Assembly (NCBI GenBank): GCA_030835305.1
Contig: JAURPJ010000112.1
Coordinates: 1 to 64,000, forward strand
DNA: 64,000 bases
Source: Verrucomicrobiota bacterium
Lineage (GTDB): Bacteria; Verrucomicrobiota; Verrucomicrobiia; Verrucomicrobiales; Akkermansiaceae
Reading direction: 5' to 3'
The first letter of the stretch is position 1, and the number at the start of each line of letters is the position of its first letter. Below the pieces are notes generated by a model. It searched no databases, had not been told where the DNA came from, and saw nothing but the letters and a program-made list of their open reading frames with translations. Positions 1 to 64,000 of this stretch are shown here, in pieces. Position numbers and translations under genes: made by a program.

Positions 1-1
1 G

Positions 2-181
2 AGGAATTTGATCAGTGCAGAAAGTGAATCATTGAAAAAGGTTCGCTTGATTGAGAAAGACGGAGATTGTCATTTTCAAGCCGCAGGAAGCGCGAATTTT
101 AAGGTCAGCAACAGGGGATACGACGATTCCGCTTTTCCGTGCTTTTCCCGACTGGATGAAATAATGCTCGTGGTAAAGTAG
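2..181 (+). CDS. 3' end of an unrecognised gene (partial)
   Basis: An open frame enters from the left edge and runs 59 codons to a TAG at 179-181. The visible C-terminus is mixed polar and hydrophobic, ends in DEIMLVVK, and has no motif I recognise. It points the same way as the symporter gene 40 bases downstream, so the two may share a transcript. The upstream part lies outside the window, so no function can be given. The protein-like composition of the frame is the only support for it being coding. Confidence 0.5.
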   Translation, partial: RNLISAESESLKKVRLIEKDGDCHFQAAGSANFKVSNRGYDDSAFPCFSRLDEIMLVVK

Positions 182-220
182 ATTTCGACCTTCTTGCCGG
201 AAGCTGATAGAGAGAGTCCC

Positions 221-1993
221 ATGATTGAGGGATTGGACTGGATCGTGATTGCCGCTTCACTGGCGATCAGCTTGGGGATCGGCTGGTGGGCCGCCAAAAA
301 AAACAGTGGAACTTCCGAGAGCTTTTTTTTGGCGGGGCGTTCCATGCCATGGTGGTTGCTTGGAGTATCCATGGTGGCCACGACCTTCGCTGCTGATACT
401 CCCACCTTGATTACCGACTGGGTGAGAACGGATGGGGTTTCTAAGAACTGGCTTTGGTGGTCACTCGTCTTTTCAGGGATGCTGACTACTTATGTTTTTG
501 CCCGTCGTTGGCAAAGGTCCGGTGTGATGACCGACGTCGAGTTTTATGAATTGAGATATTCCGGGACTGGCGGGCGAATTTTACGAGCCTACCGAGCCTT
601 GTATCTAGGCTTGTTTTTTAACGTTTTCATCATCGCCGTGGTGTCATTGGCTGCGATCAAAATTCTGGGGGTATTGATGGGCCTGGATGCTTGGCAGACC
701 ATTCTACTCGGGGCCGGGGTGACGATGCTTTACAGTGTTGCGGGGGGACTGCGATCAGTGCTATTGGTTGATTTTTTCCAGTTTGGATTGGCCATGGCCG
801 GCTCGGTGGCTGCGACGGTCTATATTTTAAACATGGATTCGATCGGTGGTCTGGACGGGCTCTTTGCCAACGAGGCAGTGCAGGCCAAGATGAGTATCGT
901 TCCAACCGGGGATTCAAGCTGGGTGTCCTTCTTCATTATCCCGATCGCTCTGATGTGGTGGACCAATTATTACCCGGGAGCCGAACCCGGCGGAGGCGGG
1001 TATATCGCGCAACGAAGTTTGGCTGCCAGGAATGAGGAGCACGCCACGAAGGCGAATCTGCTTTTCAACGTAGCTCACTATGCCTTGCGTCCGTGGCCAT
1101 GGATTTTGATTGCGTTGGCTTCGCTGGTGGTTTTCCCCACTTTGGAATCAATCGATCAGGCCTTTCCTGATTTGGAAGAAGGCAAGCTTGGGCACGATGT
1201 TGCCTATCCGGCAATGATCGCCCAACTCCCGGCGGGATTAAAGGGAGTGGTGCTGGCTTCATTGATTGCGGCTTATATTTCCACACTATCGACCCAGGTG
1301 AATCTTGCCTCCTCCTACCTCACGAATGATTTTTGGAAGAGGTTTTGCAATCCAAAGGCCAGCGAACGAGAGCAGGTTTTTGTGGGGCGTGTGAGTAGTG
1401 GTCTGGTTCTTGCACTGGGATCGTTGGTGGCGCTTGCCTTCACGAATGCCGCACAAATGTTTGATGTTTTGTTGATGGTCGGCGCTGGGACCGGTTTGGT
1501 GTATTTGCTTCGTTGGGTTTGGTGGAGGGTAAATGCGTGGAGTGAGATTGCAGCCTCTCTAACCGCCATCGTTTCCAGCTATTTGTTCACGAGCAAGTTG
1601 ACCTTGCCCTTTGCCGATCCTTTTGGTTGGTCGGTGGCGATGGGGCCGTGGAACTATGTCGGGCCGGTCATTCTTACGACCTTTGTTTGGCTGGCGGTGA
1701 CTTTTTTGACCGAACCGGAAGAGCCGGGAATACTGACCCGATTTGTAAATCAAACATCTCCTCCGGGACGCGGATGGGATCGCTTTAGAACGAAAGCGTG
1801 CGATCCCACTGAGCCGTCGATGGGCCGCGATCTTATCAAGGTTTTCTTTGGAAGTACGGGGATTATTGCCGTTCTTGTTGGAACCGGTCTGACTCTCTAC
1901 GGAGTTGTCCTCGCCGGAATTCCACTGCTGGTATCCGGCATTTGTATACTGGTTCCCTTGTTCCGTTCTGCGGTGGATGGTCACCAGGGCTGA
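221..1993 (+). CDS. Sodium:solute symporter (SSS family)
   Basis: This 590-residue inner-membrane protein has about 13-14 hydrophobic segments and belongs by pattern to the sodium/solute symporter family, which couples Na+ entry to uptake of sugars, organic acids or similar solutes. Typical early features are visible: an N-terminal helix, then SESFFLAGRSMPWW and a TM segment with TTFAADTP. The ATG at 221 is preferred over the TTG at 194 because it begins the first hydrophobic segment directly. The substrate cannot be read from sequence. Its 3' end overlaps the converging sulfatase-GH43 gene by 13 bases, so the neighbour suggests, but does not prove, a carbohydrate substrate. Confidence 0.88.
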   Translation: MIEGLDWIVIAASLAISLGIGWWAAKKNSGTSESFFLAGRSMPWWLLGVSMVATTFAADTPTLITDWVRTDGVSKNWLWWSLVFSGMLTTYVFARRWQRSGVMTDVEFYELRYSGTGGRILRAYRALYLGLFFNVFIIAVVSLAAIKILGVLMGLDAWQTILLGAGVTMLYSVAGGLRSVLLVDFFQFGLAMAGSVAATVYILNMDSIGGLDGLFANEAVQAKMSIVPTGDSSWVSFFIIPIALMWWTNYYPGAEPGGGGYIAQRSLAARNEEHATKANLLFNVAHYALRPWPWILIALASLVVFPTLESIDQAFPDLEEGKLGHDVAYPAMIAQLPAGLKGVVLASLIAAYISTLSTQVNLASSYLTNDFWKRFCNPKASEREQVFVGRVSSGLVLALGSLVALAFTNAAQMFDVLLMVGAGTGLVYLLRWVWWRVNAWSEIAASLTAIVSSYLFTSKLTLPFADPFGWSVAMGPWNYVGPVILTTFVWLAVTFLTEPEEPGILTRFVNQTSPPGRGWDRFRTKACDPTEPSMGRDLIKVFFGSTGIIAVLVGTGLTLYGVVLAGIPLLVSGICILVPLFRSAVDGHQG

Positions 1994-4914
1994 GTGATGT
2001 TTAGCTCTGAGAAGGTCGTCGGGATATCGGTCACGCGAAGACCGATCGTCCCAAATTTGTAAGTTGCGTCGCGATGAGAGAATAGTTCCTCTCCGTTGAG
2101 AGCGATCGTGAATTTGGGTCCGATCGCAGTGACGGAAAGTTGGTGCTTTTTGGAGACATCGATGGGAATGGATTTGCGTTTTAATTCCTGCCAACCGGTC
2201 CCGTCCATCTTGCCAAGGAGAACGGCGTTTTGACTTGGTTTGATGCCGATGAAATACCCGCGGACTGCATCGAAGCCGACAGAGGGAGCGGTGACGCGAA
2301 AAAGAATTCCGGAACCCCGGCCGTCCCGAACACCATGAAAGTCAAGCGAGACGGAGGCAACGAGATCATCGGGTGTTTCTTCGCTGAGGACAATCTTTTC
2401 GCCGCTGCGGAATGTGTTGACGGGGGTTGTCGGTTTGGAGCCAAGCTTGAGGCCTTTCGGGCTTGGATTGTAAAACTGAGCATGTCCGAAGTAGGAGTGG
2501 TCGGAGGCCAGATCTGAGGAGTAGGGCAAGGTCAGCATGCTGCTTGTCTCTCCGCCTGGTCGTGGAATGGGCTCGTTTCGACGAGCGGGACGTCCCAAAA
2601 CGGGCAGGCCATCGCCCGACCATTTAAAGGGTTGGGTATAGATGTTTCGTAGCCAGCCGGGACCTCGGTTTTCTTTGGCGTGGAAGACATGCCACCACTC
2701 GGATCCGTTGGGCGATTTGACGAAACATGAATGACCGACACCAAACGTCTCTCTGGTAGATTGAAAAATAGAGCTCTTGTTCTTTGTCCACGACGATGGA
2801 TCAAGTGGATCGTCACCAGTGAGTTCAAGGAGCCCCATTTTGTAGCTCGGCAGCCAGGAAGCACCACAAGAATAGGTGACAAAGATTCGATCACCATTTT
2901 GGAGGACTTGAGGTCCTTCGTTTAGTCCCTTCCCTCCCGGGCCGGTCTCAGTGCGCTCCCAAGGGTAATCGAGGTTGTTACAGATGCGGACACGCCTGCT
3001 CGAAAGTTGAAGTGGAGTCTTCATTTCGGCGATGTAAAGAAACTGGCGGTCTGAGTCGGGGGTGTCCCAACCGGACCAGATCGCGTAAAGTTTGTCTTTC
3101 AGTTTCAGCGGTGTCATATCGATGGCCCAGAGATTTTGTTTGTTGGTGTCTCCGGTCTGAAGCGGTCCATGGATGTCGTATTGACTCAAAGGGTCTTCGG
3201 TCCTTGACCGGAGAACAAAGGCGCGGTGCTTTTTGTTTTGGCCGTCGGAGGCGGCGAAGTAGATATGCCATTTGCCCTCAAGAAAATGAAGTTCGGGAGC
3301 CCAAACCTGTCTCGAGTATGGGCCGGATTCGGGAGATTGCCAAACGAGGTGTCGTTGACCGAAGGAGGTGAGATTTTGAGAGGTGTGAATCGTGATGGCC
3401 CGGTCGCCCTCGGAGGAGCACCAAAGGTAGCGTTCGTTTTTTTCGTCGCGCACAACCCACGGATCTTGACCAACTCCGATTGGATTTATGAAGTGGTTTT
3501 TTGGAAGTGCTCCGGTCTTTTTGTAGGTTGGATCAGAGCCGTCGACGGGCATCCCGGCATTCCATTTTAAGAGGGCCTTGTGAAGGCTGGTGACGATTTC
3601 CGGATTCTGGTTCGCAAGGTTTTGAGATTCCCCGGGATCCTGACGGAGATGATAGAGCTGCGGGTCGGAGCCATCCAGATTGACGAGGTATTTCCAGTCT
3701 CCGTCACGGACAGCGAGGTCGGGATTGTCCTCATCGAATCCATGGCCATAACCGGGGCGGTCGGGTGGGCGCCTCCAAAAAATGGGTGCTTTGCGTGAGG
3801 CTGAAGACTTTCCAATTAGGGTAGCGGAGAGGTCTTCTCCATCTAGGCTTTGAGAGGGTTCAGTTCCGGCGACGGAGTAGAGCGAACGGTTGAGATCGAT
3901 GGCGGAGAAGACAGATGAGTCATTGACAGACCCCGTTTTATCCATGGGGATGAGTCCGGGTGCCCAAATAATGAGTGGTGATCTGATGCCTCCCTCATAC
4001 ATCCAGGTTTTTGCACCGCGGAATGGTCTCGAGGTTCCTGCTCCGGGTTCGTGTCCGTTGTCGGAACAAACCGTTATGATGGTGTTTTCGCGAAGCTTTG
4101 GGTCGTTGCGAACGCGATCAAAGAGGCGGGCGAGTTGCTCATCCATGGAGTCGAGGACGCCATTGTAGAGAGCCCGCTTGTCTCCACCCCATTTGTCGAG
4201 AGGTGGCCACCAGGGGCCGTGCACATCATCCGGCCAAAGATTGATGAAGAAGGGTTTGCCTTTGGCCCTCGATGAGTCGATAAACTTGAGTGCCTCGTCA
4301 ACGAAGCCAGTGGTGATTTCAGATCGCTGCATCCATTTGAATCCTTCTCCAAGGCGCTCTGCGTCAGCCCAAATACGACCTTCGGTGGGATCGCCTCCTT
4401 CCGGATTTGGTTTGAGCGTGAGGGGGAGAAGTTTTGGACCGATTCCTTCGAAATTGGTTAAACTTTGATCGAAGCCATACTTTGAAATTTCAGGAGCTTC
4501 CGCGACATCGCGTTGCCCTCCCATGTGCCATTTTCCGAAGTGCCCTGTTGCGTATCCGGCTTTTTGAAGTTGCCGGGCCAGGGTGGGGGCTTCGGGGTCC
4601 AGCCATTGTGCCATGCCGCGGCGTTTGTTGTCCCGCCGATTGTTGAGGTAGGAAGTGATTCGCCAGCGGTGCGGGTACTGCCCGGTGGTGAGGGCGACCC
4701 GGGAGGGGGAGCAAATGGGAGAGTTGACGTAAAAGTTGGTAAACCGGATTCCCTCCGAAGCGAGCCGGTCGATGTGTTGGGTTTTGACGGTGCCACCAAA
4801 ACAGGAGAAATCAGAATAGCCCATGTCATCAATAAAGACGACGATGATGTTGGGTGGAGCTGATAAAGCGAAGTTCGATAAGAGAAAATTTATGCAAAGG
4901 ATGAGGACTCTCAT
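1981..4914 (-). CDS. Secreted sulfatase fused to a GH43-type glycosidase
   Basis: This 977-residue protein starts with a signal peptide (cleavage near residue 18). Residues about 20-455 are a type I sulfatase: DD at 29-30, the formylglycine motif C68-S-P-S-R72, the second signature GHFGKWH near 125-130, and SDNG near 284-287. Residues about 470-780 match a five-bladed GH43-like glycosidase, with the three expected acids in place: D484 (QDPWVV), D599 (AIDMTP) and E666 (NEGPQV). Residues about 800-977 resemble a beta-sandwich carbohydrate-binding or LamG-like module. The likely role is removing sulfate and a pentose or related sugar from a sulfated polysaccharide in the periplasm or outside the cell. 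The Cys must be converted to formylglycine by an enzyme not encoded here. Confidence 0.9.
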   Translation of the reverse strand: MRVLILCINFLLSNFALSAPPNIIVVFIDDMGYSDFSCFGGTVKTQHIDRLASEGIRFTNFYVNSPICSPSRVALTTGQYPHRWRITSYLNNRRDNKRRGMAQWLDPEAPTLARQLQKAGYATGHFGKWHMGGQRDVAEAPEISKYGFDQSLTNFEGIGPKLLPLTLKPNPEGGDPTEGRIWADAERLGEGFKWMQRSEITTGFVDEALKFIDSSRAKGKPFFINLWPDDVHGPWWPPLDKWGGDKRALYNGVLDSMDEQLARLFDRVRNDPKLRENTIITVCSDNGHEPGAGTSRPFRGAKTWMYEGGIRSPLIIWAPGLIPMDKTGSVNDSSVFSAIDLNRSLYSVAGTEPSQSLDGEDLSATLIGKSSASRKAPIFWRRPPDRPGYGHGFDEDNPDLAVRDGDWKYLVNLDGSDPQLYHLRQDPGESQNLANQNPEIVTSLHKALLKWNAGMPVDGSDPTYKKTGALPKNHFINPIGVGQDPWVVRDEKNERYLWCSSEGDRAITIHTSQNLTSFGQRHLVWQSPESGPYSRQVWAPELHFLEGKWHIYFAASDGQNKKHRAFVLRSRTEDPLSQYDIHGPLQTGDTNKQNLWAIDMTPLKLKDKLYAIWSGWDTPDSDRQFLYIAEMKTPLQLSSRRVRICNNLDYPWERTETGPGGKGLNEGPQVLQNGDRIFVTYSCGASWLPSYKMGLLELTGDDPLDPSSWTKNKSSIFQSTRETFGVGHSCFVKSPNGSEWWHVFHAKENRGPGWLRNIYTQPFKWSGDGLPVLGRPARRNEPIPRPGGETSSMLTLPYSSDLASDHSYFGHAQFYNPSPKGLKLGSKPTTPVNTFRSGEKIVLSEETPDDLVASVSLDFHGVRDGRGSGILFRVTAPSVGFDAVRGYFIGIKPSQNAVLLGKMDGTGWQELKRKSIPIDVSKKHQLSVTAIGPKFTIALNGEELFSHRDATYKFGTIGLRVTDIPTTFSELNITQPW

Positions 4915-5060
4915 TTTTGATGGGGTGTCGATTGTGGCGCCACTTCCCTTTTGTTCAGCGAAGGACGAAGGCTTGTTCTAGTGACTGTCGTTGGGTCGGC
5001 AACGTATGACATGTGATTTTTTTGCGTCGGTGCGGATGCCGGCTCCGGCGTGAGAAAAAT

Positions 5061-6014
5061 TCAAGTCATTAGATAGCGAAACTGAAGTTTTGCCCGTTCG
5101 CAAGTTTGCGGATCGTCAATATACGCAAGGAGCGTGTGGAAACCGTAGAGAGTCTTGATCCGGTGTGTCAACCAGGCTCCCCATTGAGCGGATCTTGTTT
5201 TTTGCCAGTAATTGCCGTTGAGCGGATCTTGCCTTGTCGATTTGAGCTTTCCCAGTTCGTCTTCCAGGTCTGGAAGGGTGAGATATAGCAGGAGATGGTG
5301 GCGGTGCGCCTCGAGCCCTTTTTTCGCAAGATCCTTGAAGCCCATTCGGTCAAGTTCCAAAAGGGCCGCGGCATGATTGATGAGGTGGAAAAGGCCGCCG
5401 AATCCTCTCCTGTGGACATTCGCGCTTTTGATCACTTCATGGATTACGATGGCAGCCAGAGCTTGCATGGATTGATAGGGCTCTATCTGGATCTCCGGAT
5501 CAATCGGGGCTTTGTCACCAATTTTCCAGCCAATGGCTTTGCCGTAGTAACCACGTCCGGAGTGGGCCTGATCGAAGGACGTTATGAGTTTAGCGATGCC
5601 TTTTACGATGGCCGGGGTGGCAAGTTCCGGATGACTCTGAAAAGCTCGAAGAGCAATGGAGGCGAAGATGACGTTGTGACCGGATTGGCGGGTCCGGGCG
5701 ATGTTTCCTAAAAGAGCTGTTGAGATCCGGCCAATCGCATTTTGTTCCCATAGACCGTCGGGGAGATCGCCAAAGAGTGCTTTCGCAGTCATTCCGATTT
5801 TTTTGGGATCGAACCAAATAGCTTCTTCTCCGCCCATGATCCGATTCAGGTCGCGTCTTATTCCATCGAAGACGGCCGCGGGAAGATGGGGTTGATTTTC
5901 TCCGATAAAGTATCCGGTCACGACGGCAGCTCCAAGGTGTCCAGCCATGGAGCCAGCCTGTGGGGCATTGGCCATTCCGACGAGCCCGCTCTTCAAAAAT
6001 TTAAATTCGATCAT
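5061..6014 (-). CDS. Conserved unknown protein, third gene of the DUF1592-DUF1552 operon
   Basis: I do not recognise a named family in this 317-residue protein. It has no signal peptide or membrane segment, looks mostly alpha-helical, and is rich in histidine in its second half (HLINHAA near 228-234 and AHRHHLLLY near 256-264). Its ATG overlaps the stop of the DUF1552 gene by four bases (ATGA), so translation of the two is probably coupled. It is therefore likely to work with, or be made alongside, the exported DUF1552 and DUF1592 proteins, although it appears to be cytoplasmic. The His clusters could bind a metal or heme, but that is a guess. Confidence 0.8.
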   Translation of the reverse strand: MIEFKFLKSGLVGMANAPQAGSMAGHLGAAVVTGYFIGENQPHLPAAVFDGIRRDLNRIMGGEEAIWFDPKKIGMTAKALFGDLPDGLWEQNAIGRISTALLGNIARTRQSGHNVIFASIALRAFQSHPELATPAIVKGIAKLITSFDQAHSGRGYYGKAIGWKIGDKAPIDPEIQIEPYQSMQALAAIVIHEVIKSANVHRRGFGGLFHLINHAAALLELDRMGFKDLAKKGLEAHRHHLLLYLTLPDLEDELGKLKSTRQDPLNGNYWQKTRSAQWGAWLTHRIKTLYGFHTLLAYIDDPQTCERAKLQFRYLMT

Positions 6015-7354
6015 GATAGCTTGCCGAGGGTTCCTGTGGCATCTTGGAAAGTCCTGGTTTCCACGTCCATTTTTTGAATCATGGTGAGCAGGACATTGGA
6101 CATAGGTGGGTGGTTGTTGATTTCGTGGGCGAGGTGTTGACCGTGTTTGAGGCCGAGGTTCTTGCCGCCTGCGAGGAGGAGGGGGAGATTTTTGGGAGAG
6201 TGGGCTCCGCCTTCGCCGCTGTTCATCCCACTGCCGAACATGATCATGGTGGAGTCGAGCATGGAGCTCTCGGCTTCTTCCGTTTCCTGCAGGAAAGTGA
6301 GGAAGCGGCTAAGGCGCTCGAGGTGAAATCGGTCGATTTTGGCAAGAGATTTGAGCATGCCGGCATCACCGCCGTGGTGGGAGAGTTCATGGTGATTTTC
6401 ACCGCCTCCACCGTAGCCTCCGGCTTCGCGGGACCATTCGAAGGTGATGACGCGGGTGGTGTCGGTCACGAAGGCAAGGTAGCTCAGTTCGAGCATGACA
6501 TCGATCCACATTGGGCGGTCGTGTTTGTTTTGAGGCTGGCTGCCGAGTTGAAGGTTCTTGGAGTTCACCTCGGGTTTTGGAATGTCGATCCATGACTCCA
6601 TGCGTTCGACCCGGCGTTCGGTTTCGCGCACCGAGGTGAAGTATTCATCGAGCTTGTTCTTGTCGGTCTTACCCAGCTTCTTTTCGAGAGCTCGAGCGTC
6701 ATCGGAGATGCTGTCGAGGATGGATTTTTTCTCGGTGTAGCGGCGGAGGGTTTCCTTTTTTGAATCGCTGCCATCGGGAACGAAGAGCCGTTCGAAAAGC
6801 CGCCGGGGGCTGTTTTCGGCCGGGAGTGGAGTGCCACGGCGGTCGAAGGATAGCGTGTGGGAATGTCCGGCACTACCGGTGCCTGAACCATCGGAAAGCT
6901 GGAGGGAGGGGAAGCGGGTGTCCTTGCCATGTTTGGTGGCCATGATTTGGTCGGCGGAAATGGTGTTTGCGTATTGCTTGCCTGGAACGGCGGCGAGGTC
7001 GGCTCCAGTGAGCCAGGTGTCGGCCCCGGAGTGGCCTCCTTTTGAATGAGGGTGTCCAAGGCCGGTGAGAACACTGAAGTTTTCGCGATGGGTTGCGAGG
7101 GTTTGCAAGGTCGGAGAGAGTTCGTAATTCGAGCCGCTGGACTTGGGCATCCACTCAAGAATGTTGACGCCATTGGGAACGTAGCAGAAAATCGAGCGGG
7201 GTTGACGACCTGGGGATTTGTCCATAGGTCGGTATTTTGAAGGGGCGGCGAGGGAAGCGGGAAGCATGGCCTCGAGCAAGGGGAGGCTGAGGCAGGTGCC
7301 AAGGCCACGGAGGACGAGGCGTCGGTCGAGGAGTTTGTGGCGGAGAGGGTTCAT
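6011..7354 (-). CDS. DUF1552 family exported protein
   Basis: This 447-residue protein matches the DUF1552 family, which is abundant in Planctomycetota, Verrucomicrobiota and myxobacteria and has no firm biochemical role. The N-terminus has a twin-arginine-like signal (DRRLVLRG, then a hydrophobic stretch) ending near residue 37. Family-typical stretches are seen, including YVPNGVNILEW, HPHSKGGHSGADTWLTG and MFGSGMNSGEGGAHSPKNLP. These resemble the alkaline-phosphatase-like fold of DUF1501 proteins. It lies four bases after the DUF1592 gene and overlaps the next gene by four, so the three form one operon. The DUF1592-DUF1552 pairing is recurrent in these phyla. Confidence 0.9.
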   Translation of the reverse strand: MNPLRHKLLDRRLVLRGLGTCLSLPLLEAMLPASLAAPSKYRPMDKSPGRQPRSIFCYVPNGVNILEWMPKSSGSNYELSPTLQTLATHRENFSVLTGLGHPHSKGGHSGADTWLTGADLAAVPGKQYANTISADQIMATKHGKDTRFPSLQLSDGSGTGSAGHSHTLSFDRRGTPLPAENSPRRLFERLFVPDGSDSKKETLRRYTEKKSILDSISDDARALEKKLGKTDKNKLDEYFTSVRETERRVERMESWIDIPKPEVNSKNLQLGSQPQNKHDRPMWIDVMLELSYLAFVTDTTRVITFEWSREAGGYGGGGENHHELSHHGGDAGMLKSLAKIDRFHLERLSRFLTFLQETEEAESSMLDSTMIMFGSGMNSGEGGAHSPKNLPLLLAGGKNLGLKHGQHLAHEINNHPPMSNVLLTMIQKMDVETRTFQDATGTLGKLS

Positions 7355-7358
7355 GGGC

Positions 7359-9887
7359 TTATTTGGTGATGAAGGGTCCGGAGGTGACGATGAAGTGGAT
7401 GAGGGAACGGAGAGTGCGGTTGTTTTCCTTCATGTGGGAAATGGCGGCGTCGAGGAGAGCTTTGTCCGAGTATCCCATTTCGCAACCCAGGGCATAGGTG
7501 AACATTTTTCCGGCGAGGCAGCGAAGGAGGAGATCTTCTTTTTTAAGAAGTTGGCTCTGAAGGCCGGTGACGCCCACGAATTCGGTGCCGTCGGGCATCT
7601 TGGCGGAGGCGTCGATGACGGGATCGTTTTGACCAATGCGGCCTTTGTAGCCAAATCCTTCCTGGAGGCGGAATTCGCCGGCGGCATTGTAGTTCTCGAG
7701 CGAGAGGCCGAGGGGATCGATCTTGTTGTGGCATCGTGCGCATTGCGGGAGCTCACGGTGGATGGCGAGGCGTTGCCGGACGGTGGCCTTGTCGATGCCG
7801 GGAACTTTGGGAGCGATCTCACCGACGTTTTCGACCGGGAGACCGGGGTCGGTGCCAAGGAGGTTTTTGAGAATCCAGGTGCCCCGGACGACGGGCGAGG
7901 TGCGGGTTCCATTTGAAGTGGTGGTGAGAATGGAGGCCTGGGTGAGGAGGCCTCCACGGTTTTGAGCGGGGGTGACGCGGACGGGACGGAAATGATCGCC
8001 TCGAACACCGGGGATTTTGTAAAAACGGGCGAGGCGCTCGTTGATGGTCACGAAGTCAGATTTGATAAAGTTGAGGACGCTGAGGTCTTCGTGGAGGATA
8101 TGGTGGAAGAAGGCGAGGGACTCTCCGGCGATGGAGGTTTCAAGGTGACGGTCGTAGCGAGGGAAAAGGTCACTTGCGGGTGGGTTGGCGCCGATCTTGC
8201 GGAGGTCGAGCCATTGCCCGGCGAAGTTCTCGACGAAGGCCTGCGAGGCCGGGGAGGCGAGGAGGCGATCGGCTTGCTTGATGAGATTCGAAGGGTGGTT
8301 GAGCTTTCCCGTATCAGCGAGTGAGGTCAGTGTCGGGTCAGGTTGGGACGAGGTGAGAAAGTAGGAGAGGCGGGTGGCAAGCTCGTGTGAAGACAGGGCA
8401 CGCGCTTCGGTGGAGGGTTCGGTGAGAAAGAGGAAGTGCGGTGAGGTGAGAGTGGCGATGAGCGGGAGCTTGAGAGCTTTGAGGAAGTCGCTGCCTTCGG
8501 AGAATGCCGAGGTGAAAAGAGCGAGCTTCTTGTCGATCTCTGCTTCGTTGACGGGGCGGCGCCACGCCTTGGGCATAAAGTTAGCGAGGATCTTGCGGGC
8601 TTCTTTTTCGCCGCAGATGGAGAAGTCGTTGGAGAGGCCTGCGAGGAGGGTGGTGTGGGATTTTGGCGGCCATTCATGGTGAAGGGGGCCCTCGAGTTCG
8701 ATCCAATCGATCATAGCCTCGGGTCGAGGGAATTCCTCGCGTCCCTGAACCCAATGGTTTTCCAAGACCTTTGGGATTTCATAGGCGGGTCTGAATTGGA
8801 TGCCGGCCTTTTCGGTGGTGAAGTGGGCCCAGATTTCGTGGGCTTTGGAGGCGGGCCAACTGGCTTCGAGATCGAAATCGTGAGTGAATGCGGGTTGTCC
8901 GGAGAGTTTTCCTTCCACGCACAAACGGGCCGGGCCGTAGTGATACATGCTGTCGTTTTGGAAATGGGCGAGTTCGTCGGCAACGCGTTTGGGATCGAAG
9001 GGGCGGTTGCGCTTTTCGCTTTGTTCACGGGCGCGTTGGGTGAGGAGGGGGCGCATGAATTCGACGACCTCCTCGTGTGAGGGAACGCGGGAGGAGGCAT
9101 GAATGCGGATGAGGTATTCTCCCGGGTGCTCAACGCGGAAGTCGCGGAAGCCGACGATGCGGTCCCAGCCGATGGAGCGTGAAACGACGAAGCCATCGAC
9201 GATTTTGTTTTTGGCTCCACCGTTCAGGATGATGTTGTTCTCTCCGCGTTTTACCCGGTCCCGATCCGGTCCCGAGGTGGATTCATCAGGTTCAAAGCGC
9301 CACTTGATCACCGGTGGCTTTTCTCCGGTGACGATGGCCTGGTCAATGAGGTCGCGAGCGGCGTTGTAGTAGAGTTCGAGATGGAGGGGCGAGAGGGTGA
9401 GAGCAGAGCCGATGTTGTCGAAGCCGGCGGAAGGTGGGTCTTCGGGAAATTCGGTGGGATCGAAGCGAATGTGGAGAAGGTCGCGAATGGTATTGGCATA
9501 CTCGGCGCGGTTCAGCCGGCGAAGGACGACCCGGCTGGATTTTTTGGAAATCTCGGCGCGGGAAAGCTCGTTGGCGACCCATTCGGCAAAGCGGGCGGAG
9601 TCCTCGGGCATTGGCTGGGGTTCCTCCTCCGGGGGCATTTCGTGCCCGTTGACGGCGTTGAGAATCTCGCCCCACTTGGCGGATTTGGCGAGATTGAGGA
9701 AGTCGTTTGTGAGGTCGGTTTTCAGGTTGAGGTCACCTTTGGATTTTATCTCCCCGTGGCAGGAATGGCAGTGGGTCTCAAGGTAGGGTTGGGCGATGGT
9801 CTTGAATCCTTCGTGATCCGGCTCGAAAGTAACCTCGTCTGCCGCAACGAGGGATACGATTGGGAGAAAGAGAAAGGGGAACTTCAT
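7359..9887 (-). CDS. DUF1592-type multi-domain c-type cytochrome-like protein
   Basis: This 842-residue exported protein has a signal peptide (residues 1-16) and a heme c motif C40-H-S-C-H44, as in planctomycete-type cytochrome domains. It continues with the usual series DUF1587, DUF1595, DUF1592, DUF1588 and DUF1585. Supporting stretches include RRLNRAEYANTIRDLL near 125-140, RLSYFLTSSQPD near 525, the GGLLTQASILTTTSNGTRTSP block, and CARCHNKIDPLGLSLENY near 715-735, which holds a second CxxCH. The family's function is unproven; a periplasmic redox role is generally assumed from the heme sites. It is the first gene of a three-gene operon ending at 5061. Confidence 0.92.
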   Translation of the reverse strand: MKFPFLFLPIVSLVAADEVTFEPDHEGFKTIAQPYLETHCHSCHGEIKSKGDLNLKTDLTNDFLNLAKSAKWGEILNAVNGHEMPPEEEPQPMPEDSARFAEWVANELSRAEISKKSSRVVLRRLNRAEYANTIRDLLHIRFDPTEFPEDPPSAGFDNIGSALTLSPLHLELYYNAARDLIDQAIVTGEKPPVIKWRFEPDESTSGPDRDRVKRGENNIILNGGAKNKIVDGFVVSRSIGWDRIVGFRDFRVEHPGEYLIRIHASSRVPSHEEVVEFMRPLLTQRAREQSEKRNRPFDPKRVADELAHFQNDSMYHYGPARLCVEGKLSGQPAFTHDFDLEASWPASKAHEIWAHFTTEKAGIQFRPAYEIPKVLENHWVQGREEFPRPEAMIDWIELEGPLHHEWPPKSHTTLLAGLSNDFSICGEKEARKILANFMPKAWRRPVNEAEIDKKLALFTSAFSEGSDFLKALKLPLIATLTSPHFLFLTEPSTEARALSSHELATRLSYFLTSSQPDPTLTSLADTGKLNHPSNLIKQADRLLASPASQAFVENFAGQWLDLRKIGANPPASDLFPRYDRHLETSIAGESLAFFHHILHEDLSVLNFIKSDFVTINERLARFYKIPGVRGDHFRPVRVTPAQNRGGLLTQASILTTTSNGTRTSPVVRGTWILKNLLGTDPGLPVENVGEIAPKVPGIDKATVRQRLAIHRELPQCARCHNKIDPLGLSLENYNAAGEFRLQEGFGYKGRIGQNDPVIDASAKMPDGTEFVGVTGLQSQLLKKEDLLLRCLAGKMFTYALGCEMGYSDKALLDAAISHMKENNRTLRSLIHFIVTSGPFITK

Positions 9888-10078
9888 TATGCGGGATAGT
9901 TATACCCTTTTCCGAGGCCTGATTTGAAGCAGCCTTTTGTGGAAGATAGGTCGAATGGGGGGAGATTTTGTGAGCGTTCTTAGGAAATATTTTATTATCT
10001 TCGTTCCCAAAAGCAGCCTATTTTAAGCTGATAAAGGCTATTTTTGGAGTGCGCGTAAGCTTCCGCCTGAGTGCCTGA

Positions 10079-10420
10079 GTGGTGGGACTGATGCTGTGGA
10101 CTCCACAGATGTCTGCTGCCGACGATGAGAATGTCGGAGGAGAAATACAGCTGAAGGTGCTGGGGTATCTGGGAAACAAATACCGACCCGAGTGGGATCG
10201 GAAGAAGGCGGAGGAGATCTTGAAGGGCATCCTTGAAATGGAAAAGAAGGGGGACTTCGGGTGGGAGAAAATTAAATGGGAGACTGATGCGAAAAAGGAG
10301 GTCGCCGAAGAGGGCAAGTTCCGGATGCCTCCAGATGGATTTACGATCAAAGGGGCAAACATGCTCTTCGACTCGACCGGCGATGTCGAGTGGCTTGAAA
10401 AGCATCTGCAAAAGAAGTAG
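10079..10420 (+). CDS. Small charged protein, possibly secreted, with a damaged start
   Basis: The 113-codon frame encodes a highly charged, helix-rich protein with no named domain (EWDRKKAEEILKGILEMEKK). It begins with a short hydrophobic piece ending MSAADDE, which looks like the end of a signal peptide. A GTG at 10079 or an ATG at 10091 could start it, but neither leaves a normal signal peptide. Upstream in the same frame, codons 10025-10075 read as a basic, hydrophobic N-terminus (KLIKAIFGVRVSFRLSA) cut by a TGA at 10076-10078. The gene may therefore be recently broken, or translation starts after the stop. It ends 15 bases from the converging sugar porter gene. Confidence 0.5.
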   Translation: MVGLMLWTPQMSAADDENVGGEIQLKVLGYLGNKYRPEWDRKKAEEILKGILEMEKKGDFGWEKIKWETDAKKEVAEEGKFRMPPDGFTIKGANMLFDSTGDVEWLEKHLQKK

Positions 10421-10435
10421 CGAAGAAGAGATTCA

Positions 10436-11965
10436 TCACTGCTTGCCGAGATTGTTTTGCATGTCTTCTAGTGAGACGCCTTTGGTTTCGGGAACCATCA
10501 GTTTGACCCAGATAAGTTGAAGAATCATCATAAAGGAAAAGAATCCAAAGATTTGTGTGGCGGTGAAGGCTTCCATGGCGAGGGGAAAAGCGAAGGTAAG
10601 GATGGCGGCGAAGACCCAGTGGGTTGCGGAGCCAAGGGATTGTCCAAAGCCGCGGGCGACTGCCGGGAAGATTTCCGAGATGAAGACCCAGATGACGGCT
10701 CCCTGCCCAACAGCGTGGGCGGCGATAAAGCCGAGAATACAGATCAGGACAAGAGTGCTACCGGCACCGGATTCTTTTTTGGCTGAGGTGAGAGAGGCTT
10801 CGGCGACTGCTTCAACATTCTCCTCTGAGAGATTCTCCACTGTGATTTGTGGAGTGAATTTTTCAGGAAGCTTTGAGATGTCAGCTGCAATGGTGGGAGC
10901 GTCTGCTTTCAGGGCGAGCGCATCGGCGGCATCTGCGAAAGGATCCTTGTAGTTGTGGAATGCCCAGGCACAGATGGAGAGGGAGGCGATGTATCCGATG
11001 GAGCCAATATAGAGAAGTGATCGTCGACCAAGCTTGTCGATGAGACGAAGTCCTACGAGGGTGAAAATAAGATTTACAAGGGTTATGAGGGTGGCATTGA
11101 AAAGGGATTCGCTGGGGGCGAAACCGGTCATTCCAAGAATTCGGGGAGCATAACCCAGGATGGCATTGATGCCGGACAGTTGATTGAAGAAAGCAATTAG
11201 AAAGGCGAGAGCGAGAGCGAGCTTGAGAGGATTCCAGAAGACCCGAGGATTACCGGATTCGAGGTCGGCCGCTTGTTCGATTTCGGTCACAGCGGCTTCA
11301 AGATCGGCTTCGGAAAAAGTAGGGTTGATCTGACCAAGGATTTTCGTCCCCTCGTCGCGCTGACCATTGTCGATGAGCCAGCGTGGACTCTCGGGGAGGC
11401 TGAAGCACATAAAGGAGTAAATGAGGGCAGGGATTGCCTCGATGCCAAGCATCCAACGCCAAGCGGTTTCACTGTCGGAGCTCATGATCCAGAGAATGAC
11501 GGCATTGGAAATGGTGGCAACAAGGAGGCCGAGGACGATGTTGAACTGGAACATTCCCGTAAGGCGTCCACGTCGATCGGCGGGAGAAATTTCGGAGATG
11601 AAGAGAGGGGCGGCGACGGTGGAAACCCCAATTCCGATTCCACCAATAAATCGGGAGATCGCAAAGAGGGTGATATTGGGGGCGAAGGCGGAGCCAATGG
11701 CCGAGACGAAGTAGAAGATGCCGATCCAAAGGAGGACTTTCTTGCGGCCATATTTGTCAGTGGGTCTGCCTCCGAAGATTGCGCCAACAACGGTTCCCCA
11801 GAGGGCGGCACTCATGGCTAGGCCGTGTTCGAGGCCGCTGAGGCCCCAGAGAGACTGGATTTTCTGCTCGGCTCCGGAGATGACGATTAGGTCAAAGCCA
11901 AAAATGAAACCGGCGAGGGCGCAAGTGATGGCCCAGTAGAGCAGTTTCGAAGGGGAATTGTTCAT
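10436..11965 (-). CDS. MFS sugar porter
   Basis: This 509-residue inner-membrane protein belongs to the major facilitator superfamily, sugar porter group. The signatures are clear: GGRPTDKYGRKKVLL in the loop after TM2, PESPRWLIDNGQ after TM6, RLIDKLGRRSLL after TM8, and PETKGVSLEDMQ at the C-terminus. It most likely imports a monosaccharide by proton symport. An unusual feature is an insertion of roughly 70 residues, rich in Ala, Glu and Asp, between TM9 and TM10; this loop is very short in most relatives and would lie outside the membrane. It is transcribed alone, facing the small gene at its 3' end. Confidence 0.92.
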   Translation of the reverse strand: MNNSPSKLLYWAITCALAGFIFGFDLIVISGAEQKIQSLWGLSGLEHGLAMSAALWGTVVGAIFGGRPTDKYGRKKVLLWIGIFYFVSAIGSAFAPNITLFAISRFIGGIGIGVSTVAAPLFISEISPADRRGRLTGMFQFNIVLGLLVATISNAVILWIMSSDSETAWRWMLGIEAIPALIYSFMCFSLPESPRWLIDNGQRDEGTKILGQINPTFSEADLEAAVTEIEQAADLESGNPRVFWNPLKLALALAFLIAFFNQLSGINAILGYAPRILGMTGFAPSESLFNATLITLVNLIFTLVGLRLIDKLGRRSLLYIGSIGYIASLSICAWAFHNYKDPFADAADALALKADAPTIAADISKLPEKFTPQITVENLSEENVEAVAEASLTSAKKESGAGSTLVLICILGFIAAHAVGQGAVIWVFISEIFPAVARGFGQSLGSATHWVFAAILTFAFPLAMEAFTATQIFGFFSFMMILQLIWVKLMVPETKGVSLEDMQNNLGKQ

Positions 11966-12104
11966 TGAATATATCTGTAGTTAACGAGAAGAAAAACCTG
12001 AGTTTCGTTGGAGAAGAGCGGGGATGGACAAAAGATAGACAATTATGAGGAGCAGGAGCGGTTTGGTAATGGGGGATGTCACTGGAAACTTGATCGGGAC
12101 AAGG

Positions 12105-13397
12105 CTATCTGGATTCTAAGCCGACTGTATTCACTGCGATGACCCGATACGCGTGGCTGGTGCCCGCGATGGGCGTGGGATCGGTGAAGGTCATTTGACT
12201 CAGTGGCTGTTGCGGAGTGTCGCTATATTGAAGCCCCTGAAACAGTGGTCTTCCAAAACTCTTCAGTGGCTTTTCCGGAACCCTGGCAATAGCCTTACCG
12301 TCGCGCATGATGATAAAGTGTGAGAGTCCACTTTCAAGATCAGCGGTGGCGCTCCAGGTGAGGGTCGAATGATCGACTCTGAGATTCGTAGGAGGCGGAG
12401 GGGGAGAGTTGTCGGAGAGGGCGGTGTCCTTCACATAGGCCTGCCAAAGTTTCTTAATTTCAGGGGCGGGAAGCCAGATGGAACGACCGTCGGTTTGATG
12501 GCGGAGACACGAAGAGTTTGACCGGCTGATTCGAATCAATGGCGAGTCCGGTTTTTTGGGAAGTCTGAGGGTGAGACAGGCGTCGAACCATGGAATGGCG
12601 AGATAGCGCTGGTTCCCGCATTCGTGAGAGGTGAGTGGGTCGATGGCATAGGCGATTTGTCCATTCTTACTACTTACTGTGTCAAAAAAGACTTCATTGG
12701 CTGGCCAAACTTTCGAGAATCGACCGGTGGTGACGGTGACGCCTTCCTTCGTGCCGAGGTTGCACATAATGGGGATGGTGAGGGCTACTTCGGGAAGCTT
12801 GTGGGCTTTGATGGAAGGCCGGTTGGGATTGGGTGTTAAATAGGGAACGCCCGATCTCAACCATGCCGCAGCGACTCGTTCCGGGTGCAACATAAGCATG
12901 CCACCAGCCCAGTGCCCCCCACCACTGTGCCCCCAAAGGGCCCAGGGGATTTTGGAAAGCTCGGGGTGATTCGATTTCTTCCCAAGATCGACCAGGGATT
13001 GTTGGAATCGGGCATCGGAACCGTTACGTGGATCACACCAGAGCTGGCAGTCTGCATCTTGAGGTTGCTCGTAGGACGGGGCCATGAGAGCACAGTGGTG
13101 TTTCCGGGCGAGGGCCTGCCAGTGCAAGTCGTAGGCTCCGGTCAAGCCTGATTTGCAGGACCCGACTCCGCAGCCATGTTGATGCACGATGAGGCCGCGA
13201 AGGGTTTTCACGTTGGGGGGAATCCAGATGGTGTATTTGACAGCAAAGGCAAGTTGTTCGTCCTTGGTCCCAGCTTCGTAGCGGACGCGGAAATAGGGGG
13301 GCTCCGCAGGCGGCAAAACCTCATAAGGGTCTTTGGCATTTTGGGCATGGATTCCCTTTACGATAATAAAGAGAAGAAAGAGGGAGCGAGTGATCAT
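12105..13397 (-). CDS. Secreted alpha/beta hydrolase with C-terminal fibronectin-like domain
   Basis: This 430-residue protein has a signal peptide (residues 1-18) and an alpha/beta-hydrolase core. The nucleophile elbow is G156-H-S158-G-G-G, and an oxyanion-type HQHGCG lies near 72-77. The core ends near residue 330. The remaining 100 residues begin with a proline linker ([11 protein letters not shown]) and resemble a fibronectin type III domain. It is probably a periplasmic or extracellular esterase or peptidase-like enzyme; the substrate is unknown. Two cysteine pairs near 76-81 and 117-121 may form disulfides. It is a single gene between the sugar porter and the second sulfatase, which fits a polysaccharide-processing context, for example as a deacetylase-like esterase. 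Confidence 0.8.
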
Positions 13398-13791
13398 CGT
13401 TGCTCAGCTTAGAAAATGAAAGTCGCAAAAACAAGCGCGCGGGTGACTTGCTGAAAGATGGGAATGAGGAAGTGTTGGCGGGTCGGTGAAACCCGAACCG
13501 CCAGTTTCCGTGGTGCCTTTGTTTCCCGATAAACCACCATCAAGTACAACCTTGTTCCGGAAAGAGGTGGACCAAACTGATTGGTTCCTTGCTCTGGAGT
13601 CCCTCAAGTCAGTCTTCGGGGCTGAGGGGCCTTCTTGCAACAGGATCTGCCCTCTTACGAAAGTCAAAGCGGAGCATTTGTAGGTTGGAAATGACACCAA
13701 TTGACAAGGGTTACTTGCCAGGCAATTGCCGTGAGTGACCATGGTGAGGTTTAGTCTGGCGTTGCCTTTTCGCAATTGGTAATCCAGCTAT
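13398..13791. other. Intergenic region with no supported gene
   Basis: About 390 bases between two minus-strand genes. Short open frames exist on both strands (13404-13775 minus and 13486-13683 plus), but neither has a recognisable domain or start context, and both look like chance frames. The promoter of the hydrolase gene should lie at its lower end. I see no RNA gene or clear terminator. Confidence 0.5.
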
Positions 13792-15984
13792 CTATTCTTG
13801 GTCCCTGTATACGGGAGCTTTCCATCCTTTTTTCGAAGTTCCCTGCGGGCGCACGCCGTAAGCGGTCGGTGGAATTACGGTGTCTTCCGATGTGCGAAGT
13901 GGGAGGTCGTCAGGGAAGTGTTTCATACGGATATCCTTGAACTGAATTTGCATGGCGGGCCCGACATGAACCTGGAAGCCGAGGATGCCTTCGAGGGCGC
14001 GGCTTTTTTCGTCGAGATCAACGAGGTCGGAGGTTTTGTGGCCGTCGATCCAGTGCTCATGATGGTTGCCTCGAACCCGGACGCGGTAATCATGCCAAAC
14101 ATTTGGCTCAAACTTCTTAACCTCCATTTTCCCGATAACCCAGGGCCGCCCTGTCGGATCCACAACGACTTTTTGGCCCGCATAGCCAAGGATTCGCCGA
14201 CCCCGCTCTTCATAGGTCATTCCGTTCATGTTCTCGGGCCTCGCCATGATGTCGCATTGGTAGCCGCCCGCGACATCGAGATCAATCTCCGGCATCATCT
14301 TGCTACGATACTGAATTCCACTGTTGGCGCGGTCGTTGAATTTCACTTTTACGTGGAGCTCGAAGTTGCGGATGGTTGAACCGTTCCAAGTGATGAAGCG
14401 ATTTTTTTTGAGAGCACCATCGGTGACTCCGGTGAGTGCTCCGTCCTTGACCGACCAATATTTTTTTTCGCCAGTCCACCCGCTTAGGTTTTTACCGTTG
14501 AAAAGACGAACGAATCCGTCCGCGCCGGGGCGAACGGTCACGGCTGCCGAAGCTTCTGGGTGGGGCGGTGTTGAGGCGGTGAATTTTTGTTTTGGTGGAT
14601 CAAGGGGCGAACCCATTTCCTTGATTCGCTCGTCGGTCCGCTTACGGAGTTTTTCGAGGAGCTTTGCATGTTTGGGATCTGTAGCCAGGTTGATCAACTC
14701 ATCGGGATCGTTTTTGAGATCATGAAGGAACTCGGTGTCGTGATCGATGTAGCGGACATATTTGTGGGTGGCGGTACGGATTCCTTCGTAAGCGGGTATG
14801 CGATGACGGACGGCGAAGTGTTCGTGGAAGGTGTCTGTTCGCCAGTCTGCCGGTTCGTTGCCGAAAACAATGGGTTTCAGGCTCCGGCCATCGAAACGCC
14901 CTGGCGTTTCGAGGCCAGCCCAGTCGAGGAAGGTGGCGGGGAGGTCGATGTTGAGGGCGGGAAGGCTGGAAACCCGACCCTGCTTGTTCCTGGGAACACG
15001 AGGGTCGGCAATGATCATTGGAACCTGGATGGATTCCTCGAAGTGAGACCACTTGCCGGAAAGCCCGCGATTTGCCATGTGGTATCCGTTGTCTGCGGAG
15101 TAAACGATGATGGTGTTGTCAGCGAGTCCGGCCTCATCAAGAGCCTTGAGGAAGCGCCCGATGGCATTGTCGATTCCGGTTACCATGCGGTAGTAGGCCC
15201 GCATGTTGGTCTGATATTTCTCGGGAGTGTTCCAGCGCCAGAAATAACGCTCGCGGGTGATGCTGGTTTGGAGGAAGTCCGGAAGGTTATCGAAGATCGC
15301 GGGGTCCGCGAGGCGGGGAGGTCCAATGTAGGTGTCTTCATAAAGTCCATTGGCGGATTGAGGCCAGGCGAAATGCCCGATGCCGGGGCGACGATCGCCG
15401 TCTTCGGCGTGGCATGCATTGAACCACATGTTGAGAGCAAAAGGTTTGTCCTTGGGCTGGCGTTTCAGGAAATCGATTCCCTTGTCCACGATGAGGTCGG
15501 TTTCGTGTCGGAGAGTGCCATCGGGAAGTTTCTTGAAGAAAGGATTCCTTCCGATGACTTCGATTTCGTCGAAGTGTGCCTTCTTGTCGAATTTTCGGGA
15601 CGACATGACGTGCCATTTGCCGAAGTAGCCGGTGCGGTAGTTGTTCTGCCGGAGGAGATCGGAATAGAGAATTTTGAGAGCTTCATCGCCAACGCGGTCA
15701 CCGTTTCCCGGAGTGCGGTAGCTGCGGGCGGTCATGCCGGTGAGGATGGAGGTCCGGCTGGCCCAACAGATCGGGTGGCTGACAAAGGCTTGTTGGAATC
15801 GGGTGCCACGCGAGGCGAGAGCATCGATGTTAGGCGTTTTTACAACGGGGTTTCCATAGCAACCCAAGGTCGAAATCGTTTGGTCATCAGTAAAGAAAAA
15901 GACGATGTTAGGTTTTTCGGCGGCAGTGTATTGCTGTGACGAGATCACCAGAAGTGAGAGAAGGCTCGAAAGGAATCGTTTCAT
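13792..15984 (-). CDS. Secreted sulfatase fused to a DUF1080 (3-keto-disaccharide hydrolase) domain
   Basis: This 730-residue protein has a signal peptide (residues 1-22), then a type I sulfatase of the iduronate/choline sulfatase-like group: FTDDQ at 31-35, the modification motif C73-W-A-S-R77, YFGKWHV, and YSADNGYHM. The motif is the C-x-A-x-R variant instead of C-x-P-x-R. Residues about 495-710 are a DUF1080 domain (FVRLFNGKNLSGW, then YWSVKDGALTG, SGIQYRS and LGFQVHVG), a family with members shown to hydrolyse 3-keto-glycosides. One polypeptide could thus remove a sulfate ester and cleave an oxidised glycoside. The downstream GMC oxidoreductase pair is a plausible source of the 3-keto substrate. 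Confidence 0.92.
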   Translation of the reverse strand: MKRFLSSLLSLLVISSQQYTAAEKPNIVFFFTDDQTISTLGCYGNPVVKTPNIDALASRGTRFQQAFVSHPICWASRTSILTGMTARSYRTPGNGDRVGDEALKILYSDLLRQNNYRTGYFGKWHVMSSRKFDKKAHFDEIEVIGRNPFFKKLPDGTLRHETDLIVDKGIDFLKRQPKDKPFALNMWFNACHAEDGDRRPGIGHFAWPQSANGLYEDTYIGPPRLADPAIFDNLPDFLQTSITRERYFWRWNTPEKYQTNMRAYYRMVTGIDNAIGRFLKALDEAGLADNTIIVYSADNGYHMANRGLSGKWSHFEESIQVPMIIADPRVPRNKQGRVSSLPALNIDLPATFLDWAGLETPGRFDGRSLKPIVFGNEPADWRTDTFHEHFAVRHRIPAYEGIRTATHKYVRYIDHDTEFLHDLKNDPDELINLATDPKHAKLLEKLRKRTDERIKEMGSPLDPPKQKFTASTPPHPEASAAVTVRPGADGFVRLFNGKNLSGWTGEKKYWSVKDGALTGVTDGALKKNRFITWNGSTIRNFELHVKVKFNDRANSGIQYRSKMMPEIDLDVAGGYQCDIMARPENMNGMTYEERGRRILGYAGQKVVVDPTGRPWVIGKMEVKKFEPNVWHDYRVRVRGNHHEHWIDGHKTSDLVDLDEKSRALEGILGFQVHVGPAMQIQFKDIRMKHFPDDLPLRTSEDTVIPPTAYGVRPQGTSKKGWKAPVYRDQE

Positions 15985-16126
15985 GTCTGAGCTATTGGAT
16001 ACCCTATTGCTCCGAATTTGACGAAGCTGAAATTAAGCTTGGTCGGCTTGTTGGCAGTATTGCTTTTACAAGGTTTTCAACTAATTGTAATCTTCCAAAT
16101 TCATTGGGTTTAGTTGCGATCATGGA

Positions 16127-16590
16127 ATGAATTTTGCAGGAAGTATCTTGGTTCTCGTATCACGCCATCGTGATCTACAGTGGTTTTATCTCACGTCGGA
16201 ATGCGATGAGGGATGCCTTTGCCTACATTAATGTCCAACTTAAGAAGCGGTGGGATTTGGAGGCGGTAGAAGCTTTTGCTGGACATGAGAGAGGGGTCCT
16301 GGAAGCAGTGATTGCAGCCCGGAATGCCCGTTCGGGATCTGCCCAATGGTTTCGAAGGGAAGAAGAAGTGGCCGCTGAAATACACCAATTGTTCGTTCTC
16401 GCCGAAAATTTTTCGGAGCTCGGACTAAGCGAAGAGTTTCTAATGCTGCAGAGTAACTTGACGGAAGTGGAGGGTCAGATCGGTGCATCAACAAGCTTGC
16501 AACTCTGCGGTGACCGATTTGAATGAAGCGGTTGAGGTTCTGCCTGTGGAAGAACTCGATTTGAATACGAGAATCTTGATAAGAGAATAG
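16127..16590 (+). pseudogene. Decayed lemA-like gene
   Basis: The three frames in turn encode a LemA-like protein. ATG 16127 gives the start of a hydrophobic N-terminus (MNFAGSILVLVS). A shift near 16155 moves to the frame with IVIYSGFISRRNAMRDAF and INVQLKKRWDL. In that frame the expected IPNLV after KRRxDL is missing, and the text resumes with EAFAGHERGVLEAVIAARN and LFVLAENFSELGLSEEF. A second shift near 16495-16510 gives NSAVTDLNEAVEVLP, the usual LemA ending, to the TAG at 16588. LemA proteins are small membrane-anchored helical proteins of uncertain role. Two frameshifts and one deletion show that the gene is dead. Confidence 0.8.
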
Positions 16591-16631
16591 GAGACAGGGC
16601 GAACCTGAATCCTATTAAGCTGTCCTCGTCT

Positions 16632-18341
16632 CTAGAGATTGCCCTTTTTCAATTCGTTGACGGCGTAGTTCGCAGCGCGTGCGGTGAGGGCCATGTAGGT
16701 GAGTGATGGGTTCTGACACCCGGCGGAAACCATGGCTGAGCCATCGGTGCAGAAGACATTCTCCGCGCCCCAGACTTGGTTGTGCCTGTTGAGGACCGAT
16801 TCCTTGGGCGAGCTGCCCATACGAGCAGTGCCCATCTCATGAATGCCGAGGCCAATGTTTGGTTTACTGTTGAAACTACGCACATTTTTGAGCCCGAGTG
16901 TTTCGAGCATTTCTCCTCCGTCGGCGGCCATGTCTTTGCGCATGTTGAGTTCGTTTTCCTTGAACTCGGCATCGGCAACGACGAGTGGAAGGCCCCATTT
17001 ATCGGTTTTATCTTTGCTAAGGGTGATGCGGTTTTCTTCATAGGGAAGACATTCGCCAAAGCCGCCTAGATAGAGTCGCCATGGGCCGAAGGAGGTAAGT
17101 TCTTTTTTGAAGTCTGCGCCGAAGCCGCTAATGTAACGGTTCCATTTGGCCCGCATGCCGCCGCCCTGATAACCGAAGCCCCGGAGATAGTCACCATTGG
17201 CTTTCTCGCTGAAGTTGCGAAAGCGGGGGATGTAAAAGCCATTGGGACGGCGACCATAGTGAATCTTATCCTTGTGAGTATCGAGGGTCGCGCTCGCCCC
17301 GGCTCCGAGATGGTGGTCCATGAGGTAACCACCGAGTGACCCGCTCTCATCCATGCCATTTGGGAATCGCCTGGACTTGGAGTTCATGAGGATCGCGGTG
17401 GAGGCTACGGTGGATGCATTCAGGAAAACGACCTTGGCGTAATACTCAGTGGTTTCAAAAGTAATCTCGTCGATTAAGCGAACCCCGATGGCTTTCCCGG
17501 CTTTGTCATCGTAGATGACAGATTCAACGATGGAGTGTGGACGCAGGGTCATATTGCCGGTGTTGGCAGCTGCTTTAAGGGTGGTTGCCTGGCTGCTGAA
17601 GTAGGCGCCGAAGGGACAACCACGACGACATAGATTTCGATACTGGCAACTGGCGCGCCCAAGAGCTATCTGCTCTTCGGTCGGAGCGGTGAGGTGGGCC
17701 ACGCGTCCGGGAATGAGGGTCCGCCCCTTCCACTTTGCTTCGATGGCTCGTTTGAGATCGAGCTCGGGTGGGGTCAGGTCCATGGGTGGTTGAAATTCAC
17801 TATCGGGAAGTTGGGCGAGTCCTTCTTTTGAACCACTGATACCCGCGAACTTTTCGACGTAGGAATACCAGGGCGCCAGCTCATCATATGAGATCGGCCA
17901 AGGGATTGAGATTCCCTCCCTCGCGTTTGACTCCATGTCCATGGGACTGAGTCGATACGTTTGTTTTCCCCACATGAGGGAACGACCTCCGGTGTGGTAT
18001 CCACGCATCCAGTCGAAGCGTTTTTTTTCTTCGTAGGGATGGTCCTCGTCATCGACGAAAAGATATCCAGCCTCTGGTTTGACGGTGTAACCGGTGCGCG
18101 CTTGCTTCTGCTGCTGCTTGAGCATCTCGCGCGATGGCTTGTTCATCCAATTCAACTGCCATGGCATTGAGTTGGTTGTCTTGTAATCGACGATGTGTTT
18201 GATGTCGTGGCCGCGCTCAAGGACAAGAGTCTTGAGGCCCTTTTCGCTTAGCTCCTTGGCGGCCCATCCTCCCGAGATTCCGGATCCGACGACGATCGCA
18301 TCATAGGTGTGCGAGTCTTTCCCTTTGGTGTTTAAACTCAT
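16632..18341 (-). CDS. GMC-family FAD oxidoreductase, large catalytic subunit
   Basis: This 569-residue protein belongs to the GMC oxidoreductases of the periplasmic sugar-dehydrogenase type. The FAD-binding motif VVGSGISGG starts at residue 17. The active-site pair is H501 (HEMGTARMG) and N544 (QNPSLT). Between them, three cysteines C232, C238 and C242 sit in a CxxxxxCxxxCPFGA pattern like the [3Fe-4S] site of FAD glucose dehydrogenase, so electrons could leave directly to a cytochrome. It has no export signal. The gene just upstream encodes a subunit with one, so the pair is probably exported together by Tat. Glucoside 3-dehydrogenases have this composition, so C3 oxidation of a glycoside is a reasonable guess. 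Confidence 0.92.
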   Translation of the reverse strand: MSLNTKGKDSHTYDAIVVGSGISGGWAAKELSEKGLKTLVLERGHDIKHIVDYKTTNSMPWQLNWMNKPSREMLKQQQKQARTGYTVKPEAGYLFVDDEDHPYEEKKRFDWMRGYHTGGRSLMWGKQTYRLSPMDMESNAREGISIPWPISYDELAPWYSYVEKFAGISGSKEGLAQLPDSEFQPPMDLTPPELDLKRAIEAKWKGRTLIPGRVAHLTAPTEEQIALGRASCQYRNLCRRGCPFGAYFSSQATTLKAAANTGNMTLRPHSIVESVIYDDKAGKAIGVRLIDEITFETTEYYAKVVFLNASTVASTAILMNSKSRRFPNGMDESGSLGGYLMDHHLGAGASATLDTHKDKIHYGRRPNGFYIPRFRNFSEKANGDYLRGFGYQGGGMRAKWNRYISGFGADFKKELTSFGPWRLYLGGFGECLPYEENRITLSKDKTDKWGLPLVVADAEFKENELNMRKDMAADGGEMLETLGLKNVRSFNSKPNIGLGIHEMGTARMGSSPKESVLNRHNQVWGAENVFCTDGSAMVSAGCQNPSLTYMALTARAANYAVNELKKGNL

Positions 18342-18359
18342 GGTTGTGATTTTCTAAAG

Positions 18360-18938
18360 TTAAAGAGCCCAGGCTTTTTGGCCGGGCTTAAGCGGCATCG
18401 ACCCAACCCATTTCCCCGGGACAAAAATGAATTCTAATGCTTCGGTCGCTCCCAGCTCGGAACTACAGAAGCAAAATTTTGTGAGCTCCTTAAATTGTTC
18501 GAGAAAAGTGCGGCGAGGATTTTGCCCATCTTTCTGCGCCTTGCGCTTCTCGGCCATCGTCTCATTGTGCATCTTGGTGAGAAACGCGACCTGTTGGGGG
18601 GCAGTGAGCTGGCCAATATCCTTACCGTGTTCCTTTTGGCATCGCCGCATGAGCTCGGAGAGCCCAGCGGTAATGATGTCCTGATCTTCTGGTTCGAGGC
18701 AGTCCTTCACAATGACCTCGATCCATCCGGGAACACCGGCATCAATGGCGCCAGGCGTATTGGTGCGCGGTATAATGGCTTCGGCAATCATGGCAACCTG
18801 CGCCCGTTGGCCGGGACGAAAGAAAGTGAGCTCCTTTGGATCAAATGGCTCGCCCATTTTGGCAAAGGCGCTTTCCGGCAGGGCAATGCCAGCTCCGAGA
18901 GAGCTGGCCATGATTTTTAACATTTCTCGACGTTCCAT
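18360..18938 (-). CDS. Gluconate 2-dehydrogenase subunit 3-like small subunit
   Basis: This 192-residue protein matches the gluconate 2-dehydrogenase subunit 3 family, the small partner of GMC dehydrogenases. Its N-terminus MERREMLKIM followed by a small-residue hydrophobic stretch ending in AFA is a twin-arginine signal. The body contains AEAIIPRTNTPGAIDAGVP, the family hallmark. It ends 18 bases before the GMC gene, so the two are co-transcribed and probably form a complex in which this subunit carries the larger one through the Tat system. The CFC pair near the C-terminus (KFCFCSSE) is notable but its role is unknown. Confidence 0.9.
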   Translation of the reverse strand: MERREMLKIMASSLGAGIALPESAFAKMGEPFDPKELTFFRPGQRAQVAMIAEAIIPRTNTPGAIDAGVPGWIEVIVKDCLEPEDQDIITAGLSELMRRCQKEHGKDIGQLTAPQQVAFLTKMHNETMAEKRKAQKDGQNPRRTFLEQFKELTKFCFCSSELGATEALEFIFVPGKWVGSMPLKPGQKAWAL

Positions 18939-19142
18939 TTAATGATCTGACTCTTTGGGATTCTGAAAGGGATTTGCCGGGTGAGCCAGCACAAAGCGTT
19001 CGCTGCGCGTAGTCACCACCTGTGCCAAGACTTCATCGCTCTGACCACTGATCACTTCATCCTTGATCCGATCGTTGCCAAGAAACGTAAAAATACGGCT
19101 GATAATTCCGCTGGATTTCTTGTCCTTCTTCTGATGAGCCAA
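18939..19142 (-). CDS. Possible small basic protein upstream of the dehydrogenase genes
   Basis: A 67-codon frame with a TTG start ends exactly where the small-subunit gene begins, which suggests coupling. It starts with a lysine-rich segment (HQKKDKKSS), has a short amphipathic part (SRIFTFLGND) and a polar tail. I recognise no family. The lack of an ATG and of a clear ribosome binding site argues against it, so it could equally be untranslated leader. Confidence 0.3.
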   Translation of the reverse strand: MAHQKKDKKSSGIISRIFTFLGNDRIKDEVISGQSDEVLAQVVTTRSERFVLAHPANPFQNPKESDH

Positions 19143-19714
19143 CAGGGAACGATCAAATTTCAGCCTGTCAGAATCCCGCCTACGCCTCCTTTTTTAGGTG
19201 TGAAATACTAATCGACACTCGCCCTGATATTCGGTGGTCACTTGCTGGCCGGGTAGGGAAGATGGGAGTGGCAGGTTTGCTCTCAGAGTTTTATGCGGAG
19301 TGCAGCCAATGACGATGCCACGAGACCTTGGACATGTAACACTTTTACTCTTCCCTCAGATTCGGAGGTAACTTGCGCTTTATTGCCATCGGGTGATCTG
19401 TAACGGGAAGCCACTTGTAGTGGTTTTTGATATCATCGAATTCGTTGAGGTAGCAGGCAAGTGCGGCCGCGACACGGGGCTGGCACATGACACAGGGTTA
19501 TTGGATAGGGATGCTAAGGTCAGCTTGGGCACACCTGCCGCTTGAAAAGGCAAGGTTTCGTTTGAACAGCTATGGGCTAAAGTCTTTATCGACCAATGGA
19601 CGCGAGTTCATGGACCGGAGAATATCCGGTTTCGAAAAGACTGCTTCGGACCGATTGCGAATGACTGCGCATTGCTTGTGAAACGTGCGTAATATTTGCG
19701 CCGTGAGTAAAACA
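19143..19714. other. Gene-poor stretch with possible gene remnants
   Basis: No complete gene is supported. On the minus strand, 19345-19488 encodes 47 residues from ATG (MCQPRVAAALACYLNEFDD, ending KLPPNLREE) that read like the tail of a real protein. On the plus strand, 19544-19690 reads FEQLWAKVFIDQWTRVHGPE and ends LLVKRA, also protein-like but without a start. Neither could be named. The stretch may hold decayed genes. Confidence 0.4.
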
Positions 19715-19738
19715 AATGGCGCTCATGTGAGCGCCATT
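19715..19738 (-). terminator. Hairpin terminator after proS
   Basis: A perfect inverted repeat with 11-base arms (AATGGCGCTCA / TGAGCGCCATT) and a two-base centre. Read on the minus strand it is followed by a T-rich stretch (TGTTTTACTC), and it lies 40 bases past the proS stop codon. That position and polarity fit a Rho-independent terminator for proS. Confidence 0.75.
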
Positions 19739-19778
19739 GGCGGTTGCGGGCCGTCCGTAGATAGATCCTGTGGAGCGG

Positions 19779-21302
19779 TTAGTAACTCCGTCCCCAGATC
19801 GCTCGGGACGTGGTTTGTCTGCCGGTCAGGACGCATGGGGCTTCAGGCTCATCCTGTTTGTCGTTGGGTAGGCACCGGACGGTGATCTTAAGGCGTTTGG
19901 AAATCTCTTCCTCCTCTTCACGTGATCCCGCCCACGGGGTGATGAGCCATCCGGGATTCTCGTTGGAATCATCCCAGTGTTTTTCAAAGGAGATCAGGTC
20001 GGTGCATTCCGTGATGTTTTCATTGCGGAATTCGCGAGCCCGCTCCAGCAGGGACTGGTGGATGTCATCGATAATCTCCAACACGTCGCGGAGAAATTCC
20101 TCCCTTTCCATGAAGGTCTTTTGGTTGGCAGCCTGATCCCGGCGTTGCAGGCAGACTTTGCCCTCTTCGAGGTCACGAGGGCCGATTTCAACACGGAGGG
20201 GGACCCCTTTTTTGACCCATTCCCATTTCTTAACGCCGCCGCCGAGGTCTCGCTTGTCGACATGAACGCGAAGTTTTTCACTTCCGTTGGATTGCTCGCG
20301 AAGGCGAACGGCGAGGGCTTCGCAGGCATCAATTATGGCATCGCGAGAGTCCTCCTTTGGCGTGACTGGGACAATGACAATTTGCTGGGGAGCCACCCGG
20401 GGTGGAAGAACCAATCCATCATCATCCGAGTGGGCCATGATCAGAGTCCCGACGAGGCGTGTCGAAACTCCCCACGAAGTGGTGTGAACATGTTGCTCCT
20501 TGTTGTCGCGGTCGACGAAGGTGATATTTTGGGCTTTGGCAAAATTTTGTCCGAGATAGTGCGAAGTGCCGGCTTGAATGGCCTTCTTGTCTTGGACCAT
20601 GGCTTCAACTGTCAGGGTGGCTTCTGCTCCGGGAAAGCGTTCGGCCTCTGTTTTTTCTCCCATGATGACAGGGATGGCGAGGAGGTCACGAATGGCGTCG
20701 GCATACAGCTGGTGAATCATGTGGGTTTCCGCAAGAGCTTCTTCCCTTGTTTCGTGAGCGGTGTGCCCCTCCTGCCAGAGGAATTCCGCGGTCCGGAGGA
20801 AAAGGCGCGGGCGCATTTCCCAGCGCATCACGTTGGCCCACTGATTGATCAGAAGCGGGAGGTCACGGTAGGAATTCGTCCAGCGGGAAAAGGCTGCTCC
20901 GATGATGGTTTCGGAAGTGGGGCGAATGACGTATGGCTCGGTCAGTTTGCCGGTGGGAATCATTCTGGTCTTACCGGTTTCGGGGTCCCTCGCGGCCTCG
21001 AGCCGATGGTGGGTCACGACGGCGCATTCGGTGGCGAAGCCTTCGGCGTGTTCAGCTTCTTTTTCCAAATAGGAAAGGGGGATCAAGAGGGGGAAGTAGG
21101 CATTCTCGTGGCCAGTGGCCTTAAAGCGTCCATCAAGGTCACGCTGTATGGCTTCCCAAATCGCAAAACCCCACGGCTTAATGACCATGCATCCACGGGT
21201 TTCAGAATTTTCAGCAAGGTCGGCAGCGCGGACGACTTGTTGATACCACTCGGGAAAGTTCTCTGATCGCGTGGGTGTGATTGCGTTTTTAGGCTTGGCC
21301 AT
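19779..21302 (-). CDS. proS: Prolyl-tRNA synthetase, archaeal/eukaryotic-type
   Basis: This 507-residue cytoplasmic enzyme charges tRNA-Pro with proline. The class II motifs are visible: RPTSETIIGAAFSRW (motif 2 area), the RTAEFLWQEGHTAH block, and HTTSWGVSTRLVGTLIMAHSD (motif 3 area). The anticodon-binding domain follows (QQIVIVPVTP), then a C-terminal zinc-domain-like region ending IWGRSY. There is no bacterial-type insertion domain, so it is the short archaeal/eukaryotic-like form that many bacteria also carry. The start is the ATG at 21302 (MAKPKNAITPTRSENF); the open frame extends further up but that part is not synthetase-like. It is divergent from the argA-like gene, with 123 bases between them. 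Confidence 0.96.
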   Translation of the reverse strand: MAKPKNAITPTRSENFPEWYQQVVRAADLAENSETRGCMVIKPWGFAIWEAIQRDLDGRFKATGHENAYFPLLIPLSYLEKEAEHAEGFATECAVVTHHRLEAARDPETGKTRMIPTGKLTEPYVIRPTSETIIGAAFSRWTNSYRDLPLLINQWANVMRWEMRPRLFLRTAEFLWQEGHTAHETREEALAETHMIHQLYADAIRDLLAIPVIMGEKTEAERFPGAEATLTVEAMVQDKKAIQAGTSHYLGQNFAKAQNITFVDRDNKEQHVHTTSWGVSTRLVGTLIMAHSDDDGLVLPPRVAPQQIVIVPVTPKEDSRDAIIDACEALAVRLREQSNGSEKLRVHVDKRDLGGGVKKWEWVKKGVPLRVEIGPRDLEEGKVCLQRRDQAANQKTFMEREEFLRDVLEIIDDIHQSLLERAREFRNENITECTDLISFEKHWDDSNENPGWLITPWAGSREEEEEISKRLKITVRCLPNDKQDEPEAPCVLTGRQTTSRAIWGRSY

Positions 21303-21425
21303 GACGGGCGGAGGATTAGGGAAAGTGGAAGCAAGGCAAAGGAAAAACGAGGTTTGGATTGAGAGAAATTTGACCGTATGACGCGGTGACTTGCCAATCT
21401 GATAAGGGTTTTCTAACATCCCGTT

Positions 21426-22463
21426 GTGCAAAGTGACCTTCGCGCCGTCCTCCAATACGTTCCGTTCTTCCGCGGGAAGACTTTTGTGTTGGTGTTGAAT
21501 GCTGCCCGGATGCCGGAATTGGCGCTTGCAGAATCGCTGCTCGATCTCATTGCGCTCCAACAAGTTGGCGTAAAACTTGTGGTCATTTCCACCGGCCGTG
21601 GCGAGGCCCAACTTGACCATTTGCTGATCGATGGTGAGTTGAGGTGGCAATCGACTGACTTGAAGAAAGATCAGGTTGAAGCGATCCTGAACCGCGGCCA
21701 ATTGGCTCTGATCGAGAAGCCCGGATTGGAAGGTCTCGGTGATGAATTGGTGGAGTTTGCCGGTTCGCTAGGGGCTTTTAAGTTGATTATACTCCTTCCC
21801 GCGAAAGTGGCGGGCGGCAATGCCATTTCGAGCGAGGACGCAATGAAGTGGCAGGGAGAGGGTCGGGACTTGCTGAGTCGGGCAGCGGAAGTCTGCAATC
21901 GCGGGATTCCCCGGGTTCATCTTTTGAACGAAAGTCACCAAGGTGTGCTGATGGACGAGTTGTTCTCGAACGAAGGTGTTGGAGTCATGGTGTATGACGA
22001 TGACTATCTTTCGATTCGGCCGATTGCTCCTGATGATATTTCCGAGCTCTTGGCCATGGTGGGACGTTCAATGCGGGATGCCCACCTTGTGCCGCGTTCC
22101 TATGATGAAATTGAGACGTCGCTGGATGATTTTTTGGTGATGACAATCGACGGCAACGTGGTGGGTTGTGTGGCTCTGCATTGCTCAGATGAACCGAGGT
22201 GCGCCGAGATTGCATGTCTCTATGTCAAACAAAGCCATGGTGGTCAGGGATACGGGCAATTGCTGGTGAAAGCGGCCGAAGAGAGAGCCCGGGGATTTGG
22301 AATTCCGTGGGTATTTGCCCTCAGCACGAGAGCGGTCGATTTTTTTATGAATCAGCTGAAATATGAGCCCTGCCCGATTGAAGTGCTTCCCCATTTCCGC
22401 CAGGAAAGATTGAGAGCAAGTGGAAGGGAATCATCAGTGATCCGGAAGGTGATCAGCAGGTGA
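21426..22463 (+). CDS. argA: N-acetylglutamate synthase-like protein (amino acid kinase-like + GNAT)
   Basis: This 345-residue protein resembles bacterial amino-acid N-acetyltransferase (ArgA), which makes N-acetylglutamate in the first step of arginine synthesis. Residues about 1-180 look like a reduced amino acid kinase-type domain (KTFVLVLNAARMPE), and residues about 190-320 are a GNAT domain with acetyl-CoA-binding QSHGGQGYGQLL and the family-typical ALSTRAVDFF. The start is a GTG at 21426. The N-terminal domain is shorter and more divergent than in E. coli ArgA, so arginine feedback may differ. Its stop codon touches the stop codon of the converging DUF4340 gene, with no base between. 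Confidence 0.8.
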   Translation: MQSDLRAVLQYVPFFRGKTFVLVLNAARMPELALAESLLDLIALQQVGVKLVVISTGRGEAQLDHLLIDGELRWQSTDLKKDQVEAILNRGQLALIEKPGLEGLGDELVEFAGSLGAFKLIILLPAKVAGGNAISSEDAMKWQGEGRDLLSRAAEVCNRGIPRVHLLNESHQGVLMDELFSNEGVGVMVYDDDYLSIRPIAPDDISELLAMVGRSMRDAHLVPRSYDEIETSLDDFLVMTIDGNVVGCVALHCSDEPRCAEIACLYVKQSHGGQGYGQLLVKAAEERARGFGIPWVFALSTRAVDFFMNQLKYEPCPIEVLPHFRQERLRASGRESSVIRKVISR

Positions 22464-24704
22464 CTATTCTTCAAGTAGTTGAACCGACAAACGTTGGACG
22501 GTTGACAAATCGATGAGGAAGTAGCTTGGATTGGTATCGGTCTTGCCGAAAAGCAGGCGGTTGGTTTGGCTTTCGACAATTTGTGAGATATTCAACTGCC
22601 GCCGGACGGTTCCAATCGGCTTTCCAGTTTCATCAATCTCTTCGACAAGCACGGTGATTTGAAGGTCGGGTTCGATCAATCGATTTGCCGCATCTTCGAC
22701 CATTGGACCAATCCATTTTTTCACCTCGATGTCGGTAAGTTTTTTGAGGAGTTTTTCGGCTTTGTTGATGTTGAGTAGAGCTGTGACGTCCTTGCCCGAT
22801 CGGGTTGCGGACCATTCCGAGGCGTAGAAGTTATAAGTTAAATCCAAGGCCTTTTCACCTTTCTTTTCAATCGAGAGTCCGTTGATTTCAAACCGGTTGA
22901 TGTTCCAGAGGCGCTCGCCCTGCCATTGGTAGGCTTCCAGCGGCATTTGCCCGATTTTATCCGCTCCGATTTCGACCACGTGCGGGGAATGGTAGCCCTT
23001 TTCATCGAGCCGGTTGGCAAAGAAGTGCCGGGTGTTGACCCTCCCAAGATGAATCGTAACTTCCCCCACTTGCACTACCTTTGGCTTGTCAAGTCCCAGT
23101 AATTCGAGTCCGGTTGCCTGGCTGGTAAGGTTGTTGCCGGGGCGGGCTACGAATTCCAGTTCGCGATGTTTGCCCCCTTTGAGGCTGGCCTCATAAGCTT
23201 CCTCGGAAATTTCCAACGGGCGACCATTGTCCGCACGGCGAGCGAAGTATTGTGGACGAAGCTTTTCCCCCACGACGAAGGTGGCGGGTTCTGCATCCTT
23301 GAGATTGATGAGGATTTTCCGGATGGGTTGATCGAGCCCGTATTCGGCTGGGTCGGTTGAGGCGTCATTGGTGAAGCTTTTCACCTCGTTCTTGAAGAGG
23401 GCCTGAAAAAGCTCGTTGATTTGAAAGATGTTGGCAGGGCCATCGTACTGCGCCCGTTGCAAGGATAGGGGATCTTCCTGAAACACCTTGGCATACCAGC
23501 GCCGGGCGCGTTCATGGGGATTCATTTCAAGGGTGAGATCGACGGCCCGGCCCATGAAGTCGCTTATTTTGATTGATTCCACTTGTCTGACCTGAAGTGA
23601 GGTCATGGTGCGACTGCGGATGGTGTTCACACTCCGGGGAATGCTGTCGAGAATGGTGCCCGGCCCGTTTGGAACCAGAAGGACAGCGGATCTTTTTTTC
23701 TTGGGGCTTTCCGAGACGATGACGGGTATCGAGGTGACCTGGTCATTTTCCGGAGGATAGAATATTGCCGTAACCGGAGTGCTTAGGGAACCGTCTGGAA
23801 GGTAATAACTGATGCTGATGGTATAATCGATGTTATCGGCGAGAGGGTCGGGAAGAGCGAGTGCTGATTCGTCAAGAACGGCACCTGCTTGTAGAGAGGC
23901 TAGGTCACCGAGAAGCTTGTTGATGGCAGAGGGGCTGCTGGCAAGTTCGTAGGGTTTGGTGATCCTCCAGTCATCGGTTTTAGAGAGGCCATCGCGCTTT
24001 AAGGTGATCTCGGAATTTTTTTCCTTGATCGTGATTTCCCCGGCAAAGCCCGGAGAGTTGTAAAAGACACGGTGATCGCGGAAGACTTTGAGGCCCCCGG
24101 CAAAGTAGTCCCGCATCTTGTCTTCCCGGATTTTGGGATCGGGGATATCACTGCAGACGTAGAGATAATCTTCCTGGGCTTCCTCGGCGGGGTTGATGAT
24201 TAGAGTCGGGAAGCTGGGAGGAGGAGCGGTGGGGTCTTCCGACTTGAAATCAGGATCGAATCCCCGCCAGCTGGTATACCGGCCCATTTTAAAGTGGCAT
24301 ACCGGCCCTCCTGATTTGTCGAACATTTGGACTTCGATCCTAGACTTTTTCAGTCCGTAGTCAGCCATATCCTTGACCTCCTCCCGCTTAATCACGTCCT
24401 CAATTCGTAACTTAGCGGCAAATTCGACCAGTGCGCGAACAGCGCGGGCATCAGCGTAGTCGTCCCAAGGTTCTTTGATCAACCAGACTCCACCCGCCTT
24501 GACGAGTTCAGCACGGGTGCCATCGCTGTTAAGAATGTTGATACGCCCGACGTCAGCCGGATCGAATTGATACAAGGTACCGCCTGCCTTCAAAGGTGGA
24601 GCTCCGAAGATGAAATACAGATTACCATGGAGCTGGTGCATCACCGTAAGAAAGCCAAGCCCGGCGGTGATCAGGGTGATAAAAAGGGTGGGCAGAATTC
24701 TCAT
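22464..24704 (-). CDS. DUF4340 membrane-anchored protein of the Gld-like operon
   Basis: This 746-residue protein has one N-terminal membrane segment (residues about 4-22) and a long extracytoplasmic part. Repeated stretches such as FDPADVGRINILNSDG and LVKAGGVWLIKEPWDD match DUF4340, which often occurs beside Gld-type ABC transporter genes. It is the last of four minus-strand genes spaced 11-12 bases apart. The family has no established activity. A role as the periplasmic partner of the ABC complex is inferred from the gene order. The long beta-rich body probably contains two or three DUF4340 repeats. Confidence 0.85.
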   Translation of the reverse strand: MRILPTLFITLITAGLGFLTVMHQLHGNLYFIFGAPPLKAGGTLYQFDPADVGRINILNSDGTRAELVKAGGVWLIKEPWDDYADARAVRALVEFAAKLRIEDVIKREEVKDMADYGLKKSRIEVQMFDKSGGPVCHFKMGRYTSWRGFDPDFKSEDPTAPPPSFPTLIINPAEEAQEDYLYVCSDIPDPKIREDKMRDYFAGGLKVFRDHRVFYNSPGFAGEITIKEKNSEITLKRDGLSKTDDWRITKPYELASSPSAINKLLGDLASLQAGAVLDESALALPDPLADNIDYTISISYYLPDGSLSTPVTAIFYPPENDQVTSIPVIVSESPKKKRSAVLLVPNGPGTILDSIPRSVNTIRSRTMTSLQVRQVESIKISDFMGRAVDLTLEMNPHERARRWYAKVFQEDPLSLQRAQYDGPANIFQINELFQALFKNEVKSFTNDASTDPAEYGLDQPIRKILINLKDAEPATFVVGEKLRPQYFARRADNGRPLEISEEAYEASLKGGKHRELEFVARPGNNLTSQATGLELLGLDKPKVVQVGEVTIHLGRVNTRHFFANRLDEKGYHSPHVVEIGADKIGQMPLEAYQWQGERLWNINRFEINGLSIEKKGEKALDLTYNFYASEWSATRSGKDVTALLNINKAEKLLKKLTDIEVKKWIGPMVEDAANRLIEPDLQITVLVEEIDETGKPIGTVRRQLNISQIVESQTNRLLFGKTDTNPSYFLIDLSTVQRLSVQLLEE

Positions 24705-24715
24705 GGTAGAACACT

Positions 24716-26275
24716 TTAGGCCCGGCGAATGTTCCAGACGAACATGGCGACCATGAAGAGGCCTACCGGAATGAAAAAGAGGAAGATGTTACTGAGGAAC
24801 TTAACCTCGTCTTTAATAAGATTCAACTTTCGGCGCTGGAGGCTTCGAGGACCGATTCCCATCAATTCCTCCCGCCCAAGGAGCCAGTAGGTCGAGTTTT
24901 TAACGAAGTCGAGTTGCTCGTTGCCAAGCCGGGTGGGGTCGAGGAAATCCGAGGTTGAAAGAACGATCATCTTCGAAACATTAGCGGCGGTGTCATCAGC
25001 ATTGGCATTGCCTCTGATGACAGCGGCTCCGATTGAAAGAGGGCCGCTGTAGTCCGCGTCATCGTCATATTTTGGATTGGCTTTCTTGTAGTCGGTCTCT
25101 CCCCAGAATTCCGGAGCTGTTTCAATGAGACTGTATGCTTGAATTCTATTGGTGACGAGGTCCTCTGCGCCTTCCCGAACCTCGAGGCTGCTGATCCGCC
25201 CTTCGAAGGGAACGGACTTCATCTCAAGGCTTCCATTTATGCCAAGTCCGGCACCAGCGGTGAAGGTGGCGAGGACCTGGTTTTCGGTTCTTCCATTTCG
25301 GGTGCGAATGATCCGGTCGTTACGCGGGGTGACTCCGTTCTTTCGAAGAAAGGCCCGCAAATTAATGGGGCGGGTGCTTGGAGTTAGATAGGCGATGATC
25401 GCGGAGGAAGGTCGTTTCCAGTAATTCTCAAGAACCTCGATCTCATTGGGCTCAAAATCATATTCGGGAGCTACAATAACCAGCCCTTCGGCATTGTCGG
25501 GGATTTTATCGACCTGCGAAATTTTGATCGGAAGAAGAAGAATGTTCTGCTTTTGAAGAGCCTCGCTAATGACTTGCAGGGGAGATCCGGTCGCGGTGAC
25601 CTCAAGATCGCTTTTGTCTTCGACAAGAAACATGATGCGGGGCTTGCCTTCGATCGCTGATTGAAGCATCGAACTGAGCAAATCTTCATCCTGAAAGCCG
25701 ACGGGGCGTCTTTGGTTGTTGACGTCGCTTCGGCTGATTACCATTGACTTGGCGGGAAGGTAGCGCAAATGGCTGGTGACATCTTCGATTGCCTCAACCG
25801 AGTTAGCTGCAGCCCCCTCGCGGGCGTCGATAATAAAAATATCGTCTTCAAATAATTTATCTGCAAGGAGGTCTCCGTAGTTGTTTTGAATTTCGAAGGC
25901 GCGGTCCTTGTCCCGAATAGGATCGAGGTATTCCAATTTTACTTTCCCCTTCGAAAGCCGCTTGTATTCCTCGACAACTGGACGGAGGCGCGAGTAGTAG
26001 GGAGATGATTTCCGAAGGGCCGCGATAATTTTAATGGGCTCGTCCCGGTCTTGGACGCCGGATGATGCGAGAAGTTTTTCGGTCGCCTCTGAGAGGGTGA
26101 AAGAGTTGCTCTCGGTGAGATCCCAGCGGTTGTGAAAAGAGAATGCCAGGTAGTAAATGAGAATTAGCGATAGGAGTGCGAATACGATTTGAAGAACAGC
26201 CCGTAAACCAAGTCCCAGTCGTTTGACCGGACGTGGTGGAGGTGCCATGTCGAAGTTGGAGTCTGTGTCAGCCAT
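24716..26275 (-). CDS. GldG-like ABC transporter auxiliary protein
   Basis: This 519-residue protein has a cytoplasmic N-terminus, a membrane helix near 25-47, a large extracytoplasmic domain with the GldG/ABC_transp_aux pattern (RWDLTESNSFTLSEAT, then VKLEYLDPIRD), and a C-terminal helix (FLFFIPVGLFMVAMFVWNIR). In Bacteroidota GldG partners with GldF and GldA in an ABC transporter linked to gliding. In verrucomicrobia and other bacteria the same set occurs without known gliding, and its cargo is unknown. The gene lies between the permease and the DUF4340 gene in one operon. Confidence 0.88.
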   Translation of the reverse strand: MADTDSNFDMAPPPRPVKRLGLGLRAVLQIVFALLSLILIYYLAFSFHNRWDLTESNSFTLSEATEKLLASSGVQDRDEPIKIIAALRKSSPYYSRLRPVVEEYKRLSKGKVKLEYLDPIRDKDRAFEIQNNYGDLLADKLFEDDIFIIDAREGAAANSVEAIEDVTSHLRYLPAKSMVISRSDVNNQRRPVGFQDEDLLSSMLQSAIEGKPRIMFLVEDKSDLEVTATGSPLQVISEALQKQNILLLPIKISQVDKIPDNAEGLVIVAPEYDFEPNEIEVLENYWKRPSSAIIAYLTPSTRPINLRAFLRKNGVTPRNDRIIRTRNGRTENQVLATFTAGAGLGINGSLEMKSVPFEGRISSLEVREGAEDLVTNRIQAYSLIETAPEFWGETDYKKANPKYDDDADYSGPLSIGAAVIRGNANADDTAANVSKMIVLSTSDFLDPTRLGNEQLDFVKNSTYWLLGREELMGIGPRSLQRRKLNLIKDEVKFLSNIFLFFIPVGLFMVAMFVWNIRRA

Positions 26276-26287
26276 GGGTCCGGATGA

Positions 26288-27040
26288 TCAGGGTTTCCAG
26301 CGACGGAAATCCAAAAGGTGATAGGTTAGGAGCAGGAAAAAGGCAGAGGTGGAGAGGTAAAAAACGAGCGTTCTGCTGTCGATCAATCCACGGGTGAAAT
26401 CGGTGAGATGAATCGGCGATGAGATGAAGTTGAAGAAGGCGGCCGCCGGAATCTGATCGCCGAAGAATTGGGGGATGAATCCCAGGAAAACATGAAAAAT
26501 CAAAATCGAGGTGCAGACGACCCCGGCAATGATTTGGCTCGAGGTGAGAGCCGATGCCAGGCATCCAAAAGTTGTGAAAAGCATGCCCATGAGGGCAATG
26601 ATCAGGAATGCCCCCAAGAGCTCGCCTTTATTAAACGGGGGAGGGACATCGGTGATCACTGTGAAAAGGTAGAAATGCATCGCTGCGGCAATCCAGAGCG
26701 AAAGGAAAGTGGTGTAGGCTGCGCCGAACTTTGATAAAATCACCTGCCAGGTGCGCACGGGCGCTGTGAGGAGACCCTCGATCGTTCCGGATCGGTTTTC
26801 CTCGGAAAACAATCTCATTGTGAGGACCGGGAATAGGAAGAGGAAATAGATTCCAAAAATTGGTGAAGTGAAAGTTGCGAAGACCAGGCTTTCGGACATG
26901 GCGTTGTCTGAAAATTGCTTAAAAGTGGCAGTCAGGGCAAAGCCCTGCATGATTGCCGCGAAACACAAAATGAGCCATCCGAAGGGACTGAGAAAGTAAG
27001 ACTTCAATTCCTTGAAGTAAAGAATTCGAAAGATGCGCAT
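26288..27040 (-). CDS. GldF-like ABC-2 permease
   Basis: This 250-residue inner-membrane protein has six predicted membrane segments and the ABC-2 permease pattern, including RLFSEENRSGTIEGLLTAPV, which is characteristic of GldF/NosY-like permeases. It starts with a short cytoplasmic segment (IFRILYFKELKSYF) typical of the family. It should form the channel with the ATPase encoded 12 bases upstream and the GldG-like protein encoded 12 bases downstream. The substrate is unknown. Confidence 0.9.
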   Translation of the reverse strand: MRIFRILYFKELKSYFLSPFGWLILCFAAIMQGFALTATFKQFSDNAMSESLVFATFTSPIFGIYFLFLFPVLTMRLFSEENRSGTIEGLLTAPVRTWQVILSKFGAAYTTFLSLWIAAAMHFYLFTVITDVPPPFNKGELLGAFLIIALMGMLFTTFGCLASALTSSQIIAGVVCTSILIFHVFLGFIPQFFGDQIPAAAFFNFISSPIHLTDFTRGLIDSRTLVFYLSTSAFFLLLTYHLLDFRRWKP

Positions 27041-27052
27041 GGGTTTGTAGGC

Positions 27053-27985
27053 TTAATCTTTGCGGGTGAGTTCGATGAAAACTTCTTCTAGCGTGCCGAT
27101 CCGGCGGCCGAGGGACCGGAGTGGCCACTTTTTCTCGGCGGCGAGATTGCCAATCTTAACCCGGGTGTCGGTTTTTGGGGCGGCGAAGACGGTGAAGCGA
27201 TTCCAGCCATCTTGAAGTGGCTCGCCGACTACTCGGGTTACTTCTTCTAAATCAGAAATGATTTCTTCGACCTCGGTCCTTGGTGCTTGGAGTTCAATGG
27301 TGACCCTTCCGGCACGTCGCATGGAGCTGATGAGGTTCTCAGGCGTATCTGCGGCCTTAATTTTGCCATCGTCGATAATCACCACCTTGTTACAGGTCAT
27401 TTCGACCTCGCTGAGAATGTGAGTTGAGATAAGAATTGTGTGTTTTTCACCAAGATTCTTGATGAGGCGGCGAATCGCGCGGATCTGGTTCGGGTCAAGT
27501 CCGTTGGTGGGCTCGTCCAAAATCAGTAAATCGGGCTCGTGAATCAGCGCGTCAGCTAAACCGACCCGCTGGCGATATCCTTTGGAGAGCGTTTTGATCA
27601 TTTTACGGCGGACTTGTGTGAGTCCGCAGGTCTCCATGACCTCGCTCATGCGCTTGCGCAGCCGGCTTCCCGAAAGTCCCCGGAGTCCACCGCGAAATCG
27701 CAGGTATTCCTTGACCCTCATATCGGTGTAAAGGGGAACGTTTTCTGGCATGTAGCCGATTTTTTTTCGAACTTCAAGGGATTCGCGGAAGATGTCTTTT
27801 CCGGCAATTCGTGCCGCACCCGATGTTGGCGGGAGGAAACCTGTCAGCATTTTCAGGGTGGTTGATTTTCCGGCACCGTTAGGACCAAGAAAGCCGACAA
27901 TCTCTCCCCGAGTGACCTCGAAGGAAATTTGGTCGACCGCCTTGTGGCGCCCATAGCTCTTGCAGAGACTTGAAATCTCGATCAT
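27053..27985 (-). CDS. GldA-like ABC transporter ATPase
   Basis: This 310-residue cytoplasmic ATPase has the full nucleotide-binding set: Walker A (GPNGAGKSTT, residues about 34-43), Q-loop, ABC signature LSKGYRQRVGL, Walker B (LLILDEPTNGLDP), and the switch His in STHILSE. The C-terminal 80 residues match the extension of the CcmA/GldA group. It is the first gene of a four-gene minus-strand operon (ATPase, permease, GldG-like, DUF4340). It is divergent from sucA, with 130 bases between the two starts. ATP hydrolysis would power the associated membrane complex. Confidence 0.95.
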   Translation of the reverse strand: MIEISSLCKSYGRHKAVDQISFEVTRGEIVGFLGPNGAGKSTTLKMLTGFLPPTSGAARIAGKDIFRESLEVRKKIGYMPENVPLYTDMRVKEYLRFRGGLRGLSGSRLRKRMSEVMETCGLTQVRRKMIKTLSKGYRQRVGLADALIHEPDLLILDEPTNGLDPNQIRAIRRLIKNLGEKHTILISTHILSEVEMTCNKVVIIDDGKIKAADTPENLISSMRRAGRVTIELQAPRTEVEEIISDLEEVTRVVGEPLQDGWNRFTVFAAPKTDTRVKIGNLAAEKKWPLRSLGRRIGTLEEVFIELTRKD

Positions 27986-28115
27986 GGGTATTTTTTTTAG
28001 AGAATCGTTGGTGCGGGTTGACTCCCGGAGGTGTGCGGATTAACTAACGGTACTGTTCACGCCGTTCCAAGCCTGAATGTCATTCTTTCGCGATAAACGT
28101 CCCTCCTAATTACAA

Positions 28116-30902
28116 ATGCCCTCTCACATCTCGCCCCGGCTGAATGCAGCAATTTTGGACGAAAAATATGCGCAATGGAGCGCCGACCCTCTCTCTGTCG
28201 AAGAAAATTGGGCTGCGTTTTTCGAGGGATTCGAACTTGGTTCGACAGTTCCCAAAAACGGCGGTCCTATCGGACAACCCGCGTCCGGAGGTGATTCGGA
28301 CCGGCTCGATCAGCCACTTTCGGAGGAACAACTTTCGTTTCGCGGAAAAGTCGTGAGTTTAGTCTATAACTACCGGACTCTTGGCCACACTCAGGCCCAC
28401 ATCAATCCTCTGCAGGATTCAGGCCCGGTCAATCCGCGACTCGAGCTGAAGACCTTTGGCTTTTCCAAGGAAGACCTTGATCGGGAGGCTGCCACGCAGT
28501 TTTTCCGCGATGGCCAGAAGATTAAGTTGCGGGATCTTGAAGCCTCTCTGAAAGAGACCTATTCGGGGAAAATTGGATTTGAGTTCATGCACATCCACAA
28601 CACGCATGTGCGAAACTGGATTCGCCAGCGGATTGAGGACAAAGTTGATGCTCCTTCCATTAGTGGCGAAGTTAGCAAGAAGGCCCTCTGCTGGCTCATG
28701 GAGTCAGAGCTTTTCGAGAACTTCCTGGGTAAAAAGTTTCTGGGCGAGAAGCGCTTCTCACTGGAGGGGGGTGAGGGCCTCATGATTCTTTTAAATCGTA
28801 CCCTCGAGTTGTGTCCGAGTTCTGGAATCAAAGAAATTGAAATGGGAATGGCCCACCGTGGTCGGCTGAATGTCCTCGCTCATTTTGTCAAAAAATCCAT
28901 TTCCACGCTCCTGTACGAATTTACCCCGAACTACGTTCCCGACCTCGTAGCGGGCGACGGCGATGTAAAATATCACCTCGGTTACGAAAAGGTACGCCAA
29001 TTGGAGGATGGAGAGGTTCGTGTGAGTCTTGCCGCAAACCCAAGCCATCTCGAGGCCGTTAACCCGGTTGTGGAAGGAAAGGCGAGGGCACGGCAACGGA
29101 TTATTGGAGATGATGGTGCCAAGACCGACCGCAAAGTCGTGCTGCCTCTTCTCATTCATGGGGATGCGGCGTTTGCCGGACAGGGTCCGGTGGCGGAGGT
29201 TCTCAACCTTTCCCAATTGGTCGGATATCGAACCGGGGGAACAATCCATATGGTGGTGAATAATCAGATCGGATTCACGACCATGCCGGAGGATGCCCGC
29301 TCTTCGGCCTATGCCACCGACGTTGCCAAAATGATCGAGGCTCCGATTCTGCATGTGAATGGGGAGCGTCCGGAGGAACTGATTTGGGCGGCTGAATTTG
29401 CACTGGAGTTCCGTCAGGTCTGGGGACGCGATGTTGTCATCGACATGTATTGTTACCGTCGCCAGGGCCACAACGAGACCGATCAAGCCGCATTTACCCA
29501 ACCTCACATTTACCGCCAGATCTCTGGCCGCAAGACCGCCGGCCAGCTCTATCTCGACGAATTGGTCGCTTCCGGAATCATGACGGTAGGAGAGGGTCAG
29601 GAAATTCATGATGAGATCTGGGCCGGTCTTGATGCAGGCCTTGAGGAAATGCGTAAGAACGAGCACGAGGGGAATCTTGATGTTTACACCGGTTCCACCG
29701 CACAACCTCAACCGCCCTATTCGCATGATCCTGTCGTCACCGGAATTGCGCTCGATCGGCTCCAGCACATCGGAAAAGTTCTTACGACAATTCCAGATGG
29801 CTTTCAACTTCACCCTACGCTTGCCAAACGTTTTGTACCAAGACGTGTCGAAGCTTTGGCAAATGGCGGACCCTTCGACTGGGCTTTTGCAGAAGCTTTG
29901 GCTTTTGGAGGCTTGTTGACCGAGGGCTTTCCTGTTCGGCTTTCCGGTCAGGATTGCCGACGAGGAACCTTCAGTCAGCGTCACGCGGTCTTTTACGACT
30001 ACGAAACCCGGGAGCGCTACGTGCCTTTGAGCAATCTCAGCGAAGATCAGGAGAAGTTCTGTGTCTATAACAGTCTTCTTTCTGAAGCTGCCGTCCTCGG
30101 GTTTGATTACGGCTATACCATTGGTTGCCCAAAGATGTTAATCATGTGGGAGGCGCAGTTTGGTGACTTTGCCAACGGAGCCCAGGTCCTGATCGATCAG
30201 TTCATCTCTTCCGCAGAGTCAAAGTGGCAGACACCTAGCTCGCTCGTGATGCTTCTTCCTCACGGATACGAGGGTATGGGCCCCGAGCACTCAAGTGCCC
30301 GTCTTGAGAGATTCCTGCAGCTCTGTGCTGATAAAAACATGATCGTGGGGAATTTCACCACTCCAGCCCAGTATTTCCACGCTCTCCGTCGTCAGAAACA
30401 TTCTCCGACCCGCAAACCCTTGGTTGTGATGACTCCGAAAAGTCTTCTGACCAATCCGCGCGCAGTTTCCGAGGTTGAGGACTTCCTCGACGACACTTCT
30501 TTCCAGGAGGTGCTGCCTGATACGTACGGATTTGACAAGCCGGAGAATGTCTCTCGCGTTGTCTTCTGTTCGGGAAAGGTGTTTTACGATCTCCTAGCCT
30601 ACCGCGAGGAGAACGGCATTAAGAATGCTGCCATTGTTCGTATCGAGCAGCTCTATCCATTCCATTTCGATGCTGTCAAGCAGGCTATTAGCCCTTACAG
30701 CTCAGCCAAGAAATTCGTCTGGTGCCAGGAGGAACCACTCAATATGGGAGCATGGAGCTACATCCAGCATCGTCTCAAAAAGGCGGCCGGCCGAACTGTC
30801 CGCTATGCAGGCCGCGATCGTGCCTCAAGCCCTTCCACCGGTTCGAAAGCCGTCCACAAACGCGAGCAGAAGATGCTCTGCGAAGAAGCCTTTTCCGTTT
30901 AA
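28116..30902 (+). CDS. sucA: 2-oxoglutarate dehydrogenase E1 component
   Basis: This 928-residue enzyme decarboxylates 2-oxoglutarate with thiamine diphosphate and passes the succinyl group to E2 in the TCA cycle. The N-terminal E1o segment (DEKYAQWSADPLSVEENW) should help bind the complex. The cofactor region has HRGRLNVLAHF, HGDAAFAGQG and VVNNQIGFTT, followed by the transketolase-type domain with RLSGQDCRRGTFSQRH and the C-terminal MGAWSYIQHRL. The length is normal for SucA. The sucB start lies seven bases past its stop, so the two are co-transcribed. No E3 (lipoamide dehydrogenase) gene is in the window. Confidence 0.98.
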   Translation: MPSHISPRLNAAILDEKYAQWSADPLSVEENWAAFFEGFELGSTVPKNGGPIGQPASGGDSDRLDQPLSEEQLSFRGKVVSLVYNYRTLGHTQAHINPLQDSGPVNPRLELKTFGFSKEDLDREAATQFFRDGQKIKLRDLEASLKETYSGKIGFEFMHIHNTHVRNWIRQRIEDKVDAPSISGEVSKKALCWLMESELFENFLGKKFLGEKRFSLEGGEGLMILLNRTLELCPSSGIKEIEMGMAHRGRLNVLAHFVKKSISTLLYEFTPNYVPDLVAGDGDVKYHLGYEKVRQLEDGEVRVSLAANPSHLEAVNPVVEGKARARQRIIGDDGAKTDRKVVLPLLIHGDAAFAGQGPVAEVLNLSQLVGYRTGGTIHMVVNNQIGFTTMPEDARSSAYATDVAKMIEAPILHVNGERPEELIWAAEFALEFRQVWGRDVVIDMYCYRRQGHNETDQAAFTQPHIYRQISGRKTAGQLYLDELVASGIMTVGEGQEIHDEIWAGLDAGLEEMRKNEHEGNLDVYTGSTAQPQPPYSHDPVVTGIALDRLQHIGKVLTTIPDGFQLHPTLAKRFVPRRVEALANGGPFDWAFAEALAFGGLLTEGFPVRLSGQDCRRGTFSQRHAVFYDYETRERYVPLSNLSEDQEKFCVYNSLLSEAAVLGFDYGYTIGCPKMLIMWEAQFGDFANGAQVLIDQFISSAESKWQTPSSLVMLLPHGYEGMGPEHSSARLERFLQLCADKNMIVGNFTTPAQYFHALRRQKHSPTRKPLVVMTPKSLLTNPRAVSEVEDFLDDTSFQEVLPDTYGFDKPENVSRVVFCSGKVFYDLLAYREENGIKNAAIVRIEQLYPFHFDAVKQAISPYSSAKKFVWCQEEPLNMGAWSYIQHRLKKAAGRTVRYAGRDRASSPSTGSKAVHKREQKMLCEEAFSV

Positions 30903-30908
30903 TTGAAC

Positions 30909-32279
30909 ATGTCTCACCAAATCAAAATTCCACCTGTCGGAGAATCTGTTGTCTCCGCACTTGTTGCCAGATGGCATATTGCCGATGGGGCGACAGTCGA
31001 AAAAGGCCAGACTCTTGTAACTTTGGAAACCGACAAGGTTTCAAACGAACTTGAAGCTGAGGTTGCCGGAACTGTTTCTATCACCGTCGAGGATGGCGAG
31101 GAGGTGGAGATTGGGACCGTCATCGGCTTGATCGCCGCGGGAGCTGCTTCAGGTGGCTCAGCTCCCGCGCCTGCTCCTGAAACACAAGCTGCTCCGCAAG
31201 CGACTCCGACTCCCGTCGCTTCCGGTCCGACCGGTGAGAAGATCGATATTGTAGTTCCTGCGGCGGGTGAATCGATTACATCGGCGACAGTCGCAGCCTG
31301 GGTGGTTTCCAACAATGATTTTGTGAAGAAGGGACAGGTCCTTGTCACTTTGGATACCGACAAGGTTTCGAGTGAGCTTGAGGCCGAGGCTTCCGGAGTG
31401 GTCAGTATCGAAGTTTCCGAAGGGACAGAGGTCTCGATTGGTGAAAAATTGGGGTCGATAGCAGTTTCTGAAACTCCCGCCTCACCGGCTCCGGTCGCCT
31501 CAGATCCTAAGCCGGTCAAGGCGGTAGCCTCTGCATTGCCTGCACCTGCTCCGAAATTGCAGGTTGTTCAGGATGATGATTCACGGGTGACGCGTCGAAA
31601 AATGACACCGCTCCGCCGCAAAATTGCCCAGCATCTTGTTAATGCTCAGCAAACTGCCGCCATTCTTACAACCTTCAACGAGGTCGATATGTCTGCAGTC
31701 ATGAATCTTAGAAAGTCGGTCCAGGAAGACTTCGTTGGCAAGCACGGCGTCAAGCTGGGTTTTATGTCACTTTTCACGAAGGCTGTTGTTCAGGGTCTCA
31801 AAGATGTTCCATCAATCAATGCTCGCATCGAGGGGAACGAGATAATCGAAAATCATTTTTATGACATTGGAATCGCGATCGGAACCGAGAAGGGGCTTAT
31901 TGTTCCGGTCGTTCGTGACTGCGATCAGAAATCCTTCGCGCAGATTGAGAAGGACATCATCGAATATGCGGTCCGCTCGAAGGAGGGCAAAATTGATCTT
32001 TCCGATCTTTCCGGTGGCGTTTTCACGATTTCAAACGGAGGTGTTTACGGTTCTCTCCTAAGTACCCCGATCTTGAATCCACCACAGAGTGGAATTCTTG
32101 GCATGCACACCATCCAGCAGCGCCCGATGGCAGTAGATGGCAAAGTTGAAATCCGGCCCATGATGTATCTTGCCCTGAGCTATGATCACCGTCTGGTTGA
32201 TGGCAAGGAGGCGGTTACTTTCTTAATTCGAATCAAGGACTGTCTTGAGAATCCAACCCGGATGATGCTTGAGATGTAA
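30909..32279 (+). CDS. sucB: 2-oxoglutarate dehydrogenase E2 (dihydrolipoyl succinyltransferase), two lipoyl domains
   Basis: This 456-residue protein carries two lipoyl domains, with lipoylation lysines at K43 ([12 protein letters not shown]) and K152 ([12 protein letters not shown]), joined by Ala/Pro-rich linkers. The catalytic domain starts near residue 228 ([16 protein letters not shown]) and ends with the acyltransferase motif YDHRLVDG (H427). Most bacterial SucB has one lipoyl domain followed by a peripheral subunit-binding domain. Here the stretch between the second lipoyl domain and the core is only a short linker, with no recognisable binding domain. The ATG at 30909 is chosen over a TTG at 30903. 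It should form the core of the complex with the upstream E1. Confidence 0.95.
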
Positions 32280-32307
32280 TCTATTATTTATGTGGATATT
32301 GATTTTC

Positions 32308-32337
32308 AAAAGTCTCACGTCCCTGCGTGGAACTTTT
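32308..32337. terminator. Bidirectional hairpin terminator between sucB and the converging gene
   Basis: An inverted repeat (AAAAGTCTCACG ... CGTGGAACTTTT, one mismatch and one wobble pair) lies 28 bases past the sucB stop. On the plus strand it ends in a run of T, and on the minus strand the flanking A run becomes T. It abuts the stop of the next minus-strand gene, so it probably serves both. Confidence 0.7.
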
Positions 32338-32838
32338 TTAATGTTCCTTGGGCCAGAGAAGGTCGTCTTGGGTATAGGGTTTTTTGTCCTGCCCGGCGGA
32401 GCGGAGTTCAAGTAGTTTTTGAGAAACGGGGTGCAAGATAAGTGGCGAGCCCCACCGGTCGATAAGTTGCCCCTTGTCGTCGATTGCAGGGCCATTCTTT
32501 GCGAGGAATGATGACTGATGGGAGTTGTTGCCATGCAGGAAGATGACGAGGTCTTCGTTGGTTGAGTAGTCCGCTGTATCCCGTTGCTTGACCAACAAAA
32601 ATACGCTGTCGAGAAACCGTCCCATCATTTTGAGATCTTCGGCCCCTGAGGTGTCGTCTCCGGCGTATCCAGCCAGCATGGTATCGGAAAGGACCGGATC
32701 ACCGGGATCCACGGAGAGGATCCGAGGGACTTCTTTTTGCGGAGCTTCTTCTTTCGTGTCTGAATTAGCTCCCTCCCGGCTGAAGAGCAAAATGAGAATG
32801 ACTAGAAGCGCGCAGGCTCCGATGAGACCTGCTTTCAT
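32338..32838 (-). CDS. Membrane-anchored protein with pseudopilin-like C-terminus
   Basis: This 166-residue protein has one N-terminal membrane segment (residues about 3-19), then a polar body. The end reads DRWGSPLILHPVSQKLLELR followed by SAGQDKKPYTQDDLLW. This order (D-x-WG-x-P then SAG-x-D-x-K ... T-x-DD) resembles the C-terminal part of type II secretion pseudopilins such as GspG, where it binds calcium, but the N-terminal pilin cleavage motif is not seen. It begins one base after the stop of the DUF1501 gene, so it is the third gene of the DUF1800-DUF1501 operon. Its role is unknown. Confidence 0.8.
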   Translation of the reverse strand: MKAGLIGACALLVILILLFSREGANSDTKEEAPQKEVPRILSVDPGDPVLSDTMLAGYAGDDTSGAEDLKMMGRFLDSVFLLVKQRDTADYSTNEDLVIFLHGNNSHQSSFLAKNGPAIDDKGQLIDRWGSPLILHPVSQKLLELRSAGQDKKPYTQDDLLWPKEH

Positions 32839-34311
32839 CTAGAATGCCTCGGGTTTCAAAAAGCCAATCGGGAGGGTGGTTGGGTCTGCGGCATCCGCGT
32901 CACCGATGTCGTAAAAGTTCCTGAGATTTGGGAGAACCATTTCGAAGTTTGCCTGCCCCGCCAGTCCGAACCAGAGGAGAAGCTCGGCGACCAGCGCATC
33001 GACCGAGGTGGTTGGCAGTATCCTTCCTCCTCGTCCAACATCATCCGGAGAATCAAGAGCGAGGCTCGGATATTGACCAAGAACCTGCCCGCCGGCCACC
33101 GGGCCACCCATCACAAATTGGTTCCCACCCCATGCGTGATCCGATCCGGAACCATTTGAGCGAAGCGTCCGTGCGAAATCCGAGGCAGAGAAGGTGATTA
33201 CCGAATCCGCAAGGCCACAGTTTTCCAGTCCTTTCTGGAACGCAGCGAGAGCCGGGGTGAGTTCGGCAAGGAGGTTTTGCTGGGGCTGAATGAGTGCACT
33301 GTGGTGATCCCATCCTCCACGGGAAACGAAAATGGTCTGACGTCTTAAACCAAGTTTGCCGCGCAAAGCAATGGTCTTTAGTGTTGCAAGAAGGCTGCGA
33401 CCAATTCTGGAATCGGGAAAGGTAACCCCCGAAAAGTTCTCCTCAAGGGCATCAAATTCGGTCTGAATGAATTCCTGTTGTTCTAGGCTTTGCTGGGTGA
33501 GTTCGGCGAAGGCCTTCTCCATCATATTGGCATACTTTTGCTCCATCATCGAGCGGAGCGCGAGATTCTTGAGTGCGGAAGGGTGGTTGGCTCCGGTCTC
33601 TTGTGAGAATGTTAAAGCGCCACGACTGGTCATTACAAATTGTTGGGTATTCCGGCCGACCTGGAAAATATTGTTTCCTGCAAGAGAGATACTCATCGAG
33701 GTTTTTGATCCTCCGTTTGATTGGTCGTGCAGAACATCGGCGACACGTCCGGCCCAACCGGTAAGCTTGACGTCACCTTGAGGCAGGGAAGTTTGCCACT
33801 GCTCGGTCTGGTCGCTGTGCGAAAAGAGGCCGCGTGGCCGGGGTTTCAACCTGTCTTTGTAATCGGTCATCGTCATCGGCTCCATGAGTGTTCCGATATT
33901 GGAGATGAAGGAAAGTCTCCGCGGACCTTGTGGTGTTCCATCTCCGTTGAAGAGTGATTGGAGACCTCCCATGGCCGGGTGAATTCCGTACTGCTGACCG
34001 TCTCCATTTGCGGCTTGCGTCAGCGGAAGAAGAGACTGTTGCGGGAGAGCGAGATTGGTCCGGGTCGCAGCGTAGTCGCTATATCGGTCGGCATCATTTG
34101 GAACAAGAACGTTGTAGGAGTCGATACCACCGTGGAGATAGAGGCAGACCAGTGTCTTTCGATCTTCCGGGTCGGCCGGAAGGTCCGCGGCGACAGCATT
34201 GTTGGCCATCTTGAGGTTCAAGAGGGTCGACATAATGGAGGCTGATCCTAGAGCTGCGCATGCACTTTCGCCCATGAAGGAACGGCGTGAGAGTTTGTGA
34301 GAAGACGACAT
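32839..34311 (-). CDS. DUF1501 exported protein
   Basis: This 490-residue protein belongs to DUF1501, a family with an alkaline-phosphatase-like fold and no assigned substrate. A twin-arginine signal is visible (LSRRSFMGESACAALG). Typical stretches follow: LVCLYLHGGIDSYNVLVPN, SHSDQTEQWQ near 185, SRGGWDHHS, and FARTLRSNGSGSDHAWGGNQF. It lies 12 bases after the DUF1800 gene. The DUF1800-DUF1501 pair is a recurring unit in Gram-negative bacteria, thought to act together outside the cytoplasm. Confidence 0.94.
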   Translation of the reverse strand: MSSSHKLSRRSFMGESACAALGSASIMSTLLNLKMANNAVAADLPADPEDRKTLVCLYLHGGIDSYNVLVPNDADRYSDYAATRTNLALPQQSLLPLTQAANGDGQQYGIHPAMGGLQSLFNGDGTPQGPRRLSFISNIGTLMEPMTMTDYKDRLKPRPRGLFSHSDQTEQWQTSLPQGDVKLTGWAGRVADVLHDQSNGGSKTSMSISLAGNNIFQVGRNTQQFVMTSRGALTFSQETGANHPSALKNLALRSMMEQKYANMMEKAFAELTQQSLEQQEFIQTEFDALEENFSGVTFPDSRIGRSLLATLKTIALRGKLGLRRQTIFVSRGGWDHHSALIQPQQNLLAELTPALAAFQKGLENCGLADSVITFSASDFARTLRSNGSGSDHAWGGNQFVMGGPVAGGQVLGQYPSLALDSPDDVGRGGRILPTTSVDALVAELLLWFGLAGQANFEMVLPNLRNFYDIGDADAADPTTLPIGFLKPEAF

Positions 34312-34323
34312 GTTTTTGTGTGT

Positions 34324-37300
34324 TTAGCGTTGCACTGCTCCTTCGGGGGACATGATGGCGAGGTAAACTGCGAGGCGTAATTTTTCCACGGGATCAGAAA
34401 TCGCTGTGTTAGCGAGATTTGTTTTGATAATTGAGCGGGTTTTGGCACCCATGTTGCCGGCGCAGACGACCACGTTAAGGTAGTCGAGCAAAACGTCGGA
34501 GTCTTCCAGATAGGGCATGAAGTTACCGTAGTCCGGAGTGAATTGATAACGCCCGCTAACCCGGAACCCGCGATCAGCAATGTTCCAGAACCGATTGGGC
34601 AGTGAGACCATGGTATAGGAATTTGCAATCTCAAATGCGGGGCCGTCCAGACCTGCGCGATCCAGACTGCCGGGTGGGGTGTAATCGGGTCGGTAGAAAT
34701 TAAAAACCGTTGGGGCATTCAGCGGCATCTGCAGGGTGTCCTCAAAATAGTTTCCGTAATCCCACCAAACCAGCTTTCCGGATCGGTTCATCCTGGTGAG
34801 TTTGGCGAGATGCATGGTGCGTACGACCGGCTCGCGGAAAATCCCGAAGTTTGGAGAGGTTGTAATCGCCGGATCACGGGCTTCCGCATCCATTAAAATT
34901 GCTTTTACCACAGCACCGAGGTCTCCGCGTTCGCCTGTTCCATTGTCAGCAAAAACTGCGGAGATTCTCGCCACATAAGCGGGCTTTGGGTTGCTGGTAA
35001 CGAGGAATTGAATGAGGGACCGGCAGACGAAGGGGGCACAATTGGGGTGTTCGAAAAGATGCCGGATGGCATCGCGAATATCCTGCATGCCATTCTCAAT
35101 ATTTGGCGTTCGTGCGGGAATAACAAAACCATTGAGAAGTGTCTTTTCGTCGAAGTCGTGGTTTTCAGGAAAGAGTTCCATGGGGACGAGATGTTCCTGG
35201 TCCTGCCTAGTCTGGGATCCCCAACCGTTGTTGGCAAACCAGAGGCCTGTCATGACACGCGCTAATTCTGTAATCGTATCGTTGTCGTAGGTTGGGATCG
35301 GATTGCCTTCCTGATCAAGCTTGCGCGTGCCATCCTGGTTTAATTGCCAGAGTCCAATCGAGAACAGCTGCATAACTTCCCGGGCATAGTTTTCGTCGGG
35401 GAAACGATTGATGGCAGGATCTGGAGGAAGATTGCCAACATGGGAGAGGTACCGCCCCATATTGGGATCAAGAGTTACTCCCATGAGCAGGTCGTAATAA
35501 TTTCCGAATGCGTGATCGACGAGCCGATCGTAATAGCGGGCGAGGCTGCGAACGTTTTGATCAATATTGCCATCCTGGCGCGAGATCACGAGGATTTGTG
35601 AGAGCGCGAAAGCGACTCTTTGGCGGAGTTGGTCGGGACCGGAGATGGCGGCCCGGGCGAAGGCGGATTGGAGGTTCTCATCTTCAACGCGTTTATCATT
35701 ATTAGTCCGGTATGTGTGATCGATTCGGGGACCGTTAAGGTCATTCTCAATTTCCTGAATGTAGTCCTCGTGATGGGTCGCAGGTTTGTTCTCGATTTGA
35801 TCGTCAATCCAACCCTCGATGCCCAGCTGACGGACGGTTTCGATCTCAGACATTGTCGGCCCAAAGGAGCCCTGCATCAGCAGGCGGGAGGCTTCGGTTC
35901 GTGTTGGCCTGACGCTGCCGGTGCCTGCGGCCAGAGAGGTTCTGTTGGCGAAGCGTTCAAGGTAAACTGCCTGGTCTCCGGGGATCATTCCGTCTGGAAT
36001 ACCATCATCGTCACCATCGAAAGCCACTGCCCGGCCTAGCGAGTTTGAGTCCGATGACTCGGACCCGAGGATGCTTTCATCCCAGTCACTCAAGCCATCC
36101 GAATCGAGATCTCGGTCAGAGACTGCGACGCGGAAGAAGTTTTGTGAAAAGCTGAAGGGCGCCGTGACACGATACTCGCCGCCCTCCACATTCATTGACA
36201 GAGACGACGGATTAAAGTTTTGCAAGCTGTTTGATGAATAGATCTGCTGTGATTTCAGGAGGAGCCTCGGGAAACAGAGATCAATGGAATTCGGGGTTTC
36301 CGACTCTTTGGTGGTGATATGGAAGTTTGAACTTGGATCAAAGGGGTCGCTCCCAAGTCCGGCTTCTTCCTGGTTGGTGAATCCATCTCCATCTTCATCT
36401 TCAGTTGGGGTGAGTCCGCCTGCTCCGAAGTGAGCCTCCCAGAGGTCTGACATCCCATTCTCGTTCAAATCTGTGCCGACATGAGCGGGTGAATTAAAAA
36501 GCGGGGGGGTTGATTCGGCTGAATTTGGATCAGAAAATTGGGCGGCTTCAAGGGAATCACTCACACCATCATCGTCGCTATCAAAATCAGTTGGGTCGGT
36601 CCCAAGAATTGCCTCTGATAGGTTGGAGAGGCCGTCGGCATCTCCGTCGAGCAAAGCGTCTGAGGGGTCGTTTGGGTTGAGCCCGTGGGTTGATTCGTAG
36701 AGATCGTTCATCCCGTCATTATCCAAATCTGCGCAGTGGGCGAGTCCGTTGAGCTGGGCGACTGGGATCGATGTCCGGTAGAGTTTGATTCCCTGACCCA
36801 GGAGCATTTCCGAGGCTCCGGGAACGTCATTATCTCCCCAGACTGCAGACTGGTCGGCGACGGATGGAACTGCATTACATCCGGTAAATTCCCGGCCGGC
36901 CACTATGATACCGGATTTTTGGTTTATGATGGAAAAGGTGACTGTCCAATTTGAACTTGCGGTGCCATCACTCAATGCCCGGACCCGGAAAGTGAGGGGG
37001 TCCGAGGTGTCACAAGAGCCGAAGCCCACAAAACCAAGTGCGGAAGTCAGATCGGTGTTGTAGTCATTGTGGCTAAAGCTCCTTCCATTTCTGAGGAAAC
37101 TACCCTGTCCGCTGGTTGATACATCGAAAACGATTTTGCCATTGCGACGGGGTAGCATTATCCGAAGTGTGCTGCTCACATCAGCGGTAAGATTGTCGAC
37201 CCGCCAAGCGATAAAGTCACGATTTGTTCCGTTGTCACTGCGGATGCCATCGCCGTGATCGTTCACAAACTGCAGGTCGGTCGCCTCCCACAAGATCTCG

Positions 37301-39276
37301 GTGTCACTTACAAATATGGGAACTGGTAGGGTGGCAAGATCCTCGTCTCCGGGGTCTGAGAAGTTGGCTCTCTCGCTGGCATCATCCACGCCATCACTGT
37401 CGGTGTCCGCGAGTGTTGGATCACTCGGGAGGGGGTGAAGGACTTCATCAAAGTCAGAGAGCCCGTCGTCATCGGTGTCCCCAAGATTAGGATCGCTACC
37501 TACTGCCGCTTCTGCTGCATCATTGAGACCATCGCCATCGGTGTCAACCTTCCAGGGATTACTTCCAGCATTGAATTCAGCGAGCCAATTCAGAGAATCA
37601 CCGTCGGGATCGTCGCCAATCGTGACGTCAGATCGGTGTAAAATTTCCCACCAATCGGGAAGTCCGTCGGAGTCAATGTCACCGCTGGTGTCAATAATTT
37701 GAATTCCCGCGATTCCAGACGAGTTGTCGGATGTCCTGAAGCTTTCGAACAGAATCGATCGTCCTGTGAGCCCTTGATAGCGGACAACGTTGGCGCGAGG
37801 AGCCACTGGTCCAGTGGAGGGGCGGAACAGAATAAAGTCCAAATCGCCACCTGTACCCAACGGCCTCATCAATGCACTTTCGGAGAATATTCCATCTCTC
37901 CTTAAGGTTGCTAGGGGTCCCAGATAAGAAGTCGATAAGTAAACATAGACATCGTAGGTGACGAAGGAGGCCGGTATATTGTCAATTTGCAAAGTTGCCG
38001 GGGTTGAGGAGTCGGAGGAAAGGTAGCCATTCAAGAGATGAGCCGCAGGCGTGTCGTTGGCTCGGCTGGTCCCCGCGCCGTCGAAGGTAAACGAGGCGGT
38101 CGCTGAAGTGGGATTGCCGGCGGAGTCAACGATGATTCCAGCCACCGGATCAGAAATTTGGCTGCTGTCTCCGGGGCGCAGGGGACTGCCGCTTGACACT
38201 CCTGAGCTTTCCAGAAGCTCCGTTTGATTCCAATTGATCTGAGGAATCAGGCCGTTTGGAAAAGTCGAGGGCCAACGACCAGCATTGCGACGACGCTCCG
38301 ATCGAAAGTTGATTCCAATCGCACCTGCCCATTGTGGTGGGGTGCTCTGATCGTCGTCAGGATTGTATCCGGTCTGAATCTCCCAGGCGTCAGATGCTCC
38401 GTCCGCATCGGTATCGACCAAAACCGGGCTGGAATTTGTCTCCGCGCCGTCAAGGAGACCATCGTCGTCTGAGTCGGGATCTAGAGGATCGCTTTCGGTC
38501 TCGTCTTGGTCATTCAAGCCATCTGCATCGGTGTCGGAGAGGCGGGGATTAGTTCCGACCAGAAATTCGGCCAGGTTGGTCAGTGTGTCACCATCAAAAT
38601 CAGCTGCTGCATCGAAGGGGTCCGAGTCTGAAAGTTGATACTGGGTTTCCCAGTAGAGAGGGAGCTTGTCTCCATCTGCATCAACGAGAGCGATTGGGTC
38701 AAGAGAGGCTGAAATTTGATCCATGGCCAACCAGGTTCCCGGAGTATTTCCGATTCGCCGGATCTCCAGAGTGTTGGCTCCGGGGGAAAGTCCGAGCCCG
38801 GTCGTAGGAAATTCAGCCGAGATCACGACATAATTTTGAAAGGCCTCACTTGTAAACGAAGCCGGGTTGCCGTTCACACTGACCGCAACGACATTTTCGA
38901 ACGGGGCATCGTTGCCGTTTACGGAAGCGCCGCTCCATATGAAGTCGAGTTCGATTCTCATCAGCCCAGTGTTCGTGGCTTGTGCCGGTTTCAGGTGGAA
39001 ATGAATCACATTGCGAGGGTCCGATGAGGTTAGCGATCTTTCGTAGTCATCAACATCCTCGTCGTCGAGGAGAGTGCCCACTGGTGCCGGGTAGGTTCCT
39101 GCAAGATAATAGTGGTCGTCGAGAATAGTTGCTGATCCCGGGGCAGAATCTTCCGAGCCGTTCTCCCTTGAAAACTCCGAGGTCGAATTGTTGTTGCTAC
39201 CCACCTGGATGATGGGCGTGAATTTGGCGTGGGCGGGAAATATTCCAGCCAAAAGAAGATATAGCGAAGATTTCAT
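34324..39276 (-). CDS. Giant secreted DUF1800 protein with calcium-binding TSP3-like repeats
   Basis: The start is the ATG at 39276, giving 1650 residues with a signal peptide (MKSSLYLLLAG ... AHA). The first 1100 residues contain beta-sandwich segments and blocks of thrombospondin type 3-like repeats, for example DADGLNDQDETESDPLDPDS and DTDGDGLNDAAEAAVGSDPN, which should bind calcium. From about residue 1129 to the end lies a DUF1800 domain (SRLLMQGSFGPTMSEI, VAFALSQILVIS, NYAREVMQLFSIGLW). Most DUF1800 proteins are about 500 residues. The long front part suggests a cell-surface or extracellular display role. The partner DUF1501 gene follows after 12 bases. Confidence 0.93.
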   Translation of the reverse strand: MKSSLYLLLAGIFPAHAKFTPIIQVGSNNNSTSEFSRENGSEDSAPGSATILDDHYYLAGTYPAPVGTLLDDEDVDDYERSLTSSDPRNVIHFHLKPAQATNTGLMRIELDFIWSGASVNGNDAPFENVVAVSVNGNPASFTSEAFQNYVVISAEFPTTGLGLSPGANTLEIRRIGNTPGTWLAMDQISASLDPIALVDADGDKLPLYWETQYQLSDSDPFDAAADFDGDTLTNLAEFLVGTNPRLSDTDADGLNDQDETESDPLDPDSDDDGLLDGAETNSSPVLVDTDADGASDAWEIQTGYNPDDDQSTPPQWAGAIGINFRSERRRNAGRWPSTFPNGLIPQINWNQTELLESSGVSSGSPLRPGDSSQISDPVAGIIVDSAGNPTSATASFTFDGAGTSRANDTPAAHLLNGYLSSDSSTPATLQIDNIPASFVTYDVYVYLSTSYLGPLATLRRDGIFSESALMRPLGTGGDLDFILFRPSTGPVAPRANVVRYQGLTGRSILFESFRTSDNSSGIAGIQIIDTSGDIDSDGLPDWWEILHRSDVTIGDDPDGDSLNWLAEFNAGSNPWKVDTDGDGLNDAAEAAVGSDPNLGDTDDDGLSDFDEVLHPLPSDPTLADTDSDGVDDASERANFSDPGDEDLATLPVPIFVSDTEILWEATDLQFVNDHGDGIRSDNGTNRDFIAWRVDNLTADVSSTLRIMLPRRNGKIVFDVSTSGQGSFLRNGRSFSHNDYNTDLTSALGFVGFGSCDTSDPLTFRVRALSDGTASSNWTVTFSIINQKSGIIVAGREFTGCNAVPSVADQSAVWGDNDVPGASEMLLGQGIKLYRTSIPVAQLNGLAHCADLDNDGMNDLYESTHGLNPNDPSDALLDGDADGLSNLSEAILGTDPTDFDSDDDGVSDSLEAAQFSDPNSAESTPPLFNSPAHVGTDLNENGMSDLWEAHFGAGGLTPTEDEDGDGFTNQEEAGLGSDPFDPSSNFHITTKESETPNSIDLCFPRLLLKSQQIYSSNSLQNFNPSSLSMNVEGGEYRVTAPFSFSQNFFRVAVSDRDLDSDGLSDWDESILGSESSDSNSLGRAVAFDGDDDGIPDGMIPGDQAVYLERFANRTSLAAGTGSVRPTRTEASRLLMQGSFGPTMSEIETVRQLGIEGWIDDQIENKPATHHEDYIQEIENDLNGPRIDHTYRTNNDKRVEDENLQSAFARAAISGPDQLRQRVAFALSQILVISRQDGNIDQNVRSLARYYDRLVDHAFGNYYDLLMGVTLDPNMGRYLSHVGNLPPDPAINRFPDENYAREVMQLFSIGLWQLNQDGTRKLDQEGNPIPTYDNDTITELARVMTGLWFANNGWGSQTRQDQEHLVPMELFPENHDFDEKTLLNGFVIPARTPNIENGMQDIRDAIRHLFEHPNCAPFVCRSLIQFLVTSNPKPAYVARISAVFADNGTGERGDLGAVVKAILMDAEARDPAITTSPNFGIFREPVVRTMHLAKLTRMNRSGKLVWWDYGNYFEDTLQMPLNAPTVFNFYRPDYTPPGSLDRAGLDGPAFEIANSYTMVSLPNRFWNIADRGFRVSGRYQFTPDYGNFMPYLEDSDVLLDYLNVVVCAGNMGAKTRSIIKTNLANTAISDPVEKLRLAVYLAIMSPEGAVQR

Positions 39277-39355
39277 AATCCAGTGTGGGGACTCAACAAA
39301 GATCCTACAATCTGAAGGATTGGACAAGCTGCAAAGATCCCCTAGTTTCCGAGGT

Positions 39356-41548
39356 GTGGATTTTCGCCTCGTCAGTGAATTTGGCCCCAAGGGGGATCAG
39401 GAGCAAGCGATTGCCAAGTTAGTGAAGTCGATACGGGCCGGGAATCGGCACCAGACTCTTCGTGGTGTTACCGGATCCGGCAAGACCTTCACGATGGCGA
39501 ATCTCATTGAGCAGATCCAAAAACCGACTCTGATCATGAGTCACAACAAGACTCTGGCTGCCCAACTTTACTCCGAGTTTAAAGCGTTTTTCCCCGAGAA
39601 TGCTGTCGAGTATTTTGTCTCCTATTTCGACTACTATCAACCGGAAGCCTACATTCCACGCTCGGACACCTACATTGAAAAAGACTCGTCGATCAACGAG
39701 GAAATCGAGCGGCTTCGGCTGAGTACGATGGGCTCATTAATCACGCGTGATGATGTGATCGTGGTCGCCAGCGTAAGTTGTATTTACGGTTTGGGAAATC
39801 CGGAGGATTACAAGGATATGATGTTCGGCGTTCGCCAGGGCGAGGAATTGGGGCGTGATGAATTTTTGACCGAACTGGTTAACCTTCTCTTTGAGCGTAA
39901 CGACATCGCTTTTGAACGGGGACATTTTCGGGTTCGGGGTGATGTCGTGGAAGTGCGGCCAGCATATCTGGAGGAGACCGCCATTCGGATCGAATTCTTC
40001 GGTGATGAGATTGATCGAATCACTTCCATCGATACCCGGAGCGGGCACGTCATCGACGAGGTGACTCATTACGTTTTCTATCCGGCCAAGCAGTTCGTCA
40101 GCTCGAAGGAAAAGCTCAAGGGCGCGATGGTGGCGATTCGGCAGGAACTCGATGACCGCATCGCGTGGTTTGAGAAAAATGGCAAGCTTATTGAAGCCCA
40201 GCGCATCCGCATGCGAACGGAATACGATCTTGAGATGATGCAAGAGATGGGTTTTTGCCAGGGAATTGAAAACTACTCGCGACACATCACCGGCCGCAAG
40301 CCGGGCGAGAGGCCCTACACGCTGCTCGATTTTTTTCCGGACGATTACCTTTTGCTGGCTGATGAGAGTCACGCCACTCTTCCGCAGGTTCGTGGCATGT
40401 TTGAAGGCGATAAGAGTCGAAAATCGGTTTTGGTGGATCACGGGTTTCGATTGCCGAGCGCGATGGACAACCGGCCTTTGCGCTTCGATGAGTATATGAA
40501 GATGACCAAGCGTCGCCTCTATGTGAGTGCGACACCAGGTGCTTTTGAGATCGTCAATTCCCGACCCGATAACTCGACTTTCATTCCAATCAAATCCAGG
40601 AATGAGGCTGATTTTGATCCCACCTTCTTCAAACGCCTTACCGTGAATGCCAGTGGTTCGGCGGAGGATCCGGAGGACTTTGACGTCTCCCGGAGCGGTG
40701 GACAATTGATCGTGGAACAGATTATTCGCCCGACTGGATTACTCGACCCCATTCTTACAATGCGGCCGTTAAAATCGCAGATTGATGAAACCATCGAGCT
40801 CTGCCAGCAGCGGGTGGAAAAGCACGAAAGGGTTCTCATCACAACGCTCACCAAAAAGACCGCGGAGGATTTGACCGAGTATTTACAGGGAGTTGATTTG
40901 AAGGTTCGTTATATTCATGCCGATGTCGATGCGATTGAGCGTGTTGAAATTTTGCGTGCACTGAGGGCGGCGGAGTTCGACATCCTGGTTGGAATCAACC
41001 TTCTTCGTGAAGGTCTGGATCTCCCGGAAGTCTCATTGGTTTGTATTTTAGATGCAGACAAAGAAGGCTTCCTCCGGAATGAGACCAGCCTGATTCAGAC
41101 CGCCGGCCGGGCCGCTCGCCACGTGAATGGCGAGTGCGTTCTCTTTTGCGATACGGTGACTGATTCGATCCAGTGCCTTCTTGATGTGACGGAGTATCGT
41201 CGTTCAATTCAGAAAGAGTACAATGAGAAGCATGACATTACTCCGCAGAGTGTGAAACGAGCCGTTCAGAAGAGTCTCCATGATCGTGAAGCGAGCCACC
41301 AGGCGGCAAAGGATGTGAACACCTCGCTCGTGGCGGAAGACGAGATGGTCTTCAATGCCGTTGAGGTGATTCGTGAGATGGAGGAGGAGATGCAAAAAGC
41401 CTCGGCGAAGCTTGAGTTCGAGAAAGCGGCCCACCTGCGTGATCAGATTAAGGAACTGAAGAAGCGGGCCGGAATGGAAGAGCCTCCGGCTAAGCGAAAG
41501 GGACCGGTGGATTACAAGTTGGCCAAGAAGGTGGGAAAGGGGAAGTAG
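39356..41548 (+). CDS. uvrB: Excinuclease ABC subunit B
   Basis: This 730-residue DNA repair helicase-like protein hands damaged DNA from UvrA to UvrC in nucleotide excision repair. Walker A (GVTGSGKTFTM), the beta-hairpin region (YYQPEAYIPRSDTYIEKD), DESHATLPQ, and the C-terminal UVR domain (LEFEKAAHLRDQIKELKKRA) are all visible. No ATG lies at the expected place. GTG at 39356 gives MDFRLVSEFGPKGDQ, which fits the family start best; TTG at 39320 is possible. Upstream in-frame ATGs (39188, 39209) lie inside the signal-peptide region of the divergent DUF1800 gene and are unlikely. Confidence 0.95.
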   Translation: MDFRLVSEFGPKGDQEQAIAKLVKSIRAGNRHQTLRGVTGSGKTFTMANLIEQIQKPTLIMSHNKTLAAQLYSEFKAFFPENAVEYFVSYFDYYQPEAYIPRSDTYIEKDSSINEEIERLRLSTMGSLITRDDVIVVASVSCIYGLGNPEDYKDMMFGVRQGEELGRDEFLTELVNLLFERNDIAFERGHFRVRGDVVEVRPAYLEETAIRIEFFGDEIDRITSIDTRSGHVIDEVTHYVFYPAKQFVSSKEKLKGAMVAIRQELDDRIAWFEKNGKLIEAQRIRMRTEYDLEMMQEMGFCQGIENYSRHITGRKPGERPYTLLDFFPDDYLLLADESHATLPQVRGMFEGDKSRKSVLVDHGFRLPSAMDNRPLRFDEYMKMTKRRLYVSATPGAFEIVNSRPDNSTFIPIKSRNEADFDPTFFKRLTVNASGSAEDPEDFDVSRSGGQLIVEQIIRPTGLLDPILTMRPLKSQIDETIELCQQRVEKHERVLITTLTKKTAEDLTEYLQGVDLKVRYIHADVDAIERVEILRALRAAEFDILVGINLLREGLDLPEVSLVCILDADKEGFLRNETSLIQTAGRAARHVNGECVLFCDTVTDSIQCLLDVTEYRRSIQKEYNEKHDITPQSVKRAVQKSLHDREASHQAAKDVNTSLVAEDEMVFNAVEVIREMEEEMQKASAKLEFEKAAHLRDQIKELKKRAGMEEPPAKRKGPVDYKLAKKVGKGK

Positions 41549-41627
41549 TCCCCTACTCATCGGTCTTAGTTGGGTGTTGATATAGTTTTTTTGTTGAGCA
41601 ATGCTACGAAAGTAAGAGGTTAACTGA

Positions 41628-42383
41628 ATGGAACGATTTTTCATTCTGCTTCTTTGGGTTTTCCAGCCATTAGTGGCTCAAGAGCAGGCAACTCCAGTAG
41701 AAAAGGGTAAGAAGGATTCTGCTCCAGAATCTGATGGTTCCGATCTGGTGATGGATGCTCTATATGCGGCGGATCAATCGTTCTCTAAAGCGCAGAAGAA
41801 GATTCGGGATGACTACCGGAAAGAGTATCAGAAAATCATTAAGTTGGCCGAAACCGTTGAAATCTACCTTCTTGATTTTGAAATGATCCGACAGCTTCCA
41901 AAAGGGGAGCTTGAGCTTTCGAATTCTCTTGTTGAGGGAAGTCAATTGGATGCGGAGGAACATGAGTTCCTTGAAGAAGAAGTTTCGGAAAAGCCCCCAG
42001 GTTTCATGCGGATAGGACCATATGGTACTTTTTCTAAGATTCTGAAACGAAAAGTTCTTGAGGCCAAGGCGGTGAAGCAGGGGGAGGAAGCGGTCTCTGA
42101 TTTATTGGGACGTCCTGATAAAGATACGAGTGCGTGGTGTCACTATCCCATTCATGGGATCCGAATGGCGACGAAAAAGGGAGAGATTCTTTTTCAGACT
42201 TCGGTTTGCTACGCCTGTGGAAACTACTTTTTCCGCTATCCTGAGTATCGAGGGGAGGCGGATTGGATCGATTTTAGCAGCGAAAAGCTCGAGGCATTCT
42301 TGAAGAAGGAAATGCCCATTCCTCAAGCCGAGCTGGATCGATTCGAGGCCAAGTATGGCTCGAAGGAAAAGGAACAGAAGTAG
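41628..42383 (+). CDS. Unrecognised secreted protein
   Basis: I do not recognise this 251-residue protein. It has a clear signal peptide (MERFFILLLWVFQPLVAQ), then a charged coiled-coil-like segment (FSKAQKKIRDDYRKEYQKII) and an acidic middle (EEHEFLEEE). The C-terminal half has three cysteines, WCHYPIHG near 164-171 and SVCYACGNYFF near 184-194, which could form a disulfide or metal site. It starts 79 bases after uvrB in the same direction. The DNA repair and cell-wall neighbours give no functional hint. Confidence 0.75.
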   Translation: MERFFILLLWVFQPLVAQEQATPVEKGKKDSAPESDGSDLVMDALYAADQSFSKAQKKIRDDYRKEYQKIIKLAETVEIYLLDFEMIRQLPKGELELSNSLVEGSQLDAEEHEFLEEEVSEKPPGFMRIGPYGTFSKILKRKVLEAKAVKQGEEAVSDLLGRPDKDTSAWCHYPIHGIRMATKKGEILFQTSVCYACGNYFFRYPEYRGEADWIDFSSEKLEAFLKKEMPIPQAELDRFEAKYGSKEKEQK

Positions 42384-42470
42384 ATGCCTTCCGGATAGGT
42401 AGGAAGACCTGACTTTCTACTGATCTTGGATTTTGACACTCCCGCCTGATGGAGGCATTATGAGCGTCGA

Positions 42471-43352
42471 ATGTCCGTTCCACAGAACACGATCGCGCTG
42501 GTTTATGATTACGATCAGACGCTGAGCCCCAGCTACATGCAGGATGATGTCCTGTTTCCAAAGTTTGGTATTGATCCCGAGCAGTTCTGGCGGAAGTGCA
42601 ATATTCTGGTGAAGGAAAAACTCTGGGACGGTGAGTTGGCCTACATGAAGTGCCTCCTCGATTATCTTGGAATGGACAACGTCACCAACGATGATCTCAC
42701 GGAGTTGGGAAAGGGTCTGAGTTACTACCCCGGAGTGGAAACGGTTTTTGAAGAGATTCGGGAATATTGTCTCCGTCCCGAACATGAGACGGCTGGAATC
42801 AAGGTGGAACACTACATTGTTTCGTCCGGTCTGCAGGCCCTGCTCAATGGATGCTCGCTGGCCGGAAAAGTGAAGGCGATTTTTGGGTGTGAATTTGGAG
42901 AGGATGAATTGGGGCGGATCAGTTTCCCGAAGCGAACAATTTCCCACACGACCAAGACCCAGTATCTTTTCCGGATCAACAAGGGCATGTTGGAGCACCA
43001 TGACGATGTGAATGACCACATGCCGAATGCGGCGCGGCCGATTCCTTTTCAGAATATGATTTACGTCGGTGATGGCCCCACTGATGTCCCGTGCTTCACA
43101 GTGATGAAGAAAAATGGAGGTCATGCCATTGCTGTATATAATCCAAAGGATCAAACCGGCCGCAGCTTTCGAAAATGTTTCCAGCTTTGCACCCATGCCG
43201 ACCGGGTGAAGCACATTGCTCCGGCGGACTATCGCAAGGGAAGTCACCTGAGGCTTCTTCTTGAAGAGATGGTGAAAGAGGTGGCGGATCGCATTCTTCA
43301 GGAGCGACTTGATGAAGGACAGCTGGGGCGCGTTGCGGCACCGGAGTTTTGA
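42471..43352 (+). CDS. HAD-family phosphatase
   Basis: This 293-residue cytoplasmic protein is a haloacid dehalogenase-like hydrolase. Motif I is VYDYDQTLSPS (DxDxT, residues about 11-21), the Ser of motif II lies in HYIVSSGLQAL, and motif IV is YVGDGPTDVPCF. It probably hydrolyses a phosphate monoester, but the substrate cannot be read from sequence. It is larger than the minimal HAD fold, with a helical cap between motifs I and II. It is followed 12 bases later by mpl, so a link to peptidoglycan-precursor metabolism is possible but unproven. Confidence 0.88.
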   Translation: MSVPQNTIALVYDYDQTLSPSYMQDDVLFPKFGIDPEQFWRKCNILVKEKLWDGELAYMKCLLDYLGMDNVTNDDLTELGKGLSYYPGVETVFEEIREYCLRPEHETAGIKVEHYIVSSGLQALLNGCSLAGKVKAIFGCEFGEDELGRISFPKRTISHTTKTQYLFRINKGMLEHHDDVNDHMPNAARPIPFQNMIYVGDGPTDVPCFTVMKKNGGHAIAVYNPKDQTGRSFRKCFQLCTHADRVKHIAPADYRKGSHLRLLLEEMVKEVADRILQERLDEGQLGRVAAPEF

Positions 43353-43364
43353 TTTTTTGAAGTG

Positions 43365-44750
43365 ATGAGCAAAGAGCAATTTCACTTTGTCGGGGTCTGC
43401 GGAACAGCCATGGGTTCGGTTGCAGCCGGAATGATCGAAAAAGGTTATTCCGTGACCGGTTCCGACCAAGCGGTTTATCCGCCCATGTCGACTTTCCTTG
43501 AGAGCAAGGGGGTGCAGATAAAGGAGGGTTATCGGGCTGGGAATATTCCGGAGGAAGCGACGGCCGTTGTGATTGGGAATGCCATCAGTCGCGGAAATGA
43601 GGAAGCGGAGGCAATTCTCGATCGCAGGCTTCGCTACATGTCATTGCCTGAAGTTCTAAAGGAGTATTTTCTCCGTGGCAGGAGGAATTACGTCGTAAGT
43701 GGAACCCACGGGAAAACCACCACGAGTTCGATGCTGGCTTGGATCTTCGAGTCCTCAGCGAAAGACCCCTCCTTCATGATCGGCGGTATCCCGGAAAACT
43801 TCGGCCAAGGGGCCCGGTTCACCGATTCTGATTTTGTGGTGATGGAGGGAGATGAATACGACACCGCCTTTTTCGACAAGCGTTCGAAGTTTCTTCATTA
43901 CCTCCCAGAGTTGATCGTGATGAACAACATCGAGTTTGATCACGCCGACATCTACAACAATCTCGAGGAGATTATTCTTACTTTTTCGAGGCTCTTAAAG
44001 ATCGTTCCCCGGAACGGTCTGGCTCTGATCAATGGGGATGACCCAAATTGCCTTGCTGCGGCGAAAGATTCACCTTGTCCAACGATGCGAGTTGGATTCG
44101 GAGAGGCTTGCGACCTTCGGATCACAGACGTGGAATACTTGCCAACGGGAAGTCGCTTCGCGATCGATGGCGAAGGTTACGAGGTCCCCATGGTCGGTGA
44201 GTTTAATGTTCGGAATGCCGCCATGGCGGTTTGTTCGGCTGAGTTTGCGGGTCTTCAACCGGAGGAGATCCGGAAGGGTCTTCGGTCCTTTCAGGGAATC
44301 GCCCGACGACAGCAGGAGCGGGGGGAAGTCCACGGAATCACGGTGGTGGATGACTTTGCCCACCATCCCACGGCGATTGGATTGGCTATTGATGGACTTC
44401 GTCAAAAGTATCCGTCCCGCCGCCTTTGGGTGATCTTTGAACCACGTTCGAATACAACACGTCGCAACATCTTTCAGGATGATTTGGCCGTTGCTCTTAA
44501 AAAGGCGGATTGCGTCGTGATCCCTGCGGTGCCTGACCCTGAAAAGGTTGCCGAAGAGGACCGGCTTGATCCTGAAAAGTTGGTTGCAGATGTTTCGGCT
44601 GATGGTGTCAAGTCGTGGTATCTTGGTGAAGTTGATGAGATTGTTGCTCATGTTTCGTCGCTGGCCTTAGAGGGCGATGTCATCGCAGTTTTAAGTAACG
44701 GGGGGTTTGGCGGGATCCATGAAAAGTTGCTCGCTTCTCTCGCTGGCTGA
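43365..44750 (+). CDS. mpl: UDP-N-acetylmuramate:L-alanyl-gamma-D-glutamyl-meso-diaminopimelate ligase
   Basis: This 461-residue cytoplasmic Mur ligase recycles murein tripeptide by attaching it to UDP-N-acetylmuramate. The N-terminal Rossmann-like domain has VGVCGTAMGSVAAG and GSDQAVYPPMS, the central ATP site is SGTHGKTTTSSML, and later blocks VMEGDEYDTAFFDKRSKFLH and DDFAHHPTAI fit Mpl better than MurC. The ATG at 43365 is used; a GTG at 43362 is in frame. It follows the HAD gene closely and is probably co-transcribed. It implies a diaminopimelate-containing peptidoglycan. Confidence 0.94.
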   Translation: MSKEQFHFVGVCGTAMGSVAAGMIEKGYSVTGSDQAVYPPMSTFLESKGVQIKEGYRAGNIPEEATAVVIGNAISRGNEEAEAILDRRLRYMSLPEVLKEYFLRGRRNYVVSGTHGKTTTSSMLAWIFESSAKDPSFMIGGIPENFGQGARFTDSDFVVMEGDEYDTAFFDKRSKFLHYLPELIVMNNIEFDHADIYNNLEEIILTFSRLLKIVPRNGLALINGDDPNCLAAAKDSPCPTMRVGFGEACDLRITDVEYLPTGSRFAIDGEGYEVPMVGEFNVRNAAMAVCSAEFAGLQPEEIRKGLRSFQGIARRQQERGEVHGITVVDDFAHHPTAIGLAIDGLRQKYPSRRLWVIFEPRSNTTRRNIFQDDLAVALKKADCVVIPAVPDPEKVAEEDRLDPEKLVADVSADGVKSWYLGEVDEIVAHVSSLALEGDVIAVLSNGGFGGIHEKLLASLAG

Positions 44751-44832
44751 AGCTTGGAGTTGATTTCAAGCTGATGAACTGTTCGAAGCCTGCTGAATAT
44801 CCGAAGCGGATCGTAATACCCTCTACTACGTC

Positions 44833-45510
44833 ATGTTTGAGAGCAGAGATCGTTCCGGTGGGAATCAGCAGGAGTTTTGGGTAAAAACTCGCCGCCTGAC
44901 CAAAGCCACGGCCAGCACTTTCCATCGAATGCCCGATGACACTCTCAACGAGATCAGTTTCCCGAAAGGGCGTTCGTGAATTCTGTCGGCCCGCTTATGC
45001 TTGTGCCGAGGAGGGCGGACGACCCGGCATCGATCCGGCAGCGTATCTCAAGATAACTCATGATCGGTTTTTTCGAAGACCTCTCCAGCAAGAGATCCAT
45101 CGCCAGTCGCTGTTCTGATCCACTCTCTCTCTGCGCGCCTTCCTTGGTTACTAACTGGATGAACACACGCCCGATCCCTCCAGTCTCAACCTCATTGCAC
45201 AACGTCGCGGCCCGGAAATTTATCAAGCTGCCTTCGCGTTGGTGCTCACTGGCCTTGATCAATATGGACTTCTCAAAGGTTGTCACATCGGCATTGATCC
45301 CGGTGACATCAATAGCGTGCGACGTTTTTACAAAAAACGCCCGGTCGCAGGGCCTGTAAGAAGGACAGGTTCAACCCGCACGACCCGGAGGGCAAGTTTG
45401 GCTTCACCAAGCTCGGAGCTTTCGACATGGTCTACAAACCCGAACGCATCACCGACCTTGAAAGTGGGGCCGTTGTCATGGCCACGGCACGCAAAGGAAA
45501 TAAAATATTG
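44833..45510 (+). pseudogene. Scrambled IS1182-like transposase relic
   Basis: Pieces of one transposase appear in order in different frames. ATG 44833 begins QQEFWVKTRRL and STFHRMPDDTLNEISFP; then CRPAYACAEEGGRPGIDPA, next MIGFFEDLSSKRSIASRCSD, then IYQAAFALVLTGLDQYGLLK with GCHIGIDPG, and after an internal deletion FGFTKLGAFDMVYKPE. These match the N-terminal half and part of the core of IS1182-type DDE transposases (EGGRPGIxP, GFFExxxSERxIAxRxADSLSL, YKPEHxxDLxTGA). At least four frame changes show that the gene is long inactive. No clear terminal inverted repeats were found. Confidence 0.82.
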
Positions 45511-45943
45511 CCCCGAAGATTGAGGAGTATTGAAATCCCGGGACGTAGGAGAGAAATGTTGTTGAAGTAATTCGAAAAATTGGCCGCTTATAGAGAGAGC
45601 ACGCACCCGCCAATAGGTTTAGGAGCGCGGGGGCGTAAAAAAGAGTGCGGGCAATGGTCTCATTGTGTCGGTGGATTTCCGCGGTCAGGACAAAGATCGG
45701 AAACTAGGCTGGAATAGAGCCGGCGCCCAAACTCAGGATCGCTGGAAACCGAGGTTTAAATTTTAAGCCGACCGAGACTGCGAATCTAAGGGAGGCGCAC
45801 TCGATAGCCAGAATACTTAATGGGATGACAATCATCGTTTAATGTTTCTTGCGGTTGCTCTTGGGTCCAAGTCGACAGAAAAACAAATTGCTTGGAGGGT
45901 GAATTCTCTTGGAATTCCTGGGTTGGGGGACAAGGTTTCCGGT
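45511..45943. other. Intergenic region after the transposase relic
   Basis: About 430 bases with no supported gene. It may contain the far end of the decayed insertion sequence. An in-frame extension of the next gene reaches 45842, but it is not signal-peptide-like and is not used. Confidence 0.5.
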
Positions 45944-47176
45944 ATGATTTACAGGATGTTGTTACTCATGATATTTCTGTTGTGGCCTCTCGGAGCTGCC
46001 GAATGGCCGGAGTTTCGTGGGCCCAATGCCCACGGTGTGGTTGAGGCAAAGGATGTTCCTTCGAAAATGGGCACAGAGAATCTGGTTTGGAAAACTGATA
46101 TTCCAGGGAGTGGATGGTCTTCGCCGGTAATGAGTGGCGGCTTGATCGTAGTGACGACGGCGGTGAAGGCCGAGAAGCTTGAGTTGCGGGCCATCGCCTT
46201 GAATGCTGAGTCCGGCAAGGTGGTATGGGATCAAAAACTTTTCGAACCCAGCGAAGAAGAGGTTGGAGATATTCACTCGAAGAATAGTCTCGCGAGTAGC
46301 ACTCCCTTGATTGCTGATGGGTTGGTTTACGCCCACTTTGGACACATGGGAACCGCAGCGCTTACACTAAAGACCGGAAAGGTTAAGTGGAGCTTTCACA
46401 AAACCTACCCTTCCATGCACGGTAATGGCGGATGCCCGGTCCTGGTTGATGATGTATTAATCTTCAGTGCTGATGGCATAAAGAAAGGCCTCTTGCGGGG
46501 GCTTGACGCGAAGACCGGTAGACTCAGGTGGGAAGTTGACCGCAAGCGGGAGGTGAAGCAGAAGTTTTCATTTGGGACTCCCTTGGTGGTTGAAGTCGAT
46601 GGTAAGAAGGTTGCTGTAAGCCAAGGTAGTGGCATGGTTGGCGGGTATCGCCCCGTTGATGGCAAATTGCTATGGTGGGTTGGTTATGGAAAGGGGTTCT
46701 CAGTGGTTCCTCGTCCGGTATATCATGACGGACGAGTCTATGTGACAACAGGGTTCAATAAGGCCCAGCTTCTCGCGATTCGGTTGAATGGCGCTAAAGG
46801 GGAGGTGACTGAGTCTCATGTGGAATGGGCTGCCACCAGAGATATTCCGACGACTCCATCATTCGTAATCTCAGGAGAGGAGATCTACCTGACAGATGAT
46901 ACCGGGCGACTCAGTTGCCTGGACCGGAAATCGGGGGGGCGCTTGTGGCGGGACGGCTACAAACGAAAAATTTCCGCTTCACTGACTCTGGTGGGTAATC
47001 GTCTCTTCGCCTTCTCAGAAGAAGGTCAGGGATTTGTTCACGAGGTTTCTCGTGAGGGAGCCAAAGAAATTGTGGTCAATGAATTCGACGAGCCGATTTT
47101 CGCATCACCAATCGCTTTCGACGGAACAATGATCGTCCGTTCCAAAAGCGCGCTTTGGAGGTTCGGGAAGAAGTGA
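45944..47176 (+). CDS. Secreted PQQ-like beta-propeller protein
   Basis: This 410-residue protein has a signal peptide (MIYRMLLLMIFLLWPLGA) and then WPEFRGPNAHGVVEA, the opening often seen in PQQ-repeat proteins of Planctomycetota and Verrucomicrobiota. Repeats such as LVWKTDIPGSGWSSPVMSGG and LRGLDAKTGRLRWEVD fit a beta-propeller like that of BamB or PQQ-dependent enzymes, but the residues that bind PQQ in true dehydrogenases are not evident. It may be a binding or scaffold protein. The ATG at 45944 is chosen because it starts the signal peptide. Confidence 0.88.
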   Translation: MIYRMLLLMIFLLWPLGAAEWPEFRGPNAHGVVEAKDVPSKMGTENLVWKTDIPGSGWSSPVMSGGLIVVTTAVKAEKLELRAIALNAESGKVVWDQKLFEPSEEEVGDIHSKNSLASSTPLIADGLVYAHFGHMGTAALTLKTGKVKWSFHKTYPSMHGNGGCPVLVDDVLIFSADGIKKGLLRGLDAKTGRLRWEVDRKREVKQKFSFGTPLVVEVDGKKVAVSQGSGMVGGYRPVDGKLLWWVGYGKGFSVVPRPVYHDGRVYVTTGFNKAQLLAIRLNGAKGEVTESHVEWAATRDIPTTPSFVISGEEIYLTDDTGRLSCLDRKSGGRLWRDGYKRKISASLTLVGNRLFAFSEEGQGFVHEVSREGAKEIVVNEFDEPIFASPIAFDGTMIVRSKSALWRFGKK

Positions 47177-47182
47177 ACCACT

Positions 47183-47545
47183 CTACATGCTGAGGAGTTC
47201 GCGGAATCCTCCTTGGGGCATTCGCGAGCGGTCGAAACTTGGATCATTGGGGTCTCATATTTCGTTCATGCGAGGATCGTCCATGATTTTTTGGTTTGCG
47301 AGATCACGGGCTTCCTTCGATCCGAAAACGACCAAAGCGAACATGACAGTTTCGTTTTCCTTGGCACCAGTCAGGTCTCGGAACGAGCGCACGTATTTTA
47401 TATTGAGGTCATCGCCAATACACTCGCAGTATTTGAGTGCTCCGCAATCCTTCCAGACTTGGGCGGCGAATTTTGCGATGCTTTCGTATTTGTCGAGGCG
47501 ATCCTTGGCAAGGGGCAGGACAAATCCATCAATGTGGCGATTCAA
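47183..47545 (-). pseudogene. DUF1428 gene interrupted by an in-frame TGA
   Basis: A TTG at 47545 opens a frame matching DUF1428 (YbaA-like, about 115-120 residues): HIDGFVLPLAKDRLDKY, CGALKYCECIGDD and VMFALVVFGSKEARD. It meets TGA at 47255-47257 after 96 codons. The same frame continues without a shift through DPNDPSFDRSRMPQGGF to TAG at 47183, and this matches the family's C-terminal PFDxxRMxxGGF. A single base change can therefore explain the interruption. Function of the family is not established. It lies 41 bases after the DUF1501 gene and may belong to that transcript. Confidence 0.75.
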
Positions 47546-47586
47546 CCAGCGAAGGTTAGTTAAAAGCTGGGCGATGGAAGAATATT

Positions 47587-49041
47587 CTAGCCGAGAATTT
47601 CGGAGATGACCCGGGTCGGATTGACGCCGGTGAGTTTTTGATCTAGCCCCTGGTATTTGAAGGTGAGCTTGTGATGGTCGATGCCGAGTTGATGAAGGAT
47701 GGTCGTGTGCAGATCGCTGATGTGAACGGGGTCAGCTGTGATGTTGTAGCCGAAATCATCGGTTTCCCCATAAACCTGACCACCTTTGACTCCGCCTCCG
47801 GCCATCCACATTGAAAACGCCCGAGGGTGGTGGTCGCGACCATAGTTGGTCTCACTGAGTTGCCCCTGTGAATACACGGTGCGTCCAAATTCTCCTCCCC
47901 AGATTACCAGAGTGTCTTCCAACAATCCCCGTTGCTTGAGGTCTTGGACTAGGGCCCAACAGGGTTGATCGATGTCGTCACACTGGGGTTTGATATTTGC
48001 GGGAAGGTTTCCGTGCTGGTCCCAGCCACGGTGGAAAATTTGTACGAACTGGACTCCGCGTTCCATCATGCGGCGCGCCAAGATGCAGGAGCTGGCAAAT
48101 GAACCCGGCGTCTTTGACTGCGGGCCATACATCTTGTGGATTTGCTCGCTTTCAGAAGAGAGATCGCTGAGTTCGGGAACGGAAGCCTGCATGCGGAAGG
48201 CCATCTCATACTGCTGCATACGGGTTTGAATCTCTTGATCTCCAACCGAGTCGTAGCTCTTTTGGTTGAGAGTGTTCAGTGAGTCGAGCATGTTGCGGCG
48301 AAGATCGCGGTCAATACCCGGGGCATCACGAAGATAAAGAACGGGATCGCCCTTTGGTCTGAAGGCAACGCCGGCAAACTTGCCGGGAAGGAAGCCCGAA
48401 CCCCAAAGTCTGGAGGAAATCGCTTGCACGTTACCGGGGCCAGTGTGCTGGGCGTGCAGGACGACGAAGTTTGGAAGATCTTCGTTTTGGGATCCGAGAC
48501 CATAGGCGAGCCAGGAACCAAGCGACGGTTTTCCGTTTTGTTGGGTGCCGGTGTAGCAAAGCTGATTGGCCGGTTCGTGGTTGATGGCCTCGGTGTTCAT
48601 GGATTTGATGATGGCGATGTCATCGGCCATTTTCGCGGTGTGCGGAAGGAGTTCTGAAATCCAGGTGCCCGATTTTCCGTGCTGATTGAACTTGAAAACT
48701 GAAGGTGCGAGGGGGAATTTCGCCTGGCCGGAAGTCATTCCGGTGAGGCGTTGACCTTGTTCTTTAAGATATTCCGAAAGGTCCTCGGCAAAGCGATCCT
48801 TTAACTTGGGTTTGTAGTCAAATAGATCGAGCTGGCTTGGAGCTCCGAGCATGGAAAGGTAAATGACCCGTCTGGCCTTGGGTGCAACTTTCTTGATGGT
48901 GGCGGGAACCGTGGAGTTAGCGAGTCCGCTTAGAGTTCCAGGCAGTAGCGTGGCCAGTGAGGCCGCCCCGAGGCCTGTCCCGTTTTTGCGAAAGAACTGG
49001 CGGCGTGAGATGGCAGCGTTGAATTCTGCAACGGTTTTCAT
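47587..49041 (-). CDS. DUF1501 exported protein (partner of DUF1553)
   Basis: This 484-residue DUF1501 protein has a twin-arginine-like signal ([18 protein letters not shown]). It shows the family stretches [52 protein letters not shown], and [15 protein letters not shown]. This subgroup is the one that pairs with DUF1549/DUF1553 genes. It begins 11 bases after the DUF1553 gene, so the two form an operon. The fold resembles alkaline phosphatase and sulfatase, but the natural substrate is unknown. Confidence 0.95.
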
Positions 49042-49052
49042 GTCAATGAGTG

Positions 49053-52000
49053 CTACTTGGACAGGGTTTCGTCGAGGTTGAAAATCTGGGAGGCAATCAG
49101 CGTCCAGGCAGCCAGCTCGTGCTTGGGAATCGAGGTGTCCGTTTTAAATTCTCCAACGGACACGAGCTGATCGGCAAGCTCCGGCTTCTCCTGATAGTAG
49201 GCGAGGTGATGGTCGAGAGCCTTGCGAACCACTTCCTGTTCTTCATTGCTTAGAGTTCTTGCCATGAGGATCATGGTGATGAAGTCGAGGCGCTGACTGA
49301 AGGCTTGGTTTTGCTTGAGGGTTTTCGTCGCGAGAACACGAGCTGCTTCAACGAACTGCGGGTCGTTCATGGTGACAAGCGTTGCCAACGGAGTGTTTGT
49401 GCGATCGCGGCGGACGCAAAAAACCTCGCGGGTCGGCACATTGAGAATTTCCATGTTCGGCGGTGCTGCGGTGCGCTTCCAGAAAGTGTAAATCGAGCGG
49501 CGGTAAAGCCCGTCGCCCTGGTCCTGTTTGTAGAAACGGGTGTTGGATTGCTTCATCGCGACGGCTTCCCAAATCCCGTCCGGTTGGTAGGGCTTGACCG
49601 GAGGTCCCCCGATCTTGTCGACGAGAAGCCCGCTCGCAGCGAGGGCTAGGTCCCGGAGTTGCTCGCCTTCGAGTCGATATCTTGGCCCGCGCCAAAGGTA
49701 GCGATTCCCGCTGTCCTTCTCGCGGTTTGCCGAAATGGTCTTTGCCGACTGCTGGTAGGTGGCGGAGGAAGTGATCAACTTGATGATGTGGTGAAGATCC
49801 CAACCACTGTCGACAAGTTCGGTGGCGAGATAATCGAGTAGCTTGGGATGGGTTGGCTGGGCTCCCATGATGCCAAAATCTTCAGTGGTTTCAACAATCC
49901 CGCGACCGAAGAAGTAGTACCACATGCGATTGACGGTCACGCGAGCCGTGAGCGGATTTTTTTCGGACACCAACCAGTCGGCGAGGTCTTTTCGTGAGAG
50001 TTTTTTGTCTCCTTGTTCGTAACCGAAAACTTCCGGGATGGCAGCGTAGACCTTCTCTCTTTCCAACGAATAATCACCACGTTCCAGGATGTGAGCGAAG
50101 GCAGCTTCCGGCTTTTCCTGCATGATCAAGGTTGCGGATCCCCGATCATTGATTTGCTTTTTCTCTGTGACGAGTTGCTCCCGCTTTTCCTCCAGTTCGT
50201 TTGTCAGGGGATCAATATTTGAGAGGAAGCAGGTGTAAGTCGCACTCTTTTGGCTGCCGTCGCGTTGGGCTGCCAGCAGGACAAGAGACTTTTGGAAGTC
50301 ATCGGTCGCATTGAAGAAAAGGATTTCTTCAATGGAGAGCTTGCGACGGGCTATTCTCAGCGTGTGCAGGGAAGCTTTTCCAGTCAGTCCCAAATCAGGG
50401 TGACGCCCTCCGAGACGCAGTGGAGCGCTGGTCTTGATGGTCGAGATCTCACTGGAATGGCTCCGTTCCAGGTCCACTGATTCCAGGTTGAGGTAAATGG
50501 TGATGGACTCGGCGGGTTTCTTCCTGCCGTCGTAGACGATGGCGAAGTGATGCCATTTTCGGAGCTCCAGGGGTTGGGCTGTGACTGCTTTGATTGCTTG
50601 ATCAGGCCATTGCTCGATGAAGTGGGCCCCCAATTTTCCGTCTTCCAGCCAGAGGTCCCAGCCGCGGAAGTCTGCGGTTGAATCCATGCGCGAAATAAGA
50701 GGACCTTTGGCACCTTTCTCCAGATAGAGGTAACCTGAGAAGGTGATTTGGTCCCGGGCCTCGAAGCCGGCGAAGTCGCCAAGGGCGAGATTTAAGTCTT
50801 CGAGTTCGGGGACTCGTCCAACGACATCGGCTTCCCGGGTGGCACCTTCGAAGGGGATGGTTTTTGAATTTTCCCGTGCAGTGATGGTCAGTTGCGAATC
50901 TTTGATCACCAAAGGAAGATCGATTTCAAAGAAACCTTCCATCATAGACTCACGGTTTGGGGCCTTGCCCTTGCTCTCAAGCCACTTCTTAAAATCAGGA
51001 CCGGCATTTGCCCGCCGTTCCTCAATGAGTCGATCGATTTTGGCGATTTCCTGTTCCAGGGAGGAGAGTCTTTCCCGGTCTCTCGGGCGGGGTGCAAAAA
51101 CGGTCGGCGGATGTTCAGCTTGGTTCCGGTCCATCGCCTTCATGGTTGTGTTGCGGAAAAAGGCGGTGAGGGAGTAGAAGTCCTTCTGCGAGATGGGATC
51201 GAACTTGTGGTCATGGCAGGCGGCACAGCCGGTGCTTAATCCAAGCCAAACTGCAGAGGTGGTGGAGACTTGGTCTGCCGCATAGATCGCTTCGTATTCC
51301 TTGGCAATCGCCCCTCCCTCGCCGGTGGTGGGCATGCAGCGGTTGAAGCCGGTTGCGATTTTCTGATCGAGCGTTGCATTCTGCAGTAGGTCGCCCGCGA
51401 TCTGTTCGCGGGTGAATTGGTCGAAAGGCATGTTCTTGCGGAAGGCCTCAATGACCCAGTCGCGATACGGCCAGATGGCGCGGTAGTTGTCGATATGGAT
51501 GCCGTGGGTGTCGGCGTAGCGGGCGGCATCAAGCCAGTGGCGGGCGAAGTTCTCAGCGTAAGCGTCGGTCGCGAGGAGCCGGGCCACGGTCAGTTCGACA
51601 GCAGTGGAAAGGTCCTGGGCTGCCATCTCGCGAAAGGAGGAAACTTCTTCCGGAGTGGGAGGGAGCCCGGTGAGATCAAAAGTGAGTCGACGGAGGAGGC
51701 GGGCCGCATCTTCGGGCGGGCCCGGCTTAAGGTTCTCTTCGAGATGTTTGGCGGCGATAAATTTATCGACGGCATTGGTTCCCCAATTGGATTTCGGGGG
51801 AGCCGGTTTGACCGGGTTCAGGAAGGACCAATGTTCCTCATAAGGTGCACCCTGAGTGATCCACTTTTTAATCAGTGAGATTTCGTCGGCATCAAATGGC
51901 TTTTTGTGTGACTCGGGCGGGGGCATGACGTCATCGACATCAGAGGTCGTGATGCGCTTGAAGAACTCCGAGGCTTCGGCGTCACCTTTAATAATCGAGG

Positions 52001-52220
52001 GCTCTCCGTTGGCACGCTTTTGAAAGGCATACTCCTCCCGGTCGAGCCGGAGCGGGTATTTCTTGGGCGCACGGGTCGAGGAATCGGGGCCGTGGCAGTG
52101 GTAGCACTTTTCGGAAATGAGCGGCTGGATGTGGTCGTTGAAGTCGACGATATCAGGGAGATTGATTTCCTTTGCCGAGGCTGAAATCAGAGTGAGAAAG
52201 ATGACGGGAAATCGCTTCAT
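49053..52220 (-). CDS. DUF1549/DUF1553 planctomycete-type cytochrome protein with LamG-like insert
   Basis: This 1055-residue exported protein has a signal peptide (residues 1-16), a heme c motif C39-Y-H-C-H43 in a planctomycete cytochrome domain ([10 protein letters not shown]), a DUF1549 domain ([32 protein letters not shown]), and a second CxxCH in [15 protein letters not shown] concanavalin/LamG-like beta-sandwich follows near residues 440-660, then DUF1553 ([20 protein letters not shown]). Such proteins are highly expanded in Planctomycetota and Verrucomicrobiota. Their role is unproven, though the heme and glycan-binding parts suggest redox work on extracellular polysaccharide. The DUF1501 partner follows. 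Confidence 0.95.
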
Positions 52221-52270
52221 GCCTTAGTTCAAGCTACGTCGAAACTTCGGGATTTCATGCAGAAATGCCC

Positions 52271-52804
52271 TCAATCGCCTTGATCCCCGAGCTGGAGAGC
52301 ACCGAGGCAGGCGTGGATCTTGAAGTCAATCTGGACTCCGGCCTTTTCCTTTGCCTGCATGAAGGATGCAAGTTGGTTTAAGTGAACCACGTGGGTGGTG
52401 ATATCCTCGCCTCCGACCCCGCCGCCTGCCTCGGTCTTGACGCAGTTTTCGGCCAGAAACAAATGGGTGATTTCGTCAGTCATGCCCGCAGAGGTTGGTG
52501 AACTGAGCAGCGGGGAAATTTTTTCGGCGGTGTAGCCGGTTTCTTCGAGCAATTCGCGTGCGGCGCAGTCGATGATGGCTTCATTTGCAAATTCCTCCTC
52601 ATCGCCAATTAATCCGGCGCAAATTTCGAGAACGCGCGCTCCCACAGGACGGCGGTATTGTTCGACCAGGATGACTTGGCGGTCGGCAGTGAAGGCAAAG
52701 GTGCCGACGACGCCGGTCGCATTGGGGCGGGTGGCGAACTCCCAATCGTTGATTTCTCGTAGTGAAAGGAAGCGACCTTCGTGGTGGGAAGTGATCTCGG
52801 GCAT
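52271..52804 (-). CDS. Nudix hydrolase (ADP-ribose pyrophosphatase-like)
   Basis: This 177-residue cytoplasmic protein has a Nudix box EAIIDCAARELLEETGY near the centre, which keeps the E-x7-RE-x2-EE-x-G core; the leading glycine sits two residues further away than in the standard box. Context such as ILVEQYRRPVGARVLEICAG matches ADP-sugar pyrophosphatases (NudF type), so it probably hydrolyses ADP-ribose or a similar nucleoside diphosphate derivative. The ATG at 52804 is used; an in-frame GTG at 52819 would add five residues. It is divergent from eboD. Confidence 0.9.
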   Translation of the reverse strand: MPEITSHHEGRFLSLREINDWEFATRPNATGVVGTFAFTADRQVILVEQYRRPVGARVLEICAGLIGDEEEFANEAIIDCAARELLEETGYTAEKISPLLSSPTSAGMTDEITHLFLAENCVKTEAGGGVGGEDITTHVVHLNQLASFMQAKEKAGVQIDFKIHACLGALQLGDQGD

Positions 52805-52872
52805 GTTTTCACGATACACGGCAAAGAATCGGTGGCCAAGCCACGTATGAAGCGTTAGATAAAGGGACTTAA

Positions 52873-54033
52873 ATGAGCGGAGAGGATTTTAATATCACGG
52901 TGAGTTTTCAGCACCGGATCCGATTTACCCGGGCGGCATTCGCTCCGGGAAATCGTTTGGTGGCTGAACTTTTGGTAACCCGGGGTCGGAGCAAGGTGCT
53001 GGTTTTTGTGGAAAAGGGTCTTCGCGGGTTCTTTCCACAGCTGGAAGGCGAGATTCAGGATTATTTTTCTGATCTGAGCGGATTGCGGCTGACCGGGGTG
53101 GAGTGGCTGGCCGGTGGCGAGGAGGCAAAACGGGATGCTCAAGTGTATCAGGCCGCGATGGCGGCGATCGAGCGGCATCACATTGACCGGCATTCTTATG
53201 TTGTCGTGATTGGTGGAGGAGCTTTTTTGGATGTTATTGGATTTGCCGCTGCAACCGGCCACCGCGGAGTGCGTTTGGTGAGATTTCCAACAACGACCCT
53301 TTCGCAGGATGACAGCGGAGTGGGCGTCAAGAATGGCATCAATGCCTTTGAAAAAAAGAACTTCATTGGTGCGTTTGCGGTTCCCTACGCCGTGGTGAAC
53401 GATTTCCGGTTTCTGCACACCCAGCCGGAGTTAACCCGGCGTGCGGGACTCATCGAGGCCGTTAAGGTGGCCTTGGTTCGTGACGGGGAGTTTTTCGGTT
53501 GGATGGAGGAGAATGTGGAGGGCCTGCGTTCTTTGGATGAAACCACGCTCGAAGAAGCAGTGCAGCGTTCGGCAATTCATCATGCCAGGCATATCGCCCA
53601 AGGTGGCGACCCCTTCGAATTGGGGAGCAGCCGGCCGTTGGACTACGGACATTGGGCGGCTCACAAGCTTGAGCAGCTCACTGATTTTGAACTGAGTCAC
53701 GGCGAGGCGGTTTCGGTCGGTGTCGCTCTTGATACTCTTTATGCGGCAAAGGTTGGCTTGCTTGATCCCGACGACGCTGAACGGGTTTTGAAGGTGATCG
53801 AAGGGCTGGAGCTGCCGGTTTGGCACGAGGCACTCGAGCTGCGCGATTCCAAGGGGCGTCGCTGCGTTTTCAATGGTCTTGAGGAATTCCGGGAACATTT
53901 GGGCGGAGAACTCACGGTGCTGCTTTTGAAAGAGCCCGGAGTGGGAGTGGACGTGCATGAAATCGACGAGGCGGTCTGGGAGGATTGCGCAGAAGAGCTT
54001 AAGCGCCGTTCCTTGTCGCTCGCCTCGAATTAG
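52873..54033 (+). CDS. eboD: EboD-like sugar phosphate cyclase (3-dehydroquinate synthase family)
   Basis: This 386-residue protein is in the sugar phosphate cyclase family. NAD-binding IGGGAFLD (113-120) and metal ligands E195 (IEAVK), H260/H264 (GHWAAHKLEQ) and H276 (SHGEAV) are present. The stretches IDRHSYVVVIGGGA, PTTTLSQDDSGVGVKNGINAF and GSSRPLDYGHWAAHKLEQL match EboD of the ebo cluster much better than canonical AroB. Ebo genes are linked to transport or processing of metabolites such as scytonemin precursors in cyanobacteria. The exact reaction of EboD is unknown. The eboF-like gene follows; other ebo genes are not in the window. A separate AroB may exist elsewhere. Confidence 0.85.
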   Translation: MSGEDFNITVSFQHRIRFTRAAFAPGNRLVAELLVTRGRSKVLVFVEKGLRGFFPQLEGEIQDYFSDLSGLRLTGVEWLAGGEEAKRDAQVYQAAMAAIERHHIDRHSYVVVIGGGAFLDVIGFAAATGHRGVRLVRFPTTTLSQDDSGVGVKNGINAFEKKNFIGAFAVPYAVVNDFRFLHTQPELTRRAGLIEAVKVALVRDGEFFGWMEENVEGLRSLDETTLEEAVQRSAIHHARHIAQGGDPFELGSSRPLDYGHWAAHKLEQLTDFELSHGEAVSVGVALDTLYAAKVGLLDPDDAERVLKVIEGLELPVWHEALELRDSKGRRCVFNGLEEFREHLGGELTVLLLKEPGVGVDVHEIDEAVWEDCAEELKRRSLSLASN

Positions 54034-54235
54034 CGGAACTTGCGCTGACGCGTCACTTCACCTCGAGGTGGAGACAACCGAAATTCTTTCGCTTGTCGCC
54101 GGTTTCCATGGCCTTTGGCGAAATTGCTCCCGTTTTCATGGGCGGTGGTCTCTTACTCAATCGTCACGACATCATCGGTTTTTCGTATCCATCACTACGA
54201 AAGTCATGGTCACTGACGTTTGGCAGTTGTTTTTC

Positions 54236-54243
54236 GGAGGAGA
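54236..54243 (+). promoter_or_regulatory. Ribosome binding site that sets the eboF start
   Basis: GGAGGAGA ends a few bases before the GTG at 54247. This is a strong Shine-Dalgarno match at normal spacing and favours that GTG over the later ATG at 54262 and the earlier TTG at 54220. Strong sites of this kind are rare elsewhere in the window. Confidence 0.65.
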
Positions 54244-54246
54244 TCG

Positions 54247-55608
54247 GTGGATTTTCAGGCCATGGGAAAACGCGTTGCGGTGCTGAATGTCGTTGGTTTG
54301 ACACGTTCGGTTTTGGATGAAATGCCTCGACTGAAGAAGTGGAGCGGGGAGCGGGAACTAAAGAGCTTTAAACCGGCCTTTCCGGCGGTGACTTGCACGG
54401 CGCAAAGTTCCTACCTGACTGGAAAGGCTGTTGGTGACCACGGGATTGTCGGGAATGGCTGGTATGATCGTGAGGATGCCGAGGTGAAGTTCTGGAAGCA
54501 GTCCAATCATCTTGTCAAAGGGGAGAAGGTTTGGGAGGCGGCGGGCGTCAAGTGCGCCAAGATGTTTTGGTGGTATAATATGTACTCGTCGGCAGATTTT
54601 GCGGCGACACCGAGGCCGCTTTATCCGGCCGACGGACGAAAATTTTTCGATATCCACACACAGCCAATGGGGATGCGCGAGGAGATCAAGGCGGACCTCG
54701 GCGACTTTCCTTTCCCGGCGTTTTGGGGGCCGAAAGCCGGGATCGGATCATCCGATTGGATTGCCAAAAGCGCTCGCTGGATTGAGGGAAAGGAAAATCC
54801 GGCGCTCAATCTGGTGTATCTGCCTCATCTCGATTACGGGCTGCAGAAGTATGGACCTGGTGCTCCCGAAATGGCGGCGGAGTATCGAGCCATCGACGAG
54901 GTGACTTGTGACCTGATCGACTTCCTGGAAGGACGGGGTGTTGAGGTTCTTGTGCTTTCCGAATACGGGATCTCGAAGGTTTCCAAACCAGTTCATCTCA
55001 ATCGACTTTTTCGCAAGAAAGGATGGATTCAGGTGAAAGACGAGCTTGGTCTGGAAACCCTCGATTGTGGTGGCTGCAAAGCTTTCGCGGTGGCGGATCA
55101 TCAGGCGGCACATGTTTATGTGAATGACCCCTCGATTGCCAAGGAAGTGAGAAAAGTGGTTCTGGCGACCGATGGAGTGGAGGAGATCCGGGAAGGCCGG
55201 GAGTTATGGGGCGAGGGAATCGGCGCGGAGCGCGGCGGTGATTTTGTAGCAGTTTCGGACGAGGACGCTTGGTTCACTTACTACTTTTGGGAGGACGATG
55301 CCAAAGCACCGGACTACGCCCGGTGCATCGACATCCACCGCAAGCCCGGATACGATCCAGTGGAGTTGTTTTTGGACCCCGGGATCAAATTTCCGATCGT
55401 AAAGATCGGGGGATTCCTCGTGAAGAAGAAGCTCGGCGTTCGTGGACTCATGGATGTCATTCCGCTTGATGCCGACTTGGTCAAGGGCTCGCACGGGCGG
55501 GACAATGTTTCCCAAGAGGAGCAGCCGCTCGTCATTGGCGAGGGAGCCGGGCAGGTCTCTTCAGCTGAGGGAGTCTTCGACTGGATTCGGGACTCGTTGA
55601 CAAAGTGA
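54247..55608 (+). CDS. eboF: EboF-like alkaline phosphatase/phosphodiesterase superfamily protein
   Basis: This 453-residue protein resembles nucleotide pyrophosphatase/phosphodiesterases. The nucleophile region reads FPAVTCTAQSSYLTG (about 45-59) followed by DHGIVGNGWYDRE. Two usual metal-site motifs are altered: the N-terminal D-G is N-V-V-G (VLNVVGLT), and the S-D-H-G motif is S-E-Y-G-I. The same forms are, to my knowledge, typical of the EboF branch. With the preceding eboD gene it forms a partial ebo cluster. It has no signal peptide, so a cytoplasmic role is likely. Substrate unknown. Confidence 0.82.
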   Translation: MDFQAMGKRVAVLNVVGLTRSVLDEMPRLKKWSGERELKSFKPAFPAVTCTAQSSYLTGKAVGDHGIVGNGWYDREDAEVKFWKQSNHLVKGEKVWEAAGVKCAKMFWWYNMYSSADFAATPRPLYPADGRKFFDIHTQPMGMREEIKADLGDFPFPAFWGPKAGIGSSDWIAKSARWIEGKENPALNLVYLPHLDYGLQKYGPGAPEMAAEYRAIDEVTCDLIDFLEGRGVEVLVLSEYGISKVSKPVHLNRLFRKKGWIQVKDELGLETLDCGGCKAFAVADHQAAHVYVNDPSIAKEVRKVVLATDGVEEIREGRELWGEGIGAERGGDFVAVSDEDAWFTYYFWEDDAKAPDYARCIDIHRKPGYDPVELFLDPGIKFPIVKIGGFLVKKKLGVRGLMDVIPLDADLVKGSHGRDNVSQEEQPLVIGEGAGQVSSAEGVFDWIRDSLTK

Positions 55609-55692
55609 CCGGCAGCTGATTCAACCCAAACATCGCCAGACAGGACAAGGGTTCTCTTTTTCCTGTTGTGATCCCTTCCAGCATCCAGATTT

Positions 55693-57330
55693 TTGAGCAC
55701 TCCTACTTCCACCTCCACGGTTCTAGCCGCAGCGGCTCGCGAAATTTCACGTCGCCGAACCTTCGCGATCATCTCCCACCCGGATGCGGGTAAGACCACG
55801 CTTACCGAAAAACTCCTACTTTACGGTGGGGCGATCGGGTTGGCTGGAAGTGTCACTTCGAAGAAGGAACAGCAATCGACCTCCAGTGACTGGATGTCGA
55901 TGGAGAAAGAGCGGGGGATTTCGGTTTCCTCGACCGTTCTTCAGTTCGAATACCAGAACTGTTGTGTCAATCTGCTGGACACTCCGGGTCACCATGATTT
56001 TTCGGAAGATACTTATCGTGTTTTGTCAGCGGTCGATGCCGCAGTAATGGTCATTGATGCCGGCAAGGGAATTGAGGCGCAGACCTTGAAGCTTTTCGAA
56101 GTCTGTCGGCGTCGGGGTGTTCCGATTTTTGTCTTCATCAATAAGATGGACCGTCCCTCGCGTCCGCCACTCGAATTGATCGATGAGTTGGAAACCGTGC
56201 TGAAATTGGCACCAGCGCCCGTGAATTGGCCGCTCGGTGATGGTCCGCGATTCCGTGGCGTTTACGATCGCCGCAAGGATGAGGTGAACCTTTTTGAACG
56301 GACCTCTCACGGAGCGTTTAAAGCCCCGCTTGAAGTAGCAGGCATCGAAGATGACAAGGTGCGTGAAGCCTTGAGCGATGAACTTTACGAGACGGTGACG
56401 TCTGAAGTCGAGCTTCTTGACGGGCTCACCGAGGCTCTCGACATCGAGAGGGTTTTGGCCGGTCACCAGATGCCGATCTACTTTGGAAGTGCCATGAACA
56501 ACTTTGGGGTTCAGAACATGCTTGAGAGTTTTCTTGAAATGGCTCCGCCTCCGGCTGGTCGTATCAATGTGACTGCGGATGAGATGATCAATCCGGAGGC
56601 TGAGAGCTTTTCCGGCTTCGTCTTCAAAATTCAGGCCAACATGAATCCCCGGCACCGGGATCGAGCGGTTTTCGTGCGGATCGTCTCAGGCGTTTTTGAG
56701 CGCGACATGCAGGTGATTGACCAACGCTCGGGCAAAAAGGTCAGGCTAGCCAATGCCCAGAAGCTTTTTGGCCAGGACCGGGAAACGCTCGATACGGCCT
56801 ACGCCGGTGATATTCTCGCCCTCGTCGGGAACTACAACTTCCTCATCGGAGATACTCTCACCAGCGATCCCAAGGTGAGTTTTAACGAGATGCCTCGCTT
56901 CACTCCCGAGTGCTTCACCTATATTCTCAACAAGGATACCGCCAATATCAAACGATACCGTTCCGGGATGGAACAGCTGATGAAAGAGGGCGTTGCGCAA
57001 GCCTATCACGTTCATGGGGGTGCCCAGGCCGTTCCGTTGCTGGGCGCAGTGGGACCTCTGCAATTCGAAGTTCTGCAAGCTCGTCTCGAAAGTGAATACT
57101 CCGTCGAGACCCGCCTCGAACACCCCCGCTGGAATTGCGTGCAATGGTTTGTCGAAAAGGATCCAGTTCAGGCGAAAAGCGACCGAGATCCGCCAGAGGT
57201 GACCCTTCCGTCCGGGTGTGTGATTGCACGAGATCAGGATGACAATTGGGTCGTTCTCCTGCCAGCCCAGTATCTCGTTGGAATTCTTCACGAGCGGAAC
57301 GAGCATTTGGTATTTCGGGATAGCGCTTGA
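55693..57330 (+). CDS. prfC: Peptide chain release factor 3
   Basis: This 545-residue translational GTPase recycles release factors RF1 and RF2 after termination. The G1 loop is SHPDAGKTTLTEK, G3 is DTPGHHDFSEDTYR, and G4 is NKMDR, all close to E. coli PrfC. Domains II and III follow, with the C-terminal PrfC pattern FEVLQARLESEYSVETRLE. The start is a TTG at 55693 (residues STPTSTSTVL); no ATG fits. It lies 85 bases after eboF on the same strand and is probably transcribed on its own. Confidence 0.96.
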   Translation: MSTPTSTSTVLAAAAREISRRRTFAIISHPDAGKTTLTEKLLLYGGAIGLAGSVTSKKEQQSTSSDWMSMEKERGISVSSTVLQFEYQNCCVNLLDTPGHHDFSEDTYRVLSAVDAAVMVIDAGKGIEAQTLKLFEVCRRRGVPIFVFINKMDRPSRPPLELIDELETVLKLAPAPVNWPLGDGPRFRGVYDRRKDEVNLFERTSHGAFKAPLEVAGIEDDKVREALSDELYETVTSEVELLDGLTEALDIERVLAGHQMPIYFGSAMNNFGVQNMLESFLEMAPPPAGRINVTADEMINPEAESFSGFVFKIQANMNPRHRDRAVFVRIVSGVFERDMQVIDQRSGKKVRLANAQKLFGQDRETLDTAYAGDILALVGNYNFLIGDTLTSDPKVSFNEMPRFTPECFTYILNKDTANIKRYRSGMEQLMKEGVAQAYHVHGGAQAVPLLGAVGPLQFEVLQARLESEYSVETRLEHPRWNCVQWFVEKDPVQAKSDRDPPEVTLPSGCVIARDQDDNWVVLLPAQYLVGILHERNEHLVFRDSA

Positions 57331-57585
57331 ATTTTCCGGGTGATTACTCGTTGTGTGACTGGGTTCACAGGAATGCTCTCGTCCGAGATGCCCGGTCATG
57401 ATGATCTCAGGAGAAATACGTTGCTCGTGCGTGTCCGTGTTACGGGCCACTTTTTTCAAATGACGTTTCGCTTTCCTTTTGCCCTGCCGAAAATGGCGGG
57501 GCGATGGGCGAAATATCCGTAAAACGAGGTTTTTTGTCTAAAGATGCAAAAGACCGTTGGCGTTTTGGTCGGAAATTGGCTAGTG

Positions 57586-60500
57586 ATGGAAATGCACATC
57601 TTCAATCTTAATACCGTCAGACTCTTGCTGCTTCTTGGCTTCGCTGGAGTTGTTCCTCTCCATGCGGTCCCAAGAATTTCCGAATTTGTCGCTCTCAATT
57701 CTCGTTCGCTTTTTGATGAGGACGGTGATTCGTCGGATTGGATTGAAATCGAGAACACCGATGGAACTGCAGTCTCGATGGAAGGTTGGTATTTGAGTGA
57801 CGATCCCGATGATCTCACAAAGTGGACGATTCCTGCGGTGACGCTTCTTCCAAACGACTATCTCGTCATTTTTGCCTCCAACAAAGATCGGGTGGATCCT
57901 TCTGGCACGCTGCATACGAATTTCACCATCCAGCCTGGCGAGTTTCTTGCATTGGTCGAACCTGATGGAACGACCATCGCGTCTTCCTACGATCCTCCCC
58001 CGCAATTTGAGGATATTTCTTATGGCGTGGGAACGGTTGGAGCATCGATCGTTGCGGTGCCGGTCGATCAGGACACCAACGCAAAATTCTTTGTGCCAAC
58101 TTCGGATCCAGGAGCAGAAGATTGGCGGGTTCCCTCCTATGATGACTCCGCGTGGAACACCGCGGCACTCGGATACGGTTGGGACACCATAGGCAGCCCC
58201 TATTTCGATCTCCTTGGTGTTGATGGGGATTTGAGCTCCTTTGCAAAGGGGGTGAATGCTTCGATCTTTGTTCGAGTTCCAATTATAGTCGATGATCCCA
58301 GCGCTGTCCAAAGAATGGTTCTCGATCTCAACTGGGAGGATGGTGTTGTAGGCTATCTGAATGGACAGCAAATCCTTTCTGAGAATGCTCCGAGTCCGCT
58401 CGCCTGGGATTCGGCCGCGACAAGGTCCCACAGTGATAGTGAGGCTGTGATTCCCGATACTTATGAGGTGGATTTTGCGGGTAAGCTGGTGGCGGGCACC
58501 AACATCCTCGCATTCCAGATGATGAACACCACGGCAAATGGATCCGATATCCTTCTGATGCCCAAGTTGACAGTGGTAGCCAAGGATACAACGACTGGTG
58601 AGGTGGAGGCCTTCTTTGAGGAACCGACCCCGGGAACTCCGAATAGCCCCGGAAAACTTGCGCCCGCTTACGTGATCGTTGATACACCAACGAAAACATT
58701 TACGTCTGGATCTCTCGTTGTTTCTCTTTCATCAGAGACTCCCGGGGCAACCATCCGCTACACCACGGACGGGAGTATTCCAACCAATGAGATTGGGGAG
58801 GCATCACCCGAATACACCGAACCCCTAACCTTTACCGAAAACACCCTGCTCAGAACCCGCGCCTACCTTCCCGGAGCACTGCCGGGTCCTATTGAAACGC
58901 GGGCCTATTTCCGCCTTGAGAGCGATGCTGCGGCCTTCACATCAAATCTTCCGACGGTTCTCATTGATAGTTTTGGGAGTGGCTCCATCCCATCCGCCGG
59001 TGCCACAACCAGATTGCCGATGATTATGGCGATCTTCGAGCCCAAAGACATCGGAAATGGTGTCATGCGCTCCTCGATGCTCAATTTACCCGATCTGGTG
59101 ACCCGCATGGGAAGCCGCAAGCGCGGATCAAGTTCGTCCGGATGGCCCAAGAACCACTTCTCGGTGGAAGCTTGGACCGAGAACGATTACGAAGAAAAGG
59201 GCATCAAGCCGCTTGGATTTGGTGAAGACAACGACTGGATTCTGGGCTCGTTCTACCAGTTTGACCGAGCGTTGATTCGCAACCCGTTTATCTATGACAT
59301 CAGCCGCCAGATTGGTCGGTTTGCTGCAAGGACCCAACACGTTGAACTCTGGAACAACCTTCGGAACAATGTCGGCGGTAACGACTATTTTGGAGTCTAT
59401 ACCTTGGGCCAAAGACTCGATCGGGGAAAGTCCCGAATTGATGTCGATAATCTCAATTCAACCATTATCGAAAACAATTTTGCCAATGGTGGAGCGGGTG
59501 CGCTTGCGCCATTCGATGCCGATATTTCAGGTGGATATATTTTCAAACGCGACCGGGGAAACCCCACCTTCTCTTCTCCGGGAATGGGAAATTTCGTTTA
59601 CGTTTATCCGAGCGGGGGGAGGGATCCCAACCGCCCGGATGATTTCTTCATTAATAGAGCTCAGACCGCATGGCTCACCAAGTATCTGGAAGAAGCAGAT
59701 GATGCCCTCAATGCTCCAAATGGAATTAATCCTGAAACAGACCTTCATTTTTCCGACTACATTGACGTCGATTCCTTCATCGACCATATCATGCTCAATA
59801 ACTTTGCCATGAACGTGGACTGGGGCCGATTGAGTGCCTTTTTGCATAAACCTCGTGGAGGGAAACTGCAAGGTGGCCCTATCTGGGACTTCGACCGAAA
59901 CATGGGATCTGAGGACGGACGTGATCGTTTTCCAGATCGTGGATGGAACGGAACGGGCGATTCCAGCCGGACATGGTTCGACAGCCGTTATCCCTATTAC
60001 GGCAAGGTTATGGGCTACACCAGCAATACTCCGGGGCCTCCAAGCACCCAAAGCTCGAGGCCGGACTCGATGCAAAGGTGGATCGACCGATGGTTCAGCC
60101 TTCGGAAGACCGTATTGTCGATCGAGAACATTAACGCGACGGTCGACAAATTAGCCGATCCTCTCAATGTCGAGTCTGGCAACAATCCCGCGTTACCAAC
60201 TCCTCAGTCACGTAATTTTGCCCGATGGACGAGCGTGCCACCAAATGGCGGAATCTATAGCGGTGGTGACCGTAGCTGGACCGGTGAAATCACTCACATG
60301 AAAGGTTGGTTGAAGGCAAGGGCTGAGTGGATTGATGCACAGTTCCCACCACAACCGGAGTTCAGCGTTGAATCCGGGAGTGTTCCAATGGGGACCAACC
60401 TGATCATGAACTATCTACAGGGTGAAGCTTACTATACGACCGACGGCAGTGATCCGAGAGCACCTGGTGGTGGAGTTTCAGCAACGGCCCAGCAGTTTGA

Positions 60501-62034
60501 AGGGGGAGCCATCGATACTACCATGGTGCCTGTGGATGCCCCCGTGGATTACTTCATCCCGACCGATGGCTCGCTTGGTTTGACATGGACTCAAGCGAGT
60601 TTTGATGCCTCGTCCTGGACTCAAGCCGCTACCGGTGTCGGCTGGGAATCGTTGGGTGGGACTTTGGAGCCACTGATTGCGACAAATATTTCCAATGAAA
60701 TGAAAGGTGTTAACGGTGGAGCCTATTTCCGTTGGGAGTTTGATTTCAATAATGCCGGTGCCGTGAATAGCGCCACTCTCAATGTGAATGTGGATGATGG
60801 CTTCATCGCTTATTTGAATGGAGTCGAAATTGCCTCTAAATTTGCACCGGATCCGCTTGCATGGGACAGCATCTCATCGGGCTCCTCCTCAGATACCAAT
60901 GTGGTTGCGGGATTGCAGTTCGACATCTCAGCTTTCACGGATGCGTTCCGCAATGGTAAGAACGTGCTCGCGATCCATGCGATGAATTCCAGTCTCAATG
61001 GATCTGACTTCCTAATCCGTGCGGGGCTCGATATCAATCAGGTCGTAGCAGCAAACCCGGTGGTGTTGAACGAAAGTCAGGTGGTGATCGCACGCGTGCG
61101 TCAGGGTGATTTTTGGGGTGCTCCAACCATCAGCTCTTATGCGGTCGGCACCGTTCCCGCGAGTGCCGAAAACCTGATGGTTTCCGAAATAATGTATCAC
61201 CCGAGTGAACCCTCGTCTGTAGAAATTGCTGCCGGACACGATGATCAGGATTTGTTCGAATTTATTGAGTTCGTCAATATCAGTGATAACGCAATTGATA
61301 TGTCCGGTGTCTCCTTTGGCGCGGGTGTAAACTTCACGTTCCCTGCGGGATTACAGCTGGAGGCTGGCGCGCATGTCATTGTTGTCAGCGATACTGCGGC
61401 ATTCCGAATACGGTATGGGGCCGGTCTCAATGATTTCATTGTGGGTCAGTTTGAGAACGGGACAAATCTTGCCAACAGCGGGGAACGTATCCTGATTTTA
61501 GGGGTTGATGGGAATCCGATAAGGGAGTTCACCTATGACGACAAATCTCCGTGGCCGGAAGCTGCGGATGGCGATGGATTCAGTCTCGTAATCAATTCTC
61601 CGAAAAGTGCTCCCGATCACAACCTTCCTGAGAGTTGGTCAACCGGCGTTCTTGGTGGGACCCCCGGAATGGCCGAAAACACCTCCACCTTCGAAGGAGA
61701 TCCCGACGCAGATATGGACAAAGATGGACTTAATGCCTTTGCCGAGTACGCGATGGGGACATCCGATTCCGATAGCTCATCAGGCCCGTTTGCCATAAAG
61801 AGTCGTGTTGATGGCGGTGGTGATCTCCGCATCACGTATCCAAAGAACACCGTGGCTGGCGATGTCATCTACATTGTTGAAATTTCCACCGATCTTGAAA
61901 ACTGGACAAGCGGTGAAATGATCTCACTTGTCAGTGAAGAGGCACTTGGCGGGGGAGTCGCCGAAGTCACCTACCAAAGTGTTATCCCTGAAGCGACCAA
62001 AGTCTATATGCGTCTTAGGTTCCAGCAGAGGTAA
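57586..62034 (+). CDS. Large secreted CotH/LTD protein with nested domains
   Basis: With the ATG at 57586 (57544 and 57592 are alternatives) this is 1482 residues with a signal peptide ending HAVPRISEF. Order by rough residue: lamin-tail domain 28-142; beta-sandwich GBD1 158-335; chitobiase C-terminal (CHB_HEX) domain 360-443 (IRYTTDGSIPTN); CotH kinase-like domain 468-918 (FGVYTLGQRLDRGKSRID, GPIWDFDRNMGS); a second CHB_HEX domain split by GBD2 (homologous to GBD1); a second lamin-tail domain near 1195-1325; and a C-terminal tail. CotH-type kinases phosphorylate spore or surface proteins in some bacteria. A surface or extracellular role is likely. Confidence 0.9.
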   Translation: MEMHIFNLNTVRLLLLLGFAGVVPLHAVPRISEFVALNSRSLFDEDGDSSDWIEIENTDGTAVSMEGWYLSDDPDDLTKWTIPAVTLLPNDYLVIFASNKDRVDPSGTLHTNFTIQPGEFLALVEPDGTTIASSYDPPPQFEDISYGVGTVGASIVAVPVDQDTNAKFFVPTSDPGAEDWRVPSYDDSAWNTAALGYGWDTIGSPYFDLLGVDGDLSSFAKGVNASIFVRVPIIVDDPSAVQRMVLDLNWEDGVVGYLNGQQILSENAPSPLAWDSAATRSHSDSEAVIPDTYEVDFAGKLVAGTNILAFQMMNTTANGSDILLMPKLTVVAKDTTTGEVEAFFEEPTPGTPNSPGKLAPAYVIVDTPTKTFTSGSLVVSLSSETPGATIRYTTDGSIPTNEIGEASPEYTEPLTFTENTLLRTRAYLPGALPGPIETRAYFRLESDAAAFTSNLPTVLIDSFGSGSIPSAGATTRLPMIMAIFEPKDIGNGVMRSSMLNLPDLVTRMGSRKRGSSSSGWPKNHFSVEAWTENDYEEKGIKPLGFGEDNDWILGSFYQFDRALIRNPFIYDISRQIGRFAARTQHVELWNNLRNNVGGNDYFGVYTLGQRLDRGKSRIDVDNLNSTIIENNFANGGAGALAPFDADISGGYIFKRDRGNPTFSSPGMGNFVYVYPSGGRDPNRPDDFFINRAQTAWLTKYLEEADDALNAPNGINPETDLHFSDYIDVDSFIDHIMLNNFAMNVDWGRLSAFLHKPRGGKLQGGPIWDFDRNMGSEDGRDRFPDRGWNGTGDSSRTWFDSRYPYYGKVMGYTSNTPGPPSTQSSRPDSMQRWIDRWFSLRKTVLSIENINATVDKLADPLNVESGNNPALPTPQSRNFARWTSVPPNGGIYSGGDRSWTGEITHMKGWLKARAEWIDAQFPPQPEFSVESGSVPMGTNLIMNYLQGEAYYTTDGSDPRAPGGGVSATAQQFEGGAIDTTMVPVDAPVDYFIPTDGSLGLTWTQASFDASSWTQAATGVGWESLGGTLEPLIATNISNEMKGVNGGAYFRWEFDFNNAGAVNSATLNVNVDDGFIAYLNGVEIASKFAPDPLAWDSISSGSSSDTNVVAGLQFDISAFTDAFRNGKNVLAIHAMNSSLNGSDFLIRAGLDINQVVAANPVVLNESQVVIARVRQGDFWGAPTISSYAVGTVPASAENLMVSEIMYHPSEPSSVEIAAGHDDQDLFEFIEFVNISDNAIDMSGVSFGAGVNFTFPAGLQLEAGAHVIVVSDTAAFRIRYGAGLNDFIVGQFENGTNLANSGERILILGVDGNPIREFTYDDKSPWPEAADGDGFSLVINSPKSAPDHNLPESWSTGVLGGTPGMAENTSTFEGDPDADMDKDGLNAFAEYAMGTSDSDSSSGPFAIKSRVDGGGDLRITYPKNTVAGDVIYIVEISTDLENWTSGEMISLVSEEALGGGVAEVTYQSVIPEATKVYMRLRFQQR

Positions 62035-62403
62035 TCATGTCTTGAACTTCGTTTTACGAGGAGAGAGACGCTCCTATCGGGCGCATCTTCTTCTTGGCTA
62101 TGGACAATTTTTTTGGGGATAAGCCTTACTGATGATTTGTCGGGGTATTGACCCGAAAACTCGGATTTATAAAGGAATGAATGCCTCTCGCCCGTTTCTG
62201 GTTCTGAGCCAACCCTGTTCCAACTTGGGGAGGGGGCATACCATGGAAATGGCTCACGTTGATGGGAGTGGCGACGTATTGCCGCAGCCCGGCCCGTGAC
62301 TGTAACAGAGATACGATTGAATTGGTGGCACCGTTGTGGCATTTCCGCGGCGATGTTTTTGACAGGAGCTGCCTCTGATAGGTTGCTGGATTTTCGATCT
62401 TGG
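62035..62403. other. Intergenic region between the CotH gene and the peptidase relic
   Basis: About 370 bases with no supported gene on either strand. The short frames present lack recognisable domains. I saw no convincing terminator. Confidence 0.5.
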
Positions 62404-63050
62404 TTAGATCGAATCAAGGTAGTTCCTGGCATCTCGTATAACCTCGTCAAGACAGCCTGTTTCGAAAGGCGATCTTAGCCCGGCGGATTCCAATAGGCCG
62501 GTGTAGGTCTTGCTCCCGTCAAGGGAGCATAGCTCCACATAGGTTTTCAGAGTGCCCTTAGGATCTGTTCTTGATTTTGACCAGAATTGCAGAGCGCCTG
62601 TTAGCGCTAAACAATAATCGATGTAATAGAAGGAGCTCTGATAAACATGCGCCTTTTGTTGCCACAAGCGTCCACTGCTCTCAGTAGGGAGATCGGCATA
62701 GTCCCACCAAGTAAGGTACGTTCGTTCGATCTCCTGCCACATCGCATTGCGCTCTGCTGGTATGGCGTCTTGTTTCTCATACACGAGATGCTGGAAGTGG
62801 TCGATGGAGACTCCGTAGCATTGGAATTAGAGCTGCGCGGTGAGGTGGATACGGCGCAGTTCTTCAGCCGCGTCCCCACCATAGAACTTCTCCATGTGTG
62901 GCCAGGTGCTAAATTCAAGCGCCATTGAGTGAATCTCAGAGGCTTCGGTAGTGGGCCAGACAATATCGCTCATTGGTTGATTTCCACTCTTGTAGCTCTG
63001 AAAAGCGTGACCTATTTCGTGAGTGAAGATATCGACATCGCCGGGTCACA
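62404..63050 (-). pseudogene. Decayed M3-family oligoendopeptidase gene
   Basis: Read on the minus strand from about 63050, the frame gives DVDIFTHEIGHAFQSYKSGN, with the HExxH zinc site, then ASEIHSMALEF with the third zinc-ligand Glu, and the chain runs to RIHLTAQL, where TAA interrupts at about 62827. The same frame continues as FQCYGVSIDHFQHLVYEKQD and the typical C-terminal part (YYIDYCLALTGALQFWSK; LESAGLRSPFETGCL) to TGA at 62404. The N-terminal half is missing or unrecognisable from 63050 to 63363, with many stops. M3B oligoendopeptidases (PepF-like) cut short peptides in the cytoplasm. The gene is dead. Confidence 0.85.
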
Positions 63051-63363
63051 GACTCGATACGTTTTTTGATAAGATGGGGATGAAGAATAATTTCGAATGC
63101 CCCCGGAACTAGGTATCTCTATGATGAGAGCCTGAGCAGCCGTGCGTGGTAGTCCTCGGCTATCTCTCATTCAGCCTTCAATGAGACTCCGGCCGATTGC
63201 AGAGGCATTTGGTGAGTGTACAGGTATTGATGGTGCGATTTCCTACCATCATTGCGTAGCTATGAGAGTCATATATTTCGCGATTTGAGAGGGCCTCCAA
63301 AAAGTATCTTGGCGGGAACTCTGCCATTTTCTATTCTTCCTCAGCATAGATCATATCGTTTTC

Positions 63364-64000
63364 ATGAACCCACCCGTTTCCCGCCGCTCATTTCTTGCCT
63401 CTGCTTTTTCGTCGACCTTTGTGGGTTCTCTTTTTGGTAATGAGGAAAAAGAGGCTCAGTGGCTTCAGATTTCGCTTCAGCAATATTCCTTCAACGATAT
63501 GTTACGCTCGAAGAAGCTTGCTCCTCTCGATTATCCAAAGTTCGCTGTTGAGAAAACTGGGATCAAGGCTCTCGAGTATTTTAACGGCTTCTTTGAAGAT
63601 AAGATCAATTCCGCGAAGTTTTTGGCGGAGCTCAAAAATCGATGCGGGGACCTTGGGGTTGAAAATCAGCTGATCCTCTGTCGCTCTGATTTGGCTCTCG
63701 ATTCAGCGGATGCCGGGCAACGGAAGGGCGCAGCGGCTTTGCTTTCGCGTTGGGGCGCATTTGCAAAAGAGCTTGGATGTCATTCGATTCGGGTTGATTG
63801 CCGGTCGAAAGGGAATCGTGAGGAGGTCAAGAAGCAGGCCGTCGATGGACTTCACCAATTATGCGATCTTTTAGAGCCCATGAAGATGAATGCCATCGTC
63901 GAGAATCACGGGAATTGGTCGAGCAAGGGTGACTGGGTCAAGGAAGTGATGGAGTCCATGAAGCGGGACAATTGCGGAACCTTGCCGGATTTTGGAAACT
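63364..64000 (+). CDS. Tat-exported sugar phosphate isomerase/epimerase (partial, runs off the window)
   Basis: The ATG at 63364 starts a frame open to the window edge (212 codons). The N-terminus has a twin-arginine signal (VSRRSFLASAFSSTFVGSLF). The body fits the xylose isomerase-like TIM barrel family (LQISLQQYSFNDML; KTGIKALEYFNGFF; IVENHGNWSSKGD), in which metal-dependent isomerases and epimerases of sugars occur. In Planctomycetota and Verrucomicrobiota exported members of this family are common near glycan-degradation genes. The substrate is unknown and the C-terminal part lies outside the window. Confidence 0.9.
   Translation, partial: MNPPVSRRSFLASAFSSTFVGSLFGNEEKEAQWLQISLQQYSFNDMLRSKKLAPLDYPKFAVEKTGIKALEYFNGFFEDKINSAKFLAELKNRCGDLGVENQLILCRSDLALDSADAGQRKGAAALLSRWGAFAKELGCHSIRVDCRSKGNREEVKKQAVDGLHQLCDLLEPMKMNAIVENHGNWSSKGDWVKEVMESMKRDNCGTLPDFGN

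Follow-up and report, generated by a model that had tools for sequence, protein, structure and literature searches.

A predicted LacA/LacC-type glycoside 3-dehydrogenase beside a sulfatase-DUF1080 fusion in a Verrucomicrobiota bacterium: a plausible oxidative route for sulfated glycans from loosely tied genes

A broad-specificity 3-keto pathway was reportedly described in Nature in 2024. Among the closest described systems is that of Caulobacter crescentus, which combines LacABC with a DUF1080 3'-ketolactose hydrolase (available part of PMC9007349). Related DUF1080 proteins (PF06439) are 3-keto-2-hydroxy-glucal hydratases or eliminase-hydratases (8tda, 8v31, 8rr2, 9fbe; BT2157). A precedent of another kind is P36 of the Formosa agariphila ulvan degradation system (6hr5), an S1_25 sulfatase fused to a rhamnosidase that does the next step (available part of PMC8511951). 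6hr5 is listed as an exo-3-sulfo-L-rhamnose sulfatase, and another S1_25 member as acting on exo-3-sulfo-L-fucose (PMC9096561, in the part available). The sequence-only reading of the locus considered here held that a sulfated-glycan version of the 3-keto pathway would be new. In part this stands, as no report of a 3-keto route coupled to a sulfatase was found in the literature searched, which covered few subscription journals. However, the route made up of LacABC and DUF1080 is already published, as the accessible text of PMC9007349 indicates.

The window is the whole stretch of DNA that was analysed, 64,000 nucleotides from an Akkermansiaceae genome (Table 1). Pfam domains and coordinates agree that the three genes of interest lie where the sequence-only reading put them and belong to the families it named. 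The best explanation for the locus as a whole, to which we give a probability of about 0.5, is that a LacA/LacC-type pair and an S1_25-like sulfatase-DUF1080 fusion would serve a stepwise route.

Table 1. Features of the window bearing on the proposed route.
Feature	Positions	Strand	Evidence
Small subunit, LacC-like, PF13618 Gluconate_2-dh3, twin-arginine signal	18360-18938	-	Pfam 2.5e-30
GMC dehydrogenase large subunit, LacA-type, 569 aa	16632-18341	-	Pfam, relatives, tree
Codons of Cys232-x5-Cys238-x3-Cys242, likely [3Fe-4S] ligands	17616-17648	-	Alignment with FDH and GDH large subunits
Truncated LemA gene in the gap between GMC and sulfatase	16110-16526	+	PF04011 4.2e-14 and tblastn
Sulfatase-DUF1080 fusion gene	13792-15984	-	PF00884 and PF06439
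Sulfatase domain of the fusion, S1_25-like, CWASR (Cys73)	14914-15912	-	PF00884 7.4e-47, 6hr5 3.6e-84
DUF1080 / 3-keto-disaccharide hydrolase-type domain of the fusion	13921-14517	-	PF06439 1.1e-36
Esterase-like protein, downstream of the fusion	12105-13397	-	NCBIfam PHB depolymerase type 6.6e-10, below cut-off
Sugar-porter MFS transporter	10436-11965	-	Sugar_tr 1e-90
Second multi-domain sulfatase: sulfatase, GH43 and weak DUF1080-like tail	1981-4914	-	PF00884, PF04616, PF06439 (score under cut-off)

The large subunit contains GMC_oxred_N and GMC_oxred_C, and the small subunit, encoded 18 bp upstream of the GMC start, matches PF13618 at 106 bits against a cut-off of 23.4. Its sequence starts MERREMLKIMASSLGAGIALPESAFA, and all 8 rows viewed, the window's among them, have the twin Arg, which bears out the Tat-signal small subunit proposed earlier; presumably it exports the complex. 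The cysteines named in the same reading are also as described. Cys232, Cys238 and Cys242 form an exact C-x5-C-x3-C motif, align with the cysteines of fructose and glucose dehydrogenase (FDH and GDH) large subunits and are invariant in 13/13 aligned rows (the window among them), and they are likely to be [3Fe-4S] ligands. His501 and Asn544, which we take to be the GMC active-site pair, are equally invariant (13/13 rows). The only solved relatives that match over the full length are FDH and GDH, which have a regiochemistry other than C3. PF13618-type small subunits are found with dehydrogenases of this type too.

The window GMC is 44-55% identical to 11 plasmid-borne relatives from other phyla, and many relatives at 44-59% identity occupy loci with 3-keto-glycoside genes (Xanthomonas sacchari and Palleronia are examples). 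A tree of 139 rows was built by a quick method, with FDH and GDH named as outgroup and choline and alcohol dehydrogenases left aside. The window GMC and nine genus relatives fall within a 115-row clade (SH-aLRT 99) that includes 55 of the 58 rows from 3-keto-type loci, as well as the Caulobacter sp. AP07 protein (L097), whose locus has two DUF1080 genes. This clade groups proteins from loci with DUF1080, Gfo/Idh and TIM-barrel genes. Outside it are an 18-row paralogue group and the FDH and GDH (7w2j, 6a2u), which share the GMC family and the cysteine site with the window protein, whereas a long, fully supported branch, its outgroup position set by choice, splits them from all other rows. Closer in, the grouping is mixed: of the 39 rows in the subclade that includes the window (SH-aLRT 94), 21 are pair-only and 10 come from 3-keto-type loci. 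Grouping with alcohol or choline dehydrogenases had been named as one outcome that would count against the proposal. No NCBIfam model of choline or other dehydrogenases matches the window GMC above its cut-off; the scores are 42.4 bits against 605 (NF002550) and 31.2 against 732 (betA). The earlier claim of a glucoside 3-dehydrogenase make-up is upheld by the GMC and PF13618 pair and by its clade, and to judge from these sequences the pair is probably a periplasmic LacA/LacC-type glycoside 3-dehydrogenase, predicted to oxidise C3.

In 80 related GMC loci, the core is GMC (80/80) and small subunit (78/80). Neighbours within the stretch examined per locus are TIM-barrel (43), DUF1080 (35), Gfo/Idh/MocA (35), NupG-type (26) and small, LacB-like cytochrome c genes (15/80), all undercounted since 18 of the 80 loci are shorter than 12 kb. 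Over the same stretches 76/80 lack a sulfatase; the remaining four include the sister of the window. Among outside relatives, the most similar (L075 at 66%, L076-L078 at 59-60%) have no DUF1080 or Gfo/Idh genes in the stretches examined, and the four share no downstream gene family. The window itself has no match to Gfo/Idh or NupG-type genes, and its sole TIM-barrel match is at the far end (63463-63999). Unlike Caulobacter LacABC, with which it shares the GMC, the PF13618 Tat subunit and a nearby DUF1080 (PMC9007349, as far as available), it lacks a LacB-like cytochrome gene by the pair, and its DUF1080 is sulfatase-fused and Q-x-D. The search for a LacB-like small cytochrome c beside the pair gave no cytochrome-profile match in the 64-kb window, and there is no CxxCH motif in frames of at least 90 aa from 10601 to 24400; cytochrome domains of another type lie at 7359-9887 and 49053-52220. 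In G021, G026 and G020 (the last cut by a contig end), a DUF7133/cytochrome protein is encoded head to head with the pair. It was rejected as electron partner here, there being no 1e-150 match in the window genome (21/57 candidates scored).

The sulfatase half of the fusion (PF00884, residues 25-357) has 6hr5 as its best solved relative, at 37% over 447 aa and 288 bits, with the next structure at 208 bits. Its nucleophile motif CWASR aligns with CAASR of 6hr5, and the nucleophile Cys is present in 14/14 aligned rows, 6hr5 included. This half is S1_25-like and probably takes off a 3-O-sulfate. As the nearest solved relative, P36_S1_25, is an exo-3-O-sulfatase, removal of the sulfate could expose exactly the C3-OH on which the dehydrogenase would act. 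P36 resembles the fusion in that a sulfatase is joined to the proposed next-step domain (PMC8511951, available part), but the second domain is GH78 in P36 and DUF1080 in the window.

That DUF1080 domain ('3keto-disac_hyd', residues 490-688) scores 127 bits against a cut-off of 26.8. It shares PF06439, fold and a Q-x-H motif with the BT2157-type enzymes, and matches 3-keto-2-hydroxy-glucal hydratases at Z 16.8-17.3 with 19-20% identity in structural alignment; the next fold matches beyond DUF1080 entries include CBM66 binding modules (Z 13.6). The difference lies in a second motif. Where BT2157, 8tda, 8rr2, 9fbe and 47/49 LacA-locus domains have E-x-Q, whose E and Q are probably catalytic, the window has Q576-x-D578, and its fused orthologues have Q-x-D (10/11) or Q-x-N (1/11). 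Q-x-H is retained (Q671-x-H673; 11/11 fused orthologues), its last position in the 49 LacA-locus domains being His in 37, Glu in eight and a gap in four. Asn replaces this His in 9fbe, which, taken as inactivating, would suggest a catalytic His. The fused domain is 57-96% identical over 18 orthologues, and Q104, Y119, E121, R124, H169, H172 and H201 are invariant over 19 rows, D106 nearly so. The 29 distinct DUF1080 domains examined in the window genome include 18 with E-x-Q and six of the Q-x-D/E subtype.

Are the pair and the fusion one unit? The 647-bp gap from GMC to sulfatase holds the LemA remnant (ORF 16134-16526; tblastn match 16110-16490, 68% over 132 of the 181 aa of the L042 gene). 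L042 has both DUF3137 and LemA, and the DUF3137 partner is intact in close relatives; there is no DUF3137 match in window positions 1-26000. Because the remnant is antisense between the two, a single operon is unlikely in the window genome and a whole-operon reading was rejected. In G019 the GMC and fusion genes share a strand with 153 bp between them, and there they may be co-transcribed.

The fusion occurs in 24 of 58 genomes searched, but it adjoins an intact GMC pair in just 4 of the 24. An intact pair is also missing from 16 further fusion stretches (L055-L060, L184-L193), of which two are short and one, L055, carries a GMC relic. The fusion is kept where the GMC gene is broken (G013) or reduced to a 30-aa relic (G025). 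Conversely, the fusion is present in each of the 11 genomes that have a GMC orthologue, as a partial match in G008 and G010. This says little, since among the 14 genomes of the genus with a completeness of 90% or more, 13 carry the fusion, and presence and absence were set aside as proof of linkage. The co-conservation expected of the three genes thus fails, the fusion outliving GMC loss. Sulfatase and dehydrogenase pair are loosely tied in related genomes, a single pathway of all three genes has less behind it than at first sight, and the fusion probably has a role without this dehydrogenase.

The pair does, however, recur beside sulfatases elsewhere. Catenovulum has a run of TIM barrel, heme protein, DUF1080, GMC, small subunit, sulfatase and GH43. 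Plasmid pAlt76 of Alteromonas 76-1, described as an ulvan system (PMC6431674, available part), has the GMC pair among sulfatases, with DUF1080 not in the stretch shown. Further cases are Opitutaceae L114, Opitutus L102, G009, G002, G008 and G017. The chance of four immediate sulfatase neighbours (window subclade through G019, G009, G002 clade, L114) among seven placements (those four, G026, L102 and L110) is about 1.4e-4, a rough figure that uses gene numbers assumed from total DNA per genome, an assumed sulfatase number for G026 and lower-bound sulfatase counts for the G002, L114 and L102 genomes. The placements were picked after the loci were seen; Catenovulum, Alteromonas and paralogue loci are uncounted, and G010 was left out because of a contig end. 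At the other placements the partner sulfatases belong to different subfamilies (23-28% to that of the window where most of it aligns), so the reasoning from a 3-O-sulfate cannot be carried over to them. In the best explanation given above, the pair would be an accessory module that moves between loci and has come to lie by sulfatase genes several times in Verrucomicrobiota, in the window's subclade next to a widespread S1_25-like sulfatase-DUF1080 fusion.

In the proposed mechanism, the sulfatase would take the 3-O-sulfate off a non-reducing-end sugar, as its nearest characterised relative suggests, and the GMC pair would oxidise the freed C3-OH. Electrons would pass from FAD to the 3Fe-4S cluster and on to a cytochrome c encoded elsewhere. 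The 3-keto sugar would then be cut off by DUF1080-type elimination and hydration, perhaps by the fused variant or by one of the 18 E-x-Q proteins of this genome. The desulfate, oxidise and hydrolyse pathway put forward earlier survives in part: the GMC grouping, the exo-3-O-sulfatase relative and the Catenovulum and Alteromonas loci favour it, whereas the lack of co-conservation (4/24) and a fused DUF1080 that keeps Q-x-H but not E-x-Q do not. A sulfated-glycan version of the 3-keto pathway is plausible on the sequences compared. Its strictest form, with sulfatase and dehydrogenase acting in turn on the same carbon and the sulfatase-tethered Q-x-D domain releasing the 3-keto sugar, is doubtful.

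What if the genes are incidental neighbours? The pair would then be a LacA/LacC-type 3-dehydrogenase for unrelated glycosides and the fused DUF1080 a lectin-like module that tethers the sulfatase to its glycan and has no contact with 3-keto sugars. This is possible, though less likely than the stepwise route. The fusion is kept across the order without GMC, GMC is lost beside it, and the antisense LemA remnant separates them. The genome has 34 DUF1080 and 108 sulfatase matches, so adjacency in one genome could be chance. Replacement of E-x-Q and the CBM66 fold matches also suit a binding module, and planctomycete kinases can also carry DUF1080 as a periplasmic domain (PMC11032199, available part). 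Chance does not readily explain a pair that is repeatedly beside sulfatases, often head to head, or the Catenovulum run with the same parts, and seven invariant polar residues seem more than a plain tether would need.

Alternatively, the fused DUF1080 might cut the desulfated sugar directly, with no oxidation and the GMC separate. The P36 precedent (PMC8511951, in part), the occurrence of the fusion independently of GMC, the endo-xanthanase/lichenase with DUF1080 architecture cited in the accessible part of PMC9007349, and the Q-x-D/E subtype (6/29 domains) all fit. Yet DUF1080 structures titled with an activity (8rr2, 9fbe, 8tda, 8v31) are 3-keto enzymes, and no assay of the Q-x-D subtype was found in the literature searched; we consider this improbable. 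Improbable too is that the pair oxidises another position (C1, C2 or C5, like the glucose, gluconate and fructose dehydrogenases of this superfamily) or compound class, leaving no 3-keto step. It is true that among solved relatives FDH and GDH alone match over full length, that such enzymes share the Cys motif and the small subunit and that regiochemistry is unreadable from sequence, but tree and gene context tie the clade to DUF1080, Gfo/Idh and TIM-barrel genes, and FDH and GDH stand behind their long, outgroup-rooted branch.

Glycans such as sulfated fucans and ulvan are poorly attacked by ordinary glycosidases and act as a marine carbon store. If the strictest form of the route held, sulfated deoxysugar glycans could be broken down oxidatively instead of by glycosidases, and the dehydrogenase cassette involved would be mobile and distributed over sulfatase loci in Verrucomicrobiota, Catenovulum and Alteromonas. 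If C3 oxidation does follow 3-O-desulfation, annotation by glycosidases and lyases only would overlook part of glycan breakdown. The locus amounts to three clonable proteins, so the route is testable.

Other genes travel with the fusion. The esterase-like gene is syntenic with it in L042, L044, L045 and L055 (part of the genus), the MFS transporter in these and L056, and the sulfatase-GH43 gene belongs to the same syntenic block in L044, L045, L055 and L056.

The family, cluster site and export signal of the dehydrogenase pair are clear. The only solved structures that match its GMC protein over the full length are the large subunits of fructose and glucose dehydrogenases (FDH/GDH), and these share its Cys232/238/242 pattern. 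Relatives in other phyla are closer to it than the solved FDH/GDH proteins. Identity is 53-55% in plasmid records of Xanthomonas, Hymenobacter, Halomonas and Catenovulum and reaches up to 66% in a Chitinophagales draft. In a 139-row maximum-likelihood tree made by a quick method, with FDH/GDH named as outgroup, the window protein and nine genus relatives branch next to locus L075. Of the 58 rows contributed by 3-keto-type loci, i.e., GMC loci holding genes such as DUF1080, Gfo/Idh or TIM-barrel, 55 fall in the surrounding 115-row clade (SH-aLRT 99). The clade also includes the protein of Caulobacter sp. AP07. Two DUF1080 genes are present in the AP07 locus, as in the lac cluster described in PMC9007349; we infer that this locus is a true lac cluster. 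Outside the clade fall the outgroup and an 18-row group including a 35% paralogue from the window's own genome. A small-subunit gene accompanies this paralogue too, and in locus L052 two sulfatase domains are encoded some 6-7 kb upstream of the second pair. The 39-row subclade nearest the window (SH-aLRT 94) is mixed, with 21 pair-only, 10 3-keto-type and 8 sulfatase-side rows.

The sequence-only reading had credited the pair with the make-up of a glucoside 3-dehydrogenase. The GMC protein, the cluster cysteines, the small subunit and the tree bear this out; the cytochrome subunit does not. None is encoded next to the pair, as judged by a cytochrome profile across the 64-kb window and by CxxCH motifs in frames of at least 90 aa in 10601-24400. 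Profiles seeded locally from annotated loci were applied to the best 80 of 590 confirmed genome loci, 18 of these 80 stretches being shorter than 12 kb. The GMC gene was present in 80 and the small subunit in 78, and the stretches examined held TIM-barrel (43), DUF1080 (35), Gfo/Idh/MocA (35), NupG-type (26), small cytochrome c (15) and sulfatase (4) genes. One possible electron partner is a large FG-GAP/DUF7133 protein, which has a cytochrome c domain where it is complete (L042); in relatives G021, G026 and G020 its gene is head to head with that of the small subunit. A DUF7133 cytochrome also occurs in a Catenovulum run. The window's genome gave no match to this protein at 1e-150 among 21 of 57 candidates scored.

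Features of the window (source left empty) and of compared genomes and loci
Feature	Source	Position	Strand	Remark
Small subunit, PF13618, Tat signal, 192 aa		18360-18938	-	First in reading order
GMC dehydrogenase, 569 aa		16632-18341	-	18 bp past small-subunit gene
Truncated LemA gene		16110-16526	+	Inside the 647-bp gap
Sulfatase-DUF1080 fusion, 730 aa		13792-15984	-	647-bp gap after GMC gene
Sulfatase + GH43 + weak DUF1080-like tail, 977 aa		1981-4914	-	Second sulfatase; syntenic with fusion in relatives
DUF1592/DUF1552 type pair		7359-9887 and 6011-7354
DUF1553/DUF1501 type pair		47587-52220
DUF1800/DUF1501 type pair		32839-39390	-
CotH kinase + lamin-tail domains, 1496 aa		57544-62034	+	One protein
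Second GMC + PF13618 pair	G000:C127	184328-186644		GMC 35% identical to window's
FG-GAP/DUF7133 protein	L042	3419-8044	-
FG-GAP/DUF7133 protein	L047	8205-12833	-
FG-GAP/DUF7133 protein	L043	8410-9852	+	Cut
DUF7133 cytochrome	L064	3046-6177		Catenovulum run
SASA-type esterase and GH20 neighbours of the pair	L048 (G002)	4298-8410

Is the pair kept with the fusion? The proposed pathway of desulfation, C3 oxidation and 3-keto glycoside cleavage had counted on co-conservation, and for these genes that expectation largely fails. Among 58 genomes, the window's own included, the fusion occurs in 24; in 23 of these the match extends well into both domains, and in G008 it is partial. A GMC orthologue at 80% or more occurs in 11, one of them in pieces, and all 11 have the fusion. 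An intact pair adjoins it in only four: the window's genome, G021, G020 and G019. In G013 the GMC gene is broken in the same place, with no small-subunit gene found; G025 retains a 30-aa relic between the fusion and proS, and G016 has neither. The pair is located elsewhere in G002, G008, G009 and G017. In G026 the pair and the fusion fall on separate contigs, and the contig edges misfit an adjacent order; G010 allows no adjacency call. Intact GMC or small-subunit genes are missing from another 16 stretches that carry the fusion (L055-L060, L184-L193). A full-length LemA gene and a DUF3137 gene are kept at the gap position in close relatives G021 and G020. In four relatives (L042, L043, L047, L051) a fuller LemA copy, accompanied by DUF3137, comes after the GMC gene, so the pair often has these genes as companions. 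Downstream of the fusion in the 4.45-Mb draft genome are an esterase-like protein, a sugar-porter MFS transporter, a DUF1592/DUF1552-type pair and the second sulfatase-GH43 protein.

A looser association of the pair with sulfatases does hold. The two are head to head in G009, in G002, G008 and G017, and in Opitutaceae locus L114. In Opitutus (L102) a sulfatase lies one gene from the pair, with a GDSL-DUF1080 protein downstream, and Catenovulum adriaticum has a run of TIM barrel, PVC-type heme protein, DUF1080, GMC, small subunit, sulfatase and GH43. Catenovulum, L102, L110 and L114 group in a clade (SH-aLRT 97) distinct from that of the window, which implies more than one origin of the association on the 139-row tree. 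On the Alteromonas sp. 76-1 plasmid pAlt76, described as an ulvan system (PMC6431674), the pair sits amid sulfatases and rhamnosidases; "GMC" is absent from the main text of that paper. In the chief rival reading, the genes would be neighbours by chance in a genome rich in sulfatases, and the fused DUF1080 would be a binding or plain hydrolytic module. A rough calculation with several assumed numbers puts the chance of four of seven placements beside a sulfatase at 1.4e-4. However, 76 of the best 80 of 590 GMC loci have no sulfatase in the stretch examined, nor is there one at the pair in L110 and G026, and the sulfatases at the other pair sites are not S1_25-like. A glycan setting different from the window's is seen in G002, where a SASA-type esterase and a GH20 hexosaminidase are also found next to the pair.

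The DUF1080 half clears the Pfam cut-off by a wide margin. Its predicted structure (pLDDT 82.6) scores Z 16.8-17.3 against 3-keto-2-hydroxy-glucal hydratases and a 3-keto-glycoside eliminase/hydratase, and lower (Z 13-14) against galectin-like and CBM66 folds. The known 3-keto enzyme BT2157 (3osd, 8tda, 8rr2, 9fbe) and 47 of 49 DUF1080 domains of LacA-type loci have an E-x-Q motif, which is replaced by Q-x-D in the window and in 10 of 11 fused orthologues. Both the window domain and 11/11 fused orthologues retain the Q-x-H of BT2157, whose His also occurs in 37 of the 49 domains of LacA-type loci. In 9fbe, a complex with 2-hydroxy-3-keto-glucal, Asn takes the place of this His, which suggests that the His is catalytic. 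Domain 1 of 4jqt is Q-x-E. For the window's genome, 29 distinct domains examined out of 34 matches (L154-L183) divide into E-x-Q (18), Q-x-D/E (6) and other (5); no assay of the Q-x-D/E subtype was seen in the literature searched. The fused domain is 57-96% identical over 18 orthologues. A domain so well kept does something, and it may act on a 3-keto sugar.

The sulfatase half is closest to 6hr5 among solved structures (288 bits vs 208 for the next; 37% identity over 447 aa), and its CWASR aligns with CAASR. A table in PMC9096561 lists 6hr5, P36_S1_25, as an exo-3-sulfo-L-rhamnose sulfatase and another S1_25 member as an exo-3-sulfo-L-fucose sulfatase; PMC8857213 ties S1_25 to fucoidan loci in Verrucomicrobiota MAGs. 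Should the P36_S1_25 specificity apply here, C3 could be oxidised only once O3 is free, and 3-O-desulfation followed by C3 oxidation would be a sharper version of the pathway. P36 is itself a sulfatase fused to a rhamnosidase acting at the next step (PMC8511951), whereas DUF1080 occupies the rhamnosidase position in the window's fusion. Most likely, the pair would work in the periplasm, oxidise C3 of terminal sugars and pass electrons on to a cytochrome c whose gene lies elsewhere. Next to the fusion, the sugar that it takes over may be the one just uncovered by the sulfatase.

Parts of this scheme have precedents. LacABC with DUF1080 is described in PMC9007349, DUF1080 members have been solved as 3-keto enzymes according to their structure titles, and PMC10628242 reports plant glycosides being processed by C3 oxidation and then elimination. 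No report links a sulfatase to the 3-keto route in the literature searched, mostly without subscription journals, and with that coverage the absence is weak evidence that the coupling is new. Elsewhere in the window, Planctomycete cytochrome c domains occur in the DUF1592/DUF1552 and DUF1553/DUF1501 type pairs.
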